A DNA stretch of 64,000 bases from an alpha proteobacterium SCGC AAA536-K22 (GTDB lineage: Bacteria > Pseudomonadota > Alphaproteobacteria > Puniceispirillales > Marisalimonadaceae). The DNA is taken from NCBI GenBank assembly GCA_000421325.1, contig ATWQ01000002.1, positions 1 to 64,000 on the forward strand, written 5' to 3'. This document shows positions 1-64,000 of this stretch, in pieces; position 1 is the first letter of the stretch; each line of letters starts with the position of its first letter. The notes below the pieces were generated by a model that was not told the DNA's origin, did not search any database, and saw only the letters and a program-made list of their open reading frames with translations. Made by a program: the position numbers and the translations under genes.

Positions 1-470
1 AAGAGGGTTTACATCGAGGGATAGGATTTTCAAGATATAAAAATTCTGCAGCTTTTTGTGCGGTTGGCGTCGAATTAAAAGTGAATGATGATTTAGAAAT
101 TAAATTAATTACTGCTTGGATTTCTGTTGATGCCGGTGAAGTAGCTTATGAAGATGGTATCAAAGCACAGGTGGAAGGAGGCTTTATACAAGCTGCAAGT
201 TGGAGTTTATATGAAGAAGTTAAATTCGATACCAAAGAAATAATTTCAATAGATTGGGATGCTTATAAAATTATTGGATTTGATAATATACCAAACATTA
301 AAACAGATGTTCTAGATAAAGAAGGTTTACCTTATCTAGGTGTGGGTGAGGTTGTTGCAGGTCCTACAGGAGCGGCTATTTCAAATGCAATAAGTGATGC
401 ATTGGGACAAACAATTAAAACTATGCCTTTTACAAAGGAAATTATTACTAAAGAGCTACTAGAAACATAG
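1..470 (+). CDS. Molybdopterin-binding subunit of a xanthine dehydrogenase-family hydroxylase (C-terminal part)
   Basis: This is the 3' end of a large Mo-hydroxylase subunit, cut by the window edge. The frame is open from base 3, upstream of the first ATG at 81, so that ATG is internal. Family features are the GFSRYKN stretch near the edge, the DAG and QVEGGFIQAASW region, and GVGEVVAGPTGAA, whose Glu sits where the catalytic base of this family is found. It most resembles the nicotinate- or isoquinoline-oxidizing type, with separate Fe-S subunits, but the substrate cannot be read. It is followed closely by a Gfo/Idh/MocA dehydrogenase on the same strand, probably in one operon. Confidence 0.85.
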   Translation, partial: EGLHRGIGFSRYKNSAAFCAVGVELKVNDDLEIKLITAWISVDAGEVAYEDGIKAQVEGGFIQAASWSLYEEVKFDTKEIISIDWDAYKIIGFDNIPNIKTDVLDKEGLPYLGVGEVVAGPTGAAISNAISDALGQTIKTMPFTKEIITKELLET

Positions 471-482
471 GAGTATCATATC

Positions 483-1550
483 ATGAAAGAAAAAAAAGAA
501 ATAGGCTTAGCTATTGTTGGATGTGGGACGATTGGAAGAATTAGAGCTATAATGGCTAGAGATTATCCTGGAATAGGGTGGATAGGTTTATGTGACATTA
601 ATAGTGATTTAGGAAACAAATTACTTGATGATTGTAAAGCAGATTTTTTTACTAAAGATTATAACGAATTATTAAAACGAACTGAAGTTGATGCTGTTAT
701 AATAGCCACTGATGAAAATCATCACTTTGGACCTACCATGGCTGCAATAGAAGCCAATGCTTCACTCTTTATTGAAAAACCTCTGGCAACAGATTTAATT
801 GAATCAAGGCAAGTATTAGATTCCATTAATGCAGCTAAAATAGATGCTGTTTTAGGTTATACACAAAGGTTTAGAAGAAGATTTTTAGCTGTAAAACAAA
901 AATTAAATGATAATAACATAGGAGACGTCACCTCTGTTGTAACTAGAGCATTTATGAATAGCATGGTGCCTATAGCAACTGTCAGGAGAACAAACGAAAG
1001 AAAAAATCTTACACCTATGGTTGTTTCAGGCACCCACAGTTTAGATATGTCTTTGTGGTTACTAGAAGGTAAAAAACCAAAAACTATTTTCGCACAATCT
1101 GTAGATAAAAAATTGCAAAGTCATGGGACTAAAGATGCCACTTTTGGTATTTTCACCATGGATGATGGAACAATTTTTAGTATGAATATAAGCTGGGCTC
1201 TACCTACAGTTTGGCCTGGTTCAGTTTATGGGTTAGAAATTGGAATAGTTGGAACTGAGGGAGTTATTGATATTGAAGATACGCATAGAGATTTAGTCCT
1301 TGCAAGTACCAAACCGCAAGGCCACGGATATAATCCTTCAGGTTTTGAACCAACTGCTCCCAGACATGTAGATTTTTTAACCTCATATCCTCCAGGAGAT
1401 ATTTATAATAATCAGCTATGGGGTCCTATGAGGGAAGAAACTAATTCGTGGTTTCAGAGACTTTATATTGGCTCTGATACTCCACATGCATCAGCAAATG
1501 ACGGTCACAAAAAATTTAGTTATGACTATGGCAATGGACGCTTCAAGTAA
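483..1550 (+). CDS. Gfo/Idh/MocA-family NAD(P)-dependent oxidoreductase, frameshifted near the 3' end
   Basis: Sugar, inositol or related polyol dehydrogenase family. It has an N-terminal Rossmann fold (VGCGTIG, residues 12-18), the EKP motif at 98-100 that carries the catalytic Lys, and GTHSLDM, containing the conserved His of the substrate domain. The start is well placed: GGAG lies about 9 bases before ATG 483. The last residues as read do not look like this family. Dropping one A from the six-A run at 1509-1514 restores a family-like ending to 1617. The paralogue at 26877-27914 supports this. The substrate is unknown. Downstream lies an alcohol dehydrogenase in the same direction. Confidence 0.88.
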   Translation: MKEKKEIGLAIVGCGTIGRIRAIMARDYPGIGWIGLCDINSDLGNKLLDDCKADFFTKDYNELLKRTEVDAVIIATDENHHFGPTMAAIEANASLFIEKPLATDLIESRQVLDSINAAKIDAVLGYTQRFRRRFLAVKQKLNDNNIGDVTSVVTRAFMNSMVPIATVRRTNERKNLTPMVVSGTHSLDMSLWLLEGKKPKTIFAQSVDKKLQSHGTKDATFGIFTMDDGTIFSMNISWALPTVWPGSVYGLEIGIVGTEGVIDIEDTHRDLVLASTKPQGHGYNPSGFEPTAPRHVDFLTSYPPGDIYNNQLWGPMREETNSWFQRLYIGSDTPHASANDGHKKFSYDYGNGRFK

Positions 1551-1617
1551 AATTGGAGAAAAAATTGAAATAACAGATGATATAGAACAAGAAATATTGA
1601 AAATTCAAGATCTATAA
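1516..1617 (+). pseudogene. Out-of-frame C-terminal tail of the preceding Gfo/Idh/MocA gene
   Basis: Read one frame over, these 33 codons give LVMTMAMDASSKIG and a charged end before TAA at 1615-1617. This matches how Gfo/Idh/MocA proteins finish; the paralogue at 26877-27914 has VMELYMAADLSAENG in the same place. Joining it to the upstream frame needs one base fewer in the A6 run at 1509-1514. It is either a real frameshift or a homopolymer error in the assembly. Confidence 0.75.
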
Positions 1618-1634
1618 TTCTAGAGGTATGTAGT

Positions 1635-2663
1635 GTGAAAGCTCTAATTTTAAAAGGAACTAACGAACCATTTATTTACGAGAATGTTCCTGATCCAATT
1701 CCACAAAATGGAGAAGCTGTTGCTAAAATATTAGCCTGTGGTTCAGGTTTAACAATTCAACATGTCAAGGCAGGAAGAACTAAAGTAAAATTTCCAATTA
1801 TTATAGGGCATGAAATTACAGCAGAAATTGTTGAATTACGCGGTGATTGTGGTGGATTAACAGTTGGTATGCCAGTGACTGCTTATTTTTATCTTACATG
1901 TGGTCACTGCAAATGGTGCAAACTTAATAGGGAAACTTTATGTATTAATTTTAGTGGTTACATTGGTAGGCAGATTAATGGTGGTTATGCTGAATATATT
2001 TCTCTTCCAGCTAAAAACTTTATCCCTATTCCTTTATCTATTGATTATAAAGAAACTCCTATTGAAACTGGGATAATTTGTGACGCAATTGCCACGCCTC
2101 TCAAAGTTATTAAAAAAGCAAGAATAGAAATAAATGACAAGGTAGGAGTTATTGGGGCAGGGGGTGGATTAGGTATCCATATGCTTAGGATGTTGAAGTT
2201 ATATAATATAGATACTATTGCAATTGAAACAAAAAAAATTAAAGAAAAGTCTTGTCGGGACTCAGGAGCTTCAGAGTTTATAAATCCAAATTCAAACTCT
2301 AAAACTGAAGTTATTGAAAATTTTACTAAAGACAATGGTCTAGACGTTGTAATAGATTTTGTCTCTAGTAAAACCTCATTAGAGTTAGGCGCAGATCTTT
2401 TAGGAAATGGAGGTCGTCTTGTAACATTAGGTGGAAGTGGTGAGTTCTTTAATGTTGACTCTGGAAACATGTTACTAAAAGAGATTGAACTTATTGGTAG
2501 CAGGTATTGTTCTAAACAGGAGGTTATAGATAGCCTAGATCTTGTGTCACGTAATTTAATATCACCTTTAGTTACTGAAAAAGTTAAACCAAATCAAGCT
2601 AATGATTTACATGACAGAATAGAAAAAGGAGACGTAATTGGAAGAGCTGGAATTATATTTTAA
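1635..2663 (+). CDS. Zinc-dependent medium-chain alcohol dehydrogenase
   Basis: MDR-superfamily dehydrogenase oxidising an alcohol or polyol with NAD(P). Catalytic zinc ligands are visible as Cys35 (ACGSG) and His59-Glu60 (GHE). The structural zinc lobe has Cys89, Cys92, Cys95 and Cys103. The Rossmann motif is GVIGAGGGLG. The usual catalytic-site Thr/Ser-Asp after the first Cys is replaced by Ser-Gly, so substrate handling may differ from classical ADHs. It starts at GTG 1635. The length of 342 aa is normal. It follows the Gfo/Idh/MocA gene and its last 11 bases overlap the end of the convergent hydrolase. Confidence 0.9.
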   Translation: MKALILKGTNEPFIYENVPDPIPQNGEAVAKILACGSGLTIQHVKAGRTKVKFPIIIGHEITAEIVELRGDCGGLTVGMPVTAYFYLTCGHCKWCKLNRETLCINFSGYIGRQINGGYAEYISLPAKNFIPIPLSIDYKETPIETGIICDAIATPLKVIKKARIEINDKVGVIGAGGGLGIHMLRMLKLYNIDTIAIETKKIKEKSCRDSGASEFINPNSNSKTEVIENFTKDNGLDVVIDFVSSKTSLELGADLLGNGGRLVTLGGSGEFFNVDSGNMLLKEIELIGSRYCSKQEVIDSLDLVSRNLISPLVTEKVKPNQANDLHDRIEKGDVIGRAGIIF

Positions 2664-3351
2664 TATCAAGCTTTTTATAAATTTCATTTTTTTTAATTAC
2701 CCAACCAATTGATTTTGAAATAATATTGAGTGCTGAAATATGTTGTTCCTTTCCTCTCATACTTCCGATACAATCTTCTACTAATATTGGTTTGTAACCT
2801 CTATTACTTGCTCCAAAAGTTGTTCCATAGACACAAGTGTCAGTATTAACACCACATATTAAAATATTTTCTTTACCTAATATCCGACTAATTAATTGAT
2901 GAAGTTCTGTTTCATGAAAAGAATCAAAGTTTCTTTTACTTGTAACATGAAAATCTCCTTCATCTACAAAAGATTCTGGTAACATACTAGACAATGTTCC
3001 TTCTACTCTTTCAGGCTTTTTTCTAGCTTGAGCCTGGATATTTTGAGATAAATTGTTTGATTGACTAACGTCTATATAAGGGCTTATGAAGAAATTGTTT
3101 TTAATTTCCTCTTTTCTTCTTACAACATAGCAGTGAATGATTGGCACATTATTTCTTCTCATTTCAGTTAGAAATTCTGTAGTACTCTTAATAATATTTC
3201 TAATGTCATCTGAGGCTAGAGGGGAGGTGCCGTGCTCTTCATTTAAGTATTCGTTCTGCATATCTACAGTCAAAACACATAAATTAGAAATATTTAAATT
3301 AAGTAATGAATTCATTTTACTTTTATAACTTTCAACATCGTTTTGCAGCAT
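2653..3351 (-). CDS. Cysteine hydrolase, isochorismatase superfamily
   Basis: Amidase of the isochorismatase-like fold, for example the N-carbamoylsarcosine or ureidoacrylate amidase type. The triad is visible: Asp30 in VDMQNEY, a Lys in TSKRNFDSF, and the nucleophilic Cys in ICGVNTDTCVYGT near residue 170, followed by the usual start of the next helix. The start at 3351 has GGAG seven bases upstream. It is divergent from the dehydrogenase at 3431, with a 23-base palindrome between them. The substrate cannot be assigned. Confidence 0.85.
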   Translation of the reverse strand: MLQNDVESYKSKMNSLLNLNISNLCVLTVDMQNEYLNEEHGTSPLASDDIRNIIKSTTEFLTEMRRNNVPIIHCYVVRRKEEIKNNFFISPYIDVSQSNNLSQNIQAQARKKPERVEGTLSSMLPESFVDEGDFHVTSKRNFDSFHETELHQLISRILGKENILICGVNTDTCVYGTTFGASNRGYKPILVEDCIGSMRGKEQHISALNIISKSIGWVIKKNEIYKKLDIKI

Positions 3352-3382
3352 TTATATTCTCCATAGATATAAATTGTTAAAA

Positions 3383-3405
3383 ATTATCATATCACCTATG
3401 ATAAT
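3383..3405. promoter_or_regulatory. Perfect inverted repeat in a divergent promoter region (operator candidate)
   Basis: ATTATCATA, a five-base spacer TCACC, then TATGATAAT: nine-base arms with no mismatch. It lies in the 79-base gap between two divergent genes, 26 bases before ATG 3431. A symmetric site here suits a dimeric regulator or a shared promoter control. No regulator gene is adjacent, so the binding protein is unknown. Confidence 0.45.
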
Positions 3406-3430
3406 ATGTATAACAAAATAATTATTTAAA

Positions 3431-4321
3431 ATGACAAATTCATCTTTCGAAAATAATATTGGTATTATAGGTTTAGGAGTTTTGGGTTCTGCAATTGCTG
3501 AAAACTTTATAAATAAAAATATATCTATTAATGGATTTGATATTAATAAAAAAGTTTTTGAAAAACTTACAAGCGATAAAATTAAAGCCTATAACTCAAT
3601 TGACAAAATAAGTAGTAATTGCAATTTTTTAATAACTTCACTTCCTTCTGAAACCAGTTTAATAAATGTTTGCAAGTCATTAATTAAAAAAGATAATTTA
3701 ATTATTATTGAAACCTCAACGTTACCGCTAGATTGTAAGTTAGAGGCAAGAAATATTCTCTTAGAAAAAAATATAACAATTTTTGATGCTCCTTTATCAG
3801 GAAATCGGATAGCTGCACTTGAGGGAAAACTATCCGCATACTTGAGTGGAGATTATAAAAATAAAGAAGAAATACAAAAAATTTTAGAAGTTTTTTGTCA
3901 AAAAGTTACAGATGTCGGTAACTTTGGTAATGGGACAATTATGAAGTTGATAGGTAATATATTAAATTTAGTTCATAATGCAGTTTCAGCAGAAGTTATA
4001 GGGTTAGGTATTAAATCAGGTCTAGATCCTAAGATAATTCACGATGCAATATCTGGCACATTCTCATCATCAGGAGTATTTGAGAATAGAGGTAAATTAA
4101 TGGTAGAAGAGGATTATGATAAAGAAGGTATGAATTTTTCAACTCCACTTAAAGATTCTACTTTTATTACTGATTTATCAAAGAAGTACATGATGCCATT
4201 ACCAATATACCAAGTTGCGCTACAATATTACTACGCGGCAGTTGCTCAAGGACACACTAATAAAGACGCTGCGTCTGTGTTAAAGGCAATTGAAAAAAAT
4301 GCCAATATAAAAAGAAAATAA
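3431..4321 (+). CDS. NAD(P)-dependent beta-hydroxyacid dehydrogenase (HIBADH family)
   Basis: 3-hydroxyisobutyrate / tartronate semialdehyde reductase family. It has an N-terminal Rossmann fold (GIIGLGVLGSAIAENF), the substrate-binding DAPLSGNRIAA loop, and the catalytic Lys in the IMKLIGN helix near residue 177. Length 296 aa is typical. There is no clear Shine-Dalgarno before ATG 3431. It is convergent with a second HIBADH-family gene whose stop lies two bases away. The two are clearly diverged, so they are not a recent duplication. The substrate is not identifiable. Confidence 0.88.
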   Translation: MTNSSFENNIGIIGLGVLGSAIAENFINKNISINGFDINKKVFEKLTSDKIKAYNSIDKISSNCNFLITSLPSETSLINVCKSLIKKDNLIIIETSTLPLDCKLEARNILLEKNITIFDAPLSGNRIAALEGKLSAYLSGDYKNKEEIQKILEVFCQKVTDVGNFGNGTIMKLIGNILNLVHNAVSAEVIGLGIKSGLDPKIIHDAISGTFSSSGVFENRGKLMVEEDYDKEGMNFSTPLKDSTFITDLSKKYMMPLPIYQVALQYYYAAVAQGHTNKDAASVLKAIEKNANIKRK

Positions 4322-4322
4322 G

Positions 4323-5183
4323 TTATTTTTTTATTTTACCTTGCCATAATTTATATATTTCTGTGAAATCATGGTTGTCAAAATTTTTATCGAATTTCTT
4401 TAAAAGTTTATTTGTTAATTTTATATAATGATTACTACTGCTATTTTTATTTGAAAGTTTTTCAACCATGCTCAGGTCTTTTTTTAAGTTCTTTAAATAT
4501 GAGTTGCCATCAAATTTATTAGTTAGAATGTGATTTGGGAATCTATTCTCACTAATAAAGCTTCTTGCATTTGATACATTAAAAGTTTCAATAAGATCAT
4601 TTAAATTAATTCCCATTTCATCACCTAATTGACCAATTTCGCACATCATAAGGAATATACCGTGACATACTGAGTTATGAAGAAGTTTCATTGCATGGCC
4701 AGATCCAACTAGTCCGTAGAAAAATATATTATTTGATATTAAATTGAGCACAAATTTATATTCACTTAGTTCGCTTTCTTTGGCCCCAACCATTAAAGTC
4801 AAAGTTCCGTTTTTTGCACCATTTGCACCTCCAGACATTGCAGCATCAAAATATTTAACATTTTTATTATAAAGATGATTTTTAATTTTAATGCTTTGAT
4901 CAGGCATAGATGTTGTTAAATCTAAAAAAATACTATTTTTTTTTATTGTATTTTTTTTAACAATATTGAAAACTTCATCATTAGATGGTACTGCAAATAA
5001 AACTAAGTCAGATAACTCTAGGATTTTATCAATTTCTAGAAAATTAACGTGTGTATTATTTTTTATAATATCATGGTTAATATCATATCCATAAATATTA
5101 AGGTTTTCATTATATAATCTATTATAAATACCTAAACCCATTTTCCCTAAGCCTACTAGGGATATAATTTGATTATTTAACAT
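4323..5183 (-). CDS. NAD(P)-dependent beta-hydroxyacid dehydrogenase (HIBADH family), second copy
   Basis: Same family as the convergent neighbour. Motifs are LVGLGKMGLGIYNRL (Rossmann), DAAMSGGANGAKNGT (substrate loop) and GSGHAMKLLHNS with the catalytic Lys. It begins eight bases after the stop of the DppC-type permease and is the last gene of the long minus-strand cluster, so it is probably co-transcribed with the transporter. This suggests that an imported hydroxyacid, or one derived from the substrate, is oxidised here. That role is inference. Confidence 0.87.
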   Translation of the reverse strand: MLNNQIISLVGLGKMGLGIYNRLYNENLNIYGYDINHDIIKNNTHVNFLEIDKILELSDLVLFAVPSNDEVFNIVKKNTIKKNSIFLDLTTSMPDQSIKIKNHLYNKNVKYFDAAMSGGANGAKNGTLTLMVGAKESELSEYKFVLNLISNNIFFYGLVGSGHAMKLLHNSVCHGIFLMMCEIGQLGDEMGINLNDLIETFNVSNARSFISENRFPNHILTNKFDGNSYLKNLKKDLSMVEKLSNKNSSSNHYIKLTNKLLKKFDKNFDNHDFTEIYKLWQGKIKK

Positions 5184-5191
5184 ATAGTTTT

Positions 5192-6082
5192 TTATAGTTT
5201 TAATTTAGGGTCTAGCCAATCTCTTAATGAGTCACCTAACAAATTAAATGAAAATACTGCAATACTAACTGCTAATCCTGGGTAAATAATCATCCATGCA
5301 GCTGTTCTATAATAATCACTATTTACTCCGGATAACATTAATCCCCATGACGGTGTTGGCTCTACAACACCTAACCCTAAGTAAGATAAACTTGCTTCTA
5401 ATAAAATTGCCTGACCAATAAAAGCAGTTAACATAATTAAAAAAGGAGCTGAAACATTGGGTAAAATATGTCTAAAAATTATCCTTGACGCACTGTAGCC
5501 ACTTGCTTTTGCAGCATCAATATAAGGTAATGTAACTATAGTCAAAGCTTGCGCTCTAATTACTCTAGCTACTTTAGGAGTAAATGGTATCGCTATAGCA
5601 ATTATTACATTTATATCTATGCCGACTACAACTGTTTTAGGGAAAATTGCTATTACAACAATGGCCAATACAACTATTGGAAAAGATAACATTAAGTCAA
5701 TGAACCTTTGAATGATAAGATCAACTTTTCCGCCATAAAAAGCAGAAGTTGTTCCGATAATTGCTCCAATTGTACAACCTAACATTGCAGATAAAAATCC
5801 AATTGATAATGCTGTTCTAGCACCATAAATTAATCTTGAGAGAATATCTCGTCCAAATGCATCTGCTCCTAAAAGATGCTCCCAAGAAGGTTGCCCACCG
5901 CCTAATGCTGGTGAAGCTTCAAAATCAACATCTTCTGGGTTAAATGGAGCAACATGAGGTGCAAAAATTGCAGCAGCAAACATTATTATAATCATAATTA
6001 ATCCAATAAACCCTAAAGGTTGTTGAATTATAAAATCCAAAACAGTTCTTCTTTTTTGAATTTTCAAGGGTATTTCGTTCAT
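5192..6082 (-). CDS. Dpp/Opp-type ABC transporter permease (DppC-like)
   Basis: Inner-membrane permease of the dipeptide/oligopeptide/nickel ABC family. A cytoplasmic N-terminal stretch and first membrane segment (residues about 20-50) are followed by the periplasmic DVDFEASPALG region and five further hydrophobic segments. The EAA loop is seen in AAKASGYSASRIIFRHILPN, which contacts the ATPase. The C-terminus LGDSLRDWLDPKLK is typical of DppC. Its start overlaps the DppB stop by four bases (ATGA), indicating coupled translation. Confidence 0.92.
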   Translation of the reverse strand: MNEIPLKIQKRRTVLDFIIQQPLGFIGLIMIIIMFAAAIFAPHVAPFNPEDVDFEASPALGGGQPSWEHLLGADAFGRDILSRLIYGARTALSIGFLSAMLGCTIGAIIGTTSAFYGGKVDLIIQRFIDLMLSFPIVVLAIVVIAIFPKTVVVGIDINVIIAIAIPFTPKVARVIRAQALTIVTLPYIDAAKASGYSASRIIFRHILPNVSAPFLIMLTAFIGQAILLEASLSYLGLGVVEPTPSWGLMLSGVNSDYYRTAAWMIIYPGLAVSIAVFSFNLLGDSLRDWLDPKLKL

Positions 6083-7032
6083 GACTGATACCTTATTCTT
6101 GGATCTAATGCGGCGTAAAATAAATCAATAATTAAATTAATTACAACAAACGAAGTGGCAACTGTTAACACAAGTCCTTGTAAAAGATTTAAATCATTCC
6201 TGACAACACTATCAACAAACAATTTACCTATTCCATTCAAATTAAAAACAGACTCAGTTACTACTAGGCCACCAAGTAAAAAGGCAAACTCTAGACCAAT
6301 AACTGTTATAGTAGGTAGTAGTGCATTTCTCATTCCATGTTTAACAATTACAACTTTCTCATAAAGCCCTTTGGCTCTAGCAGTTCTAATATAATCTTCT
6401 GATAAGACTTCTAGAATTGAAGATCTCAACATCCTAGAAACAACAGATGTGTATCTATAACCAACAGATATTGCTGGCCAAATCATCTGATTAAAGTTTG
6501 TAAGAGGATCTACAAAAAGACTTACTGTACCAAGAGGTGGAAGTTTACCAAAACTAAGTACTAACATTATCAAAAGCATACCCAGCCAAAATGATGGGAC
6601 GGCAATTCCACCAATAGTAATAATTCTTATAATATAATCAATAAATGTCCCCCTAAATAAGGCTGATAATGTTCCTAATGGAAATGCTATAATTACTGCT
6701 AAAAATGTAGATAACAAAGCTAATTCAAATGATAACCCAATTCTTGCAGAAATCTCCTCAGAGACAGGTTCTTCTGTCCATAAAGAAATACCTAAATCTC
6801 CTTTAGGAAGACCAGACATATACTTTATAAATTGAATGTGAAGAGGATCATTTAATCCTAATCTTGTTTTTTCTGCTTCTATTTGTTCTAGAGAAACTTC
6901 TCCACCCTCGGCGGTAAGCTTTAATTCAACAATATCTCCTGGAACAACCCTTAATACAAGAAACACAAGAACTGCTACAGCAAGAAGAGTAGGTATCATT
7001 AGAAGTATTCTTTTGATAGCGTATTTTAGCAT
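6079..7032 (-). CDS. Dpp/Opp-type ABC transporter permease (DppB-like)
   Basis: Partner permease of the same importer. The N-terminal membrane segment (residues about 8-30) is followed by a periplasmic region and a five-segment permease domain. The EAA loop is in RTARAKGLYEKVVIVKHGMR, and the protein ends with ALDPRIRY as DppB proteins do. It follows the binding-protein gene after a 71-base gap that contains a strong hairpin, and overlaps the DppC gene by four bases. Confidence 0.92.
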   Translation of the reverse strand: MLKYAIKRILLMIPTLLAVAVLVFLVLRVVPGDIVELKLTAEGGEVSLEQIEAEKTRLGLNDPLHIQFIKYMSGLPKGDLGISLWTEEPVSEEISARIGLSFELALLSTFLAVIIAFPLGTLSALFRGTFIDYIIRIITIGGIAVPSFWLGMLLIMLVLSFGKLPPLGTVSLFVDPLTNFNQMIWPAISVGYRYTSVVSRMLRSSILEVLSEDYIRTARAKGLYEKVVIVKHGMRNALLPTITVIGLEFAFLLGGLVVTESVFNLNGIGKLFVDSVVRNDLNLLQGLVLTVATSFVVINLIIDLFYAALDPRIRYQS

Positions 7033-7063
7033 TTAGGAAAAACCTTAAGAATAATAAATAAAT

Positions 7064-7097
7064 TTTAAGGGCAGGGATTTAAATCACTGCCCTTAAA
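7064..7097 (-). terminator. Hairpin after the binding-protein gene (attenuator or mRNA-stabilising stem)
   Basis: The arms TTTAAGGGCAG and CTGCCCTTAAA pair perfectly over 11 bases. The interior GATTTAAATC is itself palindromic, so almost all 34 bases can pair. It starts six bases after the binding-protein stop and lies before the DppB gene. Placement between a binding protein and its permeases fits a partial terminator or 3' stabiliser that keeps the binding protein in excess. That is a common arrangement, but here it is inferred. Confidence 0.6.
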
Positions 7098-7103
7098 CTT
7101 AAT

Positions 7104-8684
7104 TTAGTCTAAATATACTCCACGCCAAGTATTATTCAGAATGTGAGAGTTTGCAATCACATAACCTTTAACTTTACTGTTAAGCGCTATTACCCTGTCA
7201 GTATACGTTACTGGTAGAACCCACGCATTTTCTAGAGCTTTCTTTTCAAACTGATGAACAATTGCTTTTCTTTTCGCTACATCTGTTTCACCTGCTTGAC
7301 CGTCAAACAACTTATCTAAATCTCTATCTATGTATTTAGAATAATTAGAAGCAGTTCTATCAGAAGAAATGTATTTAAAATGCATTAATGTAGGATCAGG
7401 TAAAAATGATGGAGCCCAATCTATAGTTGCATCAAATCCACCTTCTCTTCTAATTTTAACAAATTTTGAAGTAGGATTAGTCATCATTTTAGGCTTTAAT
7501 CCACATTTCTTCCATTCAGACATTAACCAAATAGCAATATGATCATATGGATGAGACACAGCTCTATTACTATATGTAAATTCTAAACCTTCAGCTCCAG
7601 CTTCTTTAAGCATCGCCATAGCTTTTTTTCTACTAGCATCTATATCTTTTGTAAAACCAGGGATCTTATATAGTTCTTCATCTGGTAAAGCATATGTTGA
7701 ATTATATAACAGGTATCCAGAAGGTCTAGGCGCTGTAAAAGTTATTTTTGCTAATTTCTTTAAGCCTGCGTGTCTATCGATACACATATTAATAGCTTGT
7801 CTAACTTTTTTATTTTTAAAGGCTTCAGTTTTGCTGTTTAGCGAAACAACCCAAAGTGTCATAAGCGTTTTAGCTTGAAAAGACACATCATCGCCCATTT
7901 CTTTTTTAAGCATAACTCTTTCTGGGGGAGAAGTTCCTCTCCATTCAGCCATAATTTGACCACCAATTAAAGGTTCACCTAATTTTTTAATTCTATAACC
8001 TTCAGTTCCATCTAAGCAGTTGTCACCATGATGAAAACCATCGTATTTAACAGCTTTCCAGCTTTCACCTTTTGAGTGACTGGTAAATTTGTAAGGACCT
8101 GTACCATTAATATTTTTTAAATGCCACTTTGGGTCTTTAGCAATATCTTTAGCTGAGTAAATAGCGTTAAAAGGTGATGCAAAACCATCCATCATAAATG
8201 CGTCTGGTTTACTTAAATTAATCACAACAGTGTTATCATCAGGTGTTTCGATTGACGAGATAGATGAGAAAAGAGCTTTTCTTACAGAAATTACACCTTT
8301 TGGTGGATTTCTAAGTCTATCATAAGTCGCCTTTACGTCAGCAGAAGTTAAAGCTGTTCCATCATGAAACCTTATACCTTTCTTAAGCTTAAAAGTATAT
8401 TTAAGACCGTCTGCAGATTGATTCCAAGTATCTGCAACATCACCTTCCAATTTTGGAAATTTATTCCAATCAAAAGTTAAAAGTGTTGAGTAATGTTGTG
8501 CCACAAAATGCATCACTGCATAGGAATTCGTTCCATGCATATCATAAGTTGGCGGTTCAGCTTTTACGCCAAACTTCATTATACCACCTGTTTTAGGACA
8601 CGATGCAGCTAAAGCAGCGTTTCCAGTAAAGGTGAAAGCAGCTAGAGTTAAAACTCCAACTATGCTTTTTTTAAAATTAAGCAT
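7104..8684 (-). CDS. ABC transporter substrate-binding protein, family 5 (DppA/OppA type)
   Basis: Periplasmic binding protein of 526 aa. A Sec signal peptide is clear at residues 1-27, ending NAALAA. The mature part has family-5 landmarks: TYDMHG near the start, ADTWNQSADGLKYTFKLKKG, RFHDGTALTSADVKATYDR and INMCIDRHAG. The family carries peptides but also other solutes such as glycosides and opines, so the ligand is open. AGGAGG six bases before ATG 8684 is the strongest ribosome site of the cluster. The ATPase gene lies 175 bases upstream. Confidence 0.93.
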   Translation of the reverse strand: MLNFKKSIVGVLTLAAFTFTGNAALAASCPKTGGIMKFGVKAEPPTYDMHGTNSYAVMHFVAQHYSTLLTFDWNKFPKLEGDVADTWNQSADGLKYTFKLKKGIRFHDGTALTSADVKATYDRLRNPPKGVISVRKALFSSISSIETPDDNTVVINLSKPDAFMMDGFASPFNAIYSAKDIAKDPKWHLKNINGTGPYKFTSHSKGESWKAVKYDGFHHGDNCLDGTEGYRIKKLGEPLIGGQIMAEWRGTSPPERVMLKKEMGDDVSFQAKTLMTLWVVSLNSKTEAFKNKKVRQAINMCIDRHAGLKKLAKITFTAPRPSGYLLYNSTYALPDEELYKIPGFTKDIDASRKKAMAMLKEAGAEGLEFTYSNRAVSHPYDHIAIWLMSEWKKCGLKPKMMTNPTSKFVKIRREGGFDATIDWAPSFLPDPTLMHFKYISSDRTASNYSKYIDRDLDKLFDGQAGETDVAKRKAIVHQFEKKALENAWVLPVTYTDRVIALNSKVKGYVIANSHILNNTWRGVYLD

Positions 8685-8859
8685 TATTTCCTCCTAGTTA
8701 AATTAAAAATTTATTAAAAACCCCATTAATAAATCAATTGCTTACTATAATAAATAGCATTTATTTATAGTAAAATAAGTTAGAAAAAAGTTAAATTATA
8801 ATATTGCATATTAAATATCATAATAAATGATATGTTAAATAATATTTACTAATTAATCA

Positions 8860-10710
8860 TCAATTATATGGTTTTATAAAATGACCTTCCTCAACTTTAA
8901 TCAAATCAATTTTTTCAGGCTCATAGCCTATTGGCTTAACTAAACTAGGTATTTCGTCTGTCATTAAATTTAATTCTTTTTTTCGTAATTTAGGATCAGC
9001 AATTGGCACAGCTTTCATTAACTTTTTTGTATATGGATGTTTGGGGTTTTCAAAAACTTGTCCTCTAGTCCCTAACTCTACAATCTCTCCTAAATACATC
9101 ACAGCAACTCTATGGCAAACCCTTTCAATTACTGCCATGTCATGGCTAATGAATAAATATGACAACCCAAATTCTTCCTGTAATTCCATCATTAAGTTAA
9201 CAACTTGAGCTTGGATTGATACGTCTAGTGCAGAAACTGCTTCATCTGCAATTATTAAATTAGGTTCATGCGCCAATGCTCTAGCAATTCCAATTCTTTG
9301 TCTTTGCCCACCTGACAGTTCATGAGGATATCTAGATGCATAATCAGAAGTTAAACCAACTTTTTTTAAAATTTCAACTGACTTTTCAGATGCACCAGTC
9401 TTATCAGTTATACCATGAACTACCATGGGCTCAGCGATAGTTTCTCCTACTGTCATTCTTGGATTAAGTGAAGCGAATGGATCTTGAAAAATCATCTGCA
9501 TTTGTCGACGAAAAGGTCTTAATTCATTAGAATTTAATGAAGTTAATTCCTGACCTTGATATAAAATTTTACCTCTATGAGGTTCAACTAACCTTAAAAT
9601 ACTTCTTCCTGTTGTAGATTTTCCACAACCACTTTCACCAACCAAGCCAAAAGTTTCTCCTTGTTGAAGAGAAAAATTTATACCCTCTACGGCATGTACT
9701 TGACCTTTAGTTGTTCCTATTCCTGATTTAATTAAGAATCTTGTAGTTAAATTCTTTACTTCTAATAATGGTACATCTGAAATTTTCACATTATCTTTAA
9801 TTTCGATCAATTCACTTTTTTTAGAATTAGTAACATTATCACCTTCTGATCTTTTTATATCTATATTTGAAAATTTGGCAGGAAGAGATCTTCCCTTCAT
9901 ACTTCCTAATTTAGGCACAGCAGCTAGTAGAGCCTTTGTATATGGATGTTGAGGGTTATGAAAAATTTCATTTGCAGTACCTTCTTCTACTTTTTTACCC
10001 TTTAACATAACAACTACTCTGTCAGCCATTTCAGCAACAACACCCATGTCATGTGTTATAAAGACTACAGACATACCAATATCTATTTGAAGTTTTTTTA
10101 TTAAGTCTAATATTTGTGCTTGTATAGTAACATCTAGAGCGGTCGTGGGCTCATCGGCTATTAATAGTGTAGGTTTGCAACTCAAAGCCATAGCAATCAT
10201 TACACGTTGTCTCATGCCTCCAGAAAGTTGATGAGGGTATTGTGCAAGTTGCTTTTCTGGCTCAGGAATCCTTACTAATTTTAACATATCTAATGATATG
10301 TCATATGCTTCTTGTTCAGTTTTACCTTGGTGCTTAATAATAGCCTCAGAGATTTGCATTCCGATGGTAAAAACAGGATTAAGAGAGGTCATTGGTTCTT
10401 GAAAAATCATAGAAATATCATTGCCACGTATATCTCTCATATCGTTTTGATCTAATTTAGAAAGGTCTGATTTTTCTCCACTTTTTTTTATAAAATTCAT
10501 TGATCCAGAATTGATTTTACCACCTGAATAATCTGTAAGTCTCATAAGAGACATAGCTGTTACAGATTTTCCAGAGCCAGACTCTCCTACTATGGCAAGA
10601 GTTTCTCCTTTATTTACATGCCAAGAAACTCCATCTACTGCTCTAACAGTTTGATGTTTCAAAGGGAAATGAACCTCTAGGTCTTCAATATCTACTAATC
10701 TTTCTTCCAT
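8860..10710 (-). CDS. Fused double ATP-binding subunit of a Dpp/Opp-type ABC transporter (DppD-DppF)
   Basis: Two complete ABC ATPase domains in one 616 aa chain. The first has Walker A GESGSGKS near residue 42, signature LSGGMRQRV and Walker [13 protein letters not shown]. The second has [23 protein letters not shown] and [12 protein letters not shown]. Each half ends with the HPYTKALL-type oligopeptide-transporter segment. The fusion replaces separate DppD and DppF, giving a complete importer with the binding protein and the two permeases. It reads with the upstream enzyme genes after an 82-base gap. Confidence 0.93.
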
Positions 10711-10792
10711 AAGTTTTCCCCTTTGCTTAAATCAAACTATATCAAGTTTTAAATACTCTAGAACATCTTAACTCTAAATCAATTCAAAAAAA

Positions 10793-11935
10793 TTAATTTA
10801 GAATAATGTATTTTTTTGCTTTACCCATATCTATTTCAGTTCCTAATCCAATTGTTTCCTTTATATACACTTTTCCATCCTTAATGTTCAATGGTTCTAA
10901 AACTGGATCTTCAACTAAATATTGATTAGTAATACTCAAGTCCCACTTCATTTGAGGAATTGAGGTGGCAATATTTGCTATAGCGTAGCTTGAAATACTA
11001 GTTTCTGCCACTTTGCCTGCCAGGTTAACAGAAATATTATTTTCATTTGCGAAAATTGCACAATTCATTACATCAACCATACCTCCTAATTTAATAGTTT
11101 TTAAGCTTACTCCATTAGATGTACGATTATTGATTATATCATTTATATCTTTTTTAGAATGAACTCCTTCGTCAGAACAAATTGGAATAGAACTTTTAGT
11201 TGTAATAGTGTTCATGAAATCTAAATCTTTTGATGGTATTGGTTGTTCAAAAAATTTAAGGCCACAATTTTTAGCTTCTAAAGCAAAATTGAGTGCGTCT
11301 TTACGAGTGTAACCTTCATTAGCATCAGCAGAAAATATGCAAGAGTTATCTACTGAAGAGATGATTTTAGCACATCTTTCCAAGTCATATTTATAACTTT
11401 TAGAAGATCCTACTTTTATTTTAAAACATGTAAATCCATTAGAAACTGCATTTTTAACATTTGATATTTCTTCATCCAAACTTAAGCCAGCAACCATTTG
11501 AATTATTGGAATATTATTTCTTTCTCTCAGCTTAAAAAATTGTTCAAATGATGTCTTCTCTTCTTTTAACATTAAATCTATTAAAGCCATCTCAAAGGCA
11601 GATAAAGTTCCTTTGTTTTCATAAATTGGAAGTTTTTTCAAAACATTAACATCAAAAAGGTTTTTTATCTTTATACCAATTAATTGATTTCTTATAAATT
11701 TACCGGCAGCATTCATACCCTCAACAAACTCTCCTGTCATTGTGGGGGCAGAAGATGCTTCACCCCATCCATATAAATTATTACTTGAGATTATTTTTAT
11801 AAAAATATTTTGGGCATCTTGAACGGTAATTCCAGACATTTTAATAGGTTTTTTTAATGGGATATTTAAAGCAAAAACTTCTATGTCTTTAATCTCAAAA
11901 CTATTTTTTAAGACTATATCTTTAATTTCTTCCAT
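10793..11935 (-). CDS. Mandelate racemase/muconate lactonizing enzyme family protein (enolase superfamily)
   Basis: Enolase-superfamily enzyme abstracting a proton alpha to a carboxylate. The barrel shows the KxK base motif (CFKIKVG, near 173), metal ligands in SADANEGY, FEQPIP and CSDEGVHSK, and the second-face Lys in VSLKTIKLGG. This is the MLE subgroup pattern. The DxD signature of L-Ala-Glu dipeptide epimerases is not seen; the corresponding region reads WDLSITNQY. Its start overlaps the CoA-transferase end by 14 bases. The likely job is isomerising or cycloisomerising a substrate in this cluster. Confidence 0.87.
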   Translation of the reverse strand: MEEIKDIVLKNSFEIKDIEVFALNIPLKKPIKMSGITVQDAQNIFIKIISSNNLYGWGEASSAPTMTGEFVEGMNAAGKFIRNQLIGIKIKNLFDVNVLKKLPIYENKGTLSAFEMALIDLMLKEEKTSFEQFFKLRERNNIPIIQMVAGLSLDEEISNVKNAVSNGFTCFKIKVGSSKSYKYDLERCAKIISSVDNSCIFSADANEGYTRKDALNFALEAKNCGLKFFEQPIPSKDLDFMNTITTKSSIPICSDEGVHSKKDINDIINNRTSNGVSLKTIKLGGMVDVMNCAIFANENNISVNLAGKVAETSISSYAIANIATSIPQMKWDLSITNQYLVEDPVLEPLNIKDGKVYIKETIGLGTEIDMGKAKKYIILN

Positions 11936-13151
11936 CTTTGGTTACTCCGCTATTACAAAGTTCTAGAAATTTTTCATTATCAATTTTCATTATATTTTTT
12001 AAAATTTCGTATGAATGCTCCCCTAGTAAAGGAGGTGATAAAGGAGAACTCAACCCTCTTTTTTTATTTATTGTCATTGGTGTGTTTAATGTTTTGAAAG
12101 TTCCACCTTTAGGGTGTTTAATATTTTGAACCATTTGGTTTTCTATTGTTTGTGGGTGTTTAAGTGCCTCACTAACGCTTCTTACAATTGCAGAAGGAAT
12201 GTTTGCATTAATAAATAAATCATACCAATATTCCGAATTATTCTGCTTAAGTGAAACTTCTATTAATTTTTCAAGTTCTAATCTGTTAATTACTCTATGT
12301 TCATTTGTTTTAAATTTATCATTCAAATACCATTCTGGTTTTTTAATTAATTCTGAAAACTTTTTAAACTGTTTATCATTACCAACACTTAGAGCAATTT
12401 GTCCGTCTTTGGTCTTAAATAAATTATAAGGAACTATATTAGGGTGACCATTTCCAAATCTTCCAGATTCTTGATTAGATATTAAATTATTTGACGCAAC
12501 GTTTGCTAATAAAAAAATACCAGTGTTATATAAGTTTACTTCTGTTAAAATACTTTCGTTTATATTTAATTTTTTGTTCTTAATAATTAGACCACTTAAT
12601 ATAGAAATAACTGCGTTTAGACCTGTTACTATATCAACTATTGCAACTCCTAATTTCATAGGTTGGCCGCTTTCTTCACCTGTAATTTTCATTAAACCTG
12701 ATTCAGCTTGTAATAAAAAATCATAACCAGGAAGACCTCCTTGAGGACCAACATCTCCATAACCTGAAATAGAGTTTCTAACTATACTATTAGTATTTTT
12801 ATTAAACCATTCGTCAGTTAAACCAACCTTATCCCAAAATCCAGGCTTAAAATTATCTATAACAACATCAGATTTTTTTATAAGTTCTGTAAGAATTTCA
12901 AAACCTTCTTTTGACTTAAAATCAAGTGCCAAACTTTTTTTATTTCTGTTTACACCTAAGAAGTACGCAGAAATATCTTTAGAAAAAGGAGGCCCCCAAG
13001 CTCTTGTATCATCTCCACCTTGTGGATTTTCAATTTTAATAATCTCAGCTCCCAGATCCCCTAAATATTGAGTGCATAGGGGACCTGCAAGAACTCTTGT
13101 AAGGTCAAGTACTTTTACTCCAGTTAATGGATAGCTTTGATTAACACTCAT
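11922..13151 (-). CDS. Type III CoA-transferase (CaiB/BaiF family)
   Basis: Transfers CoA between carboxylic acids. It opens with VKVLDLTRVLAGPLCTQYLG and GAEIIKIENPQGGDDTR, typical of the CaiB fold. The catalytic Asp is expected in MKLGVAIVDIVTG, where it is present. Length 409 aa is normal. The protein would activate an acid imported or made in this cluster to its CoA ester for the crotonase encoded just upstream (gap seven bases). The donor and acceptor acids cannot be told from sequence. Confidence 0.9.
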   Translation of the reverse strand: MSVNQSYPLTGVKVLDLTRVLAGPLCTQYLGDLGAEIIKIENPQGGDDTRAWGPPFSKDISAYFLGVNRNKKSLALDFKSKEGFEILTELIKKSDVVIDNFKPGFWDKVGLTDEWFNKNTNSIVRNSISGYGDVGPQGGLPGYDFLLQAESGLMKITGEESGQPMKLGVAIVDIVTGLNAVISILSGLIIKNKKLNINESILTEVNLYNTGIFLLANVASNNLISNQESGRFGNGHPNIVPYNLFKTKDGQIALSVGNDKQFKKFSELIKKPEWYLNDKFKTNEHRVINRLELEKLIEVSLKQNNSEYWYDLFINANIPSAIVRSVSEALKHPQTIENQMVQNIKHPKGGTFKTLNTPMTINKKRGLSSPLSPPLLGEHSYEILKNIMKIDNEKFLELCNSGVTKDGRN

Positions 13152-13158
13152 ATCATTT

Positions 13159-14016
13159 TTAACTTGGTTTTACGTTGTCGTCATTATCTAATCCAGTCAA
13201 ATAATCTTTAACAATTTGAGCATTTTTTTCTCTAAATTTGAAAAAGTTTGGCTTTCTTTTTTCTATAAATGCATTCATTCCTTCCATACATTCATCAGAT
13301 CCCCAGACATGAGCAAGTAATTCCATACCATGTTGCCATGATGCATATAACTCGTCAGATTCTGAATTTAATGATTTTTTAGTTTGCCTAATAGTTTGAC
13401 CACTATAAGTGTTAATTTGTTTTACCCAGTTCATAGTTTCGTCTAGTAATTTATCTTGACTTACGCATTTATTAGCTAAACCAACATCGACAGCTTCTTT
13501 TCCAGTAAAAGTTCTACATAGAAAAATCATTTCTCTAGCTATTCTTTCTCCTACAATTCTTGGTAAATACTGAGTTGCTCCCACAGTTGGGCATGCTCCA
13601 ACTCTAGCTCCAGTTTGTCCTAATACGGCTGTGTCAGAGCAAATTACAAGGTCACACCACAAAGCTAGTTCATGACCGCCACCCATACAAAATCCATTAA
13701 CCATAGCTATTACAGGTATAGGAACACCTCTTATTGCCATTGCTAGCCCAAGCATTCTATCATTCCAATGAGCTGCATTAGACCAATTTAATCTTTTCAT
13801 GGCATAAAAATCACCACCTGCGGAAAAAGCTTCTTTTCCAGCTCCAGAAAATACTATGCATGTTATTGTAGTATCATTTCTTGTTTCAAGAACAGCCTCA
13901 CGCATTTCATCTAAAGTTTGTTCTCTAAACGCATTTCTAACCTCAGGTCGATTAATAGTTATCCAAACAGCATTTTCTTTTCTTTCAACTATTATTTCAT
14001 TGTAATCAGTTTTCAT
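13159..14016 (-). CDS. Crotonase-fold enzyme, MenB/BadI-like
   Basis: Enoyl-CoA hydratase superfamily, 285 aa. The oxyanion-hole segment FCMGGGHELALWCD is intact. The second segment reads LGQTGARVG, with Gly where hydratases carry the second catalytic Glu. That GQTG pattern, together with the C-terminal FIEKRKPNFFKF, is what MenB (naphthoyl-CoA synthase) and BadI (2-ketocyclohexanecarboxyl-CoA hydrolase) show. No other men genes are present, so a ring-opening or Dieckmann-type reaction on a CoA ester is more likely than menaquinone synthesis. That assignment is inference. Confidence 0.85.
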   Translation of the reverse strand: MKTDYNEIIVERKENAVWITINRPEVRNAFREQTLDEMREAVLETRNDTTITCIVFSGAGKEAFSAGGDFYAMKRLNWSNAAHWNDRMLGLAMAIRGVPIPVIAMVNGFCMGGGHELALWCDLVICSDTAVLGQTGARVGACPTVGATQYLPRIVGERIAREMIFLCRTFTGKEAVDVGLANKCVSQDKLLDETMNWVKQINTYSGQTIRQTKKSLNSESDELYASWQHGMELLAHVWGSDECMEGMNAFIEKRKPNFFKFREKNAQIVKDYLTGLDNDDNVKPS

Positions 14017-14029
14017 TTTAATCTCCTTT

Positions 14030-14446
14030 TTAATGTTTTGAAATAATTTCTATTAGGGTATTCATCATTTTTTTTGGATTTAAAAAAAATAATAATTTTC
14101 CATGATAACCTTCTGAAGGTTTTTCTATTGGGTTTAATTCTAAATTTTGAGCAATTTGATATGTTTTATCAATATTATTAACTTCGAACCCTAAATGGTG
14201 CAAACCACCAAGAGGATTTTTTGATAAAAAGCCATTAACAGGGCTTTCTTGATCTAAAGGTTCAATAAGTTCTAATTTAATATTTTTAAATTTTAATAAG
14301 CTGATTTTTACTTTTTGTTTTTTTGATACTTTGATTTCACCTCGTTCAATATTAAAATTCTTTTCATAATGTTTAATGGCTTGTTCAATACTTGGAACCA
14401 CTATTCCAACGTGATCTATATTTTCAACTTCTATTTTTTGTTTCAA
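14030..14446 (-). CDS. VOC-family protein resembling methylmalonyl-CoA epimerase
   Basis: A single 138 aa vicinal-oxygen-chelate protein with two beta-alpha-beta-beta-beta modules. Metal ligands are the His in IDHVGIVV, the His in GLHHLGFEV and the terminal Glu in LIEI. The phrases LELIEPL and GLHHLGFEV are those of methylmalonyl-CoA epimerases. The enzyme may instead act on another acyl-CoA in the pathway of this cluster, since no mutase is nearby. It lies 13 bases upstream of the crotonase gene. Confidence 0.8.
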   Translation of the reverse strand: MKQKIEVENIDHVGIVVPSIEQAIKHYEKNFNIERGEIKVSKKQKVKISLLKFKNIKLELIEPLDQESPVNGFLSKNPLGGLHHLGFEVNNIDKTYQIAQNLELNPIEKPSEGYHGKLLFFLNPKKMMNTLIEIISKH

Positions 14447-14465
14447 TTTAAGCCCCTAAATTAAT

Positions 14466-15245
14466 TTATTCGTAAGCATTGAAAGATAAAGTAGCACCAA
14501 GAATTATTAAGCAAGTATATGTGACTGGTCTGAATATTTTTTCTGGTAATATTTTAAATAACAACTGACCTGTTTTCAAACCGATAGCCAAAGGTAAAGA
14601 CATTAATAAACCTAAAATTAAATAATCTTCTTCATAACCATTTACAAAATAAAAATAAGAGAAAAATGCTAGCACTGTTAAAATTACAGTACATTGAATA
14701 TTAGCCTGAATTGTTTTAATACTTTCGTTTTGAGATAGAAAAAATAATCCCGTTAAAGGACCAGTTGGAACACCAAAAAAGCCAGCAAAAAAACCAATGC
14801 CACTTCCAAAAGAAACAGAGGTCAAAGAATTAATTTTACCTTTATATTTCCATCCGGTAATAAGTATTATGGTTGCCACAATTATAAAAATTCCCATAAA
14901 AAAAGTTATGTCAGGAATTTCTCTTTTAAAAAGAAAGTATAACCCTATATATACCCCTATAAAAATACCTAAACCATAATATGACACTATTTTTTTTTGA
15001 GCATTCTTAATGGCACTTGGAAGTATAAGTAATTGTCCAATCATTCCAGAAATAACTACTACATTTAGTGCTGGCAAAGGTCCCATAATTATCACAAAGC
15101 CAGGTAAAAGCAAAAGTGCACCTGCAAAACCAGTATATCCCCTAATTAAACCACCTAGAAAAGCTACCAATAAAGTAAGGATAAACTGAATAAGGGAGAA
15201 ACTAGGAAGTAAGTCATATACTTCTAATAAAAAACCATTTATCAC
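14466..15245 (-). CDS. TSUP-family membrane transporter (sulfite exporter TauE/SafE type)
   Basis: Multi-pass inner-membrane protein of 259 aa with about eight hydrophobic segments. The two-fold repeated TSUP motif is seen as GGLIRGYTGFAGAL near residue 36 and GFFAGFFGVPTGPL near 155. TSUP carriers export or import small organic anions, sulfite or sulfoacetate. As first gene of the minus-strand cluster it may move a substrate or by-product of the pathway. Sulfonate chemistry is possible but not shown. Confidence 0.88.
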   Translation of the reverse strand: MINGFLLEVYDLLPSFSLIQFILTLLVAFLGGLIRGYTGFAGALLLLPGFVIIMGPLPALNVVVISGMIGQLLILPSAIKNAQKKIVSYYGLGIFIGVYIGLYFLFKREIPDITFFMGIFIIVATIILITGWKYKGKINSLTSVSFGSGIGFFAGFFGVPTGPLTGLFFLSQNESIKTIQANIQCTVILTVLAFFSYFYFVNGYEEDYLILGLLMSLPLAIGLKTGQLLFKILPEKIFRPVTYTCLIILGATLSFNAYE

Positions 15246-15357
15246 TAAATAAATCCCTAAAATTAATTACATAATTTTAAAATATATAATGAAAAAACTT
15301 AAATGAAATTTATGAATAATTTAAATCAGGAAAAATGATTTACTTAATTAGTTAAAC

Positions 15358-15401
15358 TTTTTATCATTTTTTTTGATTTAAATTATTTGTTTTTATCATT
15401 T
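15358..15401. promoter_or_regulatory. Direct repeat in the divergent promoter region between two operons
   Basis: The 12-base word TTTTTATCATTT occurs exactly at 15358-15369 and 15390-15401, a spacing of 32 bases or about three helical turns. An inverted partial copy (AAATGAT) lies near 15333. The 215-base gap separates the TSUP-led minus operon from the plus-strand dehydratase operon. It could be a regulator site for both, but in such AT-rich sequence chance repeats are possible. Confidence 0.3.
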
Positions 15402-15460
15402 AAAGTTTTATTTCTAATCATCTATCGTGATAATTAATTATTTATATTTTAGAGGTAAAA

Positions 15461-16339
15461 ATGACTATTAGAGATTGTATAGCGCCAGATAGAAATCCAA
15501 ATGTTCCTGATATAGTACTTCCCGATGGATCGGTTGATACTCATGTACACATATTTGAAAAAGAGTACCCATTATTTGAAGGGCGTGGATACAATCCGCC
15601 TGATTCTACTTTAAACGATTTAAAACATCTTCATTCAAAATTAGGAGTTAGTAGGGTGGTTTATACACAACCTTCACCATATGGTGTCGATAATTCTGCA
15701 ATTCTAAAAGGTATGAAAGTAATGAATGAAGAGACACCTGGAAGAGCAAAAGGTGTATGCGCCATAACTATGGATGTTACTGATAAATATTTAGAAGAGT
15801 TAAATGATCAAGGTATAACCGGTGTAAGATTAAATATGGACAATATTGGTGGTATGCCAATTGGCTTAGATCAAATTCCAGAACTTGAAGCTAGGATTAA
15901 AGGGCTTGGATGGCATATGGAATATTTATTTCCTGGAAAAGATATAGTTGATTTGGCTCCAATTTTTAAAAAATCAACAATTCCAGTATCAATAGCACAT
16001 TTTGCTTATCAACCAGCAGCAAATGGCATTAACTCTGAGGGATTTAGAACATTATTAGACCTTGTAAAAGATGGTAATACTTGGATAAAAATTTCTGGTG
16101 CCAATAGAGTAAGTAAAACTGACTTACCACCTTATGATGACGTTATGCCTATGGCACGAGCTCTAGTAGAGGCAAACTCTGATAATATTATGTGGGGAAC
16201 TGATTGGCCTCATCCAAACAAATACGAAGTTAATCCAAATGATGGAGATTTAGTTAATGCTTTTGGTGAATGGATAACTGATGAAGAGATGAGAAAAAAA
16301 ATATTAGTAACAAATCCTGAAAAATTTTATTTATTTTAG
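15461..16339 (+). CDS. Amidohydrolase-family lactonase (2-pyrone-4,6-dicarboxylate hydrolase / galactarolactone isomerase type)
   Basis: TIM-barrel metal-dependent hydrolase, 292 aa. It shows the HxH motif in DTHVHIFEKEYP (near residue 30) and the conserved WGTDWPHPN near the end with the catalytic Asp. This combination is typical of LigI-like lactonases and sugar-lactone isomerases. It leads a five-gene plus-strand operon with an SDR and an IlvD/EDD dehydratase, suggesting a sugar-acid or cyclic-acid pathway. AGAGG precedes the ATG. Confidence 0.87.
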   Translation: MTIRDCIAPDRNPNVPDIVLPDGSVDTHVHIFEKEYPLFEGRGYNPPDSTLNDLKHLHSKLGVSRVVYTQPSPYGVDNSAILKGMKVMNEETPGRAKGVCAITMDVTDKYLEELNDQGITGVRLNMDNIGGMPIGLDQIPELEARIKGLGWHMEYLFPGKDIVDLAPIFKKSTIPVSIAHFAYQPAANGINSEGFRTLLDLVKDGNTWIKISGANRVSKTDLPPYDDVMPMARALVEANSDNIMWGTDWPHPNKYEVNPNDGDLVNAFGEWITDEEMRKKILVTNPEKFYLF

Positions 16340-16353
16340 AAAGTTCGTTTGTC

Positions 16354-17100
16354 ATGAAAATAGCTTTAGTAACAGGTGGTGGAACTGGTATAGGCAGGGC
16401 TGCTGCTTTAGAATTAAATAAAATTGATTTTGAAGTTTATGTAATAGGAAGAAGAGAAAAAGAACTTAAAGAAACATCTTCTCTTAAGACAAATAACAAC
16501 TTTGATATAATACCAATTACAGTTGATATAACTAAAGGTGAAGAAGTTAAATCGCTCTTTGAAAAAATTAAAAAAAATCATAGTCGCATTGATTTGTTAT
16601 TTAATAATGCTGGAATGGGAGCACCTAGAGTTCCTATAGAAGAGCTTAGCGAAAATGACTGGAGGAAAACTGTTGATGTAAATTTAACAGGTTCATTTTT
16701 GTGTGCTCAACAAGCAATAAAACTGATGAAAATGCAAAAACCTCAGGGTGGTAGAATTATTAATAATGGATCTGTTTCAGCTCATTCTCCTAGACCTGAT
16801 ACAATTGCTTACACCGCAACTAAGCACGCAGTTAATGGTTTGACTAAATCAATTGCTCTTGACGGAAGAAATTTTAATATTTCATGTTCTCAATTAGATA
16901 TTGGAAATGCTGATACAGCTATTGGCTCTCGATTTAAAACTGGGGTTCCACAGGCTAATGGTCAAAATATGATAGAACCAGTTTTTGAAGCTAAAGACTG
17001 TGGTAAAGCTATTGCTTATATTGCATCTTTGCCTTTAGGCACTAATATTCTTAATATGACTATCATGGCTACTAATATGCCTTTTGTTGGACGAGGTTAA
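16354..17100 (+). CDS. Short-chain dehydrogenase/reductase
   Basis: Classical SDR of 248 aa. The nucleotide-binding TGGGTGIGRA motif is at residues 7-16 and NNAGMG is the structural motif. The catalytic triad is Ser in NGSVSAHS with Tyr and Lys in YTATKHA. The Gly-rich start with a downstream Arg-Arg pattern (IGRREKEL) is compatible with NADP use. It sits 14 bases after the lactonase and two bases before the dehydratase, so it probably oxidises the sugar or alcohol feeding them. Confidence 0.9.
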   Translation: MKIALVTGGGTGIGRAAALELNKIDFEVYVIGRREKELKETSSLKTNNNFDIIPITVDITKGEEVKSLFEKIKKNHSRIDLLFNNAGMGAPRVPIEELSENDWRKTVDVNLTGSFLCAQQAIKLMKMQKPQGGRIINNGSVSAHSPRPDTIAYTATKHAVNGLTKSIALDGRNFNISCSQLDIGNADTAIGSRFKTGVPQANGQNMIEPVFEAKDCGKAIAYIASLPLGTNILNMTIMATNMPFVGRG

Positions 17101-17102
17101 TT

Positions 17103-18788
17103 ATGACGAATAACGAAGATGGAATGAAAAAAAACCTTACTAATTATGGCGATAAAGGCTTTTCCATCTTTTTAAGAAAGGCATTTATAAAAGGTCTTGG
17201 TTACTCAGACGAAATGTTAGACAAGAAAATTATAGGTATAACCAATACATTTAGTGACTATAATCCTTGTCACGGAAACGTTCCTGACCTGATAAAAAGT
17301 GTAAAAACAGGTATATTATCTAATGGAGCTATTCCCTTAGAATTCCCAACCATAACCATCCATGAATCTTTTGCAAATCCAACTTCAATGTATCTAAGAA
17401 ATTTAATGTCAATAGATACAGAAGAAATGTTAAGAGCCCAACCTATGGACGCTTGTGTTCTTATTGGAGGTTGTGACAAAACAGTGCCGGCTCAAATTAT
17501 GGGTGGGTTAAGTGCTGATATTCCTATTATACAGTTAGTAACAGGACCAATGCTTACTGGATCATTTAGAGGTGAAAGGGTTGGTGCTTGTACAGATTGT
17601 AGAAGATTTTGGGCAAGCTACCGAGCTGAAGAATTAAATGATGATGATATTGACGAAGTTAATAATCAGTTAGTACCTACTGTAGGCACATGCGGTGTCA
17701 TGGGTACTGCAAGTACTATGGCAATTACCACTGAAGCTCTAGGATTAATGATACCTAACAGTGCTTGTGCACCAGCAGTTTCAGCTGATAGAAAAAGAAT
17801 CGCAGAAAATACAGGGAAAACTGCAGTTAAAATTGCAAATGAAAATCTAAAACCATCTGTTTTTTTAACAGAAAAAAATTTTTTAAATGCCTTAATGGTT
17901 TTATCATCTATTGGAGGATCTACAAATGGTTTAGTTCATTTGACTGCAATGGCTGGAAGATTAGGTATAAAAATAGATTTAAGTAATTTTGACGATATGA
18001 CAAAAAATTTACCCATGATTGTAGACTTAAAACCGTCTGGAACTGGTTACATGGAGGATCTTTATAAAGCAGGGGGATCTCAGAGAATTTTTTATGAATT
18101 AAGAGACTTTTTATATTTAGAAGCTAAGAGTGTAAATGGAACTTCTCTTGGAGAAGAGATTAAAAACTCGGCAAAATGGTCACAAAATATAATAACTGAT
18201 AAAAGCAATCCAGTGTTTAATGCTGGAAGCATAGCCGTATTAAAAGGTTCTTTGGCCCCTAACTCTGCTATAATAAAGCAATCTGCAGCAACTAAAAGTT
18301 TATTAAATCATCAAGGTAGAGCTGTTGTATTTGAAGGGCTAGAAGATCTTGCTAATAGAATAGATAGAGATGATTTAGATGTAACAAAAGATGATGTTTT
18401 AGTCTTAAAAAGTATTGGCCCAAAAGGTGGACCAGGTATGCCTGAGGCAGGCTTAATACCAATACCTAAAAAATTAGCACGTCAAGGCGTGAAGGATATG
18501 GTTCGAATTTCTGATGGTAGAATGAGTGGTACTGCATCAGGCACTATTATTCTTCATGTAACACCAGAATCTTATGAAAATGGTCCTCTTGCTATTGTGC
18601 AAAATGGAGACATAATAAAATTAGATGTCCCAAACAGAAAAATTGATTTGATGATTTCTGAAAAAGAAATAACTGAAAGAATTAAGAAAAAATTAAAAAA
18701 TAACATAAAGAGAAGAGGTTATAACAAAATCTATATGGAGCACGTTACACAAGCAGATAAAGGTGTAGACTTTGATTTTCTAATATAA
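17103..18788 (+). CDS. IlvD/EDD-family dehydratase (sugar-acid dehydratase type)
   Basis: Fe-S dehydratase of 561 aa removing water from a dihydroxy-acid. Cluster Cys residues are in NPCHGN, GGCDKT and GTCGVMGTASTMA. The C-terminal domain has PGMPEAG and SDGRMSGTASGTI. Position beside a lactonase and an SDR, not beside ilvC or ilvB, argues for a sugar acid such as arabonate, xylonate or galactonate rather than branched-chain amino-acid synthesis. Two bases separate it from the SDR, and GAGG precedes its ATG. Confidence 0.9.
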   Translation: MTNNEDGMKKNLTNYGDKGFSIFLRKAFIKGLGYSDEMLDKKIIGITNTFSDYNPCHGNVPDLIKSVKTGILSNGAIPLEFPTITIHESFANPTSMYLRNLMSIDTEEMLRAQPMDACVLIGGCDKTVPAQIMGGLSADIPIIQLVTGPMLTGSFRGERVGACTDCRRFWASYRAEELNDDDIDEVNNQLVPTVGTCGVMGTASTMAITTEALGLMIPNSACAPAVSADRKRIAENTGKTAVKIANENLKPSVFLTEKNFLNALMVLSSIGGSTNGLVHLTAMAGRLGIKIDLSNFDDMTKNLPMIVDLKPSGTGYMEDLYKAGGSQRIFYELRDFLYLEAKSVNGTSLGEEIKNSAKWSQNIITDKSNPVFNAGSIAVLKGSLAPNSAIIKQSAATKSLLNHQGRAVVFEGLEDLANRIDRDDLDVTKDDVLVLKSIGPKGGPGMPEAGLIPIPKKLARQGVKDMVRISDGRMSGTASGTIILHVTPESYENGPLAIVQNGDIIKLDVPNRKIDLMISEKEITERIKKKLKNNIKRRGYNKIYMEHVTQADKGVDFDFLI

Positions 18789-18801
18789 ACAAGGAGTTAC
18801 A

Positions 18802-19989
18802 ATGAAATACGAAGATATAAGTAAAGATGGTTACCCTTTAGGTTTCTTAATTAATAAAGGCGCTACAACTAATTCTGATGATTTAAATAAAACCTTCGTT
18901 TCTCATACCCGTCAAATGGCTCTTTTACAAAAAGAAACTATCGGTTACGAAGGTGATTTAAATTCCCATTCTTGGAGATTGACTTCTGATGAAGGCAAAC
19001 ACTTAAATGGAACTGATCTCGCACCATTTCCTCTTGGATTTTTTAACGCTTCTATACATGGGGATATTGTTGGTAGAATTTTAAAAACTGCATCTAAAGA
19101 AAATTTATCAATAGATGAAATTAAATGCGAAGTTAAAAATTCTTATTATTTAACTGGTTCTTTTGTTAAGGGTGATGGAGAAGGGCACGCAGAGCCAACT
19201 GAAATAAATTTAGACATTAAAACTTCAGAAGAACAATCTAAAATTGAGAGCTTGGTTAATAAATGTTCTCAATTATCTCCAGTTTTGACAGCTTTAAGGA
19301 CACCTCTTAAAAACACATTTTCATTGATTTCCAATGGTAGAAGAAAAAACCTTTCAAGTCTAAATCAAAGTTCCTTAGATAATCCTGAAGACCCATATAA
19401 TTATTATATGAAACAACCTTCACCAAGTAAAAATAATTTTTTTAGCGATAGAATGATTGTAAAAACAGGTGAAGTATCAAGTGGAAAAGTTGAACCTGTG
19501 GACGGTTATAACATTTCAAAAACGTCAAACAATGTTTCCCAAAATAGTAATTTCAATAAAATTATTAGAACTATAGTTGGTCAAAGCACTACGAAACCTT
19601 CAGACGATATTATAGAAGTAGATACCGTTTTAGGCTTACCTGGAATGACACATTTTGTAATAGGCATGGATTTTAATGGTGTTATTGCTCCTTCACCGGT
19701 TAATATAATGGGAGCAGCGATTTCTTTTTGTTTTTTAACACAAACACACAGATATATCCATCACCAAAAATTTAATATAGAAGGATTGAGAATGTCACAA
19801 TATGCAACATTCAAAGAAAATTCTGATGGAACAATTGAGATGTTACCATTAGACACTCATTTATTCATGAATGGATCAGCTAGTGAAGAACATAATGAAA
19901 AGTTAATAGATATGTCAGAGAAGACTTGTTACCTTCATGCAACCTTAAGTAAAGCATTAGAACCAAATATAAATATTAATTTTAATTAA
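18802..19989 (+). CDS. Duplicated OsmC-like protein
   Basis: I read this 395 aa protein as two OsmC-like halves. The second half keeps the family pattern: a SPVNIMGAAISFCFLT helix with one Cys, and a late KTCYLHATL helix with another. The first half has matching spacing around LNGTDLAPFPLGFFNASIHG and a SPVLTALRTP segment, but lacks the first Cys. OsmC proteins reduce organic hydroperoxides. Here a role coupled to the alpha/beta hydrolase 13 bases downstream is possible. AAGGAG precedes the ATG. The family call is moderate. Confidence 0.5.
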   Translation: MKYEDISKDGYPLGFLINKGATTNSDDLNKTFVSHTRQMALLQKETIGYEGDLNSHSWRLTSDEGKHLNGTDLAPFPLGFFNASIHGDIVGRILKTASKENLSIDEIKCEVKNSYYLTGSFVKGDGEGHAEPTEINLDIKTSEEQSKIESLVNKCSQLSPVLTALRTPLKNTFSLISNGRRKNLSSLNQSSLDNPEDPYNYYMKQPSPSKNNFFSDRMIVKTGEVSSGKVEPVDGYNISKTSNNVSQNSNFNKIIRTIVGQSTTKPSDDIIEVDTVLGLPGMTHFVIGMDFNGVIAPSPVNIMGAAISFCFLTQTHRYIHHQKFNIEGLRMSQYATFKENSDGTIEMLPLDTHLFMNGSASEEHNEKLIDMSEKTCYLHATLSKALEPNININFN

Positions 19990-20002
19990 GGAGTTACTGA
20001 TT

Positions 20003-21205
20003 ATGAGAACTAAAAGAGATAACCAGCAATGGATGTTAGATTTAGCCCTTAATATGAGGGGTAGGGTTCAAAATTTCGAAAGAGACGATCCTGAAACTCC
20101 AACAAGAGCTCATAATTACAGAATGCTTCCTAAAATGTGGAGGAAAAAAGCTGAACATGATGAAGCTTTAGCAAAGACTGCTGAAAAAAATAGTTTTAAA
20201 GCAACTGCTTTAGAACATTACGATCACGCAGTTGAATCATATAGAATGGCCCAACATCCAATTTATTTTGACGACAACCCTGTTAAAATCTACTTGAGTA
20301 ATAAATTAAAAGAGATGGTAGATAGAAGATCTGCATTAGCGCCTTATCCAATTGAAAGAGTGGAAGTACCCTTTGATGATGGTAAAACTATTTCATGCTT
20401 GTTGCATTTATTACCCGACAGAAGAAAGGCACCTTGCGTTATATATGTGCCTGGAATGGATCAAACGAAAGAATATTTTCCAAGAGTAATGAATAGTCTT
20501 GGGGTAAGTAGAGGAATGCATGTAATATCAATGGACGGTCCTGGTCAAGGTAACTCAAATATTCAAAAAATTAGAGCTGTAGCTGATAATTATGAAAGAG
20601 CAGGGGCAGCAGTTATAGATTATTTAGAGACCAGAGAAGAAATTGACTCTAAGAAAATTGGTATTTATGGCGTTAGTATGGGTAGTTATTGGTCTCTGAG
20701 ATTAGCAAGTTATGATAATAGGCCTGCTGCATTAGCTAGTGGTGTAGCTACATTTAATCCAAATAACACTATATTTTCAGTTTCTTCTCCTAGATTTAAA
20801 CAAATGTTTATGTATATGGCAGGCATGGATGATGAAGAAGAGTTTGATAAAATGGCTGAAAAAATGACTGTCAAAGGATATGCTGATAAAGTTAAATGTC
20901 CAACGTTATTGGCAACCGGTGAATTTGATCCACTATGTCCATTAGAGGACGCTGTTGAGGTTTACGAAGATTTAACTTGTAAAAAAGAATTATGGGTAAT
21001 TGAAGATCAATTTCATCCATTGTGGGGTATTCCTAATTTAGGAAAGTTAGATTGTCATCATTATATAATGGATTGGCTACAAAAAGCATTATTAGAAGGT
21101 AAGACTAATGATAAAAGAATTGCTTATGTTAGTAACAAAGGTGATGGACCTTTTGGTGATTGTGAATGGGACCCAACAATTAAGCCTGGTGAAGCATACT
21201 TTTAA
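20003..21205 (+). CDS. Alpha/beta hydrolase, C-C bond hydrolase / FrsA-like type
   Basis: About 400 aa, with a helical N-terminal domain (residues 1-110) before the hydrolase core. The core shows GPGQGNS, the nucleophile elbow GIYGVSMGSYWS, the acid in TGEFDPLCP and the His in EDQFHPLWG. This layout matches 2,6-dihydroxypseudooxynicotine hydrolase and related ring-fission-product hydrolases. It is the last gene of the lactonase-SDR-dehydratase operon. AAGGAG lies 11 bases before the ATG. Confidence 0.85.
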   Translation: MRTKRDNQQWMLDLALNMRGRVQNFERDDPETPTRAHNYRMLPKMWRKKAEHDEALAKTAEKNSFKATALEHYDHAVESYRMAQHPIYFDDNPVKIYLSNKLKEMVDRRSALAPYPIERVEVPFDDGKTISCLLHLLPDRRKAPCVIYVPGMDQTKEYFPRVMNSLGVSRGMHVISMDGPGQGNSNIQKIRAVADNYERAGAAVIDYLETREEIDSKKIGIYGVSMGSYWSLRLASYDNRPAALASGVATFNPNNTIFSVSSPRFKQMFMYMAGMDDEEEFDKMAEKMTVKGYADKVKCPTLLATGEFDPLCPLEDAVEVYEDLTCKKELWVIEDQFHPLWGIPNLGKLDCHHYIMDWLQKALLEGKTNDKRIAYVSNKGDGPFGDCEWDPTIKPGEAYF

Positions 21206-21207
21206 AT

Positions 21208-22104
21208 TTATAATTTAAAATTCATATTAGGAAATTTTATAAAAAACTTATTGTGAAAATCTTTAACTTTTCTCAGTAGATTATTTTTTTCAAAATTTGT
21301 CATTTCATAAATTTGTACATTTTCTTTTTTTATCATATCTATAAGTTTTTTATCATCCTCTTCTGCTAACTTATATTGATAATTTATAGTTTCTTTTGAT
21401 GCTTCTAAAATTAACTTTTTCTCTAGTTCGTTTAATTTATTGAAAAAATATTGATTAATAACAAATAAACAAAAACCAAAAAGATGAGAGGATAAAGTAA
21501 GGTATTTTTGAGAATTTTGAACTCCAAAATTCCAAAAGTTAGTTAAAGGGTTTTCTTGAGCATCTATTTCACTATTTGATAATGCTTTTTTAAAGTCTCT
21601 CACATCTAAAGGACAAGATTTAAAACCTAATCTATTAAAAATATTTATATGTAATTCGCTAGGAGTCGTTCTAATTTTAAGATCAGTACAGGAGTTTTCA
21701 TCATTTATAAATGATCGATTTGTGCTAATATGTCTAGCACCGTTATCCCAAAAGCCTAATAGTTTTAAATTGAGATTATTTTCTAACTTTTCTGACACAA
21801 ATCCATTAAACTTAATCTCAATTAAGTCCTTTACTTCTTTTTTATTTTGGAAATAAAAAGGTAAGTCTAAGAGTTGTATTTCTGGTAATAATTTTTCATA
21901 ATAACTAGACCATAAATACGATACTTGTATATTGTTGTTTCTAGTCATTTCAATTAGAGATGAAGCTTTTTTTCCTGATAATGTTATGTCTTTTTCATAT
22001 TCAAAATCAAAAGTTTTTGACAATATATTAATAAAAAAATCCATTGACCTTGTATGGACTGAAGCATCTCCTTGATAACCTGCAACTTTAATAACTTTTT
22101 TCAT
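21208..22104 (-). CDS. DctP-type TRAP substrate-binding protein without a signal peptide
   Basis: The 298 aa protein has DctP features: KVAGYQGDASVHTRSMDFF at the start, LPEIQLLDLPFYFQN, LKLLGFWDNGARHISTN, LKIRTTPSELHINIFNRLG and the region around DAQENPLTNFW. The mature-type sequence begins directly at the Met, with no hydrophobic leader, and no DctQ or DctM permease gene lies in the window. It may be cytoplasmic, a start miscall, or a degenerating orphan. It is convergent with the alpha/beta hydrolase and divergent from the cyclase. Confidence 0.78.
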   Translation of the reverse strand: MKKVIKVAGYQGDASVHTRSMDFFINILSKTFDFEYEKDITLSGKKASSLIEMTRNNNIQVSYLWSSYYEKLLPEIQLLDLPFYFQNKKEVKDLIEIKFNGFVSEKLENNLNLKLLGFWDNGARHISTNRSFINDENSCTDLKIRTTPSELHINIFNRLGFKSCPLDVRDFKKALSNSEIDAQENPLTNFWNFGVQNSQKYLTLSSHLFGFCLFVINQYFFNKLNELEKKLILEASKETINYQYKLAEEDDKKLIDMIKKENVQIYEMTNFEKNNLLRKVKDFHNKFFIKFPNMNFKL

Positions 22105-22162
22105 TAATAGACCCTAAAATATGTTAAATTTAATTTTATATTAAAACTAATTGGAGAACAAA

Positions 22163-22861
22163 TTGAACAGTAAAATAATTGATCTTTCTGTTGAAATATA
22201 TCAAAAATGTCCCACACTTCCTAATCATCCCCCTATGGTACTATCTGATTACCAGACACATAAAACTATAAGAGAAGCAGAAGGAATAAAATTTTCGTGT
22301 GCATCTATGTATATGTCCATGGGAGAGCATACTGGAACTCATGTAGATGCATTTTCACATTTTGACCCGGATCCTAATGCAAAATCTATCGATAAAATGC
22401 CCTTAGAGAATTTTTATACAGAAGGTATTTGTTTAGATTTATCTCATAAACCACTTAAGTCTAATATAACAATAGAAGATTTAGAAGCAGCTTTAGAAAG
22501 AGATGAATTAAGCATTAACCCAAAAGATACAGTATTATTATATATGGCTCACTATGATAGGACTTATGGCACCAATAAATTTTTAACTGATTTTCCTGGT
22601 TTGACACGAAAATCTGCTGAATGGCTGGGAAAACAAGGTATAACAAGCTTTGGAGTTGAGGCTGTAAGCCCAGGCACTCCAGGTAAAAATAATTTTGAAG
22701 TTCATAATGTCTGTAAAGAAATGGGCTTTACACATATAGAAGGTTTAACAAACTTAGATCAACTTATTGGAAAAGGTAGATTTAAGTTTATTGGGTTGCC
22801 ACTTAAAATCAGGGGAGGGACTGGCAGCCCTATTAGGGCAGTAGCTGTATTTGATACTTAA
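22163..22861 (+). CDS. Cyclase-family metal hydrolase (kynurenine formamidase-like)
   Basis: Protein of the KynB/cyclase fold with the diagnostic metal motif HTGTHVDAFSHFDPD. Enzymes of this family hydrolyse formamides, lactams or act on polyketide rings. The frame is open from a TTG at 22151, but GGAG at 22152-22155 lies inside that reading. TTG 22163, eight bases after it, is therefore the better start and gives 232 aa. It is divergent from the orphan TRAP protein, and its substrate is not evident. Confidence 0.84.
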   Translation: MNSKIIDLSVEIYQKCPTLPNHPPMVLSDYQTHKTIREAEGIKFSCASMYMSMGEHTGTHVDAFSHFDPDPNAKSIDKMPLENFYTEGICLDLSHKPLKSNITIEDLEAALERDELSINPKDTVLLYMAHYDRTYGTNKFLTDFPGLTRKSAEWLGKQGITSFGVEAVSPGTPGKNNFEVHNVCKEMGFTHIEGLTNLDQLIGKGRFKFIGLPLKIRGGTGSPIRAVAVFDT

Positions 22862-22909
22862 GTAAATAATTTAAAAACAATTAGTTATAAAATTTAATTA
22901 TAAATTGCT

Positions 22910-23797
22910 TTAATTAAAATATATTAAAATGATACTCAAAAGAAAAGGTAGAATTATCAAAGTTGATATTGTCGATATAACAACCAATCCGGCTACTGTT
23001 GTTGTGTCTTTATCTATTTGAACAGTAAATATATAATTTAATAAAGCGACTGGCATCGTAGACATAATCAAAATGACACCGGCCTTTACACCAGTAATAT
23101 CCATAAAAAGTATTACAACTAAAGCGCTTCCTAAACCAATAAAAAAACGAGCAAGTGTATAAAAAAATCCCTTTATGAAATTTTTAACTTTTAAATTTGA
23201 AAGTGAATACCCTAATAAAATCAGTGATATAGGTATAACAATTTGACCAAGATAATCTGTTGAATTTATTAAAACTGAAGGTAAGGATAATTTGAATGTC
23301 ATTACTATCAAACCCAAAAGAGTTAGTACAAAAATTGGATGATACAACATATATAAAAACCTAAAAGATCCTAGAATAGTTAAATATCCAAATGTATTTT
23401 GGGATATTGCTACTACAACATAATATGGAATAGCATACATAAGACCCGTTTCTCCGTATGTTAATATAGATAAAGGTAATGCTAAATTAGCCGAATTAGG
23501 ATGTATTAAACAGCTAAAATAAGGACTAAACTTCTCTTTAAATAATTTTAAAACAATTAGAGCTAAAATTGATGAAATAAAAATTACAGATATTGCTGCA
23601 AAGAAAATTTCAAGAAGAATATTTAATTCAATATTCGTCGTAGATAAAGTATGAAAGATTAAACATGGAGATCCAATATGAGTAAGTAAAAAACCCAATG
23701 TTTTTTCGTGAATCTCTATCTTAAATTTAGATACTGCAAAACCTAAAAATATTAATAAAAAAACAGGTCCAGTTATTGATATTATTTCTTGGTACAT
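22910..23797 (-). CDS. AEC-family (auxin efflux carrier-like) membrane transporter
   Basis: Inner-membrane carrier of 295 aa with about ten hydrophobic segments in two inverted halves. The family pattern SCLIHPNSANLALPLSILTY is seen in the fourth segment, and the C-terminal half has ISLILLGYSLSN. Bacterial AEC proteins usually export organic acids such as malate. It follows the TctC gene after a hairpin, so it may be expressed separately or by read-through. Confidence 0.87.
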   Translation of the reverse strand: MYQEIISITGPVFLLIFLGFAVSKFKIEIHEKTLGFLLTHIGSPCLIFHTLSTTNIELNILLEIFFAAISVIFISSILALIVLKLFKEKFSPYFSCLIHPNSANLALPLSILTYGETGLMYAIPYYVVVAISQNTFGYLTILGSFRFLYMLYHPIFVLTLLGLIVMTFKLSLPSVLINSTDYLGQIVIPISLILLGYSLSNLKVKNFIKGFFYTLARFFIGLGSALVVILFMDITGVKAGVILIMSTMPVALLNYIFTVQIDKDTTTVAGLVVISTISTLIILPFLLSIILIYFN

Positions 23798-23807
23798 AAT
23801 TAAAAGT

Positions 23808-23835
23808 TGGTATGCCTTTTAATGTAGGCATACCA
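23808..23835 (-). terminator. Hairpin after the TctC gene (terminator candidate)
   Basis: TGGTATGCC and GGCATACCA form a perfect nine-base stem with a ten-base loop, nine bases past the TctC stop in the minus direction. A T-rich run (ACTTTTAATT in minus sense) follows. It fits an intrinsic terminator of the Tct operon, or a partial one before the AEC gene. Confidence 0.65.
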
Positions 23836-23844
23836 TTTTGAAAT

Positions 23845-24792
23845 TTAACCTTTAGTCATTTGTTTAACTAAAGATTTATAATTATTTGATTTTTCTGCTC
23901 TAATCTTTTCGTAATCTGGACCACTCATAAATTTCATGTTTTCTCCTAATCTTTTCATAAATTTTTTGAATGTTTTGTCATCTTTTAATTTTGACAGAGC
24001 ATCTTGAAGGATTTTAATTCGTTCAGGCGGTGTTTTTGCAGGTGCCATCAAAATCCTGTCCATATAACCAATTTGTCCTGTAAAACCTAGTTCTTCAAAT
24101 GTTGGAGGTGTCCCAAGACTTTTTTCTTTTGCTCCACATGCTAAAGTTCTAACTTTTGATCCTTGACCTTTAATTACTGATGGAAAGTGTAATACTGCCT
24201 CTACATCTCCCGCTAGCAACCCTTTAACCATAGGACCACCGCCCTTAAATGGCGTTAAGTTAGCATTTACCTTACCCCAAGACATTAATTGAGCCATTGG
24301 AACCATTGTTGCTCCCCACATACCTGAATGTCCAAGTTTTAACTTACCATTGCTTGATTTAGCCGCATCAAAAACATCCTGAACTGATTGATATTTAGAT
24401 TTACTTAAAACTATCATACAAGCAGCGGCATAGTTTAATCTTCCGACAGTAACAAAATCACTTAAAGGCTTATAAGGTAACTTTTTTACATGATGCTGAA
24501 GTTGATCCACATAATTATGAGTAAACAAAAGTGTGTAACCATCTGGTTTTGCTTGAGCTACCATAGCAGTTCCAGTTTGACCACTGGCACCTGGAACTAA
24601 TTTAACTATAATCGCATTTCCTAGATATTGTGGAATTATGCTTGTAAAGACTCTAGCATTTAAGTCGTGAGATCCCCCAGGGCCAAAAGGGATAACCATT
24701 GTAATTGGCTTTTCAGGATAGTCAGCTTTTGCTATCCACGAAAAGTTAATAATAGCCAATATAGCTATAAGAGTTTTTAATAAATTATTCAT
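23845..24792 (-). CDS. tctC: Tripartite tricarboxylate transporter substrate-binding protein
   Basis: Periplasmic binding protein of the TTT (Bug) family, 315 aa. A signal peptide covers about residues 1-23. The mature start YPEKPITMVIPFGPGGSHD is the classical Bug opening. The next conserved region is KPDGYTLLFTHNYVDQL. Unlike the TRAP protein at 21.2 kb it is encoded with its membrane partners TctA and TctB. The ligand may be a di- or tricarboxylate or another carboxylate. Confidence 0.93.
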   Translation of the reverse strand: MNNLLKTLIAILAIINFSWIAKADYPEKPITMVIPFGPGGSHDLNARVFTSIIPQYLGNAIIVKLVPGASGQTGTAMVAQAKPDGYTLLFTHNYVDQLQHHVKKLPYKPLSDFVTVGRLNYAAACMIVLSKSKYQSVQDVFDAAKSSNGKLKLGHSGMWGATMVPMAQLMSWGKVNANLTPFKGGGPMVKGLLAGDVEAVLHFPSVIKGQGSKVRTLACGAKEKSLGTPPTFEELGFTGQIGYMDRILMAPAKTPPERIKILQDALSKLKDDKTFKKFMKRLGENMKFMSGPDYEKIRAEKSNNYKSLVKQMTKG

Positions 24793-24816
24793 TTTTTCCT
24801 CCTTTCAAATGAGAAA

Positions 24817-26355
24817 TTAACGTGATTTTACCTGCGATGAGGTAAGTGAAGTTGCGACGTCACGCAACTTTTTACTTCTCTGAAAAAGTTTCCAAGTTAT
24901 TACTGGAGTAGACACAATAATAAGAGCAGCTATTGGTCTTTCAGAGAGTAAATACATTAAAACATTATCATCGCCTAAACTTAATGTTTGGCCAAATGCA
25001 TATTCTAAAGATGGGGCTAAAATAAAAGCCATAACTAAAGGTGTTACGTCAAATTGAAGTTTTTTCAATATATAACCAAAAATTCCAAAAAATAACAAAA
25101 AATATAAGTCAACAGGATTATGTCTAAATACAAATGACCCTGCAAATGCAAAAATGATTGTTAAAGGAATTAAATAAGACTTTTTTATTGTTACTACTTT
25201 TGAAAATAATGGCATTGTAAAATAACCTAAAATCAAAAATAGAATATTAGCAATTAACATACATAATAAAATTGCAAACACAATACTTCCTTGCTCTGAC
25301 ATTAGTTCTGGTCCAGGCCTTAAGCCATGTGCAATAAAGGCCCCAAGTAAAATAGCAGTGATATTATCTCCGGGTATTCCTAGTGTTAAAAGTGGAACAA
25401 GAGTGGGGCCGTTTACCGCATTATTTGCAGCTTCTGGTGCTGCAATCCCCTCTAATTCTCCTTTTCCAAATTTTTCAGGTGTTTTTGAGGAATTTTTTGC
25501 TGCCGCGTATCCTACAAAAGCTGCAACAACCTGACCAACTCCAGGAATCATACCAATGGTTGTTCCTATGACGGTACTTCTGAGGATTGTTTTTCTTAAC
25601 TTTAAAAATTCTTCCCAAGTTAATTTTTCTTCTTTTTTTAAATTTAGTTTTGTTTTTACAAATTCTTTGGCTTTAGTTTCAATATTTATTAAAATCTCTG
25701 GAATAGCAAATAATCCTATAAGCATTGGTAATAAAGGAACACCAGCTCTAAGTTCAAAAACATCAAACGTAAATCTTGATAATGCTGCTATTGGGTCTTG
25801 ACCAATCATAGCTATAAATAGTCCTGCAGCTAACATAATCATATTTTTTCCTACACTTCCACTTGATGTAGAAGAAATAATTAAAATACTTAAAAATAAT
25901 ATAGCTGCTAATTCAGGAGGTCCTATTAATAATGCGATTAAAGCTATAGGTCCAATAAGAAGAATAGTAACAATATCACTCGAAAAATCAGCTATTACAG
26001 AGGAAAATAATGCAGTTTCAAGTGCTTTTCTGCCTTTTCCCATTTTTGTTAAGGGTGGTCCATCGAAAGTAGTTGCCACTGATGCACCCGTTCCAGGTAA
26101 TGAAATTAAGATTGCCGGAATAGAACCTCCAAAAATTCCTCCTTTGTATACACCAATCAAAAAAGGTATTCCAACCAAAGGATCCATAAAAAATGATATA
26201 GGAAGTACAATAGCCATTGCCATTAAGGTCGTTAATCCAGGTAATGCACCAACAAACAAACCAATTAAAAGACCTAAAGCTATTACAAAAATAATTGTTA
26301 GAAAATTACCACTTCCTAAAAGTAAAGGAAAAGAATTAAAAAAACTTTCTAACAT
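24817..26355 (-). CDS. tctA: Tripartite tricarboxylate transporter large permease
   Basis: Large membrane subunit, 512 aa with about 11-12 hydrophobic segments. The TctA signatures GALPGLTTLMAMAI near residue 37 and GMIPGVGQVVAAFVGYA in the second half are both present, as is GIPGDNITAILLGAF. It lies nine bases after the TctB stop and 24 bases before TctC, so the gene order in transcription is B-A-C. Confidence 0.94.
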   Translation of the reverse strand: MLESFFNSFPLLLGSGNFLTIIFVIALGLLIGLFVGALPGLTTLMAMAIVLPISFFMDPLVGIPFLIGVYKGGIFGGSIPAILISLPGTGASVATTFDGPPLTKMGKGRKALETALFSSVIADFSSDIVTILLIGPIALIALLIGPPELAAILFLSILIISSTSSGSVGKNMIMLAAGLFIAMIGQDPIAALSRFTFDVFELRAGVPLLPMLIGLFAIPEILINIETKAKEFVKTKLNLKKEEKLTWEEFLKLRKTILRSTVIGTTIGMIPGVGQVVAAFVGYAAAKNSSKTPEKFGKGELEGIAAPEAANNAVNGPTLVPLLTLGIPGDNITAILLGAFIAHGLRPGPELMSEQGSIVFAILLCMLIANILFLILGYFTMPLFSKVVTIKKSYLIPLTIIFAFAGSFVFRHNPVDLYFLLFFGIFGYILKKLQFDVTPLVMAFILAPSLEYAFGQTLSLGDDNVLMYLLSERPIAALIIVSTPVITWKLFQRSKKLRDVATSLTSSQVKSR

Positions 26356-26364
26356 ATATTCACC

Positions 26365-26877
26365 TTACATTATTAAAAAATTACCAATCCGCATTTCTAA
26401 AAATGGAAACGCCGGTAAAAAAACATGCATTATATTGACGAAAATAAAAAAAACAGTAACTGGAAAAATAAATGCAATCAAAGTCACAAATTTTAAATTT
26501 ACATTTCCCATGTAATTGCTCAAAAAGAAAATGAGAAGAAAACTAGATACAACAAATCCTAAGGGCTCAAATGTTAATGAATAACCAAATAAAAAAATAA
26601 TTGTAACTAAAACATTTAAAAGCATTTCTTTTGAAAATGAAGGCCAAACATTTATACTTTTATCCTCTCTTTCAAAGAATAGAGTATACAAACCAAATAT
26701 AAAAAACATGAAAGATATAATACCAGGAACAATCTTTGGATCTATTTCAGAAGAAGATTGACCAAAAAGCAATAATGGCTTTTCCACTTCTGTAGGTATT
26801 TTAAGAAAAATAAAAATTCCAAATACAATACTTATAATACTAGTAACAAGATTTGGTGTAATATTTATTAATTTCAT
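26365..26877 (-). CDS. tctB: Tripartite tricarboxylate transporter small permease
   Basis: 170 aa protein with four hydrophobic segments, as TctB proteins have. TctB is weakly conserved, so the call rests on size, topology and position directly before TctA. Its start codon shares one base with the stop of the upstream dehydrogenase, linking the uptake system to that enzyme in one transcript. Confidence 0.85.
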   Translation of the reverse strand: MKLINITPNLVTSIISIVFGIFIFLKIPTEVEKPLLLFGQSSSEIDPKIVPGIISFMFFIFGLYTLFFEREDKSINVWPSFSKEMLLNVLVTIIFLFGYSLTFEPLGFVVSSFLLIFFLSNYMGNVNLKFVTLIAFIFPVTVFFIFVNIMHVFLPAFPFLEMRIGNFLIM

Positions 26878-27914
26878 TAATTATTCCTAGGTAAAAGAAC
26901 AGGTTCGCCATTTTCTGCTGACAAGTCTGCTGCCATATAAAGTTCCATAACTGTTTTAGCTTCTTCTGGCTTTACTAATACAGGCTTATTTAATGCAACT
27001 GCATTTATAAAATGCATTGTTTCTTCATGCATGGGACCAGCATGTGTATGGTTTACAGGTTCACCTGGCATAGAGGACATAGGATATCTAATACCATCTT
27101 TAACCGTACTAAGCTGAACATCCTTATGTGTATCATCAATAAATAAAGATCCATCAGTACCAATGACTTCTATCCAAGTATTAGAAAAATTTGGATAGCC
27201 TAAAGGAAGAATCCATCCAGCACCTATTGTTATAGTCATCCCATCATCTAATGTAACCATAATCCATTGATGATCAGGAGTGTTACTATTCTTAGAAAAA
27301 AGTTTACCCGAAGTTTGACTATAAACTTTTACTGGCTTTCTAGGTTGTAAACACCATAATAAAAAATCTAAATCATGTGTTGCTTCCATAGCAGCAGGAG
27401 ATAGAGCTGTTCTACCAGAAATTTTTTCACCAAGCTCACGAGTAATATGTCTGCTTACAAGGCAAGTGACTGGTTCACCTATCAAATTTTCTTTTAATGT
27501 TTTATTTACATATGCATATTTTGCATTAAATCTTTGCGAATAACCAATTGTAAATTTTACATTATTTTTAATTGATACATCTATTAATTCTTCAGCTTCT
27601 TTTAATGTTGTAGCTATAGGTTTTTCTAAAAAAACGTTTTTACCCGCTTTAAGAGCAGCAAGTGCCATAGGATAGTGTGTAGTCTCTGGAGTTGCAGATA
27701 TAATAATAGTATCAATATTTTTATTATTTACTAATTCTTGCCAATTTTCCGTAGCCATTTCTATATTGAGAGAATTTTTTAATTCTTTTAACCGATTAGA
27801 GTTTGTTTCAGCTATATATAATTTATCTACAAGCGGATTATCAGCACAAGCGTTAGCTCTTATGCCACCACACCATCCAGTTCCAATAACACCTACATTA
27901 ATTTGATTAATCAT
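26877..27914 (-). CDS. Gfo/Idh/MocA-family NAD(P)-dependent oxidoreductase
   Basis: Intact 345 aa paralogue of the frameshifted gene at 483. Rossmann motif GVIGTGWCGG (residues 8-17), FLEKPIATT with the catalytic Lys, ATHDLDFLLW with the conserved His, and a complete C-terminal helix PEEAKTVMELYMAADLSAEN. It lies between an amidohydrolase (upstream, 25-base gap) and TctB (one-base overlap). The operon therefore pairs carboxylate uptake with oxidation and hydrolysis of one compound. Confidence 0.9.
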   Translation of the reverse strand: MINQINVGVIGTGWCGGIRANACADNPLVDKLYIAETNSNRLKELKNSLNIEMATENWQELVNNKNIDTIIISATPETTHYPMALAALKAGKNVFLEKPIATTLKEAEELIDVSIKNNVKFTIGYSQRFNAKYAYVNKTLKENLIGEPVTCLVSRHITRELGEKISGRTALSPAAMEATHDLDFLLWCLQPRKPVKVYSQTSGKLFSKNSNTPDHQWIMVTLDDGMTITIGAGWILPLGYPNFSNTWIEVIGTDGSLFIDDTHKDVQLSTVKDGIRYPMSSMPGEPVNHTHAGPMHEETMHFINAVALNKPVLVKPEEAKTVMELYMAADLSAENGEPVLLPRNN

Positions 27915-27939
27915 AATTATCTCCAGTATTCACTATAAG

Positions 27940-29004
27940 TTAATTGACACCCAATAATTTAGCAGCATTTATACCTGTGATTTTTTTTATATCGTCTTGA
28001 TTTAGGCCAGGAGTACCCAAAACATGACCAACAGGATCATCCTCAGCCATATCATAAGGGTAGTCAGTACCCATAACAATCTTATCCGCACCAAAAACAT
28101 CCACCAAATATTTAAGCTGCTCATAAGTAAAGACAATTGTATCAAAATGCATTTTTTTTAAATAATAAGTAGGAGGATGCTTTAGATCATTGCCGCTACA
28201 ATCAGGTCTGGCGCCCCAAGCATGATCTATTCTTCCTGCGTAAGAAGGTAAATAACCACCTCCGTGTGATGCTAAAATTTTTAGGTTTGGAAATTTTTCT
28301 AATGTTCCATCAAAAATGAGGTGATGTAGAGCAACAGTTGTATCTAAGGGATTTCCAATAACATTATTGAAATAATGATTTTTTAGACGATCACCTTGAG
28401 GGTATCCATTTGGGTGAATGAAAATAAGTGTATCTAATTTTTGCGCTGTTTCCCATACTGGATCTAGTGAAGGATCAGACAACTCATGTCCATCAACAGT
28501 TCCTAAAACCTGAAAACCTTTTAAATTAAGCTCTTTAACACCTCTTTCCATTTCTTTAACTGCAGCTTCAGTATTTTGTAATGGAAGGTGGCCTAAAGAT
28601 AAAAATCTATCTGGCCTATCTGCTGCCACTTTTGATAGAGTATCGTTAATAATTTGTATAGATTTATGACCACGTTTATTTCTAATTGAATAATAAGCCT
28701 GGAAGGGGACAGGTATTAAAATTTGCATATCAATACCTTGCCTATCCATATCTTTAAGTCGTTGATCAATATTTGTTAGGTTTATTGACCTATCTTTACC
28801 TTGTTGTTTATTTTGCAGGGATGATTTTTCGTTAGTATATCTAAAAGCTGGAACAAAATTTGGATCAAACAAATCAACAATTGAATCAGCTGCTTCTTGA
28901 ACATGAAGATGACAGTGAGCATCAATAGTTATGTTAGAATTATATTTTTCTTTTCTTTCAAAATGCTTCCTTGCTGCTGTTGCACCATATGGTTTGAGTT
29001 CCAA
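27940..29004 (-). CDS. Amidohydrolase family 2 protein (ACMSD-like)
   Basis: Metal-dependent hydrolase or decarboxylase of 354 aa. It has the HxH motif in DAHCHLHVQEAAD (near residue 29), the metal His in ASHGGGYLP and the catalytic Asp in MGTDYPYDMAEDDP. These are the features of aminocarboxymuconate-semialdehyde decarboxylase relatives, including gamma-resorcylate decarboxylase. It leads the Tct operon. A close paralogue sits at 30177-31244. Confidence 0.88.
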   Translation of the reverse strand: MELKPYGATAARKHFERKEKYNSNITIDAHCHLHVQEAADSIVDLFDPNFVPAFRYTNEKSSLQNKQQGKDRSINLTNIDQRLKDMDRQGIDMQILIPVPFQAYYSIRNKRGHKSIQIINDTLSKVAADRPDRFLSLGHLPLQNTEAAVKEMERGVKELNLKGFQVLGTVDGHELSDPSLDPVWETAQKLDTLIFIHPNGYPQGDRLKNHYFNNVIGNPLDTTVALHHLIFDGTLEKFPNLKILASHGGGYLPSYAGRIDHAWGARPDCSGNDLKHPPTYYLKKMHFDTIVFTYEQLKYLVDVFGADKIVMGTDYPYDMAEDDPVGHVLGTPGLNQDDIKKITGINAAKLLGVN

Positions 29005-29151
29005 AATACTCTCCTAGATATTTACATATTTATTAATAAGTTAATTATAATAAAACATTAAATTATAAAAAAATATAGATATCATCAGATAATTTGATTT
29101 TAGTTTTTTACAATTAAGTTTAAAATATAACTTTGCTGTTTGAGGTTTTTT

Positions 29152-30153
29152 ATGAAATTTGGATTATTTGGTAGTGCTAAACTTAGTAAAATTGAAAATG
29201 ATATAGACAGTTCACTAAGTTACAATGAATGGATAGATTATAATATAGAAGCTGAGAAATTAGGTTTCGAAAGCACATTTACTGTAGAGCATCATTTTAC
29301 TGGTTTGGGTCAAGTATCTGCATCGTTAAATTTGTTAACTTATTTAGCTGCCAAAACTTCTAAAATTAAATTAGGTACTGCTGTTCTTACTTTGCCTTGG
29401 CATAATCCGGTTTTATTGGCCGAACAAGTTGCAACCATGGACTTATTATCAAAAGGGAGAGTTCAACTTGGTGTTGGTAAAGGGTATAGATATAATGAAT
29501 TTAAGGGCTTTAAAATAGATATGAAAGAGGCAAACGAAAGATTTAATGAGTCTATAGATATAATGGTTAAATCTTGGCAAAACAAAAAAAAATGGAGTTA
29601 TACAGGTAAATTTTGGTCATTTGATGATATTATTGTAGAGCCTTCATGTCATCAATCACCTTACCCAACCCTTTGGATGGCTGCCGGAAATCATGACGCA
29701 ATAAAAAATGTTGCGAAAAAAAATGCAAATTTATTACTTGATCAATTCTCACCATTAGACGAAGTTATAAAAAGAGTCCAAGTATATAAATCTGAATTAA
29801 ATACAAACAAATTAAATGATGACACACATAATAGAATAGCCCTAGCTAGGGCTTTATATATAGCTAAAGATGAAAATGAAAAAATGGAAGTCATAGAAAA
29901 AAGAATGGTGGCTAGATCAAAGGTTGATCAATTGTCACAAAGACCTGATGGTAAAAATGAGTCTAGTATAATGTCGTTTAAAGGACCTGATGAAGCCCTA
30001 AACGGCGCTTTAATTGGTACAGAAGAAGAAATACATGATCGTCTAAACAAATTAAAAGAAAATGGAGTAGGGTATATTTTATTAGTTGACGCTGGTGGTG
30101 GTATAGAACATCTTAGGCTGTTTGCAAAAAAAATAATGCCTACTTATCATTAA
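29152..30153 (+). CDS. LLM-class (luciferase-like) flavin-dependent monooxygenase
   Basis: Bacterial luciferase-like TIM barrel, about 333 aa. It shows STFTVEHHFTG near residue 45, IKLGTAVLTLPWHNPVLLAEQ, ATMDLLSKGRVQLGVGKGY and the C-terminal GTEEEIHDRL. A TTG at 29140 is in frame, but its GAGG is better read as the ribosome site for ATG 29152. The enzyme stands alone on the plus strand between two paralogous amidohydrolase genes. Oxygenation upstream of their hydrolysis is a reasonable guess. Confidence 0.88.
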   Translation: MKFGLFGSAKLSKIENDIDSSLSYNEWIDYNIEAEKLGFESTFTVEHHFTGLGQVSASLNLLTYLAAKTSKIKLGTAVLTLPWHNPVLLAEQVATMDLLSKGRVQLGVGKGYRYNEFKGFKIDMKEANERFNESIDIMVKSWQNKKKWSYTGKFWSFDDIIVEPSCHQSPYPTLWMAAGNHDAIKNVAKKNANLLLDQFSPLDEVIKRVQVYKSELNTNKLNDDTHNRIALARALYIAKDENEKMEVIEKRMVARSKVDQLSQRPDGKNESSIMSFKGPDEALNGALIGTEEEIHDRLNKLKENGVGYILLVDAGGGIEHLRLFAKKIMPTYH

Positions 30154-30176
30154 CAAATATTTTCAGAATAATAATT

Positions 30177-31244
30177 TCATTTTATTTTAAACAATTTACA
30201 AGCATTACTACCAGTAATAAGAGTAATATCATCTTTAGTTAATCCTTCTGTACCCATAACATGTTCAATTGGGTCATCTTCAGCCATATCATATGGATAG
30301 TCCGTTCCCATTATAATGTGATCAGATCCAAATTTTTCTATTAAATATTTAAGTTGATCAAATGAAAAAACAACTGTGTCAAAATACATTCTTTTTAAGT
30401 AATCAGAAGGTTTATATTTTAAGTTAGAACCACTGCAGTCTGGTCTTGCTCCCCAAGCATGATCTATTCTTCCTGAATAGGCTGGAAGATATCCTCCACC
30501 ATGAGCAACAAAAATTTTTAAATCAGGATTTTTTTCCATAGTTCCATCAAAAATTAAATGATGAAGTGCTACAGTAGTATCCATAGGATTTCCGATAATA
30601 TTTATGAAATAATGGTTTTTTAACCTTTCACCTTCGGGATAACCGTTAGGGTGTAAAAAAATAGGTACATTTAGTTTAGTTGCAGTTTCCCATATTGGGT
30701 CATATGATGGATGTGATAACTCCTTTCCGTCCTGAAACGTTATAATTTGAAAACCTCTTATATCCAACTCATTTACACAGCGAACCATTTCAAGAGCAGC
30801 TAAATCACCATTCTGCATCGGTAAATGTCCTAAAGCAACAAATCTATCTTTTCGTGCATTAGCTGTTTCAGAAAGTTTATTATTAATAGTCTCTATTGCT
30901 TTATAAGCTGCATTACTTTTAATATTACAATAATGCTGAAAGGGAACAGGAATAAGAACTTGAGTATCAATACCCTGAGAGTCCATTTTTTTTAACCTTG
31001 TTTCAACATCTGTTAAGTCCATAAATCTATCTTTGATTTGTTGGACATTTTGATTTGTTGTTACTGCGTTAGAATGTCTGAAAGCTGGAACGTCTAATTG
31101 ATCAAAAAGACCTTGAACAATGTCCGCTGCTTCTTGCACGTGTAAATGACAATGTGCATCTACAGTTTTAGATGAAGGCCTTACTTTGTATCCAGGTTCT
31201 CCATGAATTCTACCTGAAGTTGAGCCGTAAGGTTTAATAGACAT
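30177..31244 (-). CDS. Amidohydrolase family 2 protein (ACMSD-like), paralogue
   Basis: Very similar along its length to the protein at 27940-29004, with the same DAHCHLHVQEAAD, AHGGGYLP and MGTDYPYDMAEDDP motifs. The two flank the LLM gene, which points to local duplication. The frame opens at ATG 31256, but GGAG falls just after it. ATG 31244 has that GGAG six bases upstream and gives MSIKPYG, aligning with MELKPYG of the paralogue. Confidence 0.88.
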   Translation of the reverse strand: MSIKPYGSTSGRIHGEPGYKVRPSSKTVDAHCHLHVQEAADIVQGLFDQLDVPAFRHSNAVTTNQNVQQIKDRFMDLTDVETRLKKMDSQGIDTQVLIPVPFQHYCNIKSNAAYKAIETINNKLSETANARKDRFVALGHLPMQNGDLAALEMVRCVNELDIRGFQIITFQDGKELSHPSYDPIWETATKLNVPIFLHPNGYPEGERLKNHYFINIIGNPMDTTVALHHLIFDGTMEKNPDLKIFVAHGGGYLPAYSGRIDHAWGARPDCSGSNLKYKPSDYLKRMYFDTVVFSFDQLKYLIEKFGSDHIIMGTDYPYDMAEDDPIEHVMGTEGLTKDDITLITGSNACKLFKIK

Positions 31245-31413
31245 CTTTTTCTCCATAAGAATAATTTATTACTTATATTATAATTTAAATTATTATAATT
31301 CAACTAGTTAGATAACTTATTTAATTCTTAATTTGATCTATTTCCTTATTATTTTGTCAAGAGGGCTTTATTAACAATAATATATATTTGTCGCATAATA
31401 TATATTATGTAAC

Positions 31414-32202
31414 TTAAATATCTATAATTAAGCCATCATAAGCTGGAAAGATATTTGGAGGACATAATTTAGTAACAACATCATGATCTGACTCTGGACT
31501 TAAATGAGTTAAATAAGAAATATCAGGTTTTAATTTAGCAATCCAATCAAAAGATAAATCAAAATGAGCATGAGCTAAGTGCGGACTTTCACGAAGCCCA
31601 GTGATAATAAGCACCTTGAGGTTATATAAATAATTAAAACTTTCAGATGGAAAATCAACCACGTCTGTACAATATGCAAAAACATCATTAAAAATAAATC
31701 CAAGAGTGTCTATAACTCCATGATTTTGTCTAATCGATTTAATTTTAATGTCATTAATTGTAAACTCATCAAAATATTCAATATGTTTTAATTCTAAAGG
31801 TGGATTGAAATATGATTGAGAAGATTCTGATTTTTCAAATAAATAGTTAAATCTAGTTGATAAAAAATTAGATGTTTCTAGATTAGTATAAATCTTAATT
31901 TTTTCTCTATTATAAAAATAAAATGGTCTTAATTCATCCAATCCCGATATGTGATCAGAATGTTGATGAGTGATAAAAACAGCATCTAATTTTTTTATAT
32001 TGTGTTCAATAAGTTGATTTTTAATATCAGGACCAGCATCAACTAAAATAGTTGTATTATCATTTTGAATTAAAATGGAACATCGTTGTCTTTTATTTTT
32101 AGGATTTGAAGGGTCACAATTGCCCCAACCTAATTTTCCTAAAGCTGGAATACCAACAGATGTCCCTGTACCTAGGACGGTAATTTTAATATTCTTATTC
32201 AT
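31414..32202 (-). CDS. MBL-fold metallohydrolase (PhnP-like family)
   Basis: Metallo-beta-lactamase fold, 262 aa. It opens with LGTGTSVGIPALG, holds Cys residues in NCDPSNPKNKRQRCS that may bind structural zinc, and has the core THQHSDHISGLDELRP with the dinuclear metal ligands. It overlaps the TatD gene by one base, completing the metG-tatD-MBL order seen in many alphaproteobacteria. Relation to PhnP (cyclic phosphate phosphodiesterase) is at family level; the location argues for a housekeeping role. Confidence 0.87.
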   Translation of the reverse strand: MNKNIKITVLGTGTSVGIPALGKLGWGNCDPSNPKNKRQRCSILIQNDNTTILVDAGPDIKNQLIEHNIKKLDAVFITHQHSDHISGLDELRPFYFYNREKIKIYTNLETSNFLSTRFNYLFEKSESSQSYFNPPLELKHIEYFDEFTINDIKIKSIRQNHGVIDTLGFIFNDVFAYCTDVVDFPSESFNYLYNLKVLIITGLRESPHLAHAHFDLSFDWIAKLKPDISYLTHLSPESDHDVVTKLCPPNIFPAYDGLIIDI

Positions 32203-32987
32203 TAAAACATCTTATCAAAAATTTTATAGGAGTTCATATTTAATTGAGCAACAAATTTGTTAAAATCAATTTTTCTAATATTTGACAAAAATTTTGCTGT
32301 TATTTGACAATTCTTTGGTTCATTTATTGTTCCTCTCAACGGGGTTGGTGAAAGGTAAGGTGCATCAGTTTCAACTAATATTTTATCTTTTGGAACTAAC
32401 ATTGCCACTTCTTGAATTAATTTAGCAGAATTAAAAGTAACAATCCCTGAAAATGAAATATAAAAACCTAAATCAACGCCACATAAAGCTAGTTTTTTTC
32501 CTGAGCTAAAGCAATGAAGTATAGCCTTAAAAGAACCCTTTTTATATTCACTTGTTAATATTTTTATCATATCTTCATCAGCGTCTCTGGAATGAATAAT
32601 AAGAGGCAAGCCTATATCCCTTGCAACATTAATCTGAGTAATAAAAGAATTTTTTTGTTTATTTATAGTTTCTTTGCCATAATGATAATCTAAACCACAC
32701 TCCCCTATTCCAACACACTTATTTTTTTTGGATATATTATGAATTAAATCATAATTAGAATTATTACTATCCTTCAAAACTTCGTTAGGGTGAACTCCTA
32801 CAGTAAAAAAAACCTCATCGTTATTATTAGATAAATCTATTATTTTATCTATTTTGTTTAAGTTTGTTGAAATTGAAATAATTCTCTTAACATTATTCTT
32901 CTTTGCGTTGTCTAAAACTTCGTCTAATCTGTCATAAAGATCAGGAAAATCCAAGTGTGCGTGGGTATCTATTAAATAATCAGTCAT
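32202..32987 (-). CDS. tatD: TatD-family metal-dependent deoxyribonuclease
   Basis: TIM-barrel DNase/hydrolase of 261 aa. Metal ligands are seen in DTHAHLDFP (residues 7-15), GECGLDYHYG, IHSRDADED, LHCFSSG and VETDAPYLSP. TatD proteins act in DNA repair and D-aminoacyl-tRNA or nuclease quality control. It lies 18 bases after metG, consistent with the conserved gene pair. Confidence 0.93.
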   Translation of the reverse strand: MTDYLIDTHAHLDFPDLYDRLDEVLDNAKKNNVKRIISISTNLNKIDKIIDLSNNNDEVFFTVGVHPNEVLKDSNNSNYDLIHNISKKNKCVGIGECGLDYHYGKETINKQKNSFITQINVARDIGLPLIIHSRDADEDMIKILTSEYKKGSFKAILHCFSSGKKLALCGVDLGFYISFSGIVTFNSAKLIQEVAMLVPKDKILVETDAPYLSPTPLRGTINEPKNCQITAKFLSNIRKIDFNKFVAQLNMNSYKIFDKMF

Positions 32988-33005
32988 TCTTCATAATCGA
33001 GCCAG

Positions 33006-34517
33006 TTAAATTCTTGGAAACAAAGGATTGGGTGTAGAAATTTTAATTCCTCCACTAAAAAATAATTCAATAGATTTTATATCTCTTTCCACTAGTGGAA
33101 TATCAATATGATCCAAAATAGCTTTTGAAGTATTTGGTATGAATGGTTGAAGCATTATAGAAATCTGCCTTATAGTCTCTGTAAGTGTGTATAAAACAAC
33201 CTCCATTCTTTGATAATCATTTTTTTTGAGTGACCAAGGCGCTTGTTCATCAACATATTTATTTGCATCTGATATAACCATCCAAATATTTTTTAAAAAT
33301 TGATCAAACTTTTGTTCATCCATTAAATTTCTATAATCATGCAAAGAATTTTTAATTGAATTAATTAATTTTAAATCTTCATCTTTAAAAATATCTGGTT
33401 TAATTGGTACAACCTCATGACAATTTTTAAATATCATAGAAGTAACTCTTTGAAATAAATTGCCAAAGCTGTTTGCTAAATCACTATTAATTCGGTTAAT
33501 AAGTTGAGAATGAGAAAAATCACCATCATTACCAAAAGGAACTTCCCTCATTAAAAAGTATCTGATTTGATCAACTCCATATTTTTTTACTAAGTCAAAT
33601 GGATCGATTACGTTACCCAAAGATTTTGATATTTTATTTCCTTCATTAGTCCACCATCCATGTGCAAAAATTTTCTTTGGTATTGGTAAGTTAGCAGCCA
33701 TTAAAAAAGCAGGCCAATAAACTGCATGAAATCTGATTATGTCTTTACCAACCATATGAAGATCCGCTGGCCAAAATCTTGAAAATGTTTCATTGTTTGT
33801 ATTTGAATAATTACAGGCAGACAAGTAATTAGTTAGAGCATCAAGCCATACATACATAATATGATCATCATCGTTTGGAACTTTTACACCCCAAGTAAAA
33901 CTTGTCCTACTAACTGAAAGGTCTTTTAAGCCTCCTTTTACAAAGCTTATAACTTCATTTCTTCTAGAATTTGGTGAAATAAAACTCTTATTTTGTTCAT
34001 AAAAAGTAAGAAGTTCATCTTCCCATTTTGATAAATTAAAGAAATAAGATGGCTCTTCAACCCATTCAACTGGAGAGCCTGATGGCGCCTTCCCATCTAT
34101 AATTTCAGATTCTGAATAAAATGCTTCATCTCTTACTGAATACCAACCTGAATATTTATCTAGGTATATCGAACCATTTTCAAGTAATGTATTCCATATT
34201 TTTTTACATGAATCCAAATGTCTTTTTTCTGTGGTCCTTATAAAATCATCATTTGAAAAATTCATGCATTCTAGAAGGTTTTGAAAATTCTTAGATACAT
34301 CGTCAACAAATGCCTTAGGCATAACACCTTTACTTTTGGCTGCTAATTCCACTTTTTGTCCATGTTCATCAGTACCAGTTAAGAAAAAAACATCAAAACC
34401 GTCTAATCTCTTAAATCTAGCCATAACATCACAAGCTAGTGTTGTATAAGCATGACCAATATGTGGTACGTCATTGACATAATAAATTGGAGTAGTGATA
34501 TAATAATTAGGAACCAT
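33006..34517 (-). CDS. metG: Methionyl-tRNA synthetase
   Basis: Class I aminoacyl-tRNA synthetase, 503 aa. It has the HIGH motif in DVPHIGHAYTT (near residue 20), the LTGTDEHGQK segment, and KISKS in NKISKSLGN as the KMSKS loop. The anticodon-binding helical domain has the DEQAPWSLKK motif. The C-terminal EMAP-type tRNA-binding domain of longer MetG proteins is absent, as in many alphaproteobacteria. Confidence 0.96.
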   Translation of the reverse strand: MVPNYYITTPIYYVNDVPHIGHAYTTLACDVMARFKRLDGFDVFFLTGTDEHGQKVELAAKSKGVMPKAFVDDVSKNFQNLLECMNFSNDDFIRTTEKRHLDSCKKIWNTLLENGSIYLDKYSGWYSVRDEAFYSESEIIDGKAPSGSPVEWVEEPSYFFNLSKWEDELLTFYEQNKSFISPNSRRNEVISFVKGGLKDLSVSRTSFTWGVKVPNDDDHIMYVWLDALTNYLSACNYSNTNNETFSRFWPADLHMVGKDIIRFHAVYWPAFLMAANLPIPKKIFAHGWWTNEGNKISKSLGNVIDPFDLVKKYGVDQIRYFLMREVPFGNDGDFSHSQLINRINSDLANSFGNLFQRVTSMIFKNCHEVVPIKPDIFKDEDLKLINSIKNSLHDYRNLMDEQKFDQFLKNIWMVISDANKYVDEQAPWSLKKNDYQRMEVVLYTLTETIRQISIMLQPFIPNTSKAILDHIDIPLVERDIKSIELFFSGGIKISTPNPLFPRI

Positions 34518-34536
34518 AAAACAACCTTAAAAAAAT

Positions 34537-35586
34537 CTATATACCACAAAAATCTTTAAATGAATCAATTAAAATATCTGATTTATTTAAATTTAACAAA
34601 TTAGCAAAGTGCATATTTTTGTATATTTGTGAGTTTAAGTCTAAGAGTTTATGAGAGTTACTATTTTTAGAAATTTTATTAATTAATTCTTTTTCTTTGT
34701 TTAATGTAGCATCTAAATATTTTTGATATTGAAGAAAAAAAACTGTTTTTTTAATAAGATCATTTATAATTAAATTCACAACGCTTAACGTAAAGTCATT
34801 ATCTTTTGAATTTAATGCAACCAGAACAGGCTCACTTAAGTTTAAAAAAGATTTAGTTTTAATTAAATCATCAAGAATATTTTCATATAAATTGTATATA
34901 TCATTTTTGATAATTTTATATGCATTTTTGGGAGAACCAAAAGAAACATTTTTTAAAAACAAAATTTCTTGCTCAGATTTATCTTCATAATTTTGACAGA
35001 TAAAATTATCAAATTCTTTTTTAGACAATGAATTTATATAAAAAAAAGCACATCTAGATTTTATAGTTTCAAGTATATTAACAGGAGTGTCAGAAATAAT
35101 AAAAATATATGAATTTTTTGGTAATTCTTCTATGGTTTTTAATAGAAAGTTTAATGAATTTAAACTTAAATCTTCAATAGTGTTAATAACAGCAATCTTA
35201 ACTTTTGAAATTGAAAAAGTACTATAAAAAAAAGATTTTAATTTTCTTACATTTTCTATTGGTATTTTTTTCCCATCATTATTCTCTTCTTTACTTAAAT
35301 AAAAAAAATCCGGGTGTGAATTATTTTCGAATAAATGATAAGATTTATTAATATTTATCTTATCTAAACAAAATTTATTATTTTGAAATACTTCAAAGCT
35401 AATTTTATCATTTATTTCAAAATGACATAACATAAATTTACATAATTTAAATATGAAGTTTTTTTTACCTAGACCTTTTGATCCTCCTATTATGAAAGCA
35501 TTTATTGTATTCGTGGAAATTGTTGTAATTATTTGTTTTTTTGTTACATCATTTATGAAATTTTCATTTTCAAATCTTTTAATCAT
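34537..35586 (-). CDS. holB: DNA polymerase III delta-prime subunit-like clamp-loader protein
   Basis: AAA+ clamp-loader subunit, 349 aa. The P-loop is GGSKGLGKKNF near residue 34. The region KSFFYSTFSISKVKIAVI with NSLNFLLKTIEELP matches the delta-prime/tau family, and the SRC motif is in IKSRCAFF. It is divergent in sequence, but the overlap with tmk (eight bases) and the next gene metG give the standard alphaproteobacterial holB position. Confidence 0.88.
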   Translation of the reverse strand: MIKRFENENFINDVTKKQIITTISTNTINAFIIGGSKGLGKKNFIFKLCKFMLCHFEINDKISFEVFQNNKFCLDKININKSYHLFENNSHPDFFYLSKEENNDGKKIPIENVRKLKSFFYSTFSISKVKIAVINTIEDLSLNSLNFLLKTIEELPKNSYIFIISDTPVNILETIKSRCAFFYINSLSKKEFDNFICQNYEDKSEQEILFLKNVSFGSPKNAYKIIKNDIYNLYENILDDLIKTKSFLNLSEPVLVALNSKDNDFTLSVVNLIINDLIKKTVFFLQYQKYLDATLNKEKELINKISKNSNSHKLLDLNSQIYKNMHFANLLNLNKSDILIDSFKDFCGI

Positions 35587-36259
35587 TTATGTTAAGTAAT
35601 TCTGAAACGTGATAATTAATATTATCTGATATAACATCTTTAGTTTGACTAGCATCAATTTTTATTATTCTTTTTGGAAATTTATTATACAAAAAATTGA
35701 ACCCATCAAGTATTTTTTGGTGATAATCTAAACCTAGTTTTTCAAATCTATTTTCATTTTTATTATTTCTATTTTTTGTTCTTTCTAGTCCAACCATTGG
35801 ATTTAGATCTAAAAATAATGTTAAATCTGGATATAAGTTATAGCAATAAGTTTCATGCAAATTAAGTAGTTTTTTTCTATTAATTTGTCCAACTAATCCT
35901 TGATAGACAATTGTTGAGTCTACATATCTATCACATAATACAATTTCTCCATTTCGTATTGCAGGGCCAATTAATTTATTTATATGTTCTCTTCTAAGAG
36001 CATTAAATATTAATGCCTCAGAATAAGCGTCCCATGCATTTTTATCTCCAGAAACTAAAAACTTTCTAATATACTCACCTTCTTTAGTGCCACCGGGTTC
36101 CCTGGTAGATATCACTTTATTTTTTTTTTTTACAAGAAATTGTTTAAGTAAGTTTATTTGAGTGCTTTTTCCAACGCCTTCTCCACCTTCAAAAGAAATA
36201 AATAAACCTTTCTTCATACTTGCATTGAAGTTGTTATTACTAATCAACAATGTCTCCAT
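35579..36259 (-). CDS. tmk: Thymidylate kinase
   Basis: Phosphorylates dTMP to dTDP. P-loop FEGGEGVGKSTQ, the DRY motif in CDRYVDSTIVYQG, and the TREPGGTKEGE segment are all present. The frame opens at ATG 36259, overlapping the carboxypeptidase gene by 20 bases. MKKGLFISFEGG at ATG 36217 fits the family start better, but no clear ribosome site precedes it. TTG codons just after GGAG (36250, 36247) are other possibilities. Confidence 0.93.
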   Translation of the reverse strand: METLLISNNNFNASMKKGLFISFEGGEGVGKSTQINLLKQFLVKKKNKVISTREPGGTKEGEYIRKFLVSGDKNAWDAYSEALIFNALRREHINKLIGPAIRNGEIVLCDRYVDSTIVYQGLVGQINRKKLLNLHETYCYNLYPDLTLFLDLNPMVGLERTKNRNNKNENRFEKLGLDYHQKILDGFNFLYNKFPKRIIKIDASQTKDVISDNINYHVSELLNIND

Positions 36260-37403
36260 AGAGCAAAAACTTTAAGATTGATTTAACTCTAATTAACGAA
36301 GACATTTTTTTGATATCTTCAGAAGAAATCATATCCTGTTTGATAGTTTTTTTACCTGGAATTGTAATATATATATTTCCAACAACATCACCTTTACGTA
36401 TTGGAGCGGCTATTGGATCCATCCATTCAACTTTAATTTTTGTTTTATTAAATTCTAGTGGTGAAACAATTTTTGTAAATGGTTTAAGAGCTACTAATTT
36501 TACTTCTGATTGTTTTCCAAGCCAAACATTCGCTTTTACAAGAGTATTCTTTTTATTAAATAAAGACAATAATGCTGTTTCTCTAAAAACTATATTAAAA
36601 AGTCTTTTACTTTCAAAGGTTCTCTTTTTTTTACTATTAAGACCATTAATTACAATAGTTACTCTTCTATCATTCCTTTTTACAGAACCAATTAAACCAT
36701 AACCTGATTCATTTGTATGACCAGTTTTCAAACCATCTGCTCCGTTCATGGTATATAAAAGTGGGTTTCTGTTAGATTGTTTTATGTTATTATAAGTAAA
36801 AATTTTTTCTTCAAATAATTTGTATAATTTTGGAAAATCTTCAATAATTTTTTTGGTAAGAATAATAAGATCTCTTGATGAAGTTTGCAGATCCGGATGA
36901 GGCCAGCCAGTTGAATTTGTAAAATAAGTATTAGTCATTCCCATTATTTTAGCATAACTATTCATTTCTCTTGCAAACGCTTCCTCATCACCAGATATAC
37001 CTTCCGCTAATACAACTGCTGCATCATTTCCAGATTGAACAATTAAACCTAGTAATAAATCTTTAATTGAAACGTTACTATTTAGTTCTAGAAATGACCT
37101 TGATCCTCCCATTCTCCAAGCCTTATCTGATACTAAAAAGGTGTCTAACATATTTAATGAATTATCTTTAATTCTATCAAACACGATGTAGGCTGTCATC
37201 ACTTTCGCCATAGAAGCTGGCTTCATAAGATCGTCTGAATTCTTTTCAAACAAAACCTCATTAGCTTCATGATCATAAATTATAACTTGTTTAGCAGGCG
37301 TTGTAATGTCTAGTATATTTGAAAATGAATGGTTAGATTTTATTATCACAAAACATAAAAAAACATTAAATAAAAGAAAAAATCTATTAAATAATTTAAA
37401 CAT
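36240..37403 (-). CDS. D-alanyl-D-alanine carboxypeptidase (class C low-molecular-weight PBP)
   Basis: Periplasmic peptidoglycan carboxypeptidase of 387 aa, DacA/DacC type. A hydrophobic N-terminal leader (residues 1-30) directs export. Active-site motifs are SMAK (SxxK) in MKPASMAKVMTAY, SGN in VQSGNDAAVV and KTG in GLKTGHTNESG. The C-terminal domain PBP5_C follows. It lies between rlpA and tmk, in the conserved envelope block, and probably trims stem peptides. Confidence 0.94.
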   Translation of the reverse strand: MFKLFNRFFLLFNVFLCFVIIKSNHSFSNILDITTPAKQVIIYDHEANEVLFEKNSDDLMKPASMAKVMTAYIVFDRIKDNSLNMLDTFLVSDKAWRMGGSRSFLELNSNVSIKDLLLGLIVQSGNDAAVVLAEGISGDEEAFAREMNSYAKIMGMTNTYFTNSTGWPHPDLQTSSRDLIILTKKIIEDFPKLYKLFEEKIFTYNNIKQSNRNPLLYTMNGADGLKTGHTNESGYGLIGSVKRNDRRVTIVINGLNSKKKRTFESKRLFNIVFRETALLSLFNKKNTLVKANVWLGKQSEVKLVALKPFTKIVSPLEFNKTKIKVEWMDPIAAPIRKGDVVGNIYITIPGKKTIKQDMISSEDIKKMSSLIRVKSILKFLLYGDIVD

Positions 37404-37420
37404 TAATTACCTCTATTAAC

Positions 37421-38380
37421 CTATTCGATAATAATTTTAGCACCTTGCATACCTTTTTGTAATAACAAAGAATGAAGTTCGTCAACTTTTTCAACACTTG
37501 TAAAAGGCCCGGCTTTTACTTGATAAATAGTTTTATTCATTTTTAATTTTTTATATATTTTTACTTTTTCTAAATATGAAACTTTTTCTTTCATAATTTT
37601 AGCATTTTGAGCTGAGCTAAATGATGCTAATTTTATATATATTTTATATTCTTTTTTTAAATTATTAAGATCATATTTTATTGTTTTTTTAATAGACTTA
37701 TATCTTTTTTTTGTTCCATCAATTTTAACATTAGTTATTTTGGGAGTATTAACTTTAGGAACTTCAGCTTTGGGTAAGTCTATAATTTCTGGAAAAGAGC
37801 CTTTTTTGGCTAATTTTTCAAGAAGTATACTTTTTTCTTTAAGTATCATAACTCTAACAAGGCCCGTTCCATTTCTTTTTAGATCTAATATATCTGCGGC
37901 TTTAGAGGATAAATCAATAATTCTATCGTTAACAAAAGGTCCCCTATCATTAATTCTCAAAACAATTGATTTGTTATTTTGTAAATTAGTTACTTTTACT
38001 GCACTTGGTAAAGGTAAAGTTTTATGCGCAGCAGTTAGTGCATATTGATTATAAATTTCACCATTAGCTGTTAGCTTCCCATGAAATTTTGGCCCGTACC
38101 ATGATGCAATACCAGTTTTATTGTAGGATAAATTTTTCTTTGGAAAATAAAACTTCCCTTTTACGTTATACTTATTACCTATTTTATATATTGGCTTTGC
38201 TGCTATATTTTCTTTCTCTTTAGGAATTAAATACTTTTTACCTAAATTTGCGGCCACTTCTACTCCAGATGTGCAGCCTTGAATAATAAAAAATAAAAAT
38301 AAAATAAAGATTTTTTTAAATTTTAAAATATAGTTTATTTGTAAAACAAGTTGTTTAGTAAAACATAAATTAATTTTCAT
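37421..38380 (-). CDS. rlpA: RlpA-family septal ring lytic transglycosylase lipoprotein with SPOR domain
   Basis: 319 aa. A lipobox-like IQGCTSG follows a hydrophobic leader at about residues 25-35, giving an outer-membrane lipoprotein. The double-psi beta-barrel core is [19 protein letters not shown] with [17 protein letters not shown]. The last 75 residues ([10 protein letters not shown] to GMQGAKIII) form a SPOR domain that binds denuded glycan at the septum. Its start overlaps the transglycosylase gene stop by 11 bases. Confidence 0.93.
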
Positions 38381-39344
38381 TTATAGAGTCCGATAATTTA
38401 CCCACAGCTATTGCAAAATAATTTGATCTATTCCAATTCAAAAGAGAATCAAAATTTTTATAAACTAAATATCCGTAATTTCCATAATTATCAGGAATAA
38501 TAAGACGAGCTTTTATTTTAACCTTCGGCAATTGATCTTTATTTTTGTTCAATATACCATTTGAAGACCATTTATCTAATAAAAAATATTTGCTTTCTTT
38601 TAATTTTTTATTGTAATTACCAATATAAACTTTCCTACCCCAGGTAATTTTATCAGACCATCCAACCTTATTTAAATAATTAGCTGCAGATGCAAAAACA
38701 TCCGGTTTAGATGTCCAAATATTTTTACTACCGTCCTTATCCCAGTCATTTGCGTAATTAATAAAACTAGATGGCATAAATTGGCATTGTCCCATTGCAC
38801 CCGCCCATGATCCAGTCATTTTACTTAATGTTATATGGCCATCATTTATAATTTTAAGAGCATTAAACAATTCTTTTTTAAAATACTCGTGCCTTCTTCC
38901 CTCAAATGCTAATGTTGACAATGCAGAAACAACTGAAAAACCACCAGTCAATCTTCCAAAATCTGTTTCGATTCCCCATAAAGCGACTAAAAAACGAGGT
39001 TGAACTCCATAATGTTTGCTAATTACATTTAATAATTCTTTATTTTTCTTATACCTACTATTTGCTTTTTTTATTCTAGATGAAGTTACTACTCTGGCAA
39101 GATATTGATCTAGGGTTAATTTAAACTCAGGTTGAGACCTATCTAATTCAATAACTCTAGGAATGAATGAAACTTTACTCTTATAATCCTTAATAACTTT
39201 TACAGAGACACCTTTTTTTTCAGCCTCTTTTGATATTCCTTTTACAAAGTTATTAAATGTATCATTTGACAAAGCCTGTGAAGAAAATGAATTTAAAAAT
39301 GTAATTATAAATATATAAACTTTAAACGTTCTAATAGTTATCAT
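38370..39344 (-). CDS. Lytic murein transglycosylase (MltB family)
   Basis: Cleaves glycan strands of peptidoglycan. The catalytic Glu is in [15 protein letters not shown]. The [17 protein letters not shown] motif and the [11 protein letters not shown] segment are typical of MltB/slt70-3 enzymes. A TTG at 39359 is in frame, but AGGGTAGG follows it. ATG 39344 is thus the better start and gives a protein beginning with a signal peptide (residues 1-24). No lipobox is seen, so it is likely periplasmic. It heads the envelope block. Confidence 0.92.
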
Positions 39345-39510
39345 TGACCTACCCTTCAACTATTATTGATTATATATTAATTTTAAAATACAAGGAAAAA
39401 AAATTTATAAAATCTCAAAATTTAATTAAGAAATTTAGTAATATAAGTTCATCACTTATTATAAAAATTACTTGCTATCAGAATAAAGCTAGTTTAAAAA
39501 ATCGTTAACT

Positions 39511-39600
39511 GGATGGGTGACTGAGCGGTTGAAAGTACCGGTCTTGAAAACCGGCGAAGGTGAAAGCCTTCCGTGGGTTCGAATCCCACCCCATCCGCCA
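39511..39600 (+). tRNA. tRNA-Ser (anticodon UGA)
   Basis: 90-base tRNA with acceptor GGATGGG paired to CCCATCC, discriminator G and encoded CCA. The long variable arm expected for tRNA-Ser is present. The anticodon stem ACCGG/CCGGT closes the loop CTTGAAA, with anticodon TGA at 39545-39547. Its 3' end has served as the integration site of the island that follows. Confidence 0.97.
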
Positions 39601-39603
39601 TTA
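39588..39603 (+). repeat. attL: tRNA-Ser 3' end repeat bounding the phn island
   Basis: The sequence ACCCCATCCGCCATTA spans the last bases of the tRNA-Ser and three bases beyond. It recurs at 45193-45208 with one mismatch, and 13 bases (CCATCCGCCATTA) match without change. This is the usual sign of site-specific integration by a tyrosine recombinase into a tRNA 3' end. Confidence 0.8.
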
Positions 39604-40025
39604 AATACTCATAAGTTATTGATTTAATTGATATTAATAATAGTTAAATACACTTACCCACCACTCTACCCACCACAAAATCTCAGATCAAAACAGACCT
39701 TGCCAACAAGATGCATAAAACGTGCTTTTGGTCACGCTAGTTAAAGCCCTGATTACTTTTCTTGCATCTATGACGACAGTTGAACTCTAAGAATTCGTGT
39801 GTAAGCCTTAATCGTATCGCAGACCAACTGCAGTGGCGTTTATACCCTACCAGTGTAAAATATCTCAGGGGCCCGACACATATTTGGAAGTAATTCATCT
39901 GTTTTGATAGTGTATGCTCTGCGGGTTGCGGGTAGCACTTCACATGTCGTAGGCCTTGGGCCATGTTTTTGGAGAAAGTTTTGTGGTTGATAGATATGAA
40001 TATTAGATTCATTTTACTATCTTAG
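39604..40025. other. Stretch without a recognisable gene between tRNA-Ser and the integrase remnant
   Basis: About 420 bases. A minus-strand open frame of 91 codons exists here (39737-40012), but its translation shows no family pattern, is rich in unlikely residues, and I do not support it. The sequence is more mixed in composition than the AT-rich chromosome and may be decayed integrase or phage-related DNA. CCCACCAC occurs twice just after the tRNA (39659-39675). Confidence 0.5.
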
Positions 40026-40202
40026 AATTTGATAGACATTGTTAGGTGTCATTCTGCTAGAAATTTTTTACATGATCTAAGACATGAGGCAATATCAAGA
40101 ATGTTTGAAAAAGGATTGAATGTACCAGAGGTTGCGTCAATTAGTGGTCATAAAACAGTGAGACAGTTGTTTAGATATGCTCAAGTTAATGGCAGGTTAT
40201 GA
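40026..40202 (+). pseudogene. C-terminal remnant of a tyrosine recombinase (phage-type integrase)
   Basis: Read in frame to TGA at 40200-40202, this gives [26 protein letters not shown] and LFRYAQVN. These contain the HxLR box, the GH(K) box and the terminal catalytic Tyr of tyrosine recombinases. A stop (TAG 40023) ends the frame upstream, and the catalytic N-terminal half is missing. Position just inside a tRNA gene is where an island integrase is expected. Confidence 0.85.
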
Positions 40203-40245
40203 GCTTGAGGAACTTTTTTCAAAAAATATTATATATTTTTTCTTT

Positions 40246-40266
40246 ACCTTACTATTGGGGTAAGGT
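40246..40266 (+). terminator. Hairpin downstream of the integrase remnant
   Basis: ACCTTAC and GTAAGGT pair over seven bases around a seven-base loop, 44 bases past the integrase stop. TTTAAGTATTTTG follows. It is probably the old terminator of the integrase gene. Confidence 0.4.
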
Positions 40267-40320
40267 TTAAGTATTTTGTTATCTTTAAATCAACTAAAAG
40301 CATACTTATATCACGATGGC

Positions 40321-40425
40321 TTAATCTTTCTCAACTGCAACGGCGTCCTTAGCAGACCCAATATAACCATGTCCAGAGACAGATATTAGTGGGGTAAAGA
40401 GTTTTAATGCGAAACTATAGTAGTC
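40321..40425 (-). pseudogene. Unidentified C-terminal coding fragment next to phnM
   Basis: A 34-codon open stretch that ends at TAA (40321-40323). It reads like real protein (FALKLFTPLISVSGHGYIG, then a charged end) and begins within two bases of the phnM stop in another frame. I do not recognise the family. It may be the tail of a gene lost by deletion inside the island. Confidence 0.3.
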
Positions 40426-41635
40426 AATTTAAGTGATTTTTAATGCGATATGCTGCCCTACCAGCAATCCAAGTACCCTCGATTACTGGTGCTTGACCCT
40501 TCGTCCAATCCACTAAAACTAGATCTGCCCGGCTTCCAATTGTTATACTCCCACGATCGTTAAGTCTCATTGCACGAGCTGGGCCGCTGGATAGTAAGGA
40601 CCAAAGGGTAGCTCTGTCAGCACGCTTTTCGCGATCTAGCCTGTCAATCGCTGCTAACATGGCTGGATAAAAATAATCAGATGCAAGCGCATCGCATAGA
40701 CCTGCTTCAACCATGTCAGCAGCACCGATAGACCCAATATGACTGCCACCTCGCGCAGCATTTGGAGCACCAAGGATAATCAAGTCCTCATGATTTCGTG
40801 CAGCTTCCACAGCTTCCATCACCATTGGAAACTCCGCAATTGACGAACCTAGATTACGAAAATATGCCCTTGTGTCTGCCCGAGTGTCGTCGTGACTAAG
40901 CATTGGTGCTCCTGCAGTAGATGCCCTGCTTGCAACTTCAGAAATTTTATTAGGCACCTCACTCCTACGTTCCCAAACCTTTCCTAACATGGCGATATAG
41001 TCTTCTTGACTTAGGCCAGCACGTTGAGCCTTAGATAAGATCCGCTGCTTCATTCGGTCGTCGTCGAGGGAAGCAATCGAAAATTCAGGCGAAAGTTCAA
41101 ATTCTCTTTCCTGAACAGGAACATCATAAGCGCGCATTGTCATTGATGTATGATCGTTGAATCCAACAGAGGGTAGCAATGGCCCCTTAAGTGCCAACTC
41201 GATGACATCCAGAGCTTCAAAAGCGAAGGTTTCCCACCGTAATTGAACTCGATTTTCAACGGTTAATCGTAGCGCAAGATCCCGTATTGACTGTATTAGT
41301 TCTCGTCCACGCGCCACATTGCGCAACCCGGGCTCCCAACCTAGTGTAATCGCATGATAGGCTGTAGTGATTCCGTTTGCCGCCAATTGTCGGTCCGTAT
41401 CAATTAGCGCGACCTCTTTCGGAAAATAGACCCCTGGACGTGGCATAAGTTGACGCTCGAATGCATCGCCATGCACATCGATTATTGCAGGCGCAACGAT
41501 TTTGTCATGTGCACTTATTTCTAAGCCTTGCACCGCCCCACCAATTTCAACAATTACTCCATCGGCCACTGTAACGGTTGTGTTCACAATTTCTCCAGGA
41601 AGATATACTTCTGCCCCAACAAAAGTCTGGGTCAT
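40424..41635 (-). CDS. phnM: PhnM-type amidohydrolase (ribosyl-phosphonate triphosphate diphosphatase family)
   Basis: PhnM hydrolyses alpha-D-ribose 1-methylphosphonate 5-triphosphate to the 5-phosphate in the C-P lyase pathway. The diagnostic DVHGDAFERQLMPRPGVYFP is present, with GFNDHTSM, a late GAPNAARGGSHIG and SALASDYFYPA. The frame extends to 41668, but ATG 41635 forms an ATGA overlap with the methyltransferase stop and has GGAG upstream. The genes phnG to phnL are missing from the window, so the enzyme is an orphan here. Confidence 0.9.
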   Translation of the reverse strand: MTQTFVGAEVYLPGEIVNTTVTVADGVIVEIGGAVQGLEISAHDKIVAPAIIDVHGDAFERQLMPRPGVYFPKEVALIDTDRQLAANGITTAYHAITLGWEPGLRNVARGRELIQSIRDLALRLTVENRVQLRWETFAFEALDVIELALKGPLLPSVGFNDHTSMTMRAYDVPVQEREFELSPEFSIASLDDDRMKQRILSKAQRAGLSQEDYIAMLGKVWERRSEVPNKISEVASRASTAGAPMLSHDDTRADTRAYFRNLGSSIAEFPMVMEAVEAARNHEDLIILGAPNAARGGSHIGSIGAADMVEAGLCDALASDYFYPAMLAAIDRLDREKRADRATLWSLLSSGPARAMRLNDRGSITIGSRADLVLVDWTKGQAPVIEGTWIAGRAAYRIKNHLN

Positions 41636-42303
41636 GCTTGACGCTCCAAAATTAGATGCCAATGCCACGAACCTGGCTTTTCATGCTCTCTATCCTCCAT
41701 CCAGAGCACTTCAAAACCCTGAAACAGGCAAAGCATTTCAGTAGCTTCACAGTAGTAGTGAGGATGGATTTTATCAGAACTGTTTTCATCGAAAACCCAT
41801 GTGTTACGAGAAATTTCACGAGGTCCATTAAGGTTTTTTTGATCTATCCTTAGTCTACGTTTGGACAACATTGTGAGCAAAAACGTTCCTCCTCGTTTAA
41901 GCACACGGCGGACCTCGCTTATCGTATTTAAAACTACTGTCTCGTCACCGTGATAAATTACGTTCCAACTCAGTACATGGTCAAAACAAGCATCAGCAAA
42001 TGGCAATCGATCCATGCGACCTATCTTAGTTTCAATATTTGGGTCAGCATTATTTATTTCAGACAGGCCTCCAGGTGCTGCATCGAGAGCCGTTACGTCA
42101 AATCCTGCAGAACTTAATGCTAGAGTATGTCGACCAACCCCAGAACCGAGATCAAGTATGGCTGAGCCTGCCTTCAAACTTTTAGCCCAACGTTTTACGT
42201 CCGGTTCAGGCGTAAGCCATTTTGAACCTTCCTCAATATTGTCCCAAATTTTATTCCAATATTGATCTGCGGTATCTGTCTTTAACTCAGTATTATCGTT
42301 CAT
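41632..42303 (-). CDS. Class I SAM-dependent methyltransferase in the phn cluster
   Basis: 223 aa Rossmann-fold methyltransferase. Motif I is ILDLGSGVGRHTLALSSAGF (near residue 50), followed by VTALDAAPG and LPFADACFDHVLSWNVIYHG. It resembles ubiquinone/small-molecule methyltransferases, with no clue to the acceptor. Its ATG overlaps the phnE end and its TGA overlaps the phnM start, so translation is coupled to both. A methyltransferase between a phosphonate permease and PhnM is unusual. Its substrate may be a phosphonate or a ribosyl intermediate; that is inference. Confidence 0.87.
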   Translation of the reverse strand: MNDNTELKTDTADQYWNKIWDNIEEGSKWLTPEPDVKRWAKSLKAGSAILDLGSGVGRHTLALSSAGFDVTALDAAPGGLSEINNADPNIETKIGRMDRLPFADACFDHVLSWNVIYHGDETVVLNTISEVRRVLKRGGTFLLTMLSKRRLRIDQKNLNGPREISRNTWVFDENSSDKIHPHYYCEATEMLCLFQGFEVLWMEDREHEKPGSWHWHLILERQA

Positions 42304-43123
42304 TTTTCATCACCAATTTGCGTAAGTAGGTGCTCAACTGCTCGACCACCAGGACAAGTGCAAAGATCATCCCGATGATCACCATGGCCCGGTCATATGC
42401 CATCCAGTTCATCAGGCTTTGTAGTTCAAGACCGATTCCCCCAGCCCCGACGAGACCAAGAACGACCGAGGATCGGATCGCCTTTTCAAAGGCAAACAGC
42501 GAAGTTGTTATCAGACCCGGTGTCGCCGCCGGCACAACAGCCGCAAAGACGATGTCGAATCGGCGCGCACCGCTTGCCGACAGCGCTTCTGCGGAACTGC
42601 GATCGACATCTTCCATCTCCTCGGCAAAAAAGCGCCCACAGAAGCCAATAGTATCCACCATGATAGTCAGCGTTCCCGCGAAGGCTCCAAGCCCGACGAC
42701 CATCACAAAGATGATGGCCCACACCAAATCAGGAACGGTGCGAAACAGCGAGATCAGCATTTTCACTGACCATTGCAGCAAATTTGACCGGCGCGACTCG
42801 AACATCAGTCCGCGTGACGCAAACAGCGCCAGAATGAAGCCGATGACCAGGCCTAGAAGTGTTCCCACAAAAGCCATCTGGAAGGTTTCAATCAGGGCCA
42901 ACCAGTATCGATGAAATTGATCGAAGGTCAGGCGGTGCTCATCGATCGGCGGAAACGCCTCGCGAAGGAAACGCAGCAAATATTCTGATGACCCAAGAAG
43001 CTGTGTGATCGAGAAACCAGACCCATCGAAGCACCAGGCAGACACCAGAAGAAACAGGATTATCGCCAAAATTCCGGAGATCGGTCTGTTGCCAAAACGT
43101 GGAGGTACAGCGGCTCTACGCAT
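42293..43123 (-). CDS. phnE: Phosphonate ABC transporter permease
   Basis: Inner-membrane permease of 276 aa with about six hydrophobic segments. It shows FQMAFVGTLLGLVIGFILAL and RTVPDLVWAIIFVMVVGLGA, typical of PhnE, and the EAA loop in ALSASGARRFDIVFAAVVPA. A single phnE gene serves the system here. It overlaps phnC by eight bases. High GC compared with the chromosome marks recent acquisition. Confidence 0.93.
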   Translation of the reverse strand: MRRAAVPPRFGNRPISGILAIILFLLVSAWCFDGSGFSITQLLGSSEYLLRFLREAFPPIDEHRLTFDQFHRYWLALIETFQMAFVGTLLGLVIGFILALFASRGLMFESRRSNLLQWSVKMLISLFRTVPDLVWAIIFVMVVGLGAFAGTLTIMVDTIGFCGRFFAEEMEDVDRSSAEALSASGARRFDIVFAAVVPAATPGLITTSLFAFEKAIRSSVVLGLVGAGGIGLELQSLMNWMAYDRAMVIIGMIFALVLVVEQLSTYLRKLVMKNER

Positions 43124-43880
43124 ATTCAGCTTTCAGCGCTTGCAGATCGACACTACCGGTGGGACAGTCAATGCTGATCTTACCGGATTTCATTGCCATC
43201 ATCCGGTCTGCAAAGTCAACTGCATGCGAAATATTGTGTGTTGAAAAAATCAGGCTGACGCCGGCCTCCCGACACAACTCGGAAAACAGTCCCATGACCT
43301 CTTCGCCGGCAATCGGATCAAGACTGGCGGCAGGCTCATCGGCAATAATTAGGTCAGGTTCCTGCATCAAGGCACGGGCGATGGCTACGCGCTGTGACTG
43401 TCCACCTGACAACGTGTCCGCACGGCGATGCGCCAGATCTGCGAGATTGACCCGCTCGAGGCATTCCATAGCGCGCTCACGGTGGGCACTGCCAGCGATG
43501 ATATGAGACCAAAGAGTGATCCCCGAGATCATGCTGCCAAATGTCTGGGTGTTTCGACCAAGTGCGCCATGAACAACGTTGGACAACACTGAAAGGCGTG
43601 GCACCAGATTGTGCTCCTGAAAGACAACACCGACACGACAGCGGGACGACCGCAACTCGGATGGCTTCAGGTTCTGTATTTCGCGGCCGAACAGCGATAT
43701 CCGCCCGGCTGTAATCGGTTCGAGACTCAAGAGGCAGCGGATCAATGTTGACTTGCCAGCCCCATTCGAGCCGATCAGAGACAGCGACTCCCCTGCTTCC
43801 AATGCAAAAGACACGCCTTTCAGTATAGACATGGTCCCGTATCTCATGGCTATGTCCTCAGCGGTGACGATGGCTACCAT
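43116..43880 (-). CDS. phnC: Phosphonate ABC transporter ATP-binding protein
   Basis: ABC ATPase of 254 aa. Walker A LIGSNGAGKSTLIRCL (near residue 36), signature LSGGQSQRVAIARAL and Walker B LIIADEPAASLDP are intact, with the switch His in STHNISHAVDFA. The RCRVGVVFQEHNLVPRLSVL segment matches PhnC. It starts 65 bases after phnD and overlaps phnE. Confidence 0.94.
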   Translation of the reverse strand: MVAIVTAEDIAMRYGTMSILKGVSFALEAGESLSLIGSNGAGKSTLIRCLLSLEPITAGRISLFGREIQNLKPSELRSSRCRVGVVFQEHNLVPRLSVLSNVVHGALGRNTQTFGSMISGITLWSHIIAGSAHRERAMECLERVNLADLAHRRADTLSGGQSQRVAIARALMQEPDLIIADEPAASLDPIAGEEVMGLFSELCREAGVSLIFSTHNISHAVDFADRMMAMKSGKISIDCPTGSVDLQALKAEYA

Positions 43881-43945
43881 CTAGATCTCCAAATGCGCTG
43901 AAGGCACAGCACTTGCCGTGCCCGCGCTTTGTTTGCGAAGAGGGT

Positions 43946-44848
43946 TTACTCCTGAATACCAAATTCAGGCAAGCCAGCGGTGATGTACATGTCGCGGACC
44001 ATGTCGTAATCGGAGTCGTCGACTGGAAGAAGACGGGTGCCTTCGTACTTGTCGTTGGCCATCTCGCCCTTATCGTCCAGCCCGGCCAGGATGCCAGCAA
44101 CCATCATGGCTTCATTGGCAACGATGGCGTTCTTGATTTCGTCACGCTCTGTTTGGGTTAGGTGACCGGCACCCATGATCATGTCGTAAGGCAGGTCACC
44201 AGAACGTGCAAGAACCTTATAATCGCCATTGCCGTTCTCCTCCTTGCTACGGTCATACTTGATCCAGGAGGAGACTTTCACACCAATCGCAGCTGTATCA
44301 CCACGAACAAGGCCGGTATGCTGCAGGTTCTTCTTAGTGTGAACAACCTTGATGTCCTTCACCGGGTTGAGGCCATGATCCATCAGCACCTGCATCGGGC
44401 AGAAATGACCAGAGGTCGAACCCGGGTTGGCGAAGGAAACGGCCTTACCCTTGAGGTCGGATACGCGGTTAATGCCGTCAGCGTTCTTCACGACGATGCC
44501 GCAATAGTAGTCCGGGCGCGCAAGACCAATCATGGCTTCAGCGTTGGTAAGCTTGTTGATAGCGACATATTCAGCCGGACCAGTGATGGCGAAGTCTAGC
44601 TTCTTGGAGCGAAGCGCTTCAGCGGTTGCAGTCTGACTGGTGACCGGGAAAAACTCGAAGCTGTGTCCTGTGGCCTTTTCAAGGGCTTCCTTGAATGGTC
44701 CCCACTCGGAGATCAGCGCATCCATGCCTTGAATATCTGTAACAGCGATTTTGTAATCTTTTGCGCTGGCGGTAGAGAAAACGCCGGCGGTGAGCACAAC
44801 GGCGAGCGTTGCTAAAAAAAGTTTAAGCGTTGAAAAAAGTTTAAACAT
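43946..44848 (-). CDS. phnD: Phosphonate/phosphite ABC transporter substrate-binding protein
   Basis: Periplasmic binding protein of about 300 aa. A signal peptide precedes the mature start at KDYKIAVTD. PhnD-family positions are the EWGPFKEALEKATGH segment, FAITGPAEYVAI and SFANPGSTSGHFCPMQVLMD. The family binds phosphonates, phosphite or similar anions. The frame opens at 44872, but AAGGGG lies nine bases before ATG 44848, which also gives a clean signal peptide. It is the first gene of the cargo operon and is preceded by a Pho-box-like repeat. Confidence 0.92.
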   Translation of the reverse strand: MFKLFSTLKLFLATLAVVLTAGVFSTASAKDYKIAVTDIQGMDALISEWGPFKEALEKATGHSFEFFPVTSQTATAEALRSKKLDFAITGPAEYVAINKLTNAEAMIGLARPDYYCGIVVKNADGINRVSDLKGKAVSFANPGSTSGHFCPMQVLMDHGLNPVKDIKVVHTKKNLQHTGLVRGDTAAIGVKVSSWIKYDRSKEENGNGDYKVLARSGDLPYDMIMGAGHLTQTERDEIKNAIVANEAMMVAGILAGLDDKGEMANDKYEGTRLLPVDDSDYDMVRDMYITAGLPEFGIQE

Positions 44849-44906
44849 GAAGAAAGCCCCTTTCATAGGCATGCAAGTTAATATATTTAAATTATCAACA
44901 TCCGCA

Positions 44907-44944
44907 TATTACACTTTTGTGACCCGCCTATTACATTTTTGTGA
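44907..44944 (-). promoter_or_regulatory. Tandem Pho-box-like direct repeat upstream of phnD
   Basis: Two 16-base copies, TCACAAAAATGTAATA and TCACAAAAGTGTAATA in minus-strand sense, start 22 bases apart and differ at one position. Each resembles the PhoB site pattern (TGTCA-type half-sites at 11-base steps: GTCAC then TGTAA). They lie 59-96 bases before the phnD start. A-T-rich candidate -10 sequences follow. Control by phosphate starvation is therefore likely but inferred. Confidence 0.6.
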
Positions 44945-45192
44945 AAGGGTATTTCATCTGGGTTGCAAGGGTACAAAATGCCAAAAGTATGCTCGGATTC
45001 TGCGTCAACCAAATTTGGGTATTAAGATGGATTGGCAGGCTCGTAATCCAAAACTGCGCTTGACGTATCGGTTACGCGGTGACCGGTAATGGGAGAACTC
45101 ACCAGCGAATATTACCAAACCTGATCGAAGGTTAGGCTACTGTCCTTATTTTACAGGACGAAGAAAGTGGTACCCTGTTCAGACGAAATAAT
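44945..45192. other. Island right end, no gene recognised
   Basis: About 250 bases between the Pho-like repeat and attR, of intermediate composition. A short hairpin (GTCCT, eight bases, AGGAC) lies near 45142-45160. An open plus-strand frame crossing this stretch antisense to phnD shows no family pattern. Confidence 0.4.
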
Positions 45193-45208
45193 ACACCATC
45201 CGCCATTA
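45193..45208 (+). repeat. attR: distal copy of the tRNA-Ser 3' end
   Basis: ACACCATCCGCCATTA, 15 of 16 bases identical to 39588-39603, in the same orientation. It marks the right border of the island; AT-rich chromosome with a membrane-protein gene follows. Confidence 0.75.
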
Positions 45209-45273
45209 TAAATCCACTAACCTACTTATATTACTATCCTAAGGGTATCCTTCACTGACAGGATTGCCAAAGG

Positions 45274-45666
45274 TCATATTTTAAATAGAAAGTCCCAACC
45301 AGTAACAAGCACCATTAAGTTTAAAAATGCTATTATAGCAGGAGCGACGTAACCTTCAGCAGATGTTTTTACGCCGTCAACAGAACCCCAATAACTATGG
45401 ATAGTTTGAAAGCAAACAACAGCGCCAATACATGCCTGCACAAAACCATAGACAAACAGTAACCAAGCGCCTTCAATAGAAGTGAGTAAAGCTATAGCTA
45501 GGGTGACCGCAAAACCAGCAGCAAAAGTGCCAACAAGTCTTGTCATAATTGCGCTACCTTCACCAAAGCCATATTTCTCAATATACTTGCGTGTTTGGAA
45601 AATACATTGATAAGCATAAATCAAATTTCCAAATATTATTAGTGCTATGAGTGAATAAATTAGCAT
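45274..45666 (-). CDS. Small four-helix membrane protein of unknown function
   Basis: About 130 aa with four hydrophobic segments (near residues 2-20, 45-65, 68-88 and 105-127) and short hydrophilic links such as GFGEGSAIMTRL. The frame opens at 45738, but the first 24 residues look non-coding. ATG 45666 with AGAGGG about ten bases upstream is the better start. I do not recognise a family. It lies just outside the island's right border. Confidence 0.6.
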   Translation of the reverse strand: MLIYSLIALIIFGNLIYAYQCIFQTRKYIEKYGFGEGSAIMTRLVGTFAAGFAVTLAIALLTSIEGAWLLFVYGFVQACIGAVVCFQTIHSYWGSVDGVKTSAEGYVAPAIIAFLNLMVLVTGWDFLFKI

Positions 45667-45870
45667 TTTGGTAAAGCCCTCTAAACTCTCAATTGGGGAA
45701 CAGATTTTCCATAAAATTAATACCCATCTAAAGCACAACGAGTAAATAAGAACAAAAAAACATTGCAGGTTAAGTACCTATTTTTAATATAAGCTTATTT
45801 AATTATTTGTAAATAAGTTGGTTTAGATTGTTAGATTGGTTTAAAAGTTACAATATATGTGTGAGTAATA

Positions 45871-45966
45871 ATGGCTAAGGAAAAAATTGAACATAAATTT
45901 GCAGTGATCTTTGCGATTGATGTTGTTGGATATACTACAATCCGTTTTAAGTATTATATAAAATGA
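45871..45966 (+). pseudogene. N-terminal remnant of a class III adenylate/guanylate cyclase
   Basis: A 31-codon frame from ATG 45871 to TGA 45964-45966. It opens like class III cyclases: a charged start, then FAVIFAIDVVGYTTI, which matches the usual LAAILAADVVGYSRL metal-binding opening. The rest of the catalytic domain is absent, and the next gene starts inside its last codons. It is a truncated relic. Confidence 0.55.
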
Positions 45967-46517
45967 AAGTTTTTCAAAAATTAGATGATTTTTTGGACTT
46001 TGCCTGGGTACAGATTTCTCGGGGAAAAGTTGACAAAAAATCGCCCGCAAGGCACCCTACTTTTGTGACATCAAGTGTCGATGGTTTACCAAATGCTCGT
46101 ACTTTAGTGATGAGACGAAGCGATAGGAAAAATAATCAGATAGAGTTCCACACGGACACCGCTTCTTCAAAAATGTTGGCCCTCGAGAAGAACCCTCGTG
46201 CTGGAATTCACATTTGGCTTCCAAAAGTCCAACTACAAATTCAGATGGATGTTTTTGTTGAAGTTAAGGTTGGCGACATTACTATTCCATACTGGAAAAA
46301 TGTTCCAACTAACTCTAGGGTTTCTTATGGCACTATTCCCAGCCCTGGTAACGTTCTTGAAAACCCCTTTGCCTATGATCATGCACCAGATCAGAAACGT
46401 TTCGCCGTTTTGGTATGTGATATACAATCAATTCAGCTATTGCTTTTAGGAGTTAAACATATTCGTGCTTATTACAAAAAGACGACTAATTGGCAAGGAG
46501 AATGGCTCTCTCCTTAA
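45963..46517 (+). CDS. PPOX-class FMN-dependent protein (pyridoxamine phosphate oxidase-like)
   Basis: 184 aa split-barrel flavoprotein. It has RHPTFVTSSVDGLPNARTLV near residue 35, VMRRSDRKNNQIEFHTDTAS with the phosphate-binding residues, and a C-terminal KKTTNWQGEWLSP, which is the Alr4036/PdxH-like ending. It differs from true PdxH in length, so the exact role is open. It begins in the last codons of the cyclase remnant and is followed by a broken hydrolase copy on the other strand. Confidence 0.8.
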   Translation: MKVFQKLDDFLDFAWVQISRGKVDKKSPARHPTFVTSSVDGLPNARTLVMRRSDRKNNQIEFHTDTASSKMLALEKNPRAGIHIWLPKVQLQIQMDVFVEVKVGDITIPYWKNVPTNSRVSYGTIPSPGNVLENPFAYDHAPDQKRFAVLVCDIQSIQLLLLGVKHIRAYYKKTTNWQGEWLSP

Positions 46518-46561
46518 ATTGTAACCTTAATAATTACAATACTATAGATTAATTATAAAAT

Positions 46562-46779
46562 TATCTAATTCATTCAATTAATTATATTTTTTTAAAAAAT
46601 TTATGTTCTCATCTAACACTTTGTAAAAACACTCTGATCCAGGATAAAGTAAACCAAAGTGTCCACCATCAATCTTAACAAAATATTTTGGAGCATTGAT
46701 TAATTTATAACATTTTCCCATAACTATTGGATTTGCCCTCCAAACTTCATCATCGAACGTATGTATTACTAAAGTTGGA
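46562..46779 (-). pseudogene. Truncated copy of the alpha/beta hydrolase C-terminus (direct repeat, left copy)
   Basis: These 218 bases repeat 50382-50599 without gaps, with about 13 differences by eye. The coding part (46578-46779) keeps its frame and stop and carries the catalytic His region of the alpha/beta hydrolase at 50398 (GGHFGLLYPGSE). Nothing of the N-terminal three-quarters is present, so it cannot fold. The 340-base gap 46518-46857 holds nothing else. Confidence 0.88.
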
Positions 46780-46857
46780 ATGAAATGTCTTCTTTTACAA
46801 ACTTTAATTAACTTTTAACTGGTATATATTTAACATATTAAATAGTATTTATTTATC

Positions 46858-48795
46858 ATGAATGTGGAATGGAAAAAATATGATGTTTTAGTAATTGGAT
46901 CCGGAGGTGCTGGTTCACATGCAGCACATGCCGCGTCTAATAAAGGTGCATCTGTATTAGTTGTTTCAAAAGATCCGTTAGGAGTATCAGATACAAAAAT
47001 TTCTGAAGGTTTGGCCACTGTAAGAGAGTCAGGCTCCAATGATGATAGTGTTGAAACCTTATCGGAAAACATAAAGATGGCAGGTGCCGATCTATCAATT
47101 GAAAGTTTAACTAATGCATTTTCTCAAGATAGTAAGCTAGCTTATGATAAATATAGAGAAAATGGTCTTAGACCTACAATTTCTTTAAAATCACAAACTC
47201 CAAAACCCCTCCCTTTACCTCTAGGAGGCCATACAAGAAGGAGAACAGTTGGGCATAATAATAGTGGAATTGCTTTTGCCCATGCTAATTGGAATGCAAT
47301 TGTAAGCAAAGGTGAAATAGACTACAAAGAAGATTGTTGGATAATTGATATTATAGTTGATAAAAAAACTGTTATTGGTGCAGTTGCTTATGATGCTCAA
47401 AAAGGAATAATTCTAGCTATTCAATGTCCGTCTGTAATTATTGCTGCAGGTGGGTTATCAACATTATATTTTCCTAAAACAGATACTTTAAGAGGAAATA
47501 CAGGTGATAGTTATGCCCTTGCTGTAAGAGCTGGTGCAGATATGGTTGATATGGAACAAATTCAATTTTTACCTTTTTGCCTAACTTCTCCACCATCATA
47601 TGAGGGATTATTGGCGGGTGAACCAGTAACAGCAAGTTTTCTAGGTGTGTTAAGAGATAAAAACAAAAACATAATTCTAGATAGTGTTTTTTTAAGAACT
47701 CGAGCTCAATGTTCTGAAGCAATCATGAAATCTGTAGAAAAAGGTAATGGAACAATTAATGGTGGTGCTTTCTTAGATATGAGCGCTAATAAAAGAGCTC
47801 CAAAATCTGGACCTTATTTTATGGAATATCTTAAAACGAGTCTTCCTTCGGCATACAATAATGTAAGACAAGCCCTAAGTAAACCTGCCTCTCAATGTGA
47901 TGAACTTTGGGAAGTTAGGCCAGGAGCGCATTATATGATGGGAGGTTTAAGAGTTAATGAATTTGGTGCATCTGTAGCAGGAGAGCTTTATGGAAAAGTT
48001 GACTTAGGAGTTTCAGGGCTTTTTGCGGCTGGTCAATCAATGGGAGGTTTATTTGGAGCAAATAGATTAGGTTCAACTTCACTTACTGAAGGAGCCGTGT
48101 TTGGATTAAGATCTGGGGAAGCTGCAGCTAAAAATTCAATTTACAATCCATTAAAACTTCAAAGTAATGACAAGTTTTTAAAAAAAATTTCTGAAATAGA
48201 TAATATTTTGGTAACAAAGGGTAAATATTCGTCATCTTCTATTAAAAAAGACATCCAAAAAGCATGTTGGAAAAATTTAGGCCCAATAAGAGATAAAAAA
48301 AGATTAAATAAAATAAGAAAACTTATAGAACTTTGGAAAAAGAAAATTAAAAATATACAAATTGAAGATACTTTAATTTGGAACCAGTCATTTATAGAAT
48401 ATATAGAAGTGAAGAATATGATTGATACAGCAGAAATAATGCTTTTTGCAGCAGAAGAAAGAAATGGAAGCATTGGAGGACATGTTAGAATTGATTGTAA
48501 AAATATTTCAATGTTTTCAAAACCCTACTCTACGGTAGTCAATATTAACAATGACAAATCTTTTAATGTAAAAAGAGTATATAGAAACCGAACACCATTA
48601 AAAAGAATGCTTTTTTATAAAGTAGAGGAAATAAAAAGATTATTAGAAGCTAAAACTATTCGTTTTTTACCTTTGTCAATTAAAGATAAAATTCTTGAAA
48701 AAAAGTATAAAAATATTATGGAAAACAATGATGAAATGTCTTCTATTTATCCTGGAAGTCCAGAAGCAGCAATAGGAGAGAAAACAACCTTATGA
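46858..48795 (+). CDS. FAD-binding fumarate reductase/succinate dehydrogenase-like flavoprotein subunit
   Basis: 645 aa flavoprotein of the FrdA/SdhA/AprA superfamily. The FAD motif is VIGSGGAGSHAA near residue 12. HTRRRTVGHNN, GAHYMMGGLRV and LFGANRLGSTSLTE carry the His and Arg residues of the substrate site. Its last four bases overlap the Fe-S subunit gene. No membrane-anchor genes follow, so this looks like a soluble two-subunit enzyme such as thiol-type fumarate reductase. The substrate is unknown. It lies between two direct repeats. Confidence 0.88.
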   Translation: MNVEWKKYDVLVIGSGGAGSHAAHAASNKGASVLVVSKDPLGVSDTKISEGLATVRESGSNDDSVETLSENIKMAGADLSIESLTNAFSQDSKLAYDKYRENGLRPTISLKSQTPKPLPLPLGGHTRRRTVGHNNSGIAFAHANWNAIVSKGEIDYKEDCWIIDIIVDKKTVIGAVAYDAQKGIILAIQCPSVIIAAGGLSTLYFPKTDTLRGNTGDSYALAVRAGADMVDMEQIQFLPFCLTSPPSYEGLLAGEPVTASFLGVLRDKNKNIILDSVFLRTRAQCSEAIMKSVEKGNGTINGGAFLDMSANKRAPKSGPYFMEYLKTSLPSAYNNVRQALSKPASQCDELWEVRPGAHYMMGGLRVNEFGASVAGELYGKVDLGVSGLFAAGQSMGGLFGANRLGSTSLTEGAVFGLRSGEAAAKNSIYNPLKLQSNDKFLKKISEIDNILVTKGKYSSSSIKKDIQKACWKNLGPIRDKKRLNKIRKLIELWKKKIKNIQIEDTLIWNQSFIEYIEVKNMIDTAEIMLFAAEERNGSIGGHVRIDCKNISMFSKPYSTVVNINNDKSFNVKRVYRNRTPLKRMLFYKVEEIKRLLEAKTIRFLPLSIKDKILEKKYKNIMENNDEMSSIYPGSPEAAIGEKTTL

Positions 48796-49508
48796 AACAA
48801 AATTCAAAAGATATTTTAGATGTTAAAATAGTTACACATAAAGATGGTAAAGATAAGGTTGTAGAATTCCAATATAGAAAATCTTCTATTAATGAAAAAA
48901 CAATGGCATTGGATGTTCTTTTACAGGCTCAAGATACAATTCTTCCAAATCTTGCATTCCGTTATGGATGCAGAGCAAGGAATTGTGGTGTTTGTACTAT
49001 AGACATAAATAATTTGCCTAGGATTGCTTGTAGATCCGTTGTAAGGAATGGTGATGTTTTGAAGGCTATGAATACTTTGCCAGTGTTATCTGATTTAGTG
49101 GTAAAGAGAGATAATATATCAAGACAATTGAGAGGTAAATTAAAGACAAATACTACAAAAAATGATCTCAATGTTGAAGCGCCTAAAGAATATCACGAAT
49201 TAACTGCGTGTATAGAATGTTACGCATGTTTAGAAAAATGTCCCATGCATGAAAAAAATAGTCATGATTTGAAACCTAATTATGAAAAAGAATATAAGTG
49301 GGGAAACCCTTTTACACTTTTAAAATTACAAACTGTTATACTTGATCCATTAACATCTAAAGATGACGTTAAGTATTCAATTAATAGCGCAATTGACTTT
49401 GGTTTAGAGGAATGTTTGGATTGTCCTGGATGTAAGTGTGGAGTTGGGATAGACTTAAAAGGAAAGGTTATTAAGCCACTTGTTGAAAAATCAGGTTTGT
49501 TGAGATAA
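48792..49508 (+). CDS. Fumarate reductase-like iron-sulfur subunit
   Basis: 238 aa SdhB/FrdB-type protein. The [2Fe-2S] domain has YGCRARNCGVC and a later Cys in IACRS. The second domain has CIECYACLEKCPM, and further Cys residues occur in CLDCPGCKCGVG near the C-terminus. The last motif differs from the classical CxxCxxxC triplet, so cluster composition may differ. It overlaps the flavoprotein gene, and electrons would flow from FAD through these clusters to an acceptor not encoded here. Confidence 0.87.
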   Translation: MKQNSKDILDVKIVTHKDGKDKVVEFQYRKSSINEKTMALDVLLQAQDTILPNLAFRYGCRARNCGVCTIDINNLPRIACRSVVRNGDVLKAMNTLPVLSDLVVKRDNISRQLRGKLKTNTTKNDLNVEAPKEYHELTACIECYACLEKCPMHEKNSHDLKPNYEKEYKWGNPFTLLKLQTVILDPLTSKDDVKYSINSAIDFGLEECLDCPGCKCGVGIDLKGKVIKPLVEKSGLLR

Positions 49509-50231
49509 TTATTTTTTCAAAATATCTTTCAATTCATCAAAATTTTCAACTATAATATCATGATTGGAATTTGGGTTAGGATCAGGGGGGCCCTCTTCCC
49601 CCCATTCATCTACTCTTTTTACAAAAGCCGTTTGAAATCCAACTTTTTTAGCCGCATCAAGATCAAAATTATGACAAGCAACCATCATACATTCGCTTAC
49701 ATTAAGTTGAAGATATTTAGCTACTGATAAGTAGGCTTCAGGCAATATCTTATACTTACCTATTCCCTCGCAAGAAAAAATTGCATCCCATGAAATATTA
49801 TTATATTTGGCATTATCAATTATTATCTTATAACTAAGTATAGTAAAAGAAACAGTAATAAATTGTTTTTTAAATTCAATTAAATTACGTGGAAAGTCTT
49901 CCCAGCATTTAAAGGAATGTGGTGTGTTGTAAGATATGTTAAATATATCTTCTTCATTAAATTTTTCTAAATTATATTCTTTTACAATTTCTTTTAAAGA
50001 AAATTCATGTGCATCATCAAAGTTATATTCTGGTATTTTGTTTTCCCCAAGATTGAGCATTGCTTTTAAGCTTCTTCTTCTTAGTTCGTTAGCTAAAAAT
50101 GACCAGTCCTTGCTATAATTATATTTTTTACCCACTAAGGAAAACGCTTTTTTGAAACCTGTATGCCAATCTAACACAGTTCCGCCTGTATCAAAGGTTA
50201 ACGCCTTAATATTTTTAAACTTAGCGCACAT
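49509..50231 (-). CDS. Haloacid dehalogenase-like hydrolase (type II 2-haloacid dehalogenase family)
   Basis: HAD-superfamily protein of about 240 aa. The nucleophile is in LTFDTGGTVLDWH (near residue 13). The Lys motif is around GKYKILPEAYLSVAKYL and the final acid motif is in MVACHNFDLDAAKKVGFQTA. A TTG at 50243 is in frame, but GGAG follows it. ATG 50231 is the better start, six bases after that site. It is convergent with the Fe-S subunit gene. It may be a dehalogenase or a phosphatase. Confidence 0.85.
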   Translation of the reverse strand: MCAKFKNIKALTFDTGGTVLDWHTGFKKAFSLVGKKYNYSKDWSFLANELRRRSLKAMLNLGENKIPEYNFDDAHEFSLKEIVKEYNLEKFNEEDIFNISYNTPHSFKCWEDFPRNLIEFKKQFITVSFTILSYKIIIDNAKYNNISWDAIFSCEGIGKYKILPEAYLSVAKYLQLNVSECMMVACHNFDLDAAKKVGFQTAFVKRVDEWGEEGPPDPNPNSNHDIIVENFDELKDILKK

Positions 50232-50250
50232 TAAATTCTCCAACTTTTGG

Positions 50251-50378
50251 TCATTTTCCCTTTATCTTTGAAGTCATTAATTTAAAAGGTTTTTCTACTA
50301 AGTATAATCGTTGTATCCTAAGCGAGCAATAATTTTCATTTTAAGAATATCAACTATTCCATCTGCGGTAATAAATTC
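50251..50378 (-). pseudogene. C-terminal remnant of a flavin-reductase-like protein
   Basis: Minus-strand codons give EFITADGIVDILKMKIIARL and GYNDYT before TAG at 50298-50300. A shift to the next frame continues with LVEKPFKLMTSK and ends near 50251. This resembles the last part of flavin reductase-domain proteins (RLGYxDYT then VEDVF). The rest is missing. It sits between the HAD gene and the alpha/beta hydrolase. Confidence 0.45.
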
Positions 50379-50381
50379 AAC

Positions 50382-50599
50382 TATCTAATTCATTCAATTA
50401 ATTATATTTTTTTAGAAAATCTATGTTCTCTTCTACTACTTTGTAAAAGCACTCTGATCCAGGATAAAGTAAACCAAAGTGTCCACCATCAATCTTAACA
50501 AAATATTTTGGAGCATTGATTAATTTATAACATTTTCCCATAACTTCTGGATTTGCTCTCCAAACTTCATCATCCATTGCATGTATTACTAAAGTTGGA
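50382..50599. repeat. Right copy of a 218-base direct repeat
   Basis: Matches 46562-46779 in the same orientation with roughly 94 percent identity by eye. It covers the last part of the intact alpha/beta hydrolase gene and 16 bases beyond its stop. The repeats are 3820 bases apart and flank the flavoprotein, Fe-S and HAD genes. Confidence 0.88.
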
Positions 50600-51321
50600 C
50601 ATTTAATAAATTTTACAAGATAAGATGGAAAAGGTTTTATAGGTGTTTTTAAAGTGACAACTGTTATCCAGTTTTTCCAATTTGAATTAGGCATCCCTCC
50701 AAATTCTATAAACCATTTATAAGCTTGAGGAAAATTTAAAAATGATGGTTGTACTTCTGGAAATGGTGACACCATAGGTAACGGTCCAATGACATCCCTT
50801 TCAAACTCACTTAGATTTGAATTATAATAAATATTTTTTAATTTTTTTAAATATTCATCTCCTTGATCGTATTCAAAAAACTGATCGCCAATTGCTGTTG
50901 TTTGAATAATTAAAGAAGAAACTCTTCTGTCAACAACAGATACTAGCATCGCAACCCAACTAGAAAAACTATCTCCCCAAACATTTATTTTATTACTATC
51001 TATATTTGAATTTTTTTCTACAAAAGATATAGCGTCTCTATATCCTCTTGCTTGTCTCCAGAGTTCAATTTCCACTCTGGGATTTCCATCACTTGAACCT
51101 ATGCTGGGATGATCATAAACTAAAACAGCAAAACCTGATTTGCTTATTTCGAAAGCATAATCAATAATAGCCATATTATATGTAGCAGAAGAACCATGGG
51201 TCATAATTAATACTGGCAAATTTACATTTTCTTCTGGAGTAATTAACCTTCCCCTTAAAGTTATTCCATCTGACTTGAATTCTATATTTTCAATATTTAA
51301 ATTTGATTTGTCGTTATTCAT
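50398..51321 (-). CDS. Alpha/beta hydrolase
   Basis: About 307 aa hydrolase. It has an oxyanion HGSSATY segment, YDHPSIGSSDG, the nucleophile elbow NVWGDSFSSWVA, the acid in HAMDDEVWRANP and the His in DGGHFGLLYPG. The frame extends to 51447, but that part crosses a palindromic repeat and looks non-coding. ATG 51321 (MNNDKSNL) is the first plausible start, though its ribosome site is weak. The substrate is unknown. The C-terminal quarter is duplicated at 46.6 kb. Confidence 0.82.
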   Translation of the reverse strand: MNNDKSNLNIENIEFKSDGITLRGRLITPEENVNLPVLIMTHGSSATYNMAIIDYAFEISKSGFAVLVYDHPSIGSSDGNPRVEIELWRQARGYRDAISFVEKNSNIDSNKINVWGDSFSSWVAMLVSVVDRRVSSLIIQTTAIGDQFFEYDQGDEYLKKLKNIYYNSNLSEFERDVIGPLPMVSPFPEVQPSFLNFPQAYKWFIEFGGMPNSNWKNWITVVTLKTPIKPFPSYLVKFIKCPTLVIHAMDDEVWRANPEVMGKCYKLINAPKYFVKIDGGHFGLLYPGSECFYKVVEENIDFLKKYN

Positions 51322-51643
51322 TGAGTTTACACATCTTTGAGAATTAAAATTACCTGTTCCTAAGTTATTAACATTCAAAAACTTGATATTAAATAGAATT
51401 AAATGTAGTTCAAACAAAATTACAAGCAACCAACTCCACCAACCCATCCTTGAAACCTAGTCCACGCTCCATGGACTTCGGTCAATGGGAAGATTATACA
51501 CTGACTATTAACTTTTCTTACTTAGACAAGGTTAAATAAAAAATTGTTTACAAAAAAGGTATAACTTTCAAATGTCAACTTTCTAGACAGGATTTAAATT
51601 TTTAATTATTATTTTACAAAAAAAATATAAAAGTGATTTTAAA
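51322..51643. other. AT-rich intergenic stretch with a palindromic repeat
   Basis: Between the alpha/beta hydrolase and the divergent dioxygenase gene. The only structure I see is the 40-base palindrome at 51450-51489. The rest is AT-rich and would hold both promoters. Confidence 0.5.
51450..51489. repeat. 40-base palindromic element, copy 1
   Basis: Outer arms TTGAAACC/GGTCAA and inner arms GTCCA/TGGAC fold into a two-stage hairpin. The same 40-base layout recurs at 58679-58718 and, decayed, at 58200-58238. No open reading frame is involved. Confidence 0.7.
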
Positions 51644-52519
51644 ATGAAAATATCTAAATTGCATGAAAATATTGGCGTTTCTGTCGAAGAAATTGATTTA
51701 AAAAATATTAATCACAAAGATCTTGAAAGAATTAAAATTCTATGGATGGAGAATTTAATAATACTTTTTCCCAATCAAAACATATCTGACGAAGACCACA
51801 TTATTTTTGGAAAAAAATTTGGTGAGCTTGAAATCCACCCTTCTTTATCACACAGATCTTCAAAAAACTCACAAATTTATAGAGTATCAAATGTTGACGA
51901 AGAAGGTAAAATTATCCCAGATAAACAAACATCCTGGCAATATTTAAAACAATCATGGTTATGGCATACTGACAGCTCTTTTCGAAAAATTCCAAGTAAC
52001 GGATCTATTTTACATGGTATCAATACTACCAAAAAAGGTGGAAACACTCTTTTTGCTAATATGTATAAGGCCTATAATGACCTTGATAGTTCATTAAAAG
52101 AAGAAATCAAAAAATTAAAAGTTGTTCATGACCATGATTATATTATTAATCTTTCTAAGGAATTAAGTAAAAAAAGGGATAAAGGAAATTATGATGAATT
52201 ATTTCCGGTTGTTCATCCGTTAGTCAGGAGGCATCCTGTAACTAATAAGCCAAGTCTTTTTTTATCTCCACACACCATGGTAAAAATAGAGAATTATGAT
52301 GAAGTAAAAGGTAGAAAGTTATTAGACAAATTAATTAAACATTCTATCCAAACAAAATATGTCTATAAACATGTTTGGTCTGATCATGATATTTTGATGT
52401 GGGATAATAGGTGTACAATGCATTCTGTAGAGCCATTTAATAATAATACTGTTAAAAGAATAATGCACAGAGTTACATTAGTAGGCGATCATGAACCTAA
52501 AATGGCTTCATTAAATTAA
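51644..52519 (+). CDS. TauD/TfdA-family Fe(II)/2-oxoglutarate-dependent dioxygenase
   Basis: 291 aa non-heme iron oxygenase. The 2-His-1-Asp facial triad begins with HTD in LWHTDSSF (near residue 109) and ends with the His in CTMHSVEPF. The conserved Arg binding 2-oxoglutarate is in RIMHRVTLVGD. The core LFPNQNISDEDHIIFGKKFG is typical of the family. Substrates in the family include taurine, sulfonates and herbicide acids. No other sulfur genes are nearby, so the substrate is open. Confidence 0.9.
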   Translation: MKISKLHENIGVSVEEIDLKNINHKDLERIKILWMENLIILFPNQNISDEDHIIFGKKFGELEIHPSLSHRSSKNSQIYRVSNVDEEGKIIPDKQTSWQYLKQSWLWHTDSSFRKIPSNGSILHGINTTKKGGNTLFANMYKAYNDLDSSLKEEIKKLKVVHDHDYIINLSKELSKKRDKGNYDELFPVVHPLVRRHPVTNKPSLFLSPHTMVKIENYDEVKGRKLLDKLIKHSIQTKYVYKHVWSDHDILMWDNRCTMHSVEPFNNNTVKRIMHRVTLVGDHEPKMASLN

Positions 52520-52576
52520 ATGTCTTCTAATCTATTAAATATTCTATTTTACAATCCAACCATTCAATTTATTGTT

Positions 52577-53743
52577 CTAAAAAAACATATTTATCGTCAA
52601 GGTGAGTGCATCATCATCAGATAATTGTCCAAATGCAGATGTGGCTGTGCGTGCATTATAAAACTGGCTGGTCAATTTTACACTGGTGACATCATTGATC
52701 CGTCGAGACGCTTCAAAAGAAACAAATGACTGATCCGTTTTACGATCCACTGATACCAAAAATAGGATATTGCTGTCTGCAATGTCATTAAATACCAGCC
52801 TTATACCAGCAACACCAAATTGATTGGCTGCGGCCTGTGGACGATCGTCATGTTGAATTTCACCAATCAAGCCAATATCCCATATTTTTTCAAATGGTCC
52901 GTAATAAGTATATTCAATACCCACAACAGCCGCTGCAAAATCATGCACGCCAATTAAGCTGCTTTGGGTGCCATGAAGGCTTTCCCATTTGAGCAATGTC
53001 ACATTACCCGTATATTGGGCTTCAAATCCAATTGATTTTTGTAAAGCGTAATAGGGGTTTAATGCGCTGCCATCACTGCTGATAGACAAAATGGGATCAC
53101 GGGCGGTACCGTAAAAAACACTACCTGCTAGATCCCAATCTCCGGCAAAGCTGGATAAGCGTGCCGCAAAATCATCTGCATCCTTGTCATCTTTACGCGC
53201 ATATTGTGCAGAAATGACTGGAACTCCACTACTAGGATGTGCGTCACTATCGTTAAAAGTTTTTTCTCGAAAACCAGAAATATACCAAAGTTGCAGGTCA
53301 CCAATATCTAAATAGCGCTCAGCAGATATAGATGGTGCCCCAAGTTTACCTGATTTCGTATCATTTGCTGCGGCATCGGACTGGTTAATAACATCAACAA
53401 CATTTTTGCTTTCTGCTTTGCCCCAAAATTCCTGACGATTTCCAACAAAAACATCAAATCCAGCAAAGGGAGTACGAATATAAGCCTGTCGAGCTTCAGT
53501 GATCCGGCGACCACTATCTTTTTTATCCCCACGGAAAATGAATTCACCTACAATTCGACTTTCGTCAAAATCATGAAAGGCATCAATCTTCAATTCCGCC
53601 GATCGCCCTTCTGACGACGTACCATCAGCATGATCTGGGTAAAAATCCAGCCGTGATGATAACGTGCCATTAACTTCGCCACCAAAAGCCGTTTGTGCTA
53701 ACAAAAGGACAATGGCAAAGATACCAGCAAAAGATGTGATCAT
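52577..53743 (-). CDS. Outer-membrane beta-barrel protein of an RND-associated cassette
   Basis: 388 aa with an N-terminal signal peptide (residues 1-22, ending AFGGE) and alternating beta-strand pattern to the C-terminal Phe (LTLTINMFF), which is the outer-membrane insertion signal. It resembles barrels that accompany LolA-like proteins and MMPL-type RND pumps (DUF1302-like). The gene overlaps the LolA-like gene by four bases (ATGA). Composition is clearly richer in GC than the chromosome, as for the whole cassette. Confidence 0.75.
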   Translation of the reverse strand: MITSFAGIFAIVLLLAQTAFGGEVNGTLSSRLDFYPDHADGTSSEGRSAELKIDAFHDFDESRIVGEFIFRGDKKDSGRRITEARQAYIRTPFAGFDVFVGNRQEFWGKAESKNVVDVINQSDAAANDTKSGKLGAPSISAERYLDIGDLQLWYISGFREKTFNDSDAHPSSGVPVISAQYARKDDKDADDFAARLSSFAGDWDLAGSVFYGTARDPILSISSDGSALNPYYALQKSIGFEAQYTGNVTLLKWESLHGTQSSLIGVHDFAAAVVGIEYTYYGPFEKIWDIGLIGEIQHDDRPQAAANQFGVAGIRLVFNDIADSNILFLVSVDRKTDQSFVSFEASRRINDVTSVKLTSQFYNARTATSAFGQLSDDDALTLTINMFF

Positions 53744-54525
53744 CGAGTTCGTTTCAATGCAGATTTTTCAAAATCACGTTCGGTCATGCCGGTTTGTAAT
53801 TTCCAATCGGCAAACACAAGTTCCGTTTTCTTGCCTGTCTGGTGATTAATCATAACCAAACGATTAGACCGCCAGAACTTATCTAGATATTGATTATAAT
53901 CGTCATAGGTCAAGGTTTTCAAAAGTGCGTCTTTGCGGTCATAGAAATCAATTTTATGAACGCGGTATTCAGCCTTATCCATCCAAACAATCTGTCGCTT
54001 ATAACCACTTTTACGATCAACCGGATCATATTCAACAACAAAACAGTCAAGACCATTCAACTCTTCATCACGCAGATAATTATAGGTGTATTTTTCAACT
54101 TCCTGACTGGCGATATCTTCATACGAAAATTCACTACCCATAAAAGGACCTGCCTTATTTGACGAGGCGATACGTTTAACGCGTTTCAGAGCTGGTAAAT
54201 ATAGCCATTGGTCATCAGAGTCAGCCTTCTTTGTGTGCGAAAGGAAAGCTGTGCCACGTACATCACCCGGACTATCAAATATCACCAGAGACTTATCACC
54301 TTCGTTATCACCCTCAAACGTTCTATTACGGATCGCACGTTCAGTTGATTGACCATATTTGTCCATTAGGATCATTGTTATGTGTGCGGTTGAATCACCA
54401 AACCCCTTATCGCGGCTATCGGCTTCAATCGCAATCTCTAGTCCTTTTTCAGGCGAGGCAAATGCCCCTGTTGTCATAGCGGCAGAGGCGATAGCGACAA
54501 ACATGGTTGCAGTAGCAAGTTTCAT
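53740..54525 (-). CDS. Outer-membrane lipoprotein-sorting protein (LolA-like domain)
   Basis: About 261 aa with a signal peptide (residues 1-24, ending GAFA). The mature part shows SFEGDN-like turns, WLYLPALKRVKRI, FMGSEFSYEDI and GYKRQIVWMDK, which characterise the LolA-like family found beside RND transporters. The frame extends to 54561, but AAGGAG lies seven bases before ATG 54525. It overlaps the barrel gene and probably ferries a lipid or lipid-linked molecule from the pump to the outer membrane. Confidence 0.86.
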   Translation of the reverse strand: MKLATATMFVAIASAAMTTGAFASPEKGLEIAIEADSRDKGFGDSTAHITMILMDKYGQSTERAIRNRTFEGDNEGDKSLVIFDSPGDVRGTAFLSHTKKADSDDQWLYLPALKRVKRIASSNKAGPFMGSEFSYEDIASQEVEKYTYNYLRDEELNGLDCFVVEYDPVDRKSGYKRQIVWMDKAEYRVHKIDFYDRKDALLKTLTYDDYNQYLDKFWRSNRLVMINHQTGKKTELVFADWKLQTGMTERDFEKSALKRTR

Positions 54526-54553
54526 TTTGGTCTCCTTGGACAACATTATAAGC

Positions 54554-56884
54554 TTAAGCATTTTGTGGAGCTTCTTTAGCGCCGATTACAGGTGTGGTTT
54601 CTTTTTTATCCTTGTCAAGGGCAATCAGCAATGCAGGGAGTAATGTCATATCAGCAATTAAAGCTATAACAAGGGCTATGCCCGTTAACATTGCCATATT
54701 GCTGTTTATGCCAAAGGTTGATTGCGCAAGAATAGCAAAACCAGCTGTTAGTATCAGGGTTGTGACAACAAGTGCCGTTCCAACACCTTTGAAAGCGGAA
54801 ATGACAGCATCATGCGCAGACAGTTTTAATTCGCGACGAGCAATTTGATATTTGCTAAGAAAATGAACGCTATCGTCAACTACAACGCCAAGCGCCATAC
54901 CGGCAACAACAGCGACAGCCATATTGACCTGCCCGACAAGCAACCCCCAAAGGCCAAAGGCAAGTGCCGCAGGCAGCAAATTAGGTATCAAGCTGATAAT
55001 TCCAAGCCGGACGTCACGTAAGGCGATTAGAATAACACCACTAATCAGAAAAACGGCAACAAGGGTTCCCAGCAGCATACTTTGAATATTTCGTTCAGAA
55101 ATATAAGCAAACATTACTGTAGGTCCAACAGCTGTCAGGTTGAAATCAAGCTCATCCGCAAGGTAGCTCTCAGCCTTTGCAATCCAGGCACGAAGTTCAT
55201 TCGTGGTCATATCGTCAATTGTGACAATAACCTGTGTTGATGATTTGCTTATATCAAGTTGATTGTTCAAATCTAAACCGAATGGCAAGGATAGTTCATA
55301 TAAAAGCAGATATTGGGCGGCAAGTTCCCTAGTATCAGGCACCCTGTAAAAAGCCGGATCACCAGCGTTCAGATCACGATTAAGACGCTTAAAAGTGTCC
55401 GAAATAGATTGGACATGTGTTACCACAGGCTCGTTATGCGCCCAAGCGGTAAAATTAGATACTTTTTCAATAAAAACTGGATCGCTAACACCATTGGATT
55501 CGCCAGCAGGTAAACTAAATTGCACCTGATTGACACCTGTTAGATTGCGACTGATCCAGTCGGTATCCTGACGATACTGGACTGTGTCGTCAAAATATTT
55601 AACAAAGTCGTCATTGATTTCATTGAGTGGAATAAGGGACAGAATACTAACTGAGATAATAACACTGGCAGTTAGAACCGACTTATAACGCGAAGCGACA
55701 TAAACACCAAGCTTTCCCATTTTATCATCAAGCTTTGCCAAAGTGGCTTTTGATTTCAGAGGCACAAAGCTGATGAGAATAGGTAATAGAACGATTGAAA
55801 ATATCCAAGCAGCCATAACGCCTATTGCTGTTATATTACCCAGATCGTGAAACGGTGGGGAATCTGAAAAATTCATTGACAGAAAACCGAGAGCCGTTGT
55901 CAGACTAGTTAGGAAAATAGGTTTCCCATTGACTCGTATACTGTAAAGCAAACTGTCGCGTTGACTGTGCCCTGCCCGCATCCGGTTGAACATACTTACC
56001 AACAAATGGATTGAGTCGGCGACAGCAAGGGTCGTGATAATCGTTGGTGCACTGGCCGATGGTGGCGTCAAGCCAATGCCCATCCACCCTCCAGCGCCCA
56101 TAGCCACCATGATACTTGGCACAACAACGAACAGCACCAAAAAAGTTGCCATTATCGATCTAAGCAATAAATAAGCAACAATCAAAATAACCAAATACAT
56201 CGCCGGCACTAATGTTGCCATGTCCAGCATTGATGATTCCAGAAACGCGTTATTAAGAAAAATAACACCTCCCAAACGAATTTTGACATTATGTTTGGCT
56301 TCGATCTCGGCAGCCATTTTGCGTGCAGCGGCCGCTACAATGGCAACCTCGTCAGCGCTTTTACCTGGCATCTGAATGGTTGCATTTACCGATGTGGCCC
56401 GATGTTGCTTATCATGAATTTTTCCTGCCAGAGTTGGCTCGGTCGTGCTAACATTATCAATCAAAGCTTGCTGTTTAGCGCTCATTGACATTCCATCAGA
56501 ATATAAATCCCTGACAATCAAATCATCACCTTCAACCTCGGTATGCTGATAATTTGACAGGCTATCAACTCGGATGGAAAAAGGAAGTTGCCACGCAATG
56601 TCGGTCAACTCCTCAACAGCGGCCAGCACCTCAGGCGCGTTAGCTTTGCCTGAAATTGGATCAACGGCAAAGTTAACATTATCAATCTTGGTATAGGTCT
56701 GCTGGATTTGCTCAAATGCTTTAAGTTGAGGATTTTCTTTACCAAAGAACACTCTGTAATCATTGTCAAAGTAAAGAAATTGGGCGCCTGCGGCAGCAAT
56801 CAAAGTAACAGCCGTGATAAGACCTAAAACAAGGAATCTGTATTTAAGAATCCACTCTCCATAAGAACTTTTTTTCTGTGACAT
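54554..56884 (-). CDS. MMPL/RND-superfamily transporter
   Basis: 776 aa inner-membrane pump with 12 predicted segments in two halves, each with a periplasmic domain. The proton-relay Asp pairs are in AVADSIHLLVSMFNR and GVVVDDSVHFLSK. Family members export lipids, hopanoids or sterols together with LolA-like proteins. AAGGGG precedes the ATG. It leads a three-gene cassette with higher GC than its surroundings. The substrate is not identifiable. Confidence 0.9.
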   Translation of the reverse strand: MSQKKSSYGEWILKYRFLVLGLITAVTLIAAAGAQFLYFDNDYRVFFGKENPQLKAFEQIQQTYTKIDNVNFAVDPISGKANAPEVLAAVEELTDIAWQLPFSIRVDSLSNYQHTEVEGDDLIVRDLYSDGMSMSAKQQALIDNVSTTEPTLAGKIHDKQHRATSVNATIQMPGKSADEVAIVAAAARKMAAEIEAKHNVKIRLGGVIFLNNAFLESSMLDMATLVPAMYLVILIVAYLLLRSIMATFLVLFVVVPSIMVAMGAGGWMGIGLTPPSASAPTIITTLAVADSIHLLVSMFNRMRAGHSQRDSLLYSIRVNGKPIFLTSLTTALGFLSMNFSDSPPFHDLGNITAIGVMAAWIFSIVLLPILISFVPLKSKATLAKLDDKMGKLGVYVASRYKSVLTASVIISVSILSLIPLNEINDDFVKYFDDTVQYRQDTDWISRNLTGVNQVQFSLPAGESNGVSDPVFIEKVSNFTAWAHNEPVVTHVQSISDTFKRLNRDLNAGDPAFYRVPDTRELAAQYLLLYELSLPFGLDLNNQLDISKSSTQVIVTIDDMTTNELRAWIAKAESYLADELDFNLTAVGPTVMFAYISERNIQSMLLGTLVAVFLISGVILIALRDVRLGIISLIPNLLPAALAFGLWGLLVGQVNMAVAVVAGMALGVVVDDSVHFLSKYQIARRELKLSAHDAVISAFKGVGTALVVTTLILTAGFAILAQSTFGINSNMAMLTGIALVIALIADMTLLPALLIALDKDKKETTPVIGAKEAPQNA

Positions 56885-57507
56885 TGAAGTACCCCTTTTA
56901 AAAAGAAAAGCTAAGATGAAAGCATTTATAAAAAAAAAGATATTAAATAGGTTAAAACTTATGTTTATAACAAAAAATTATTTTATAAAATGTTAATCAA
57001 ATTTACTTATTAAACTAATATTTTATTAAATTCTTAAATTGATTTAGATACACATATCCTTGATAAAAAGACTTGGATACCAAACTTTATAAAAATAGCT
57101 AAATAAATTAGGTTTGCTTAATAAATAGACAGATATTGATAGATTTCTAACCTTAAAGTGCTCCAATATATTTTTAAACTACCACCAAATTTTATAGCTG
57201 ATTTTAAAGTTTTTGCTTGGTATGAGGTGGAGCTATTTCGTAAAAACTTATTTGAGTTGTAAAGAAGTTGGTATTCTTGGAAATACGGCTACAGAGTTCC
57301 CACAAATTCCCTCGAAAAAATGTTAACAAACAAAGACGACAGTTTTTTTTTAAGTTGTCAAACTGATATGGTTTGGTTCAAATTTTATATTTTTCTTTTT
57401 TCGTGTAACTAATATATATGAATATATATATGTAATTATTATCTAACTATATTAAAATTATACGTACCACTTAAATAACCCTAACCATGCTTGAGCATTT
57501 GAGGTGT
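56885..57507. other. AT-rich stretch of 620 bases without a supported gene
   Basis: Upstream of the RND gene this would hold its promoter. Around 57160-57260 a plus-strand run of about 35 codons (including LPPNFIADFKVFAWYEVELF) is open and protein-like, but has no family I know and ends at TAA. It may be a gene remnant. I see no other structure. Confidence 0.5.
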
Positions 57508-58008
57508 TTACATTATATTTAGATTGGGTTCCCGTCTTTTTTCAACTATATCTAAAAAGCTACCAAATGATTCAACTTCTTTAGCGTTAAATACATCGGT
57601 TAAAAGTTTATTATTTTGTTCATTAGGCGTTAATACTATTCCAAATTTTACAGAGTAATCAACCCATTTTCCCTTTCTCAATTTAAATACTTGTCTCCGA
57701 ACAGTTTCAATGCTTAAACCTGTTAAATCAGAGACAAGTGTGTACGTTAAAACTGATTTAAAATTAAAACCTTTTTTACCAAATTTTTCCCATAATTTTA
57801 TTACATTATCGCCATAATTTCTTTTATAATCAAACTCTGGGGATTTCTTTAGGATTAAAGCATAATGCCAACATATAACCTGAAAAATTAAATAACCATT
57901 AGCATTTCCAAATAACTTCAATGCTTTTCTTGATCTGTTAATCTGAAAAAAAAGGTATTTGTCCCAAATTGATAGTAAGTTTATTTTTAGAGGATTTTCC
58001 ATTTTCAT
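57508..58008 (-). CDS. Putative DNA-binding protein with winged helix-turn-helix
   Basis: About 166 aa. A helix-turn-helix is apparent near residue 105 in VSDLTGLSIETVRRQVFKL, followed by a wing-like RKGKWVDYSVKF. The first 100 residues are mixed alpha and may sense or dimerise. The frame opens at TTG 58026; ATG 58008 or 58002 is a likelier start. It is the only transcription-factor-like protein I recognise in the window. Its targets are unknown. It is not a Crp by motif, as no cNMP-binding domain is seen. Confidence 0.6.
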   Translation of the reverse strand: MKMENPLKINLLSIWDKYLFFQINRSRKALKLFGNANGYLIFQVICWHYALILKKSPEFDYKRNYGDNVIKLWEKFGKKGFNFKSVLTYTLVSDLTGLSIETVRRQVFKLRKGKWVDYSVKFGIVLTPNEQNNKLLTDVFNAKEVESFGSFLDIVEKRREPNLNIM

Positions 58009-58026
58009 AATAAGTACCGGCCCCAA

Positions 58027-58353
58027 CTTAGTCTTTAATAAAAAAATATATAAATTATACCATTTTTTTTAATAGGGAGCGGCCACCTAACAAAATTCTT
58101 TTTAAATTCAAAATTTCAAAATGTCAAGTTTAAATAATATATATAAATAATTTAATGATTTAGCCTAAAGTAAAACTTAAAAACTTCACCAAACCATCAA
58201 TGAACCCTGTCCAGGCTCCATTAGATAATGTCAATTCGTTTAATTATGACTAAATTAATTGCAAAACATCTTAAATATATAATTTTTTAATGAAAATATT
58301 GGCTGTTAAAATAGAATTATGTCTCAACTATCTAAATTTTGAAAGGAAGTCTT
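58027..58353. other. Intergenic stretch with a decayed palindrome copy
   Basis: About 320 AT-rich bases between divergent genes. The only structure is the degenerate third copy of the 40-base palindrome at 58200-58238. AAAGGAAG just before 58354 is the ribosome site of the next gene. Confidence 0.5.
58200..58238. repeat. 40-base palindromic element, decayed copy 3
   Basis: ATGAACCCTGTCCAGGCTCC then TTAGATAATGTCAATTCG follows the order of the other two copies (TTGAACCCTGGTCCA, TGGAC, GGTCAATGGG), but the inner and outer stems are damaged. Confidence 0.5.
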
Positions 58354-58635
58354 ATGAGCATTTTAGTACGTTTTTCACCACCATCCATGACAGCAGAACA
58401 ATATGACGCAATAGTTGAAAGACTTTATAAGGAGGGTGTTCATCCTGACCCTGGACTTGAATTAGAATTATGTTTTGGATCAGAAGATAAAATGAAAGTT
58501 TCTCTACTCTTTGACTCTAAAGAACATTTTGAATCATTTGGTGCTAAAATAGGTCCAGTTTTATCAGAAATGGGAATGGACCCAGGTGAGCCTGAAGTGA
58601 TAGAATTACATAAAGTAATTAGACGAAAAAGTTAA
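58354..58635 (+). CDS. Small conserved-looking protein of unknown function
   Basis: 93 aa, acidic, with a predicted beta-alpha-beta fold (SILVRFSPPSMTAEQYDAI, then MKVSLLFDSKEHFESF). The pattern suggests a dimeric alpha/beta-barrel (ABM-like) domain. A TTG at 58339 is in frame, but AAAGGAAG sits before ATG 58354, which is the better start. It stands alone between palindrome copies 3 and 2. I do not recognise a named family. Confidence 0.65.
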   Translation: MSILVRFSPPSMTAEQYDAIVERLYKEGVHPDPGLELELCFGSEDKMKVSLLFDSKEHFESFGAKIGPVLSEMGMDPGEPEVIELHKVIRRKS

Positions 58636-58678
58636 TTGCACAAATAAAATTAGATCAAGTTAAATTAATTACTCTTCA

Positions 58679-58718
58679 TTGAACCCTGGTCCATACTACA
58701 TGGACTAAGGTCAATGGG
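58679..58718. repeat. 40-base palindromic element, copy 2
   Basis: TTGAACCCTGGTCCATACTA then CATGGACTAAGGTCAATGGG: outer arms TTGAACC/GGTCAA and inner arms GGTCCAT/ATGGAC. Same length as copy 1. It extends rightward, since GGTCAATGGG can pair with CCCTTGACC at 58727-58735. It follows the small protein gene and may act as a terminator. Confidence 0.7.
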
Positions 58719-58751
58719 CTGAGAATCCCTTGACCATTGTTGATTAAGAAA

Positions 58752-58768
58752 AGGGGTGGTACCCCCCT
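58752..58768. terminator. Short GC-rich hairpin
   Basis: GGGGT and ACCCC pair around a three-base loop in an otherwise AT-rich gap, followed on the plus strand by CTACTTTACA. It is a terminator candidate for the small gene upstream, or for the minus-strand gene that ends at 58910. Confidence 0.3.
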
Positions 58769-58909
58769 ACTTTACAAATATTTTGTCGGACAATTTGTAT
58801 GACAAGATTAACAATCCCTTATTTTATTGATTTAAACCAATAACTTATAGATTACTTTGGATGACATCACGTCCACCATTCAATTTTTAATATTTGTTTT
58901 CTAAGATTA

Positions 58910-59479
58910 TTATTTAAGACCGCGCTTATTGAGTATATGATTGATATAAGATTTTAATGAAATATTCTTTTTGAAGCATTTTTTAATATTAAGCTCCCTA
59001 CTTTGAATTATAGCCTTTGGAAACCCAATTACTCTCATAGCTTTTTTTAATTCTAATAAAGTTTCTTTTATTAAAATTTCTCCATTAATTTTATCTGATT
59101 TCATACGTATTGATGCTACACAATCTGCAATACTTTCTTTTATCATATATTGAACACTGTTCTGTGGAGGTGGTCTTTTATCCAAATCGCCCGTCTAATG
59201 ATGAGCGCATTCATGATAATCTATAAACAATTGAAGAGAATATGGTGATTTTTGATAATTAAACCTATAAATTATTGGTAAACTATTAACATCTTTTTTA
59301 GCAACTCCTGCAGTAATTTTTCCTCTTTTAGAATTAAGATTTTGAAAAAGAACTTTTTCACCCTTATTATTAAAGCATAAGGGTGGTTGAGAAATTTTGT
59401 GTTTTATTTTTAATGCTCGTGAATATGCTTGATGTTGAAAATTAAGAATTATCATAAATAAAAATATTAAGATTTTCAT
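58910..59479 (-). pseudogene. HExxH metallopeptidase-like secreted protein interrupted by an in-frame amber codon
   Basis: One frame runs from ATG 59479 to 58910, about 190 codons, broken only by TAG at 59195-59197. Before it are a signal peptide (residues 1-20) and DYHECAHH, an HExxH zinc motif. After it come TGDLDKRPPPQ and MIKESIADCVASIRM, where ESIADC is the expected third zinc-ligand helix of small metallopeptidases. CAG to TAG is a single transition. TAG is an ordinary stop elsewhere in this window (470, 16339), so this is probably a nonsense mutation. Confidence 0.75.
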
Positions 59480-59489
59480 AATTTTATTA

Positions 59490-59660
59490 TTATGATTTCT
59501 CTAAGTCATTTATATTCAACCTTGCCTGCCAAACAATAACACATTCTTTATAAAGCCCTGTAGCTTTCCGACGGGCTCTATAAGCTGGGTGAATACGACA
59601 ACCTTCTGATAATATATTCAATAGTTTATTTTTTTTGTTTAGAGTGTTGATTTTATTCAT
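59490..59660 (-). CDS. Small basic protein of 56 aa
   Basis: ATG 59660 to TAA 59490-59492. The sequence is protein-like and ordered: CRIHPAYRARRKATGLYKEC then VIVWQARLNIN. Paired Cys residues and a Trp suggest a small folded or zinc-binding domain. It precedes the interrupted metallopeptidase by ten bases on the same strand and may be in its transcript. I cannot name the family. Confidence 0.5.
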   Translation of the reverse strand: MNKINTLNKKNKLLNILSEGCRIHPAYRARRKATGLYKECVIVWQARLNINDLEKS

Positions 59661-59692
59661 TTATTAGACCTAAATCCAAACTGTTTTAATAA

Positions 59693-60826
59693 CTAGAAGC
59701 TAAAACCACGAGCTGATACTGGCCATAAGTCTATAACTTTTCCATCTTCAATTACAACATACCAATCATGAAGATTACACGTTGGATCACAATGCCCAGG
59801 AATTAAAAAAACCTTGTCATTGATATTTAGTAAATTATTTGGATCATATATTACTCCATGTTCGTCAGAACATTTAAGATAATCAAATTCTTTATTTACT
59901 ATTTTTGGCAAACCACTATCAACCGACATAGATTTCAAACCAGCATCAACTATAGCGTGATTTTCTAATGCATTGGACATTACACCAGTTAATACAAATA
60001 ATGAGTTGTCAAAGTTGTTAGTATTATTTATCTCATGATTATGTTTTAAAGATGAATAGTGCGCATCCATAAAAGCATATGACCCTACTTGTATTTCGTC
60101 ATAGACATCTTCGTTAACTTCTAAATCAAAACATCCAGTACCAACGCCAGTAATAATTGGAGAATATTGTTTGAAAGTTGATTTTAATTTTTTAATTTTG
60201 TTGCTTGTATTATGAACTTGTTTCTTTCTCAAATTAAAATCTTCGATGTGTTGAATCGAACCATTATAGGCTTGAAAACCAACAAAATTTAAATTCTTCT
60301 TTTTGTTAATTAAATTTAAGAGATCATAAATCTGATCAAATGTATTAACACCACACCTATTTGCTCCACAGTCATATTCTATATATATATCGATATGAGC
60401 ATTATTTTTTTCAGCAGAGTTTTGAATATTTTTAATGTTATCTGCGTTATCAACACAGCAACCTAATCGTATCTCTTTTGAAGCCATTTTGGTTAACCTA
60501 TCGATCTTATACAAGTTGGTAACTTGATTGGTTATTAGAACATCTTGTATACCGCCTCTTATAAAGATTTCTGCTTCACTAACTTTTTGACAACAAATAC
60601 CATGAGCACCACCAAAGTTGATTTGATAATTTGCAACATTGATTGATTTATGCATTTTAGCATGAGGTCTAAGCTTAACATTATTTTCAACAATAAAATT
60701 TTTCATCTTCAAAATATTACTTTGAAAAACTTTTAAATCTATGACTAATGCAGGAGTTTGTATGTCTTTAATATCCATACCTATACTTGCAGGAATATTA
60801 AATCCGACCTCATACTTTTCTAAATT
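59693..60826 (-). CDS. PLP-dependent D-threonine aldolase/D-serine dehydratase-family enzyme
   Basis: Alanine-racemase-fold (fold III) enzyme of about 377 aa. The PLP Lys is in RPHAKMHKS near residue 48. The C-terminal metal site has DEHGV and the GHCDPTCNLHD segment. The family includes D-threonine aldolase, D-3-hydroxyaspartate dehydratase and eukaryotic-type D-serine dehydratase; the exact substrate is open. The frame extends to 60901, but MNLEKYEVG at 60826, preceded by AGAG, is the likely start. It is divergent from the glyoxalase-like gene. Confidence 0.87.
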   Translation of the reverse strand, partial: NLEKYEVGFNIPASIGMDIKDIQTPALVIDLKVFQSNILKMKNFIVENNVKLRPHAKMHKSINVANYQINFGGAHGICCQKVSEAEIFIRGGIQDVLITNQVTNLYKIDRLTKMASKEIRLGCCVDNADNIKNIQNSAEKNNAHIDIYIEYDCGANRCGVNTFDQIYDLLNLINKKKNLNFVGFQAYNGSIQHIEDFNLRKKQVHNTSNKIKKLKSTFKQYSPIITGVGTGCFDLEVNEDVYDEIQVGSYAFMDAHYSSLKHNHEINNTNNFDNSLFVLTGVMSNALENHAIVDAGLKSMSVDSGLPKIVNKEFDYLKCSDEHGVIYDPNNLLNINDKVFLIPGHCDPTCNLHDWYVVIEDGKVIDLWPVSARGFSF

Positions 60827-60922
60827 CATAAAAATCTCTAACACTCTTAATAATGACAGTAGTATAATTAATAAATTTGTATTATCTATATAATATATCA
60901 TTTAACAATATTTGGATTGAAT

Positions 60923-61363
60923 ATGAAATTTTTACATACAATGATTAGAGTAACCAATATTGAGGAGTCATTAGACTTTTTTTGTAACAAACTGGGCTTA
61001 GTTGAAATTAGAAGAAAAGATGTTCCTGAGGGAAAATTTACATTAATTTTTCTTGCCGCTACTGAAGATGAAAAAAATGCAAATGAAACTCGTTCTCCAG
61101 AGATTGAATTAACATATAATTGGGAACCAGAAAAATACGATAATGGAAGAAATTTTGGCCACCTTGCCCTTTCAGTTAAAAATATATACGAGACATGTCA
61201 AAAATTAATGGATAAAGGTGTAACCATTAACAGACCACCACGAGAAGGAAGAATGGCTTTTATTAAATCGCCAGATAATATTTCTATAGAATTGCTTCAA
61301 CAAGGCAATAATCTTGAAATCAAAGAACCTTGGTCAAGTATGAAAAATATTGGAACATGGTAA
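60923..61363 (+). CDS. Glyoxalase I-like VOC protein
   Basis: 146 aa VOC protein similar to lactoylglutathione lyase. Metal ligands: His in KFLHTMIRV, Glu in IELTYNW, His in NFGHLALSV and the Glu in SIELLQQG. The motif FYxxxLG is seen as [12 protein letters not shown] at 60917 is in frame; ATG 60923 is preferred. It would detoxify methylglyoxal-type adducts or act on a related thioester. It stands alone. Confidence 0.87.
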
Positions 61364-61447
61364 TAACCATCACTAAATGAGTTAATAAATCCTAAATAAT
61401 TTTAATATTTTGTTAACTTTTTAACATAAAATAGGAGTGATTTTTAA

Positions 61448-61732
61448 ATGTATAGATCTATAATTCTTCTAGGGATATTATTACTGATCTCAAGTTGTAA
61501 TAAGCACACCAAAATCTCTAGTAATGTAAGCAAAGTACTAATTCCTATTACCTATCAAGAAAAACCATTTGAAATTAAATGGAAAATAGAAAGAAATTCT
61601 ATCACTAAAATTCCATTAAAAACAAAAAAACAAATAAAAACTATTTGTAAAAACCATAATAAAGTAGTTTTAATTAAGATTAAAACTTATGCTGATGACA
61701 CAGCTAAAGGTACTTTTGATTGTCGAATTTAG
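61448..61732 (+). CDS. Small predicted lipoprotein
   Basis: 94 aa. The leader ends in a lipobox-like LLISSC (Cys about residue 17), so it is probably lipid-anchored. The rest is basic and Lys-rich, with no known domain. GGAG lies about nine bases before the ATG. It is convergent with mfd, whose stop is one base away. Its function is unknown. Confidence 0.65.
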   Translation: MYRSIILLGILLLISSCNKHTKISSNVSKVLIPITYQEKPFEIKWKIERNSITKIPLKTKKQIKTICKNHNKVVLIKIKTYADDTAKGTFDCRI

Positions 61733-61733
61733 A

Positions 61734-64000
61734 CTAGGCACATAACAATTCTAACTGAGTTATAATATCTACAACTATATTTATTTTTTCGTCCCGTGTT
61801 TTTAGATTTTTTTGAACAAAAAGTTTCTGATCAGGTCTAATTTTTATTAAACCAGATTTGTCATTTATCCATTTAAATAGTTTGTCTGTATCTTTGAAAT
61901 AATTATTTTTAAAACCGATTAACATACCTTTGGGTCCGGCATCTATAATTTTTATTTTATTTTTAAGGCATTTATTTTTTATCATCAAAGTAGCCAATAA
62001 ATTATTAACTTCCATAGGTGGAGGTCCAAATCTATCAAAAAGCTCTTCAGTAAAATTATTTATATCTTCTGTATTTAATAATTCGCCTGCCTTCCTATAA
62101 AGAGACATTCTGGTAGACAGGTCATAAACATATGTTTCTGGAATAAGAACCGGTAGCCCTAGAGATATTGAAGGAGACCAGGTTTCTTCAATGGACTTAC
62201 CACCCTCTTTATATGAACTTACAGCATCTTTTAGCATATCTTGATATAATTCAACCCCTACCTCTTTAATCTGGCCAGATTGTTCATCACCAAGTAGATT
62301 ACCTGCCCCTCTAATATCCATATCATAACTTGCAAGAGAAAAACCTGCTCCAAGATTATCAAGTGTTTTAATCACATCTAGTCTCTGCTGAGATTTCTTT
62401 TGTAAAATTTTACCTTTATCAATTGTAAAATAAGAATAGGCACGAGTTTTACTGCGACCAACTCTACCTCTAAGTTGATATAATTGAGAAAGTCCAAACA
62501 TGTCAGCTTTATGGATAATCATTGTATTCGCGTTTGGTATATCAATTCCAGATTCAATAATGTTAGTAGATATCAGAATGTCTGTAATACCGTCTGAAAA
62601 TAAATTAATTGATTTATCTAATTCATCTATCTTCATTTGCCCATGTGCAACACTAATTGATAAATTAGGAACCATTTTATTAATTCTATCATACAAGCTA
62701 TCAATGTCCTTAACTCTGGGACAGACAATAAACGTCTGTCCTCCTCTGTTTTTTTCTCTATTTAGAGCATCTAATAATACAACTTTATCCCACTCTAAAA
62801 CAAAGGTTCTTATTGATAATCTATTAACAGGAGGGGTGGTGATTAAGCTTAATTGTTTAAGACCAGACAAAGATAATTGAAGGGTTCTGGGAATAGGTGT
62901 TGCTGACAGTGTCAATACATGAATATTTCCTTGTAGTTCTTTGATTTTCTCTTTTTGAGCAACTCCAAAATGTTGTTCTTCATCAATAATTAGTAAACCT
63001 AAATTATTAAAATCTACGTCATTAGAAAGTAAAGCATGTGTTCCAATTATAATATTAACTTCACCTGTTTTAAGATCATTTTTAATTTTGCTTCTGTCTT
63101 TTAAACTAGTCATTCGCGATAAAGAAGAGATGTTTAATGAGGACGTTTTAAATCTTTCAGAAAAACTTTTGTAATGTTGTTTTACTAAAATTGTAGTTGG
63201 AGCAACTAAAGCTACTTGGTAACCAGAATTTGCCAAAATAAATGAGGTTCTTAATGCAACTTCAGTTTTACCAAAACCTACATCACCACAAATCAATCTG
63301 TCCATTAATTTGCCAGTTTCCAGATCTAAAATCACATCATTGATAGCCCTTTCTTGATCATCAGTTAATTGAAAAGGAAATTTTTTTGAAAAATTTTCAT
63401 AATCTTCGGTTACAAATAGCTTTTCTGTAGATATTATTTCTCTTTGAGCTGCTACTCTTATTAATTTCTCAGCCATATCCTTAATTTTCTTTTTGACATT
63501 TGCCTTTCTATTTTGCCAATTAGCAGCGCCAAGTTTATCAAGATCTCGTGAAAAATTTGAATCACCAACCCTACTCAACAAATTCATATTTTCAACAGGA
63601 AGATATAACTTGTCTCCTCCACTATAAATTAACCTCAGGCAATCATGATCCACACCACTGGAAGTAATCTTTTCCAATCCATCATATAGGCCTATTCCGT
63701 GATCAATGTGAGCGATTAAGTCACCAGTATCAATGGTATTTACATCCTTTAGAAAATTTTCAGTTTTTCTTCTCCATGATTTCTTCTTTTTTTCTGGCAC
63801 TCCAAAAATATCACGATCAAAAATAATTAAATGATTAAGAACTTCAAAACTTTCCATATATGGTGAATATGTAAAATTAAAATTTGTTGATAGTTCATTA
63901 TAAATTAAGTCTTTGATTTCAATAATATTAAATTTGATATTACTATTATTTAAATCTTCTTCAAAAAAATGAATTAAGTTGTTAATTCTGGATTTTTCTT
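61734..64000 (-). CDS. mfd: Transcription-repair coupling factor (C-terminal part, continues beyond the window)
   Basis: Mfd removes stalled RNA polymerase and recruits UvrA. The frame stays open to the right edge, past the internal Met at 63857, so the N-terminal UvrB-like part lies outside. Visible parts are the RNA-polymerase-interaction domain (DLIAHIDHGIGLYDG), Walker A GDVGFGKTE, DEEQ in IDEEQHFGV, LSATPIPRTL, the helicase motif GRVGRSKTRAYSYF, and the C-terminal TRCF domain. Its stop is adjacent to the lipoprotein gene. Confidence 0.97.
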   Translation of the reverse strand, partial: EKSRINNLIHFFEEDLNNSNIKFNIIEIKDLIYNELSTNFNFTYSPYMESFEVLNHLIIFDRDIFGVPEKKKKSWRRKTENFLKDVNTIDTGDLIAHIDHGIGLYDGLEKITSSGVDHDCLRLIYSGGDKLYLPVENMNLLSRVGDSNFSRDLDKLGAANWQNRKANVKKKIKDMAEKLIRVAAQREIISTEKLFVTEDYENFSKKFPFQLTDDQERAINDVILDLETGKLMDRLICGDVGFGKTEVALRTSFILANSGYQVALVAPTTILVKQHYKSFSERFKTSSLNISSLSRMTSLKDRSKIKNDLKTGEVNIIIGTHALLSNDVDFNNLGLLIIDEEQHFGVAQKEKIKELQGNIHVLTLSATPIPRTLQLSLSGLKQLSLITTPPVNRLSIRTFVLEWDKVVLLDALNREKNRGGQTFIVCPRVKDIDSLYDRINKMVPNLSISVAHGQMKIDELDKSINLFSDGITDILISTNIIESGIDIPNANTMIIHKADMFGLSQLYQLRGRVGRSKTRAYSYFTIDKGKILQKKSQQRLDVIKTLDNLGAGFSLASYDMDIRGAGNLLGDEQSGQIKEVGVELYQDMLKDAVSSYKEGGKSIEETWSPSISLGLPVLIPETYVYDLSTRMSLYRKAGELLNTEDINNFTEELFDRFGPPPMEVNNLLATLMIKNKCLKNKIKIIDAGPKGMLIGFKNNYFKDTDKLFKWINDKSGLIKIRPDQKLFVQKNLKTRDEKINIVVDIITQLELLCA

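Follow-up and report, generated by a model that had tools for sequence, protein, structure and literature searches.

A small phosphonate-gene island in a marine alphaproteobacterium, probably acquired through site-specific recombination at the tRNA-Ser(TGA) 3' end

Cis-mobilizable elements (CIMEs) lack an integrase, are flanked by att sites and are mobilised by a recombinase acting in trans, and in tRNA-associated islands a recombinase is usual but not required, the decayed ones often having lost it. Tycheposons have been described in Prochlorococcus and are also reported in Methylophilaceae in the available part of PMC10872708. The phosphorus islands of HIMB59 are comparable, but neither IS nor tRNA is seen at the boundaries of the pst islands and homologous recombination was inferred, according to the available sections of PMC10734472. 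In contrast, the locus described here appears to show, at base level, how a tRNA site of an ocean bacterium took in a phosphorus-acquisition operon of another family.

In the window (the whole 64,000-nt stretch of DNA that was analysed), positions 39604-45208 very probably form a small cargo island that entered the 3' end of tRNA-Ser(TGA) through site-specific recombination. It carries a Rhodobacteraceae-type phn operon. The features of its two ends are as follows.

39511..39600, + strand: tRNA-Ser(TGA) (ARAGORN, Rfam tRNA), the integration site, the gene being complete after insertion
39588..39603, + strand: left att repeat (attL core), a 16-nt repeat of the tRNA 3' end
39604..39866, + strand: att-adjacent element end, also in G013:C1 and, for its first part, in G008
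39655..39673, + strand: pair of TACCCAC direct repeats at 39655 and 39667 (12 nt apart), resembling arm sites
40062..40202, + strand: 3'-terminal fragment of a tyrosine recombinase gene (~45 codons; full protein 318 aa), in a frame ending at 40202
40193..40317, + strand: tail segment shared among members of the genus, ending where Rhodobacteraceae-like DNA starts (40316)
45193..45208, + strand: right att repeat (attR), with the crossover bracketed at about 45196-45206

The first-pass annotation had claimed that the tRNA-Ser 3' end recurs at 45193, and the repeat is indeed found there: 39588-39603 and 45193-45208 are identical at 15/16 nt (94%), 13 of them contiguous (CCATCCGCCATTA, 39591 = 45196), and both cores are still present at the island ends, which makes the immobility also claimed in that annotation no more than a supposition. 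When the 20 kb downstream was shuffled, a 13-nt match to a 28-nt query was reached by one of 300 first-order Markov shuffles. The tRNA 3'-end target and its far-end copy together form the direct-repeat arrangement of a tRNA-associated genomic island.

Placing the borders at these two repeats is upheld by a record labelled Rhodobacteraceae (L095, AG-359-N23), which matches 40316-45211 at 95.3% DNA identity and diverges inside the right repeat, just after CACCATCC (45199), and by an empty site in the genus relative G022, where, as had been predicted for the sequence after 45208, tRNA-Ser reads straight into what follows the right repeat. G022 agrees with window 45196-45223 at 26/28 nt, 11 of them core, but outside the core the agreement covers a short stretch of 18 nt (16/18 identical); over 30 nt it gives 19/30 and a few other positions in its 13.5-kb locus score as well or better, so that the weight of the match comes from its being at the predicted place. 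In G032 and G035, MltB, tRNA-Ser and the 45274 gene lie side by side and phn genes are absent, though the spacer to the right of the repeat cannot be aligned; PhnM at >40% identity was absent from the other 60 relatives searched, as was the methyltransferase, at E 1e-20, from the other genus genomes among the order's 136. Relatives with the phn genes at another place and the 45193 sequence present without an island, or the lack of any composition break at the repeats, were looked for as contrary evidence and not seen: in the two SAR116 records that carry the operon at other places (L096 and L097, 89% DNA identity) homology ends at 45086-45092, short of the repeat.

A sharp change in base composition had been claimed between the two repeats, and it is clear at the left border but blurred on the right. 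Between 34.0 and 39.5 kb, 500-nt windows have 20-33% GC, against 43-58% across the cargo, and GC3 is 0.13-0.19 for the six genes on the left side of the tRNA, 0.36 in phnM, 0.33 in the methyltransferase and 0.60-0.62 in phnE, phnC and phnD. On the right there is no sharp step, the next two genes beyond 45.2 kb (45274-46517) still having 37-40% GC; other acquired genes obscure it. The island occupies the tRNA-proximal end of a variable region of ~20 kb, and composition therefore does not return to that of the host at 45.2 kb. The GC3 step within the operon was rejected as a border, being already present in L095. Foreign composition is accompanied by a foreign phylogenetic origin, as in genomic islands.

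The left end is shared within the genus. The segment 39604..39866 recurs in G013:C1 at 84%, where a core copy with one change precedes it, and its first ~108 nt also lie at the tRNA-Ser of G008 (89%) with other cargo; genus-shared sequence (85% to G000:C4:15314-15571) reaches 40317, and L095-like sequence begins at 40316. Pairs similar to TACCCAC follow tRNA-Ser(GGA) and tRNA-Ser(GCT) in relatives, and the pair seen here constitutes putative arm sites to which an integrase might bind. The integrase remnant reported inside the left end is present, but as a recurrent 3'-terminal fragment, which need not come from the enzyme that inserted the island, since it stands alone, with the rest of the gene absent, at other loci too, and since the intact members of its subfamily that were checked (3/3) lie directly against the final ~58 nt of tRNA-Met(CAT), not tRNA-Ser. 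Decay in place of a full integrase was rejected, because the 957-nt gene (318 aa) exceeds the 39600-40202 gap and the same fragment is found alone elsewhere. A different, 421-aa integrase lies at tRNA-Ser(TGA) in G020, and complete recombinases occur beside tRNA-Arg and tRNA-Val at other loci of the genus. A tyrosine recombinase would have exchanged strands within CCATCCGCCAT, so that the left end would have kept a complete tRNA and the right end would have received a copy of the core; since the island encodes only ~45 C-terminal codons of a site-specific recombinase, any movement would need a complete enzyme in trans, in the manner of a CIME.

The cargo, in the order phnD-phnC-phnE-methyltransferase-phnM, was classified by NCBIfam profiles with the cut-offs of the models.

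40424..41668, - strand: phnM-like (alpha-D-ribose 1-methylphosphonate 5-triphosphate diphosphatase subfamily; NF011987, 348.6 bits, cut-off 253)
41632..42303, - strand: SAM-dependent methyltransferase (Pfam Methyltransf_25/11)
42293..43123, - strand: phnE, phosphonate ABC permease (TIGR01097, above cut-off)
43116..43880, - strand: phnC, ABC ATPase (TIGR02315 best match, below cut-off)
43946..44872, - strand: phnD, periplasmic binding protein (PF12974; TIGR01098, above cut-off)
44907..44944, - strand: direct repeat TCACAAAARTGTAATA in two copies with a period of 22, upstream of phnD (L095 has about three)

The description of this segment as a phosphonate island is borne out by the PhnE and PhnM-subfamily scores above NCBIfam cut-offs, by PhnD above TIGR01098 and by TIGR02315 as the best match of PhnC. 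PhnD passes the broader binding-protein model but falls below the PhnD equivalog cut-off, and its nearest solved chain is the phosphite-binding protein PtxB (5o2j, E 6.8e-17); PhnM had no relatives of solved structure at E 0.01. The more likely start of phnD is at 44848, where, by eye, a signal-peptide-like stretch begins. A Pho box consensus had 0 matches before phnD at up to 3 mismatches. All cargo genes are open and under purifying selection, with dN/dS of 0.07-0.15 against L095 (0.07 for phnD, 0.09-0.15 for the other four). The segment was rejected as a C-P lyase phosphonate operon: gene and profile searches found the core genes phnGHIJKL absent from the island, and the host's PhnJ lies elsewhere, at contig C4:48603. 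PhnDCE may import a phosphonate, or else phosphite, a substrate or intermediate may be processed by PhnM and the methyltransferase, and the C-P bond would be cleaved by the host C-P lyase on contig C4, in which case the island would broaden the phosphonate diet that the host already has, not create one.

The operon is of Rhodobacteraceae type and its origin lies outside the host genus. Its order is identical in 75/80 loci (L096 being counted though its phnM is cut), PhnI or PhnJ occurring within the fetched stretch of 22/80, and protein identity to L095 is 97-99% for four of the five genes and 95% for PhnC. At loci other than L095-L097, phnM is up to 80% and the methyltransferase up to 79% identical, while PhnD (32-53%), PhnC (39-53%) and PhnE (40-65%) are, where found, much less so, which indicates that this lineage has a different phnDCE. 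In a methyltransferase tree of 83 sequences, one clade (100/99) unites the window sequence with L095, L096 and L097. It is nested in a clade of 12 (100/94), the remaining 8 members of which belong to Roseobacteraceae or Paracoccaceae, and lies far from the two other members of the order; within the order, matches occur in 4/136 genomes, 2 of them close. The pairing of the window with L095 inside the clade is weakly supported (91/67) and the operon is also in L096 and L097, so that likeness to L095 does not establish a direct transfer from Rhodobacteraceae. A viral vehicle was sought and rejected, with 0 exact matches of a 27-nt repeat piece and 0 of methyltransferase patterns in viral_contigs, scans that reach close matches only.

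The surroundings of the island bear on how it arose.

39601..59692, no strand: variable region from tRNA-Ser to a D-serine-dehydratase-like gene, the phn island being its tRNA-proximal segment
51443..51530, - strand: degenerate copy of the 103-nt island-end repeat
58674..58765, - strand: degenerate copy of the 103-nt island-end repeat

We consider it unlikely that the operon arrived on linear DNA and was joined by illegitimate or homology-directed recombination, in which case the 45193 core would be left over from an earlier island and the CCATCC match would be microhomology. In favour of this reading, the left junction at 40316 shares, by eye, only a few bases and lacks att sequence, tRNA-Ser is already surrounded by the ends of older islands, and homologous recombination was favoured for the HIMB59 phosphorus islands in the available passage on pst islands (PMC10734472); against this, L095 homology stops inside the att core, where the chromosomal side of G022 starts, which favours recombination at the core. 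It is more doubtful still that the true mobile unit was the whole 39.6-59.7 kb block with 39604-45208 as one part: acquired segments (a TM154-MMPL module, PPOX and TauD) directly follow the phn island and degenerate copies of the 103-nt repeat occur at 51.4 and 58.7 kb, but G032 and G035 hold TM154 and MMPL without the phn part and G022 has neither, so that the segments come and go separately. An assembly chimera, a foreign contig joined to a fragmented genome, is the least credible of these readings. The genome is 79.8% complete in 92 contigs and the proteins are nearly identical to a record of another family, yet genus-shared DNA (39604-40317) flanks the foreign part inside the island, tRNA-Ser sequence stands at both ends, and a 16-nt repeat is probably shorter than usual assembly k-mers.

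Around the phn island, which we still take to be a site-specific insertion, lies a set of tRNA-associated islands that spans the genus and whose ends, the 103-nt repeat among them, are shared. This repeat was rejected as a structured RNA or an integron attC, as it has no Rfam match in three loci holding it or in the window, and its 36 copies show no conserved fold (consensus -2.43 kcal/mol, double change in 1/8 pairs). A speculative extension, which we regard as conceivable though rather improbable, is that cargo islands targeted to tRNA genes form a family peculiar to this low-GC genus within the SAR116 order and are moved in trans, the phn island being Rhodobacteraceae-type DNA captured via a chance CCATCC core in the donor. 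Many of these islands would lack a complete integrase and keep their ends (tRNA core, paired arm repeats and 103-nt repeat, the last a presumed end marker not seen outside the genus), and several would keep only the last ~45 recombinase codons, in copies that differ mostly at synonymous sites. The 103-nt repeat, the core with TACCCAC pairs and the solo integrase tail are markers for finding the islands of the group and testing their mobility.

Among described systems, the phn island resembles CIMEs and other tRNA islands in using a tRNA 3' end as its site, in its core repeats at both ends and in its cargo, attL and attR flanking a segment without a complete recombinase; trans-mobilisation and descent from an ICE are conjectural here. 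With tycheposons, as characterised in the available part of PMC10872708, it shares a marine host, a tRNA site, tyrosine recombinase relatives and nutrient cargo, but those elements combine tRNA site and cargo with a complete tyrosine recombinase, of which only a fragment is present here. In the additive island of Methylophilaceae, repeated tRNA 3' ends likewise mark insertions, although both the tRNA (20 nt of tRNA-Lys) and the cargo are others (PMC10872708, same part). Like fGIphn-A of HIMB59, the locus has phnDCE with a methyltransferase and a hydrolase as C-P lyase accessories, which there stand on both sides of the C-P lyase and here stand alone, bounded by tRNA-Ser att sites (PMC10734472, available sections). 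It has the gene order of the Rhodobacteraceae phnD-C-E-methyltransferase-phnM operon, from which it departs in phnDCE, outside L095-L097. The phn island is thus a clear but ordinary example of nutrient-gene exchange among ocean bacteria.

The island at 39604-45208, with its phnD-phnC-phnE-methyltransferase-phnM cargo, is well supported and belongs to an ordinary class of elements, but its junction is unusually clear. The first-pass annotation's description of a repeat and a composition change at tRNA-Ser is correct: the copy of the tRNA 3' end at 45193-45208 agrees in 15/16 nt, 13 of them contiguous, a 13-nt match to the tRNA end within 20 kb arising in 1 of 300 Markov shuffles. Between these repeats both GC and GC3 shift abruptly, which is the part of the claimed composition break that stands; composition does not fall back to that of the host at 45.2 kb. 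The host genome (G000) is a 2.0-Mb draft, 79.8% complete, in 92 contigs. The features concerned, some of them on another host contig (C4) or in genomes of the same genus, are as follows.

39511-39600: tRNA-Ser(TGA)
39655 and 39667: TACCCAC-type direct repeats
45274-45738 with 52577-56884: four-gene module
51443-51530 and 58674-58765, minus strand: copies of a 103-nt repeat
G000:C4:10906, 15178, 21400, 23780, 29423 and 35505: copies of the 103-nt repeat
Window 40068, G000:C4:15322, C4:25620, G011:C1:180947, G003:C33:3573 and G013:C1:109966: solo C-terminal integrase fragments (~45 codons)

Between 40316 and 45211 the window is 95.3% identical to L095, a locus labelled Rhodobacteraceae bacterium AG-359-N23, and at the right border this homology is kept through CACCATCC (45199) and lost directly after. 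The empty site that had been predicted was found in G022, where tRNA-Ser runs into the sequence 3' of the window's right repeat and matches it in 26/28 nt from 45196, 11 of the 28 nt being core and the match outside the core being 16/18. This match is short: the 30 nt past the core score 19, a value reached at three positions of that 13.5-kb locus and surpassed, with 20, at one. Because L095, on the island side, and G022, on the chromosome side, meet inside the repeat, the crossover is bracketed at ~45196-45206. At the left border genus-shared sequence extends up to 40317 and L095-like sequence starts at 40316. A second type of empty site is seen in G032 and G035, in which MltB, tRNA-Ser and the 154-aa gene stand side by side without phn genes and window homology picks up again at 45272. 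The island may be mobile.

No phn genes were found at the tRNA-Ser(TGA) loci of genus relatives (21/21, in stretches reaching from 0.8 to ~12 kb past the tRNA), and a D-serine-dehydratase-like gene (59693 in the window) lies downstream of the tRNA in 16 of these 21 fetched loci, at a distance ranging from ~250 nt in G021 and G022 to >11 kb in G013; in the window it is 20 kb. G032 and G035 carry the four-gene module (the 154-aa protein, a 388-aa protein without Pfam match, LolA-like and MMPL; 37-43% GC) next to tRNA-Ser, G008 and G023 carry it next to tRNA-Asn, and in the window it is interrupted by PPOX, SdhA/B-like, HAD, hydrolase and TauD genes. Since segments such as this module are gained and lost independently, the phn island is the layer nearest the tRNA in a site of stacked insertions, and its being just one layer accounts for the lack of a return to host composition at 45.2 kb. 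In L051, the tRNA-Ser(TGA) locus of G013, insertions are nested one in another: the tRNA is followed by a 150-aa frame resembling the start of a 421-aa integrase, an inverted 318-type fragment is also present, and at a distance of 4.9 kb another att core precedes sequence like the window's att-adjacent segment.

Over 44 codons the integrase fragment inside the island's left end matches residues 275-318 of a tyrosine recombinase of 318 aa that is intact in G013, G014 and G003. Each of these intact genes lies directly beside, and reversed relative to, the final 57-58 nt of tRNA-Met(CAT), pieces 98-100% identical to the genus's complete tRNA-Met genes, and for this reason the subfamily's own target is probably tRNA-Met, not tRNA-Ser. 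Matches to the integrase tail number 39, in 23/40 genus genomes. At >=80% identity there are 15: five lie in open frames of at least 319 aa, two more have frames of 168 and 220 aa, and the frames of the remaining eight span 39-58 aa, a frameshifted longer gene (G019) among them. The other 24 matches are in frames of at least 319 aa, except for a single one in G025, whose frame is 54. A common leader is shared by five solo copies. The two C4 fragments differ at 7 synonymous and 2 nonsynonymous sites, and the solo copies among themselves give ratios of 0.06-0.21, with mostly synonymous differences in proportion to sites over stretches that are short. Either the solo copies have repeatedly and recently descended from intact genes, or they are refreshed by recombination with them, or the tail is under selection.

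The 103-nt repeat was first met beside integrase fragments. Its profile hits across the examined loci number 64, some of them coming from overlapping fetches of one place. Five of the 64, in five genomes, share a strand with a tRNA and sit 107-120 nt past its 3' end (tRNA-Ser GGA in three, tRNA-Ser GCT and tRNA-Met in one each), compared with one hit in the opposite orientation, many of the loci counted having been picked for holding the repeat. At the tRNA-Ser sites displayed, tRNA and repeat are separated by a spacer rich in AT and by two direct repeats of the TACCCAC type; the window has such a pair at 39655 and 39667. A match across the repeat, read by eye, is present in 22/25 genus genomes and 0/16 other genomes of the order; no Rfam match and no conserved fold were found for it. 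The six C4 copies are near-full, in one orientation and within 25 kb, downstream of an rRNA operon and tRNA-Met. The repeat is absent from the left end of the window's island, the att segment of which is 73% identical to C4:15060 over 97 nt, and the island's integrase fragment with its tail is shared within the genus (85%). A 1.1-kb stretch (G000:C4:13500-14602 and G013:C1:108595-109697) is 98.5% identical in two species, which suggests recent transfer.

The cargo was surveyed in one scan of genome_contigs, which yielded 127 confirmed relatives. Among the best 80 of these, the order phnD-phnC-phnE-methyltransferase-phnM is kept in 75 loci, counting L096 (SAR116 AG-355-O21), which carries the same operon but with phnM cut after 66 codons (around 7150-7600); PhnI or PhnJ occurs within the fetched stretch in 22 of the same best 80, tying the operon to phosphonate use. 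All five frames of the island are open, so the cargo looks functional, its function being presumed, and dN/dS against L095 is 0.11 for phnM, 0.10 for the methyltransferase, 0.09 for phnE, 0.15 for phnC and 0.07 for phnD. The host has PhnJ plus adjoining phn-like genes on C4 and two further PhnM-like genes (35% and 31% identity). The closest solved relative of PhnD is the phosphite-binding protein PtxB, so PhnD may bind either phosphite or a phosphonate. Upstream of phnD, tandem operator-like repeats with a period of 21-22 occur twice in the window (44907-44944) and about three times in L095 (1049-1109); with <=2 mismatches, 11/100 window shuffles also give two matches, and both window copies are exact to a pattern that was derived from them.

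In a tree of 83 methyltransferases the window, L095, L096 and L097 (the latter two SAR116 records) form one clade (100/99), nested in a clade of 12 (100/94) whose remaining rows are Roseobacteraceae or Paracoccaceae, while two more distant methyltransferases from the host's order fall far outside the clade of 12. Transfer among these four lineages may have run in any order, and the donor is a putative one. Methyltransferase matches occur in 4/136 genomes of the order, two being close: the host and G092, whose match has the coordinates of L097, which points to the host's order being the one that SAR116 belongs to.

Among the titles and abstract openings listed, drawn from non-subscription literature, none described tRNA islands of such a kind in SAR116, a group in which C-P lyase is described as enriched in P-poor seas (PMC6852614). 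In HIMB59 phosphonate islands C-P lyase is reported to be accompanied by phnDCE, a methyltransferase and a hydrolase; the remark in that paper on missing IS elements and tRNA at boundaries stands in a paragraph concerning islands that share a pst operon (PMC10734472). Tycheposons, counted among proposed phage satellites (PMC11389934), are described together with an island marked by recurrent tRNA-Lys ends (PMC10872708).
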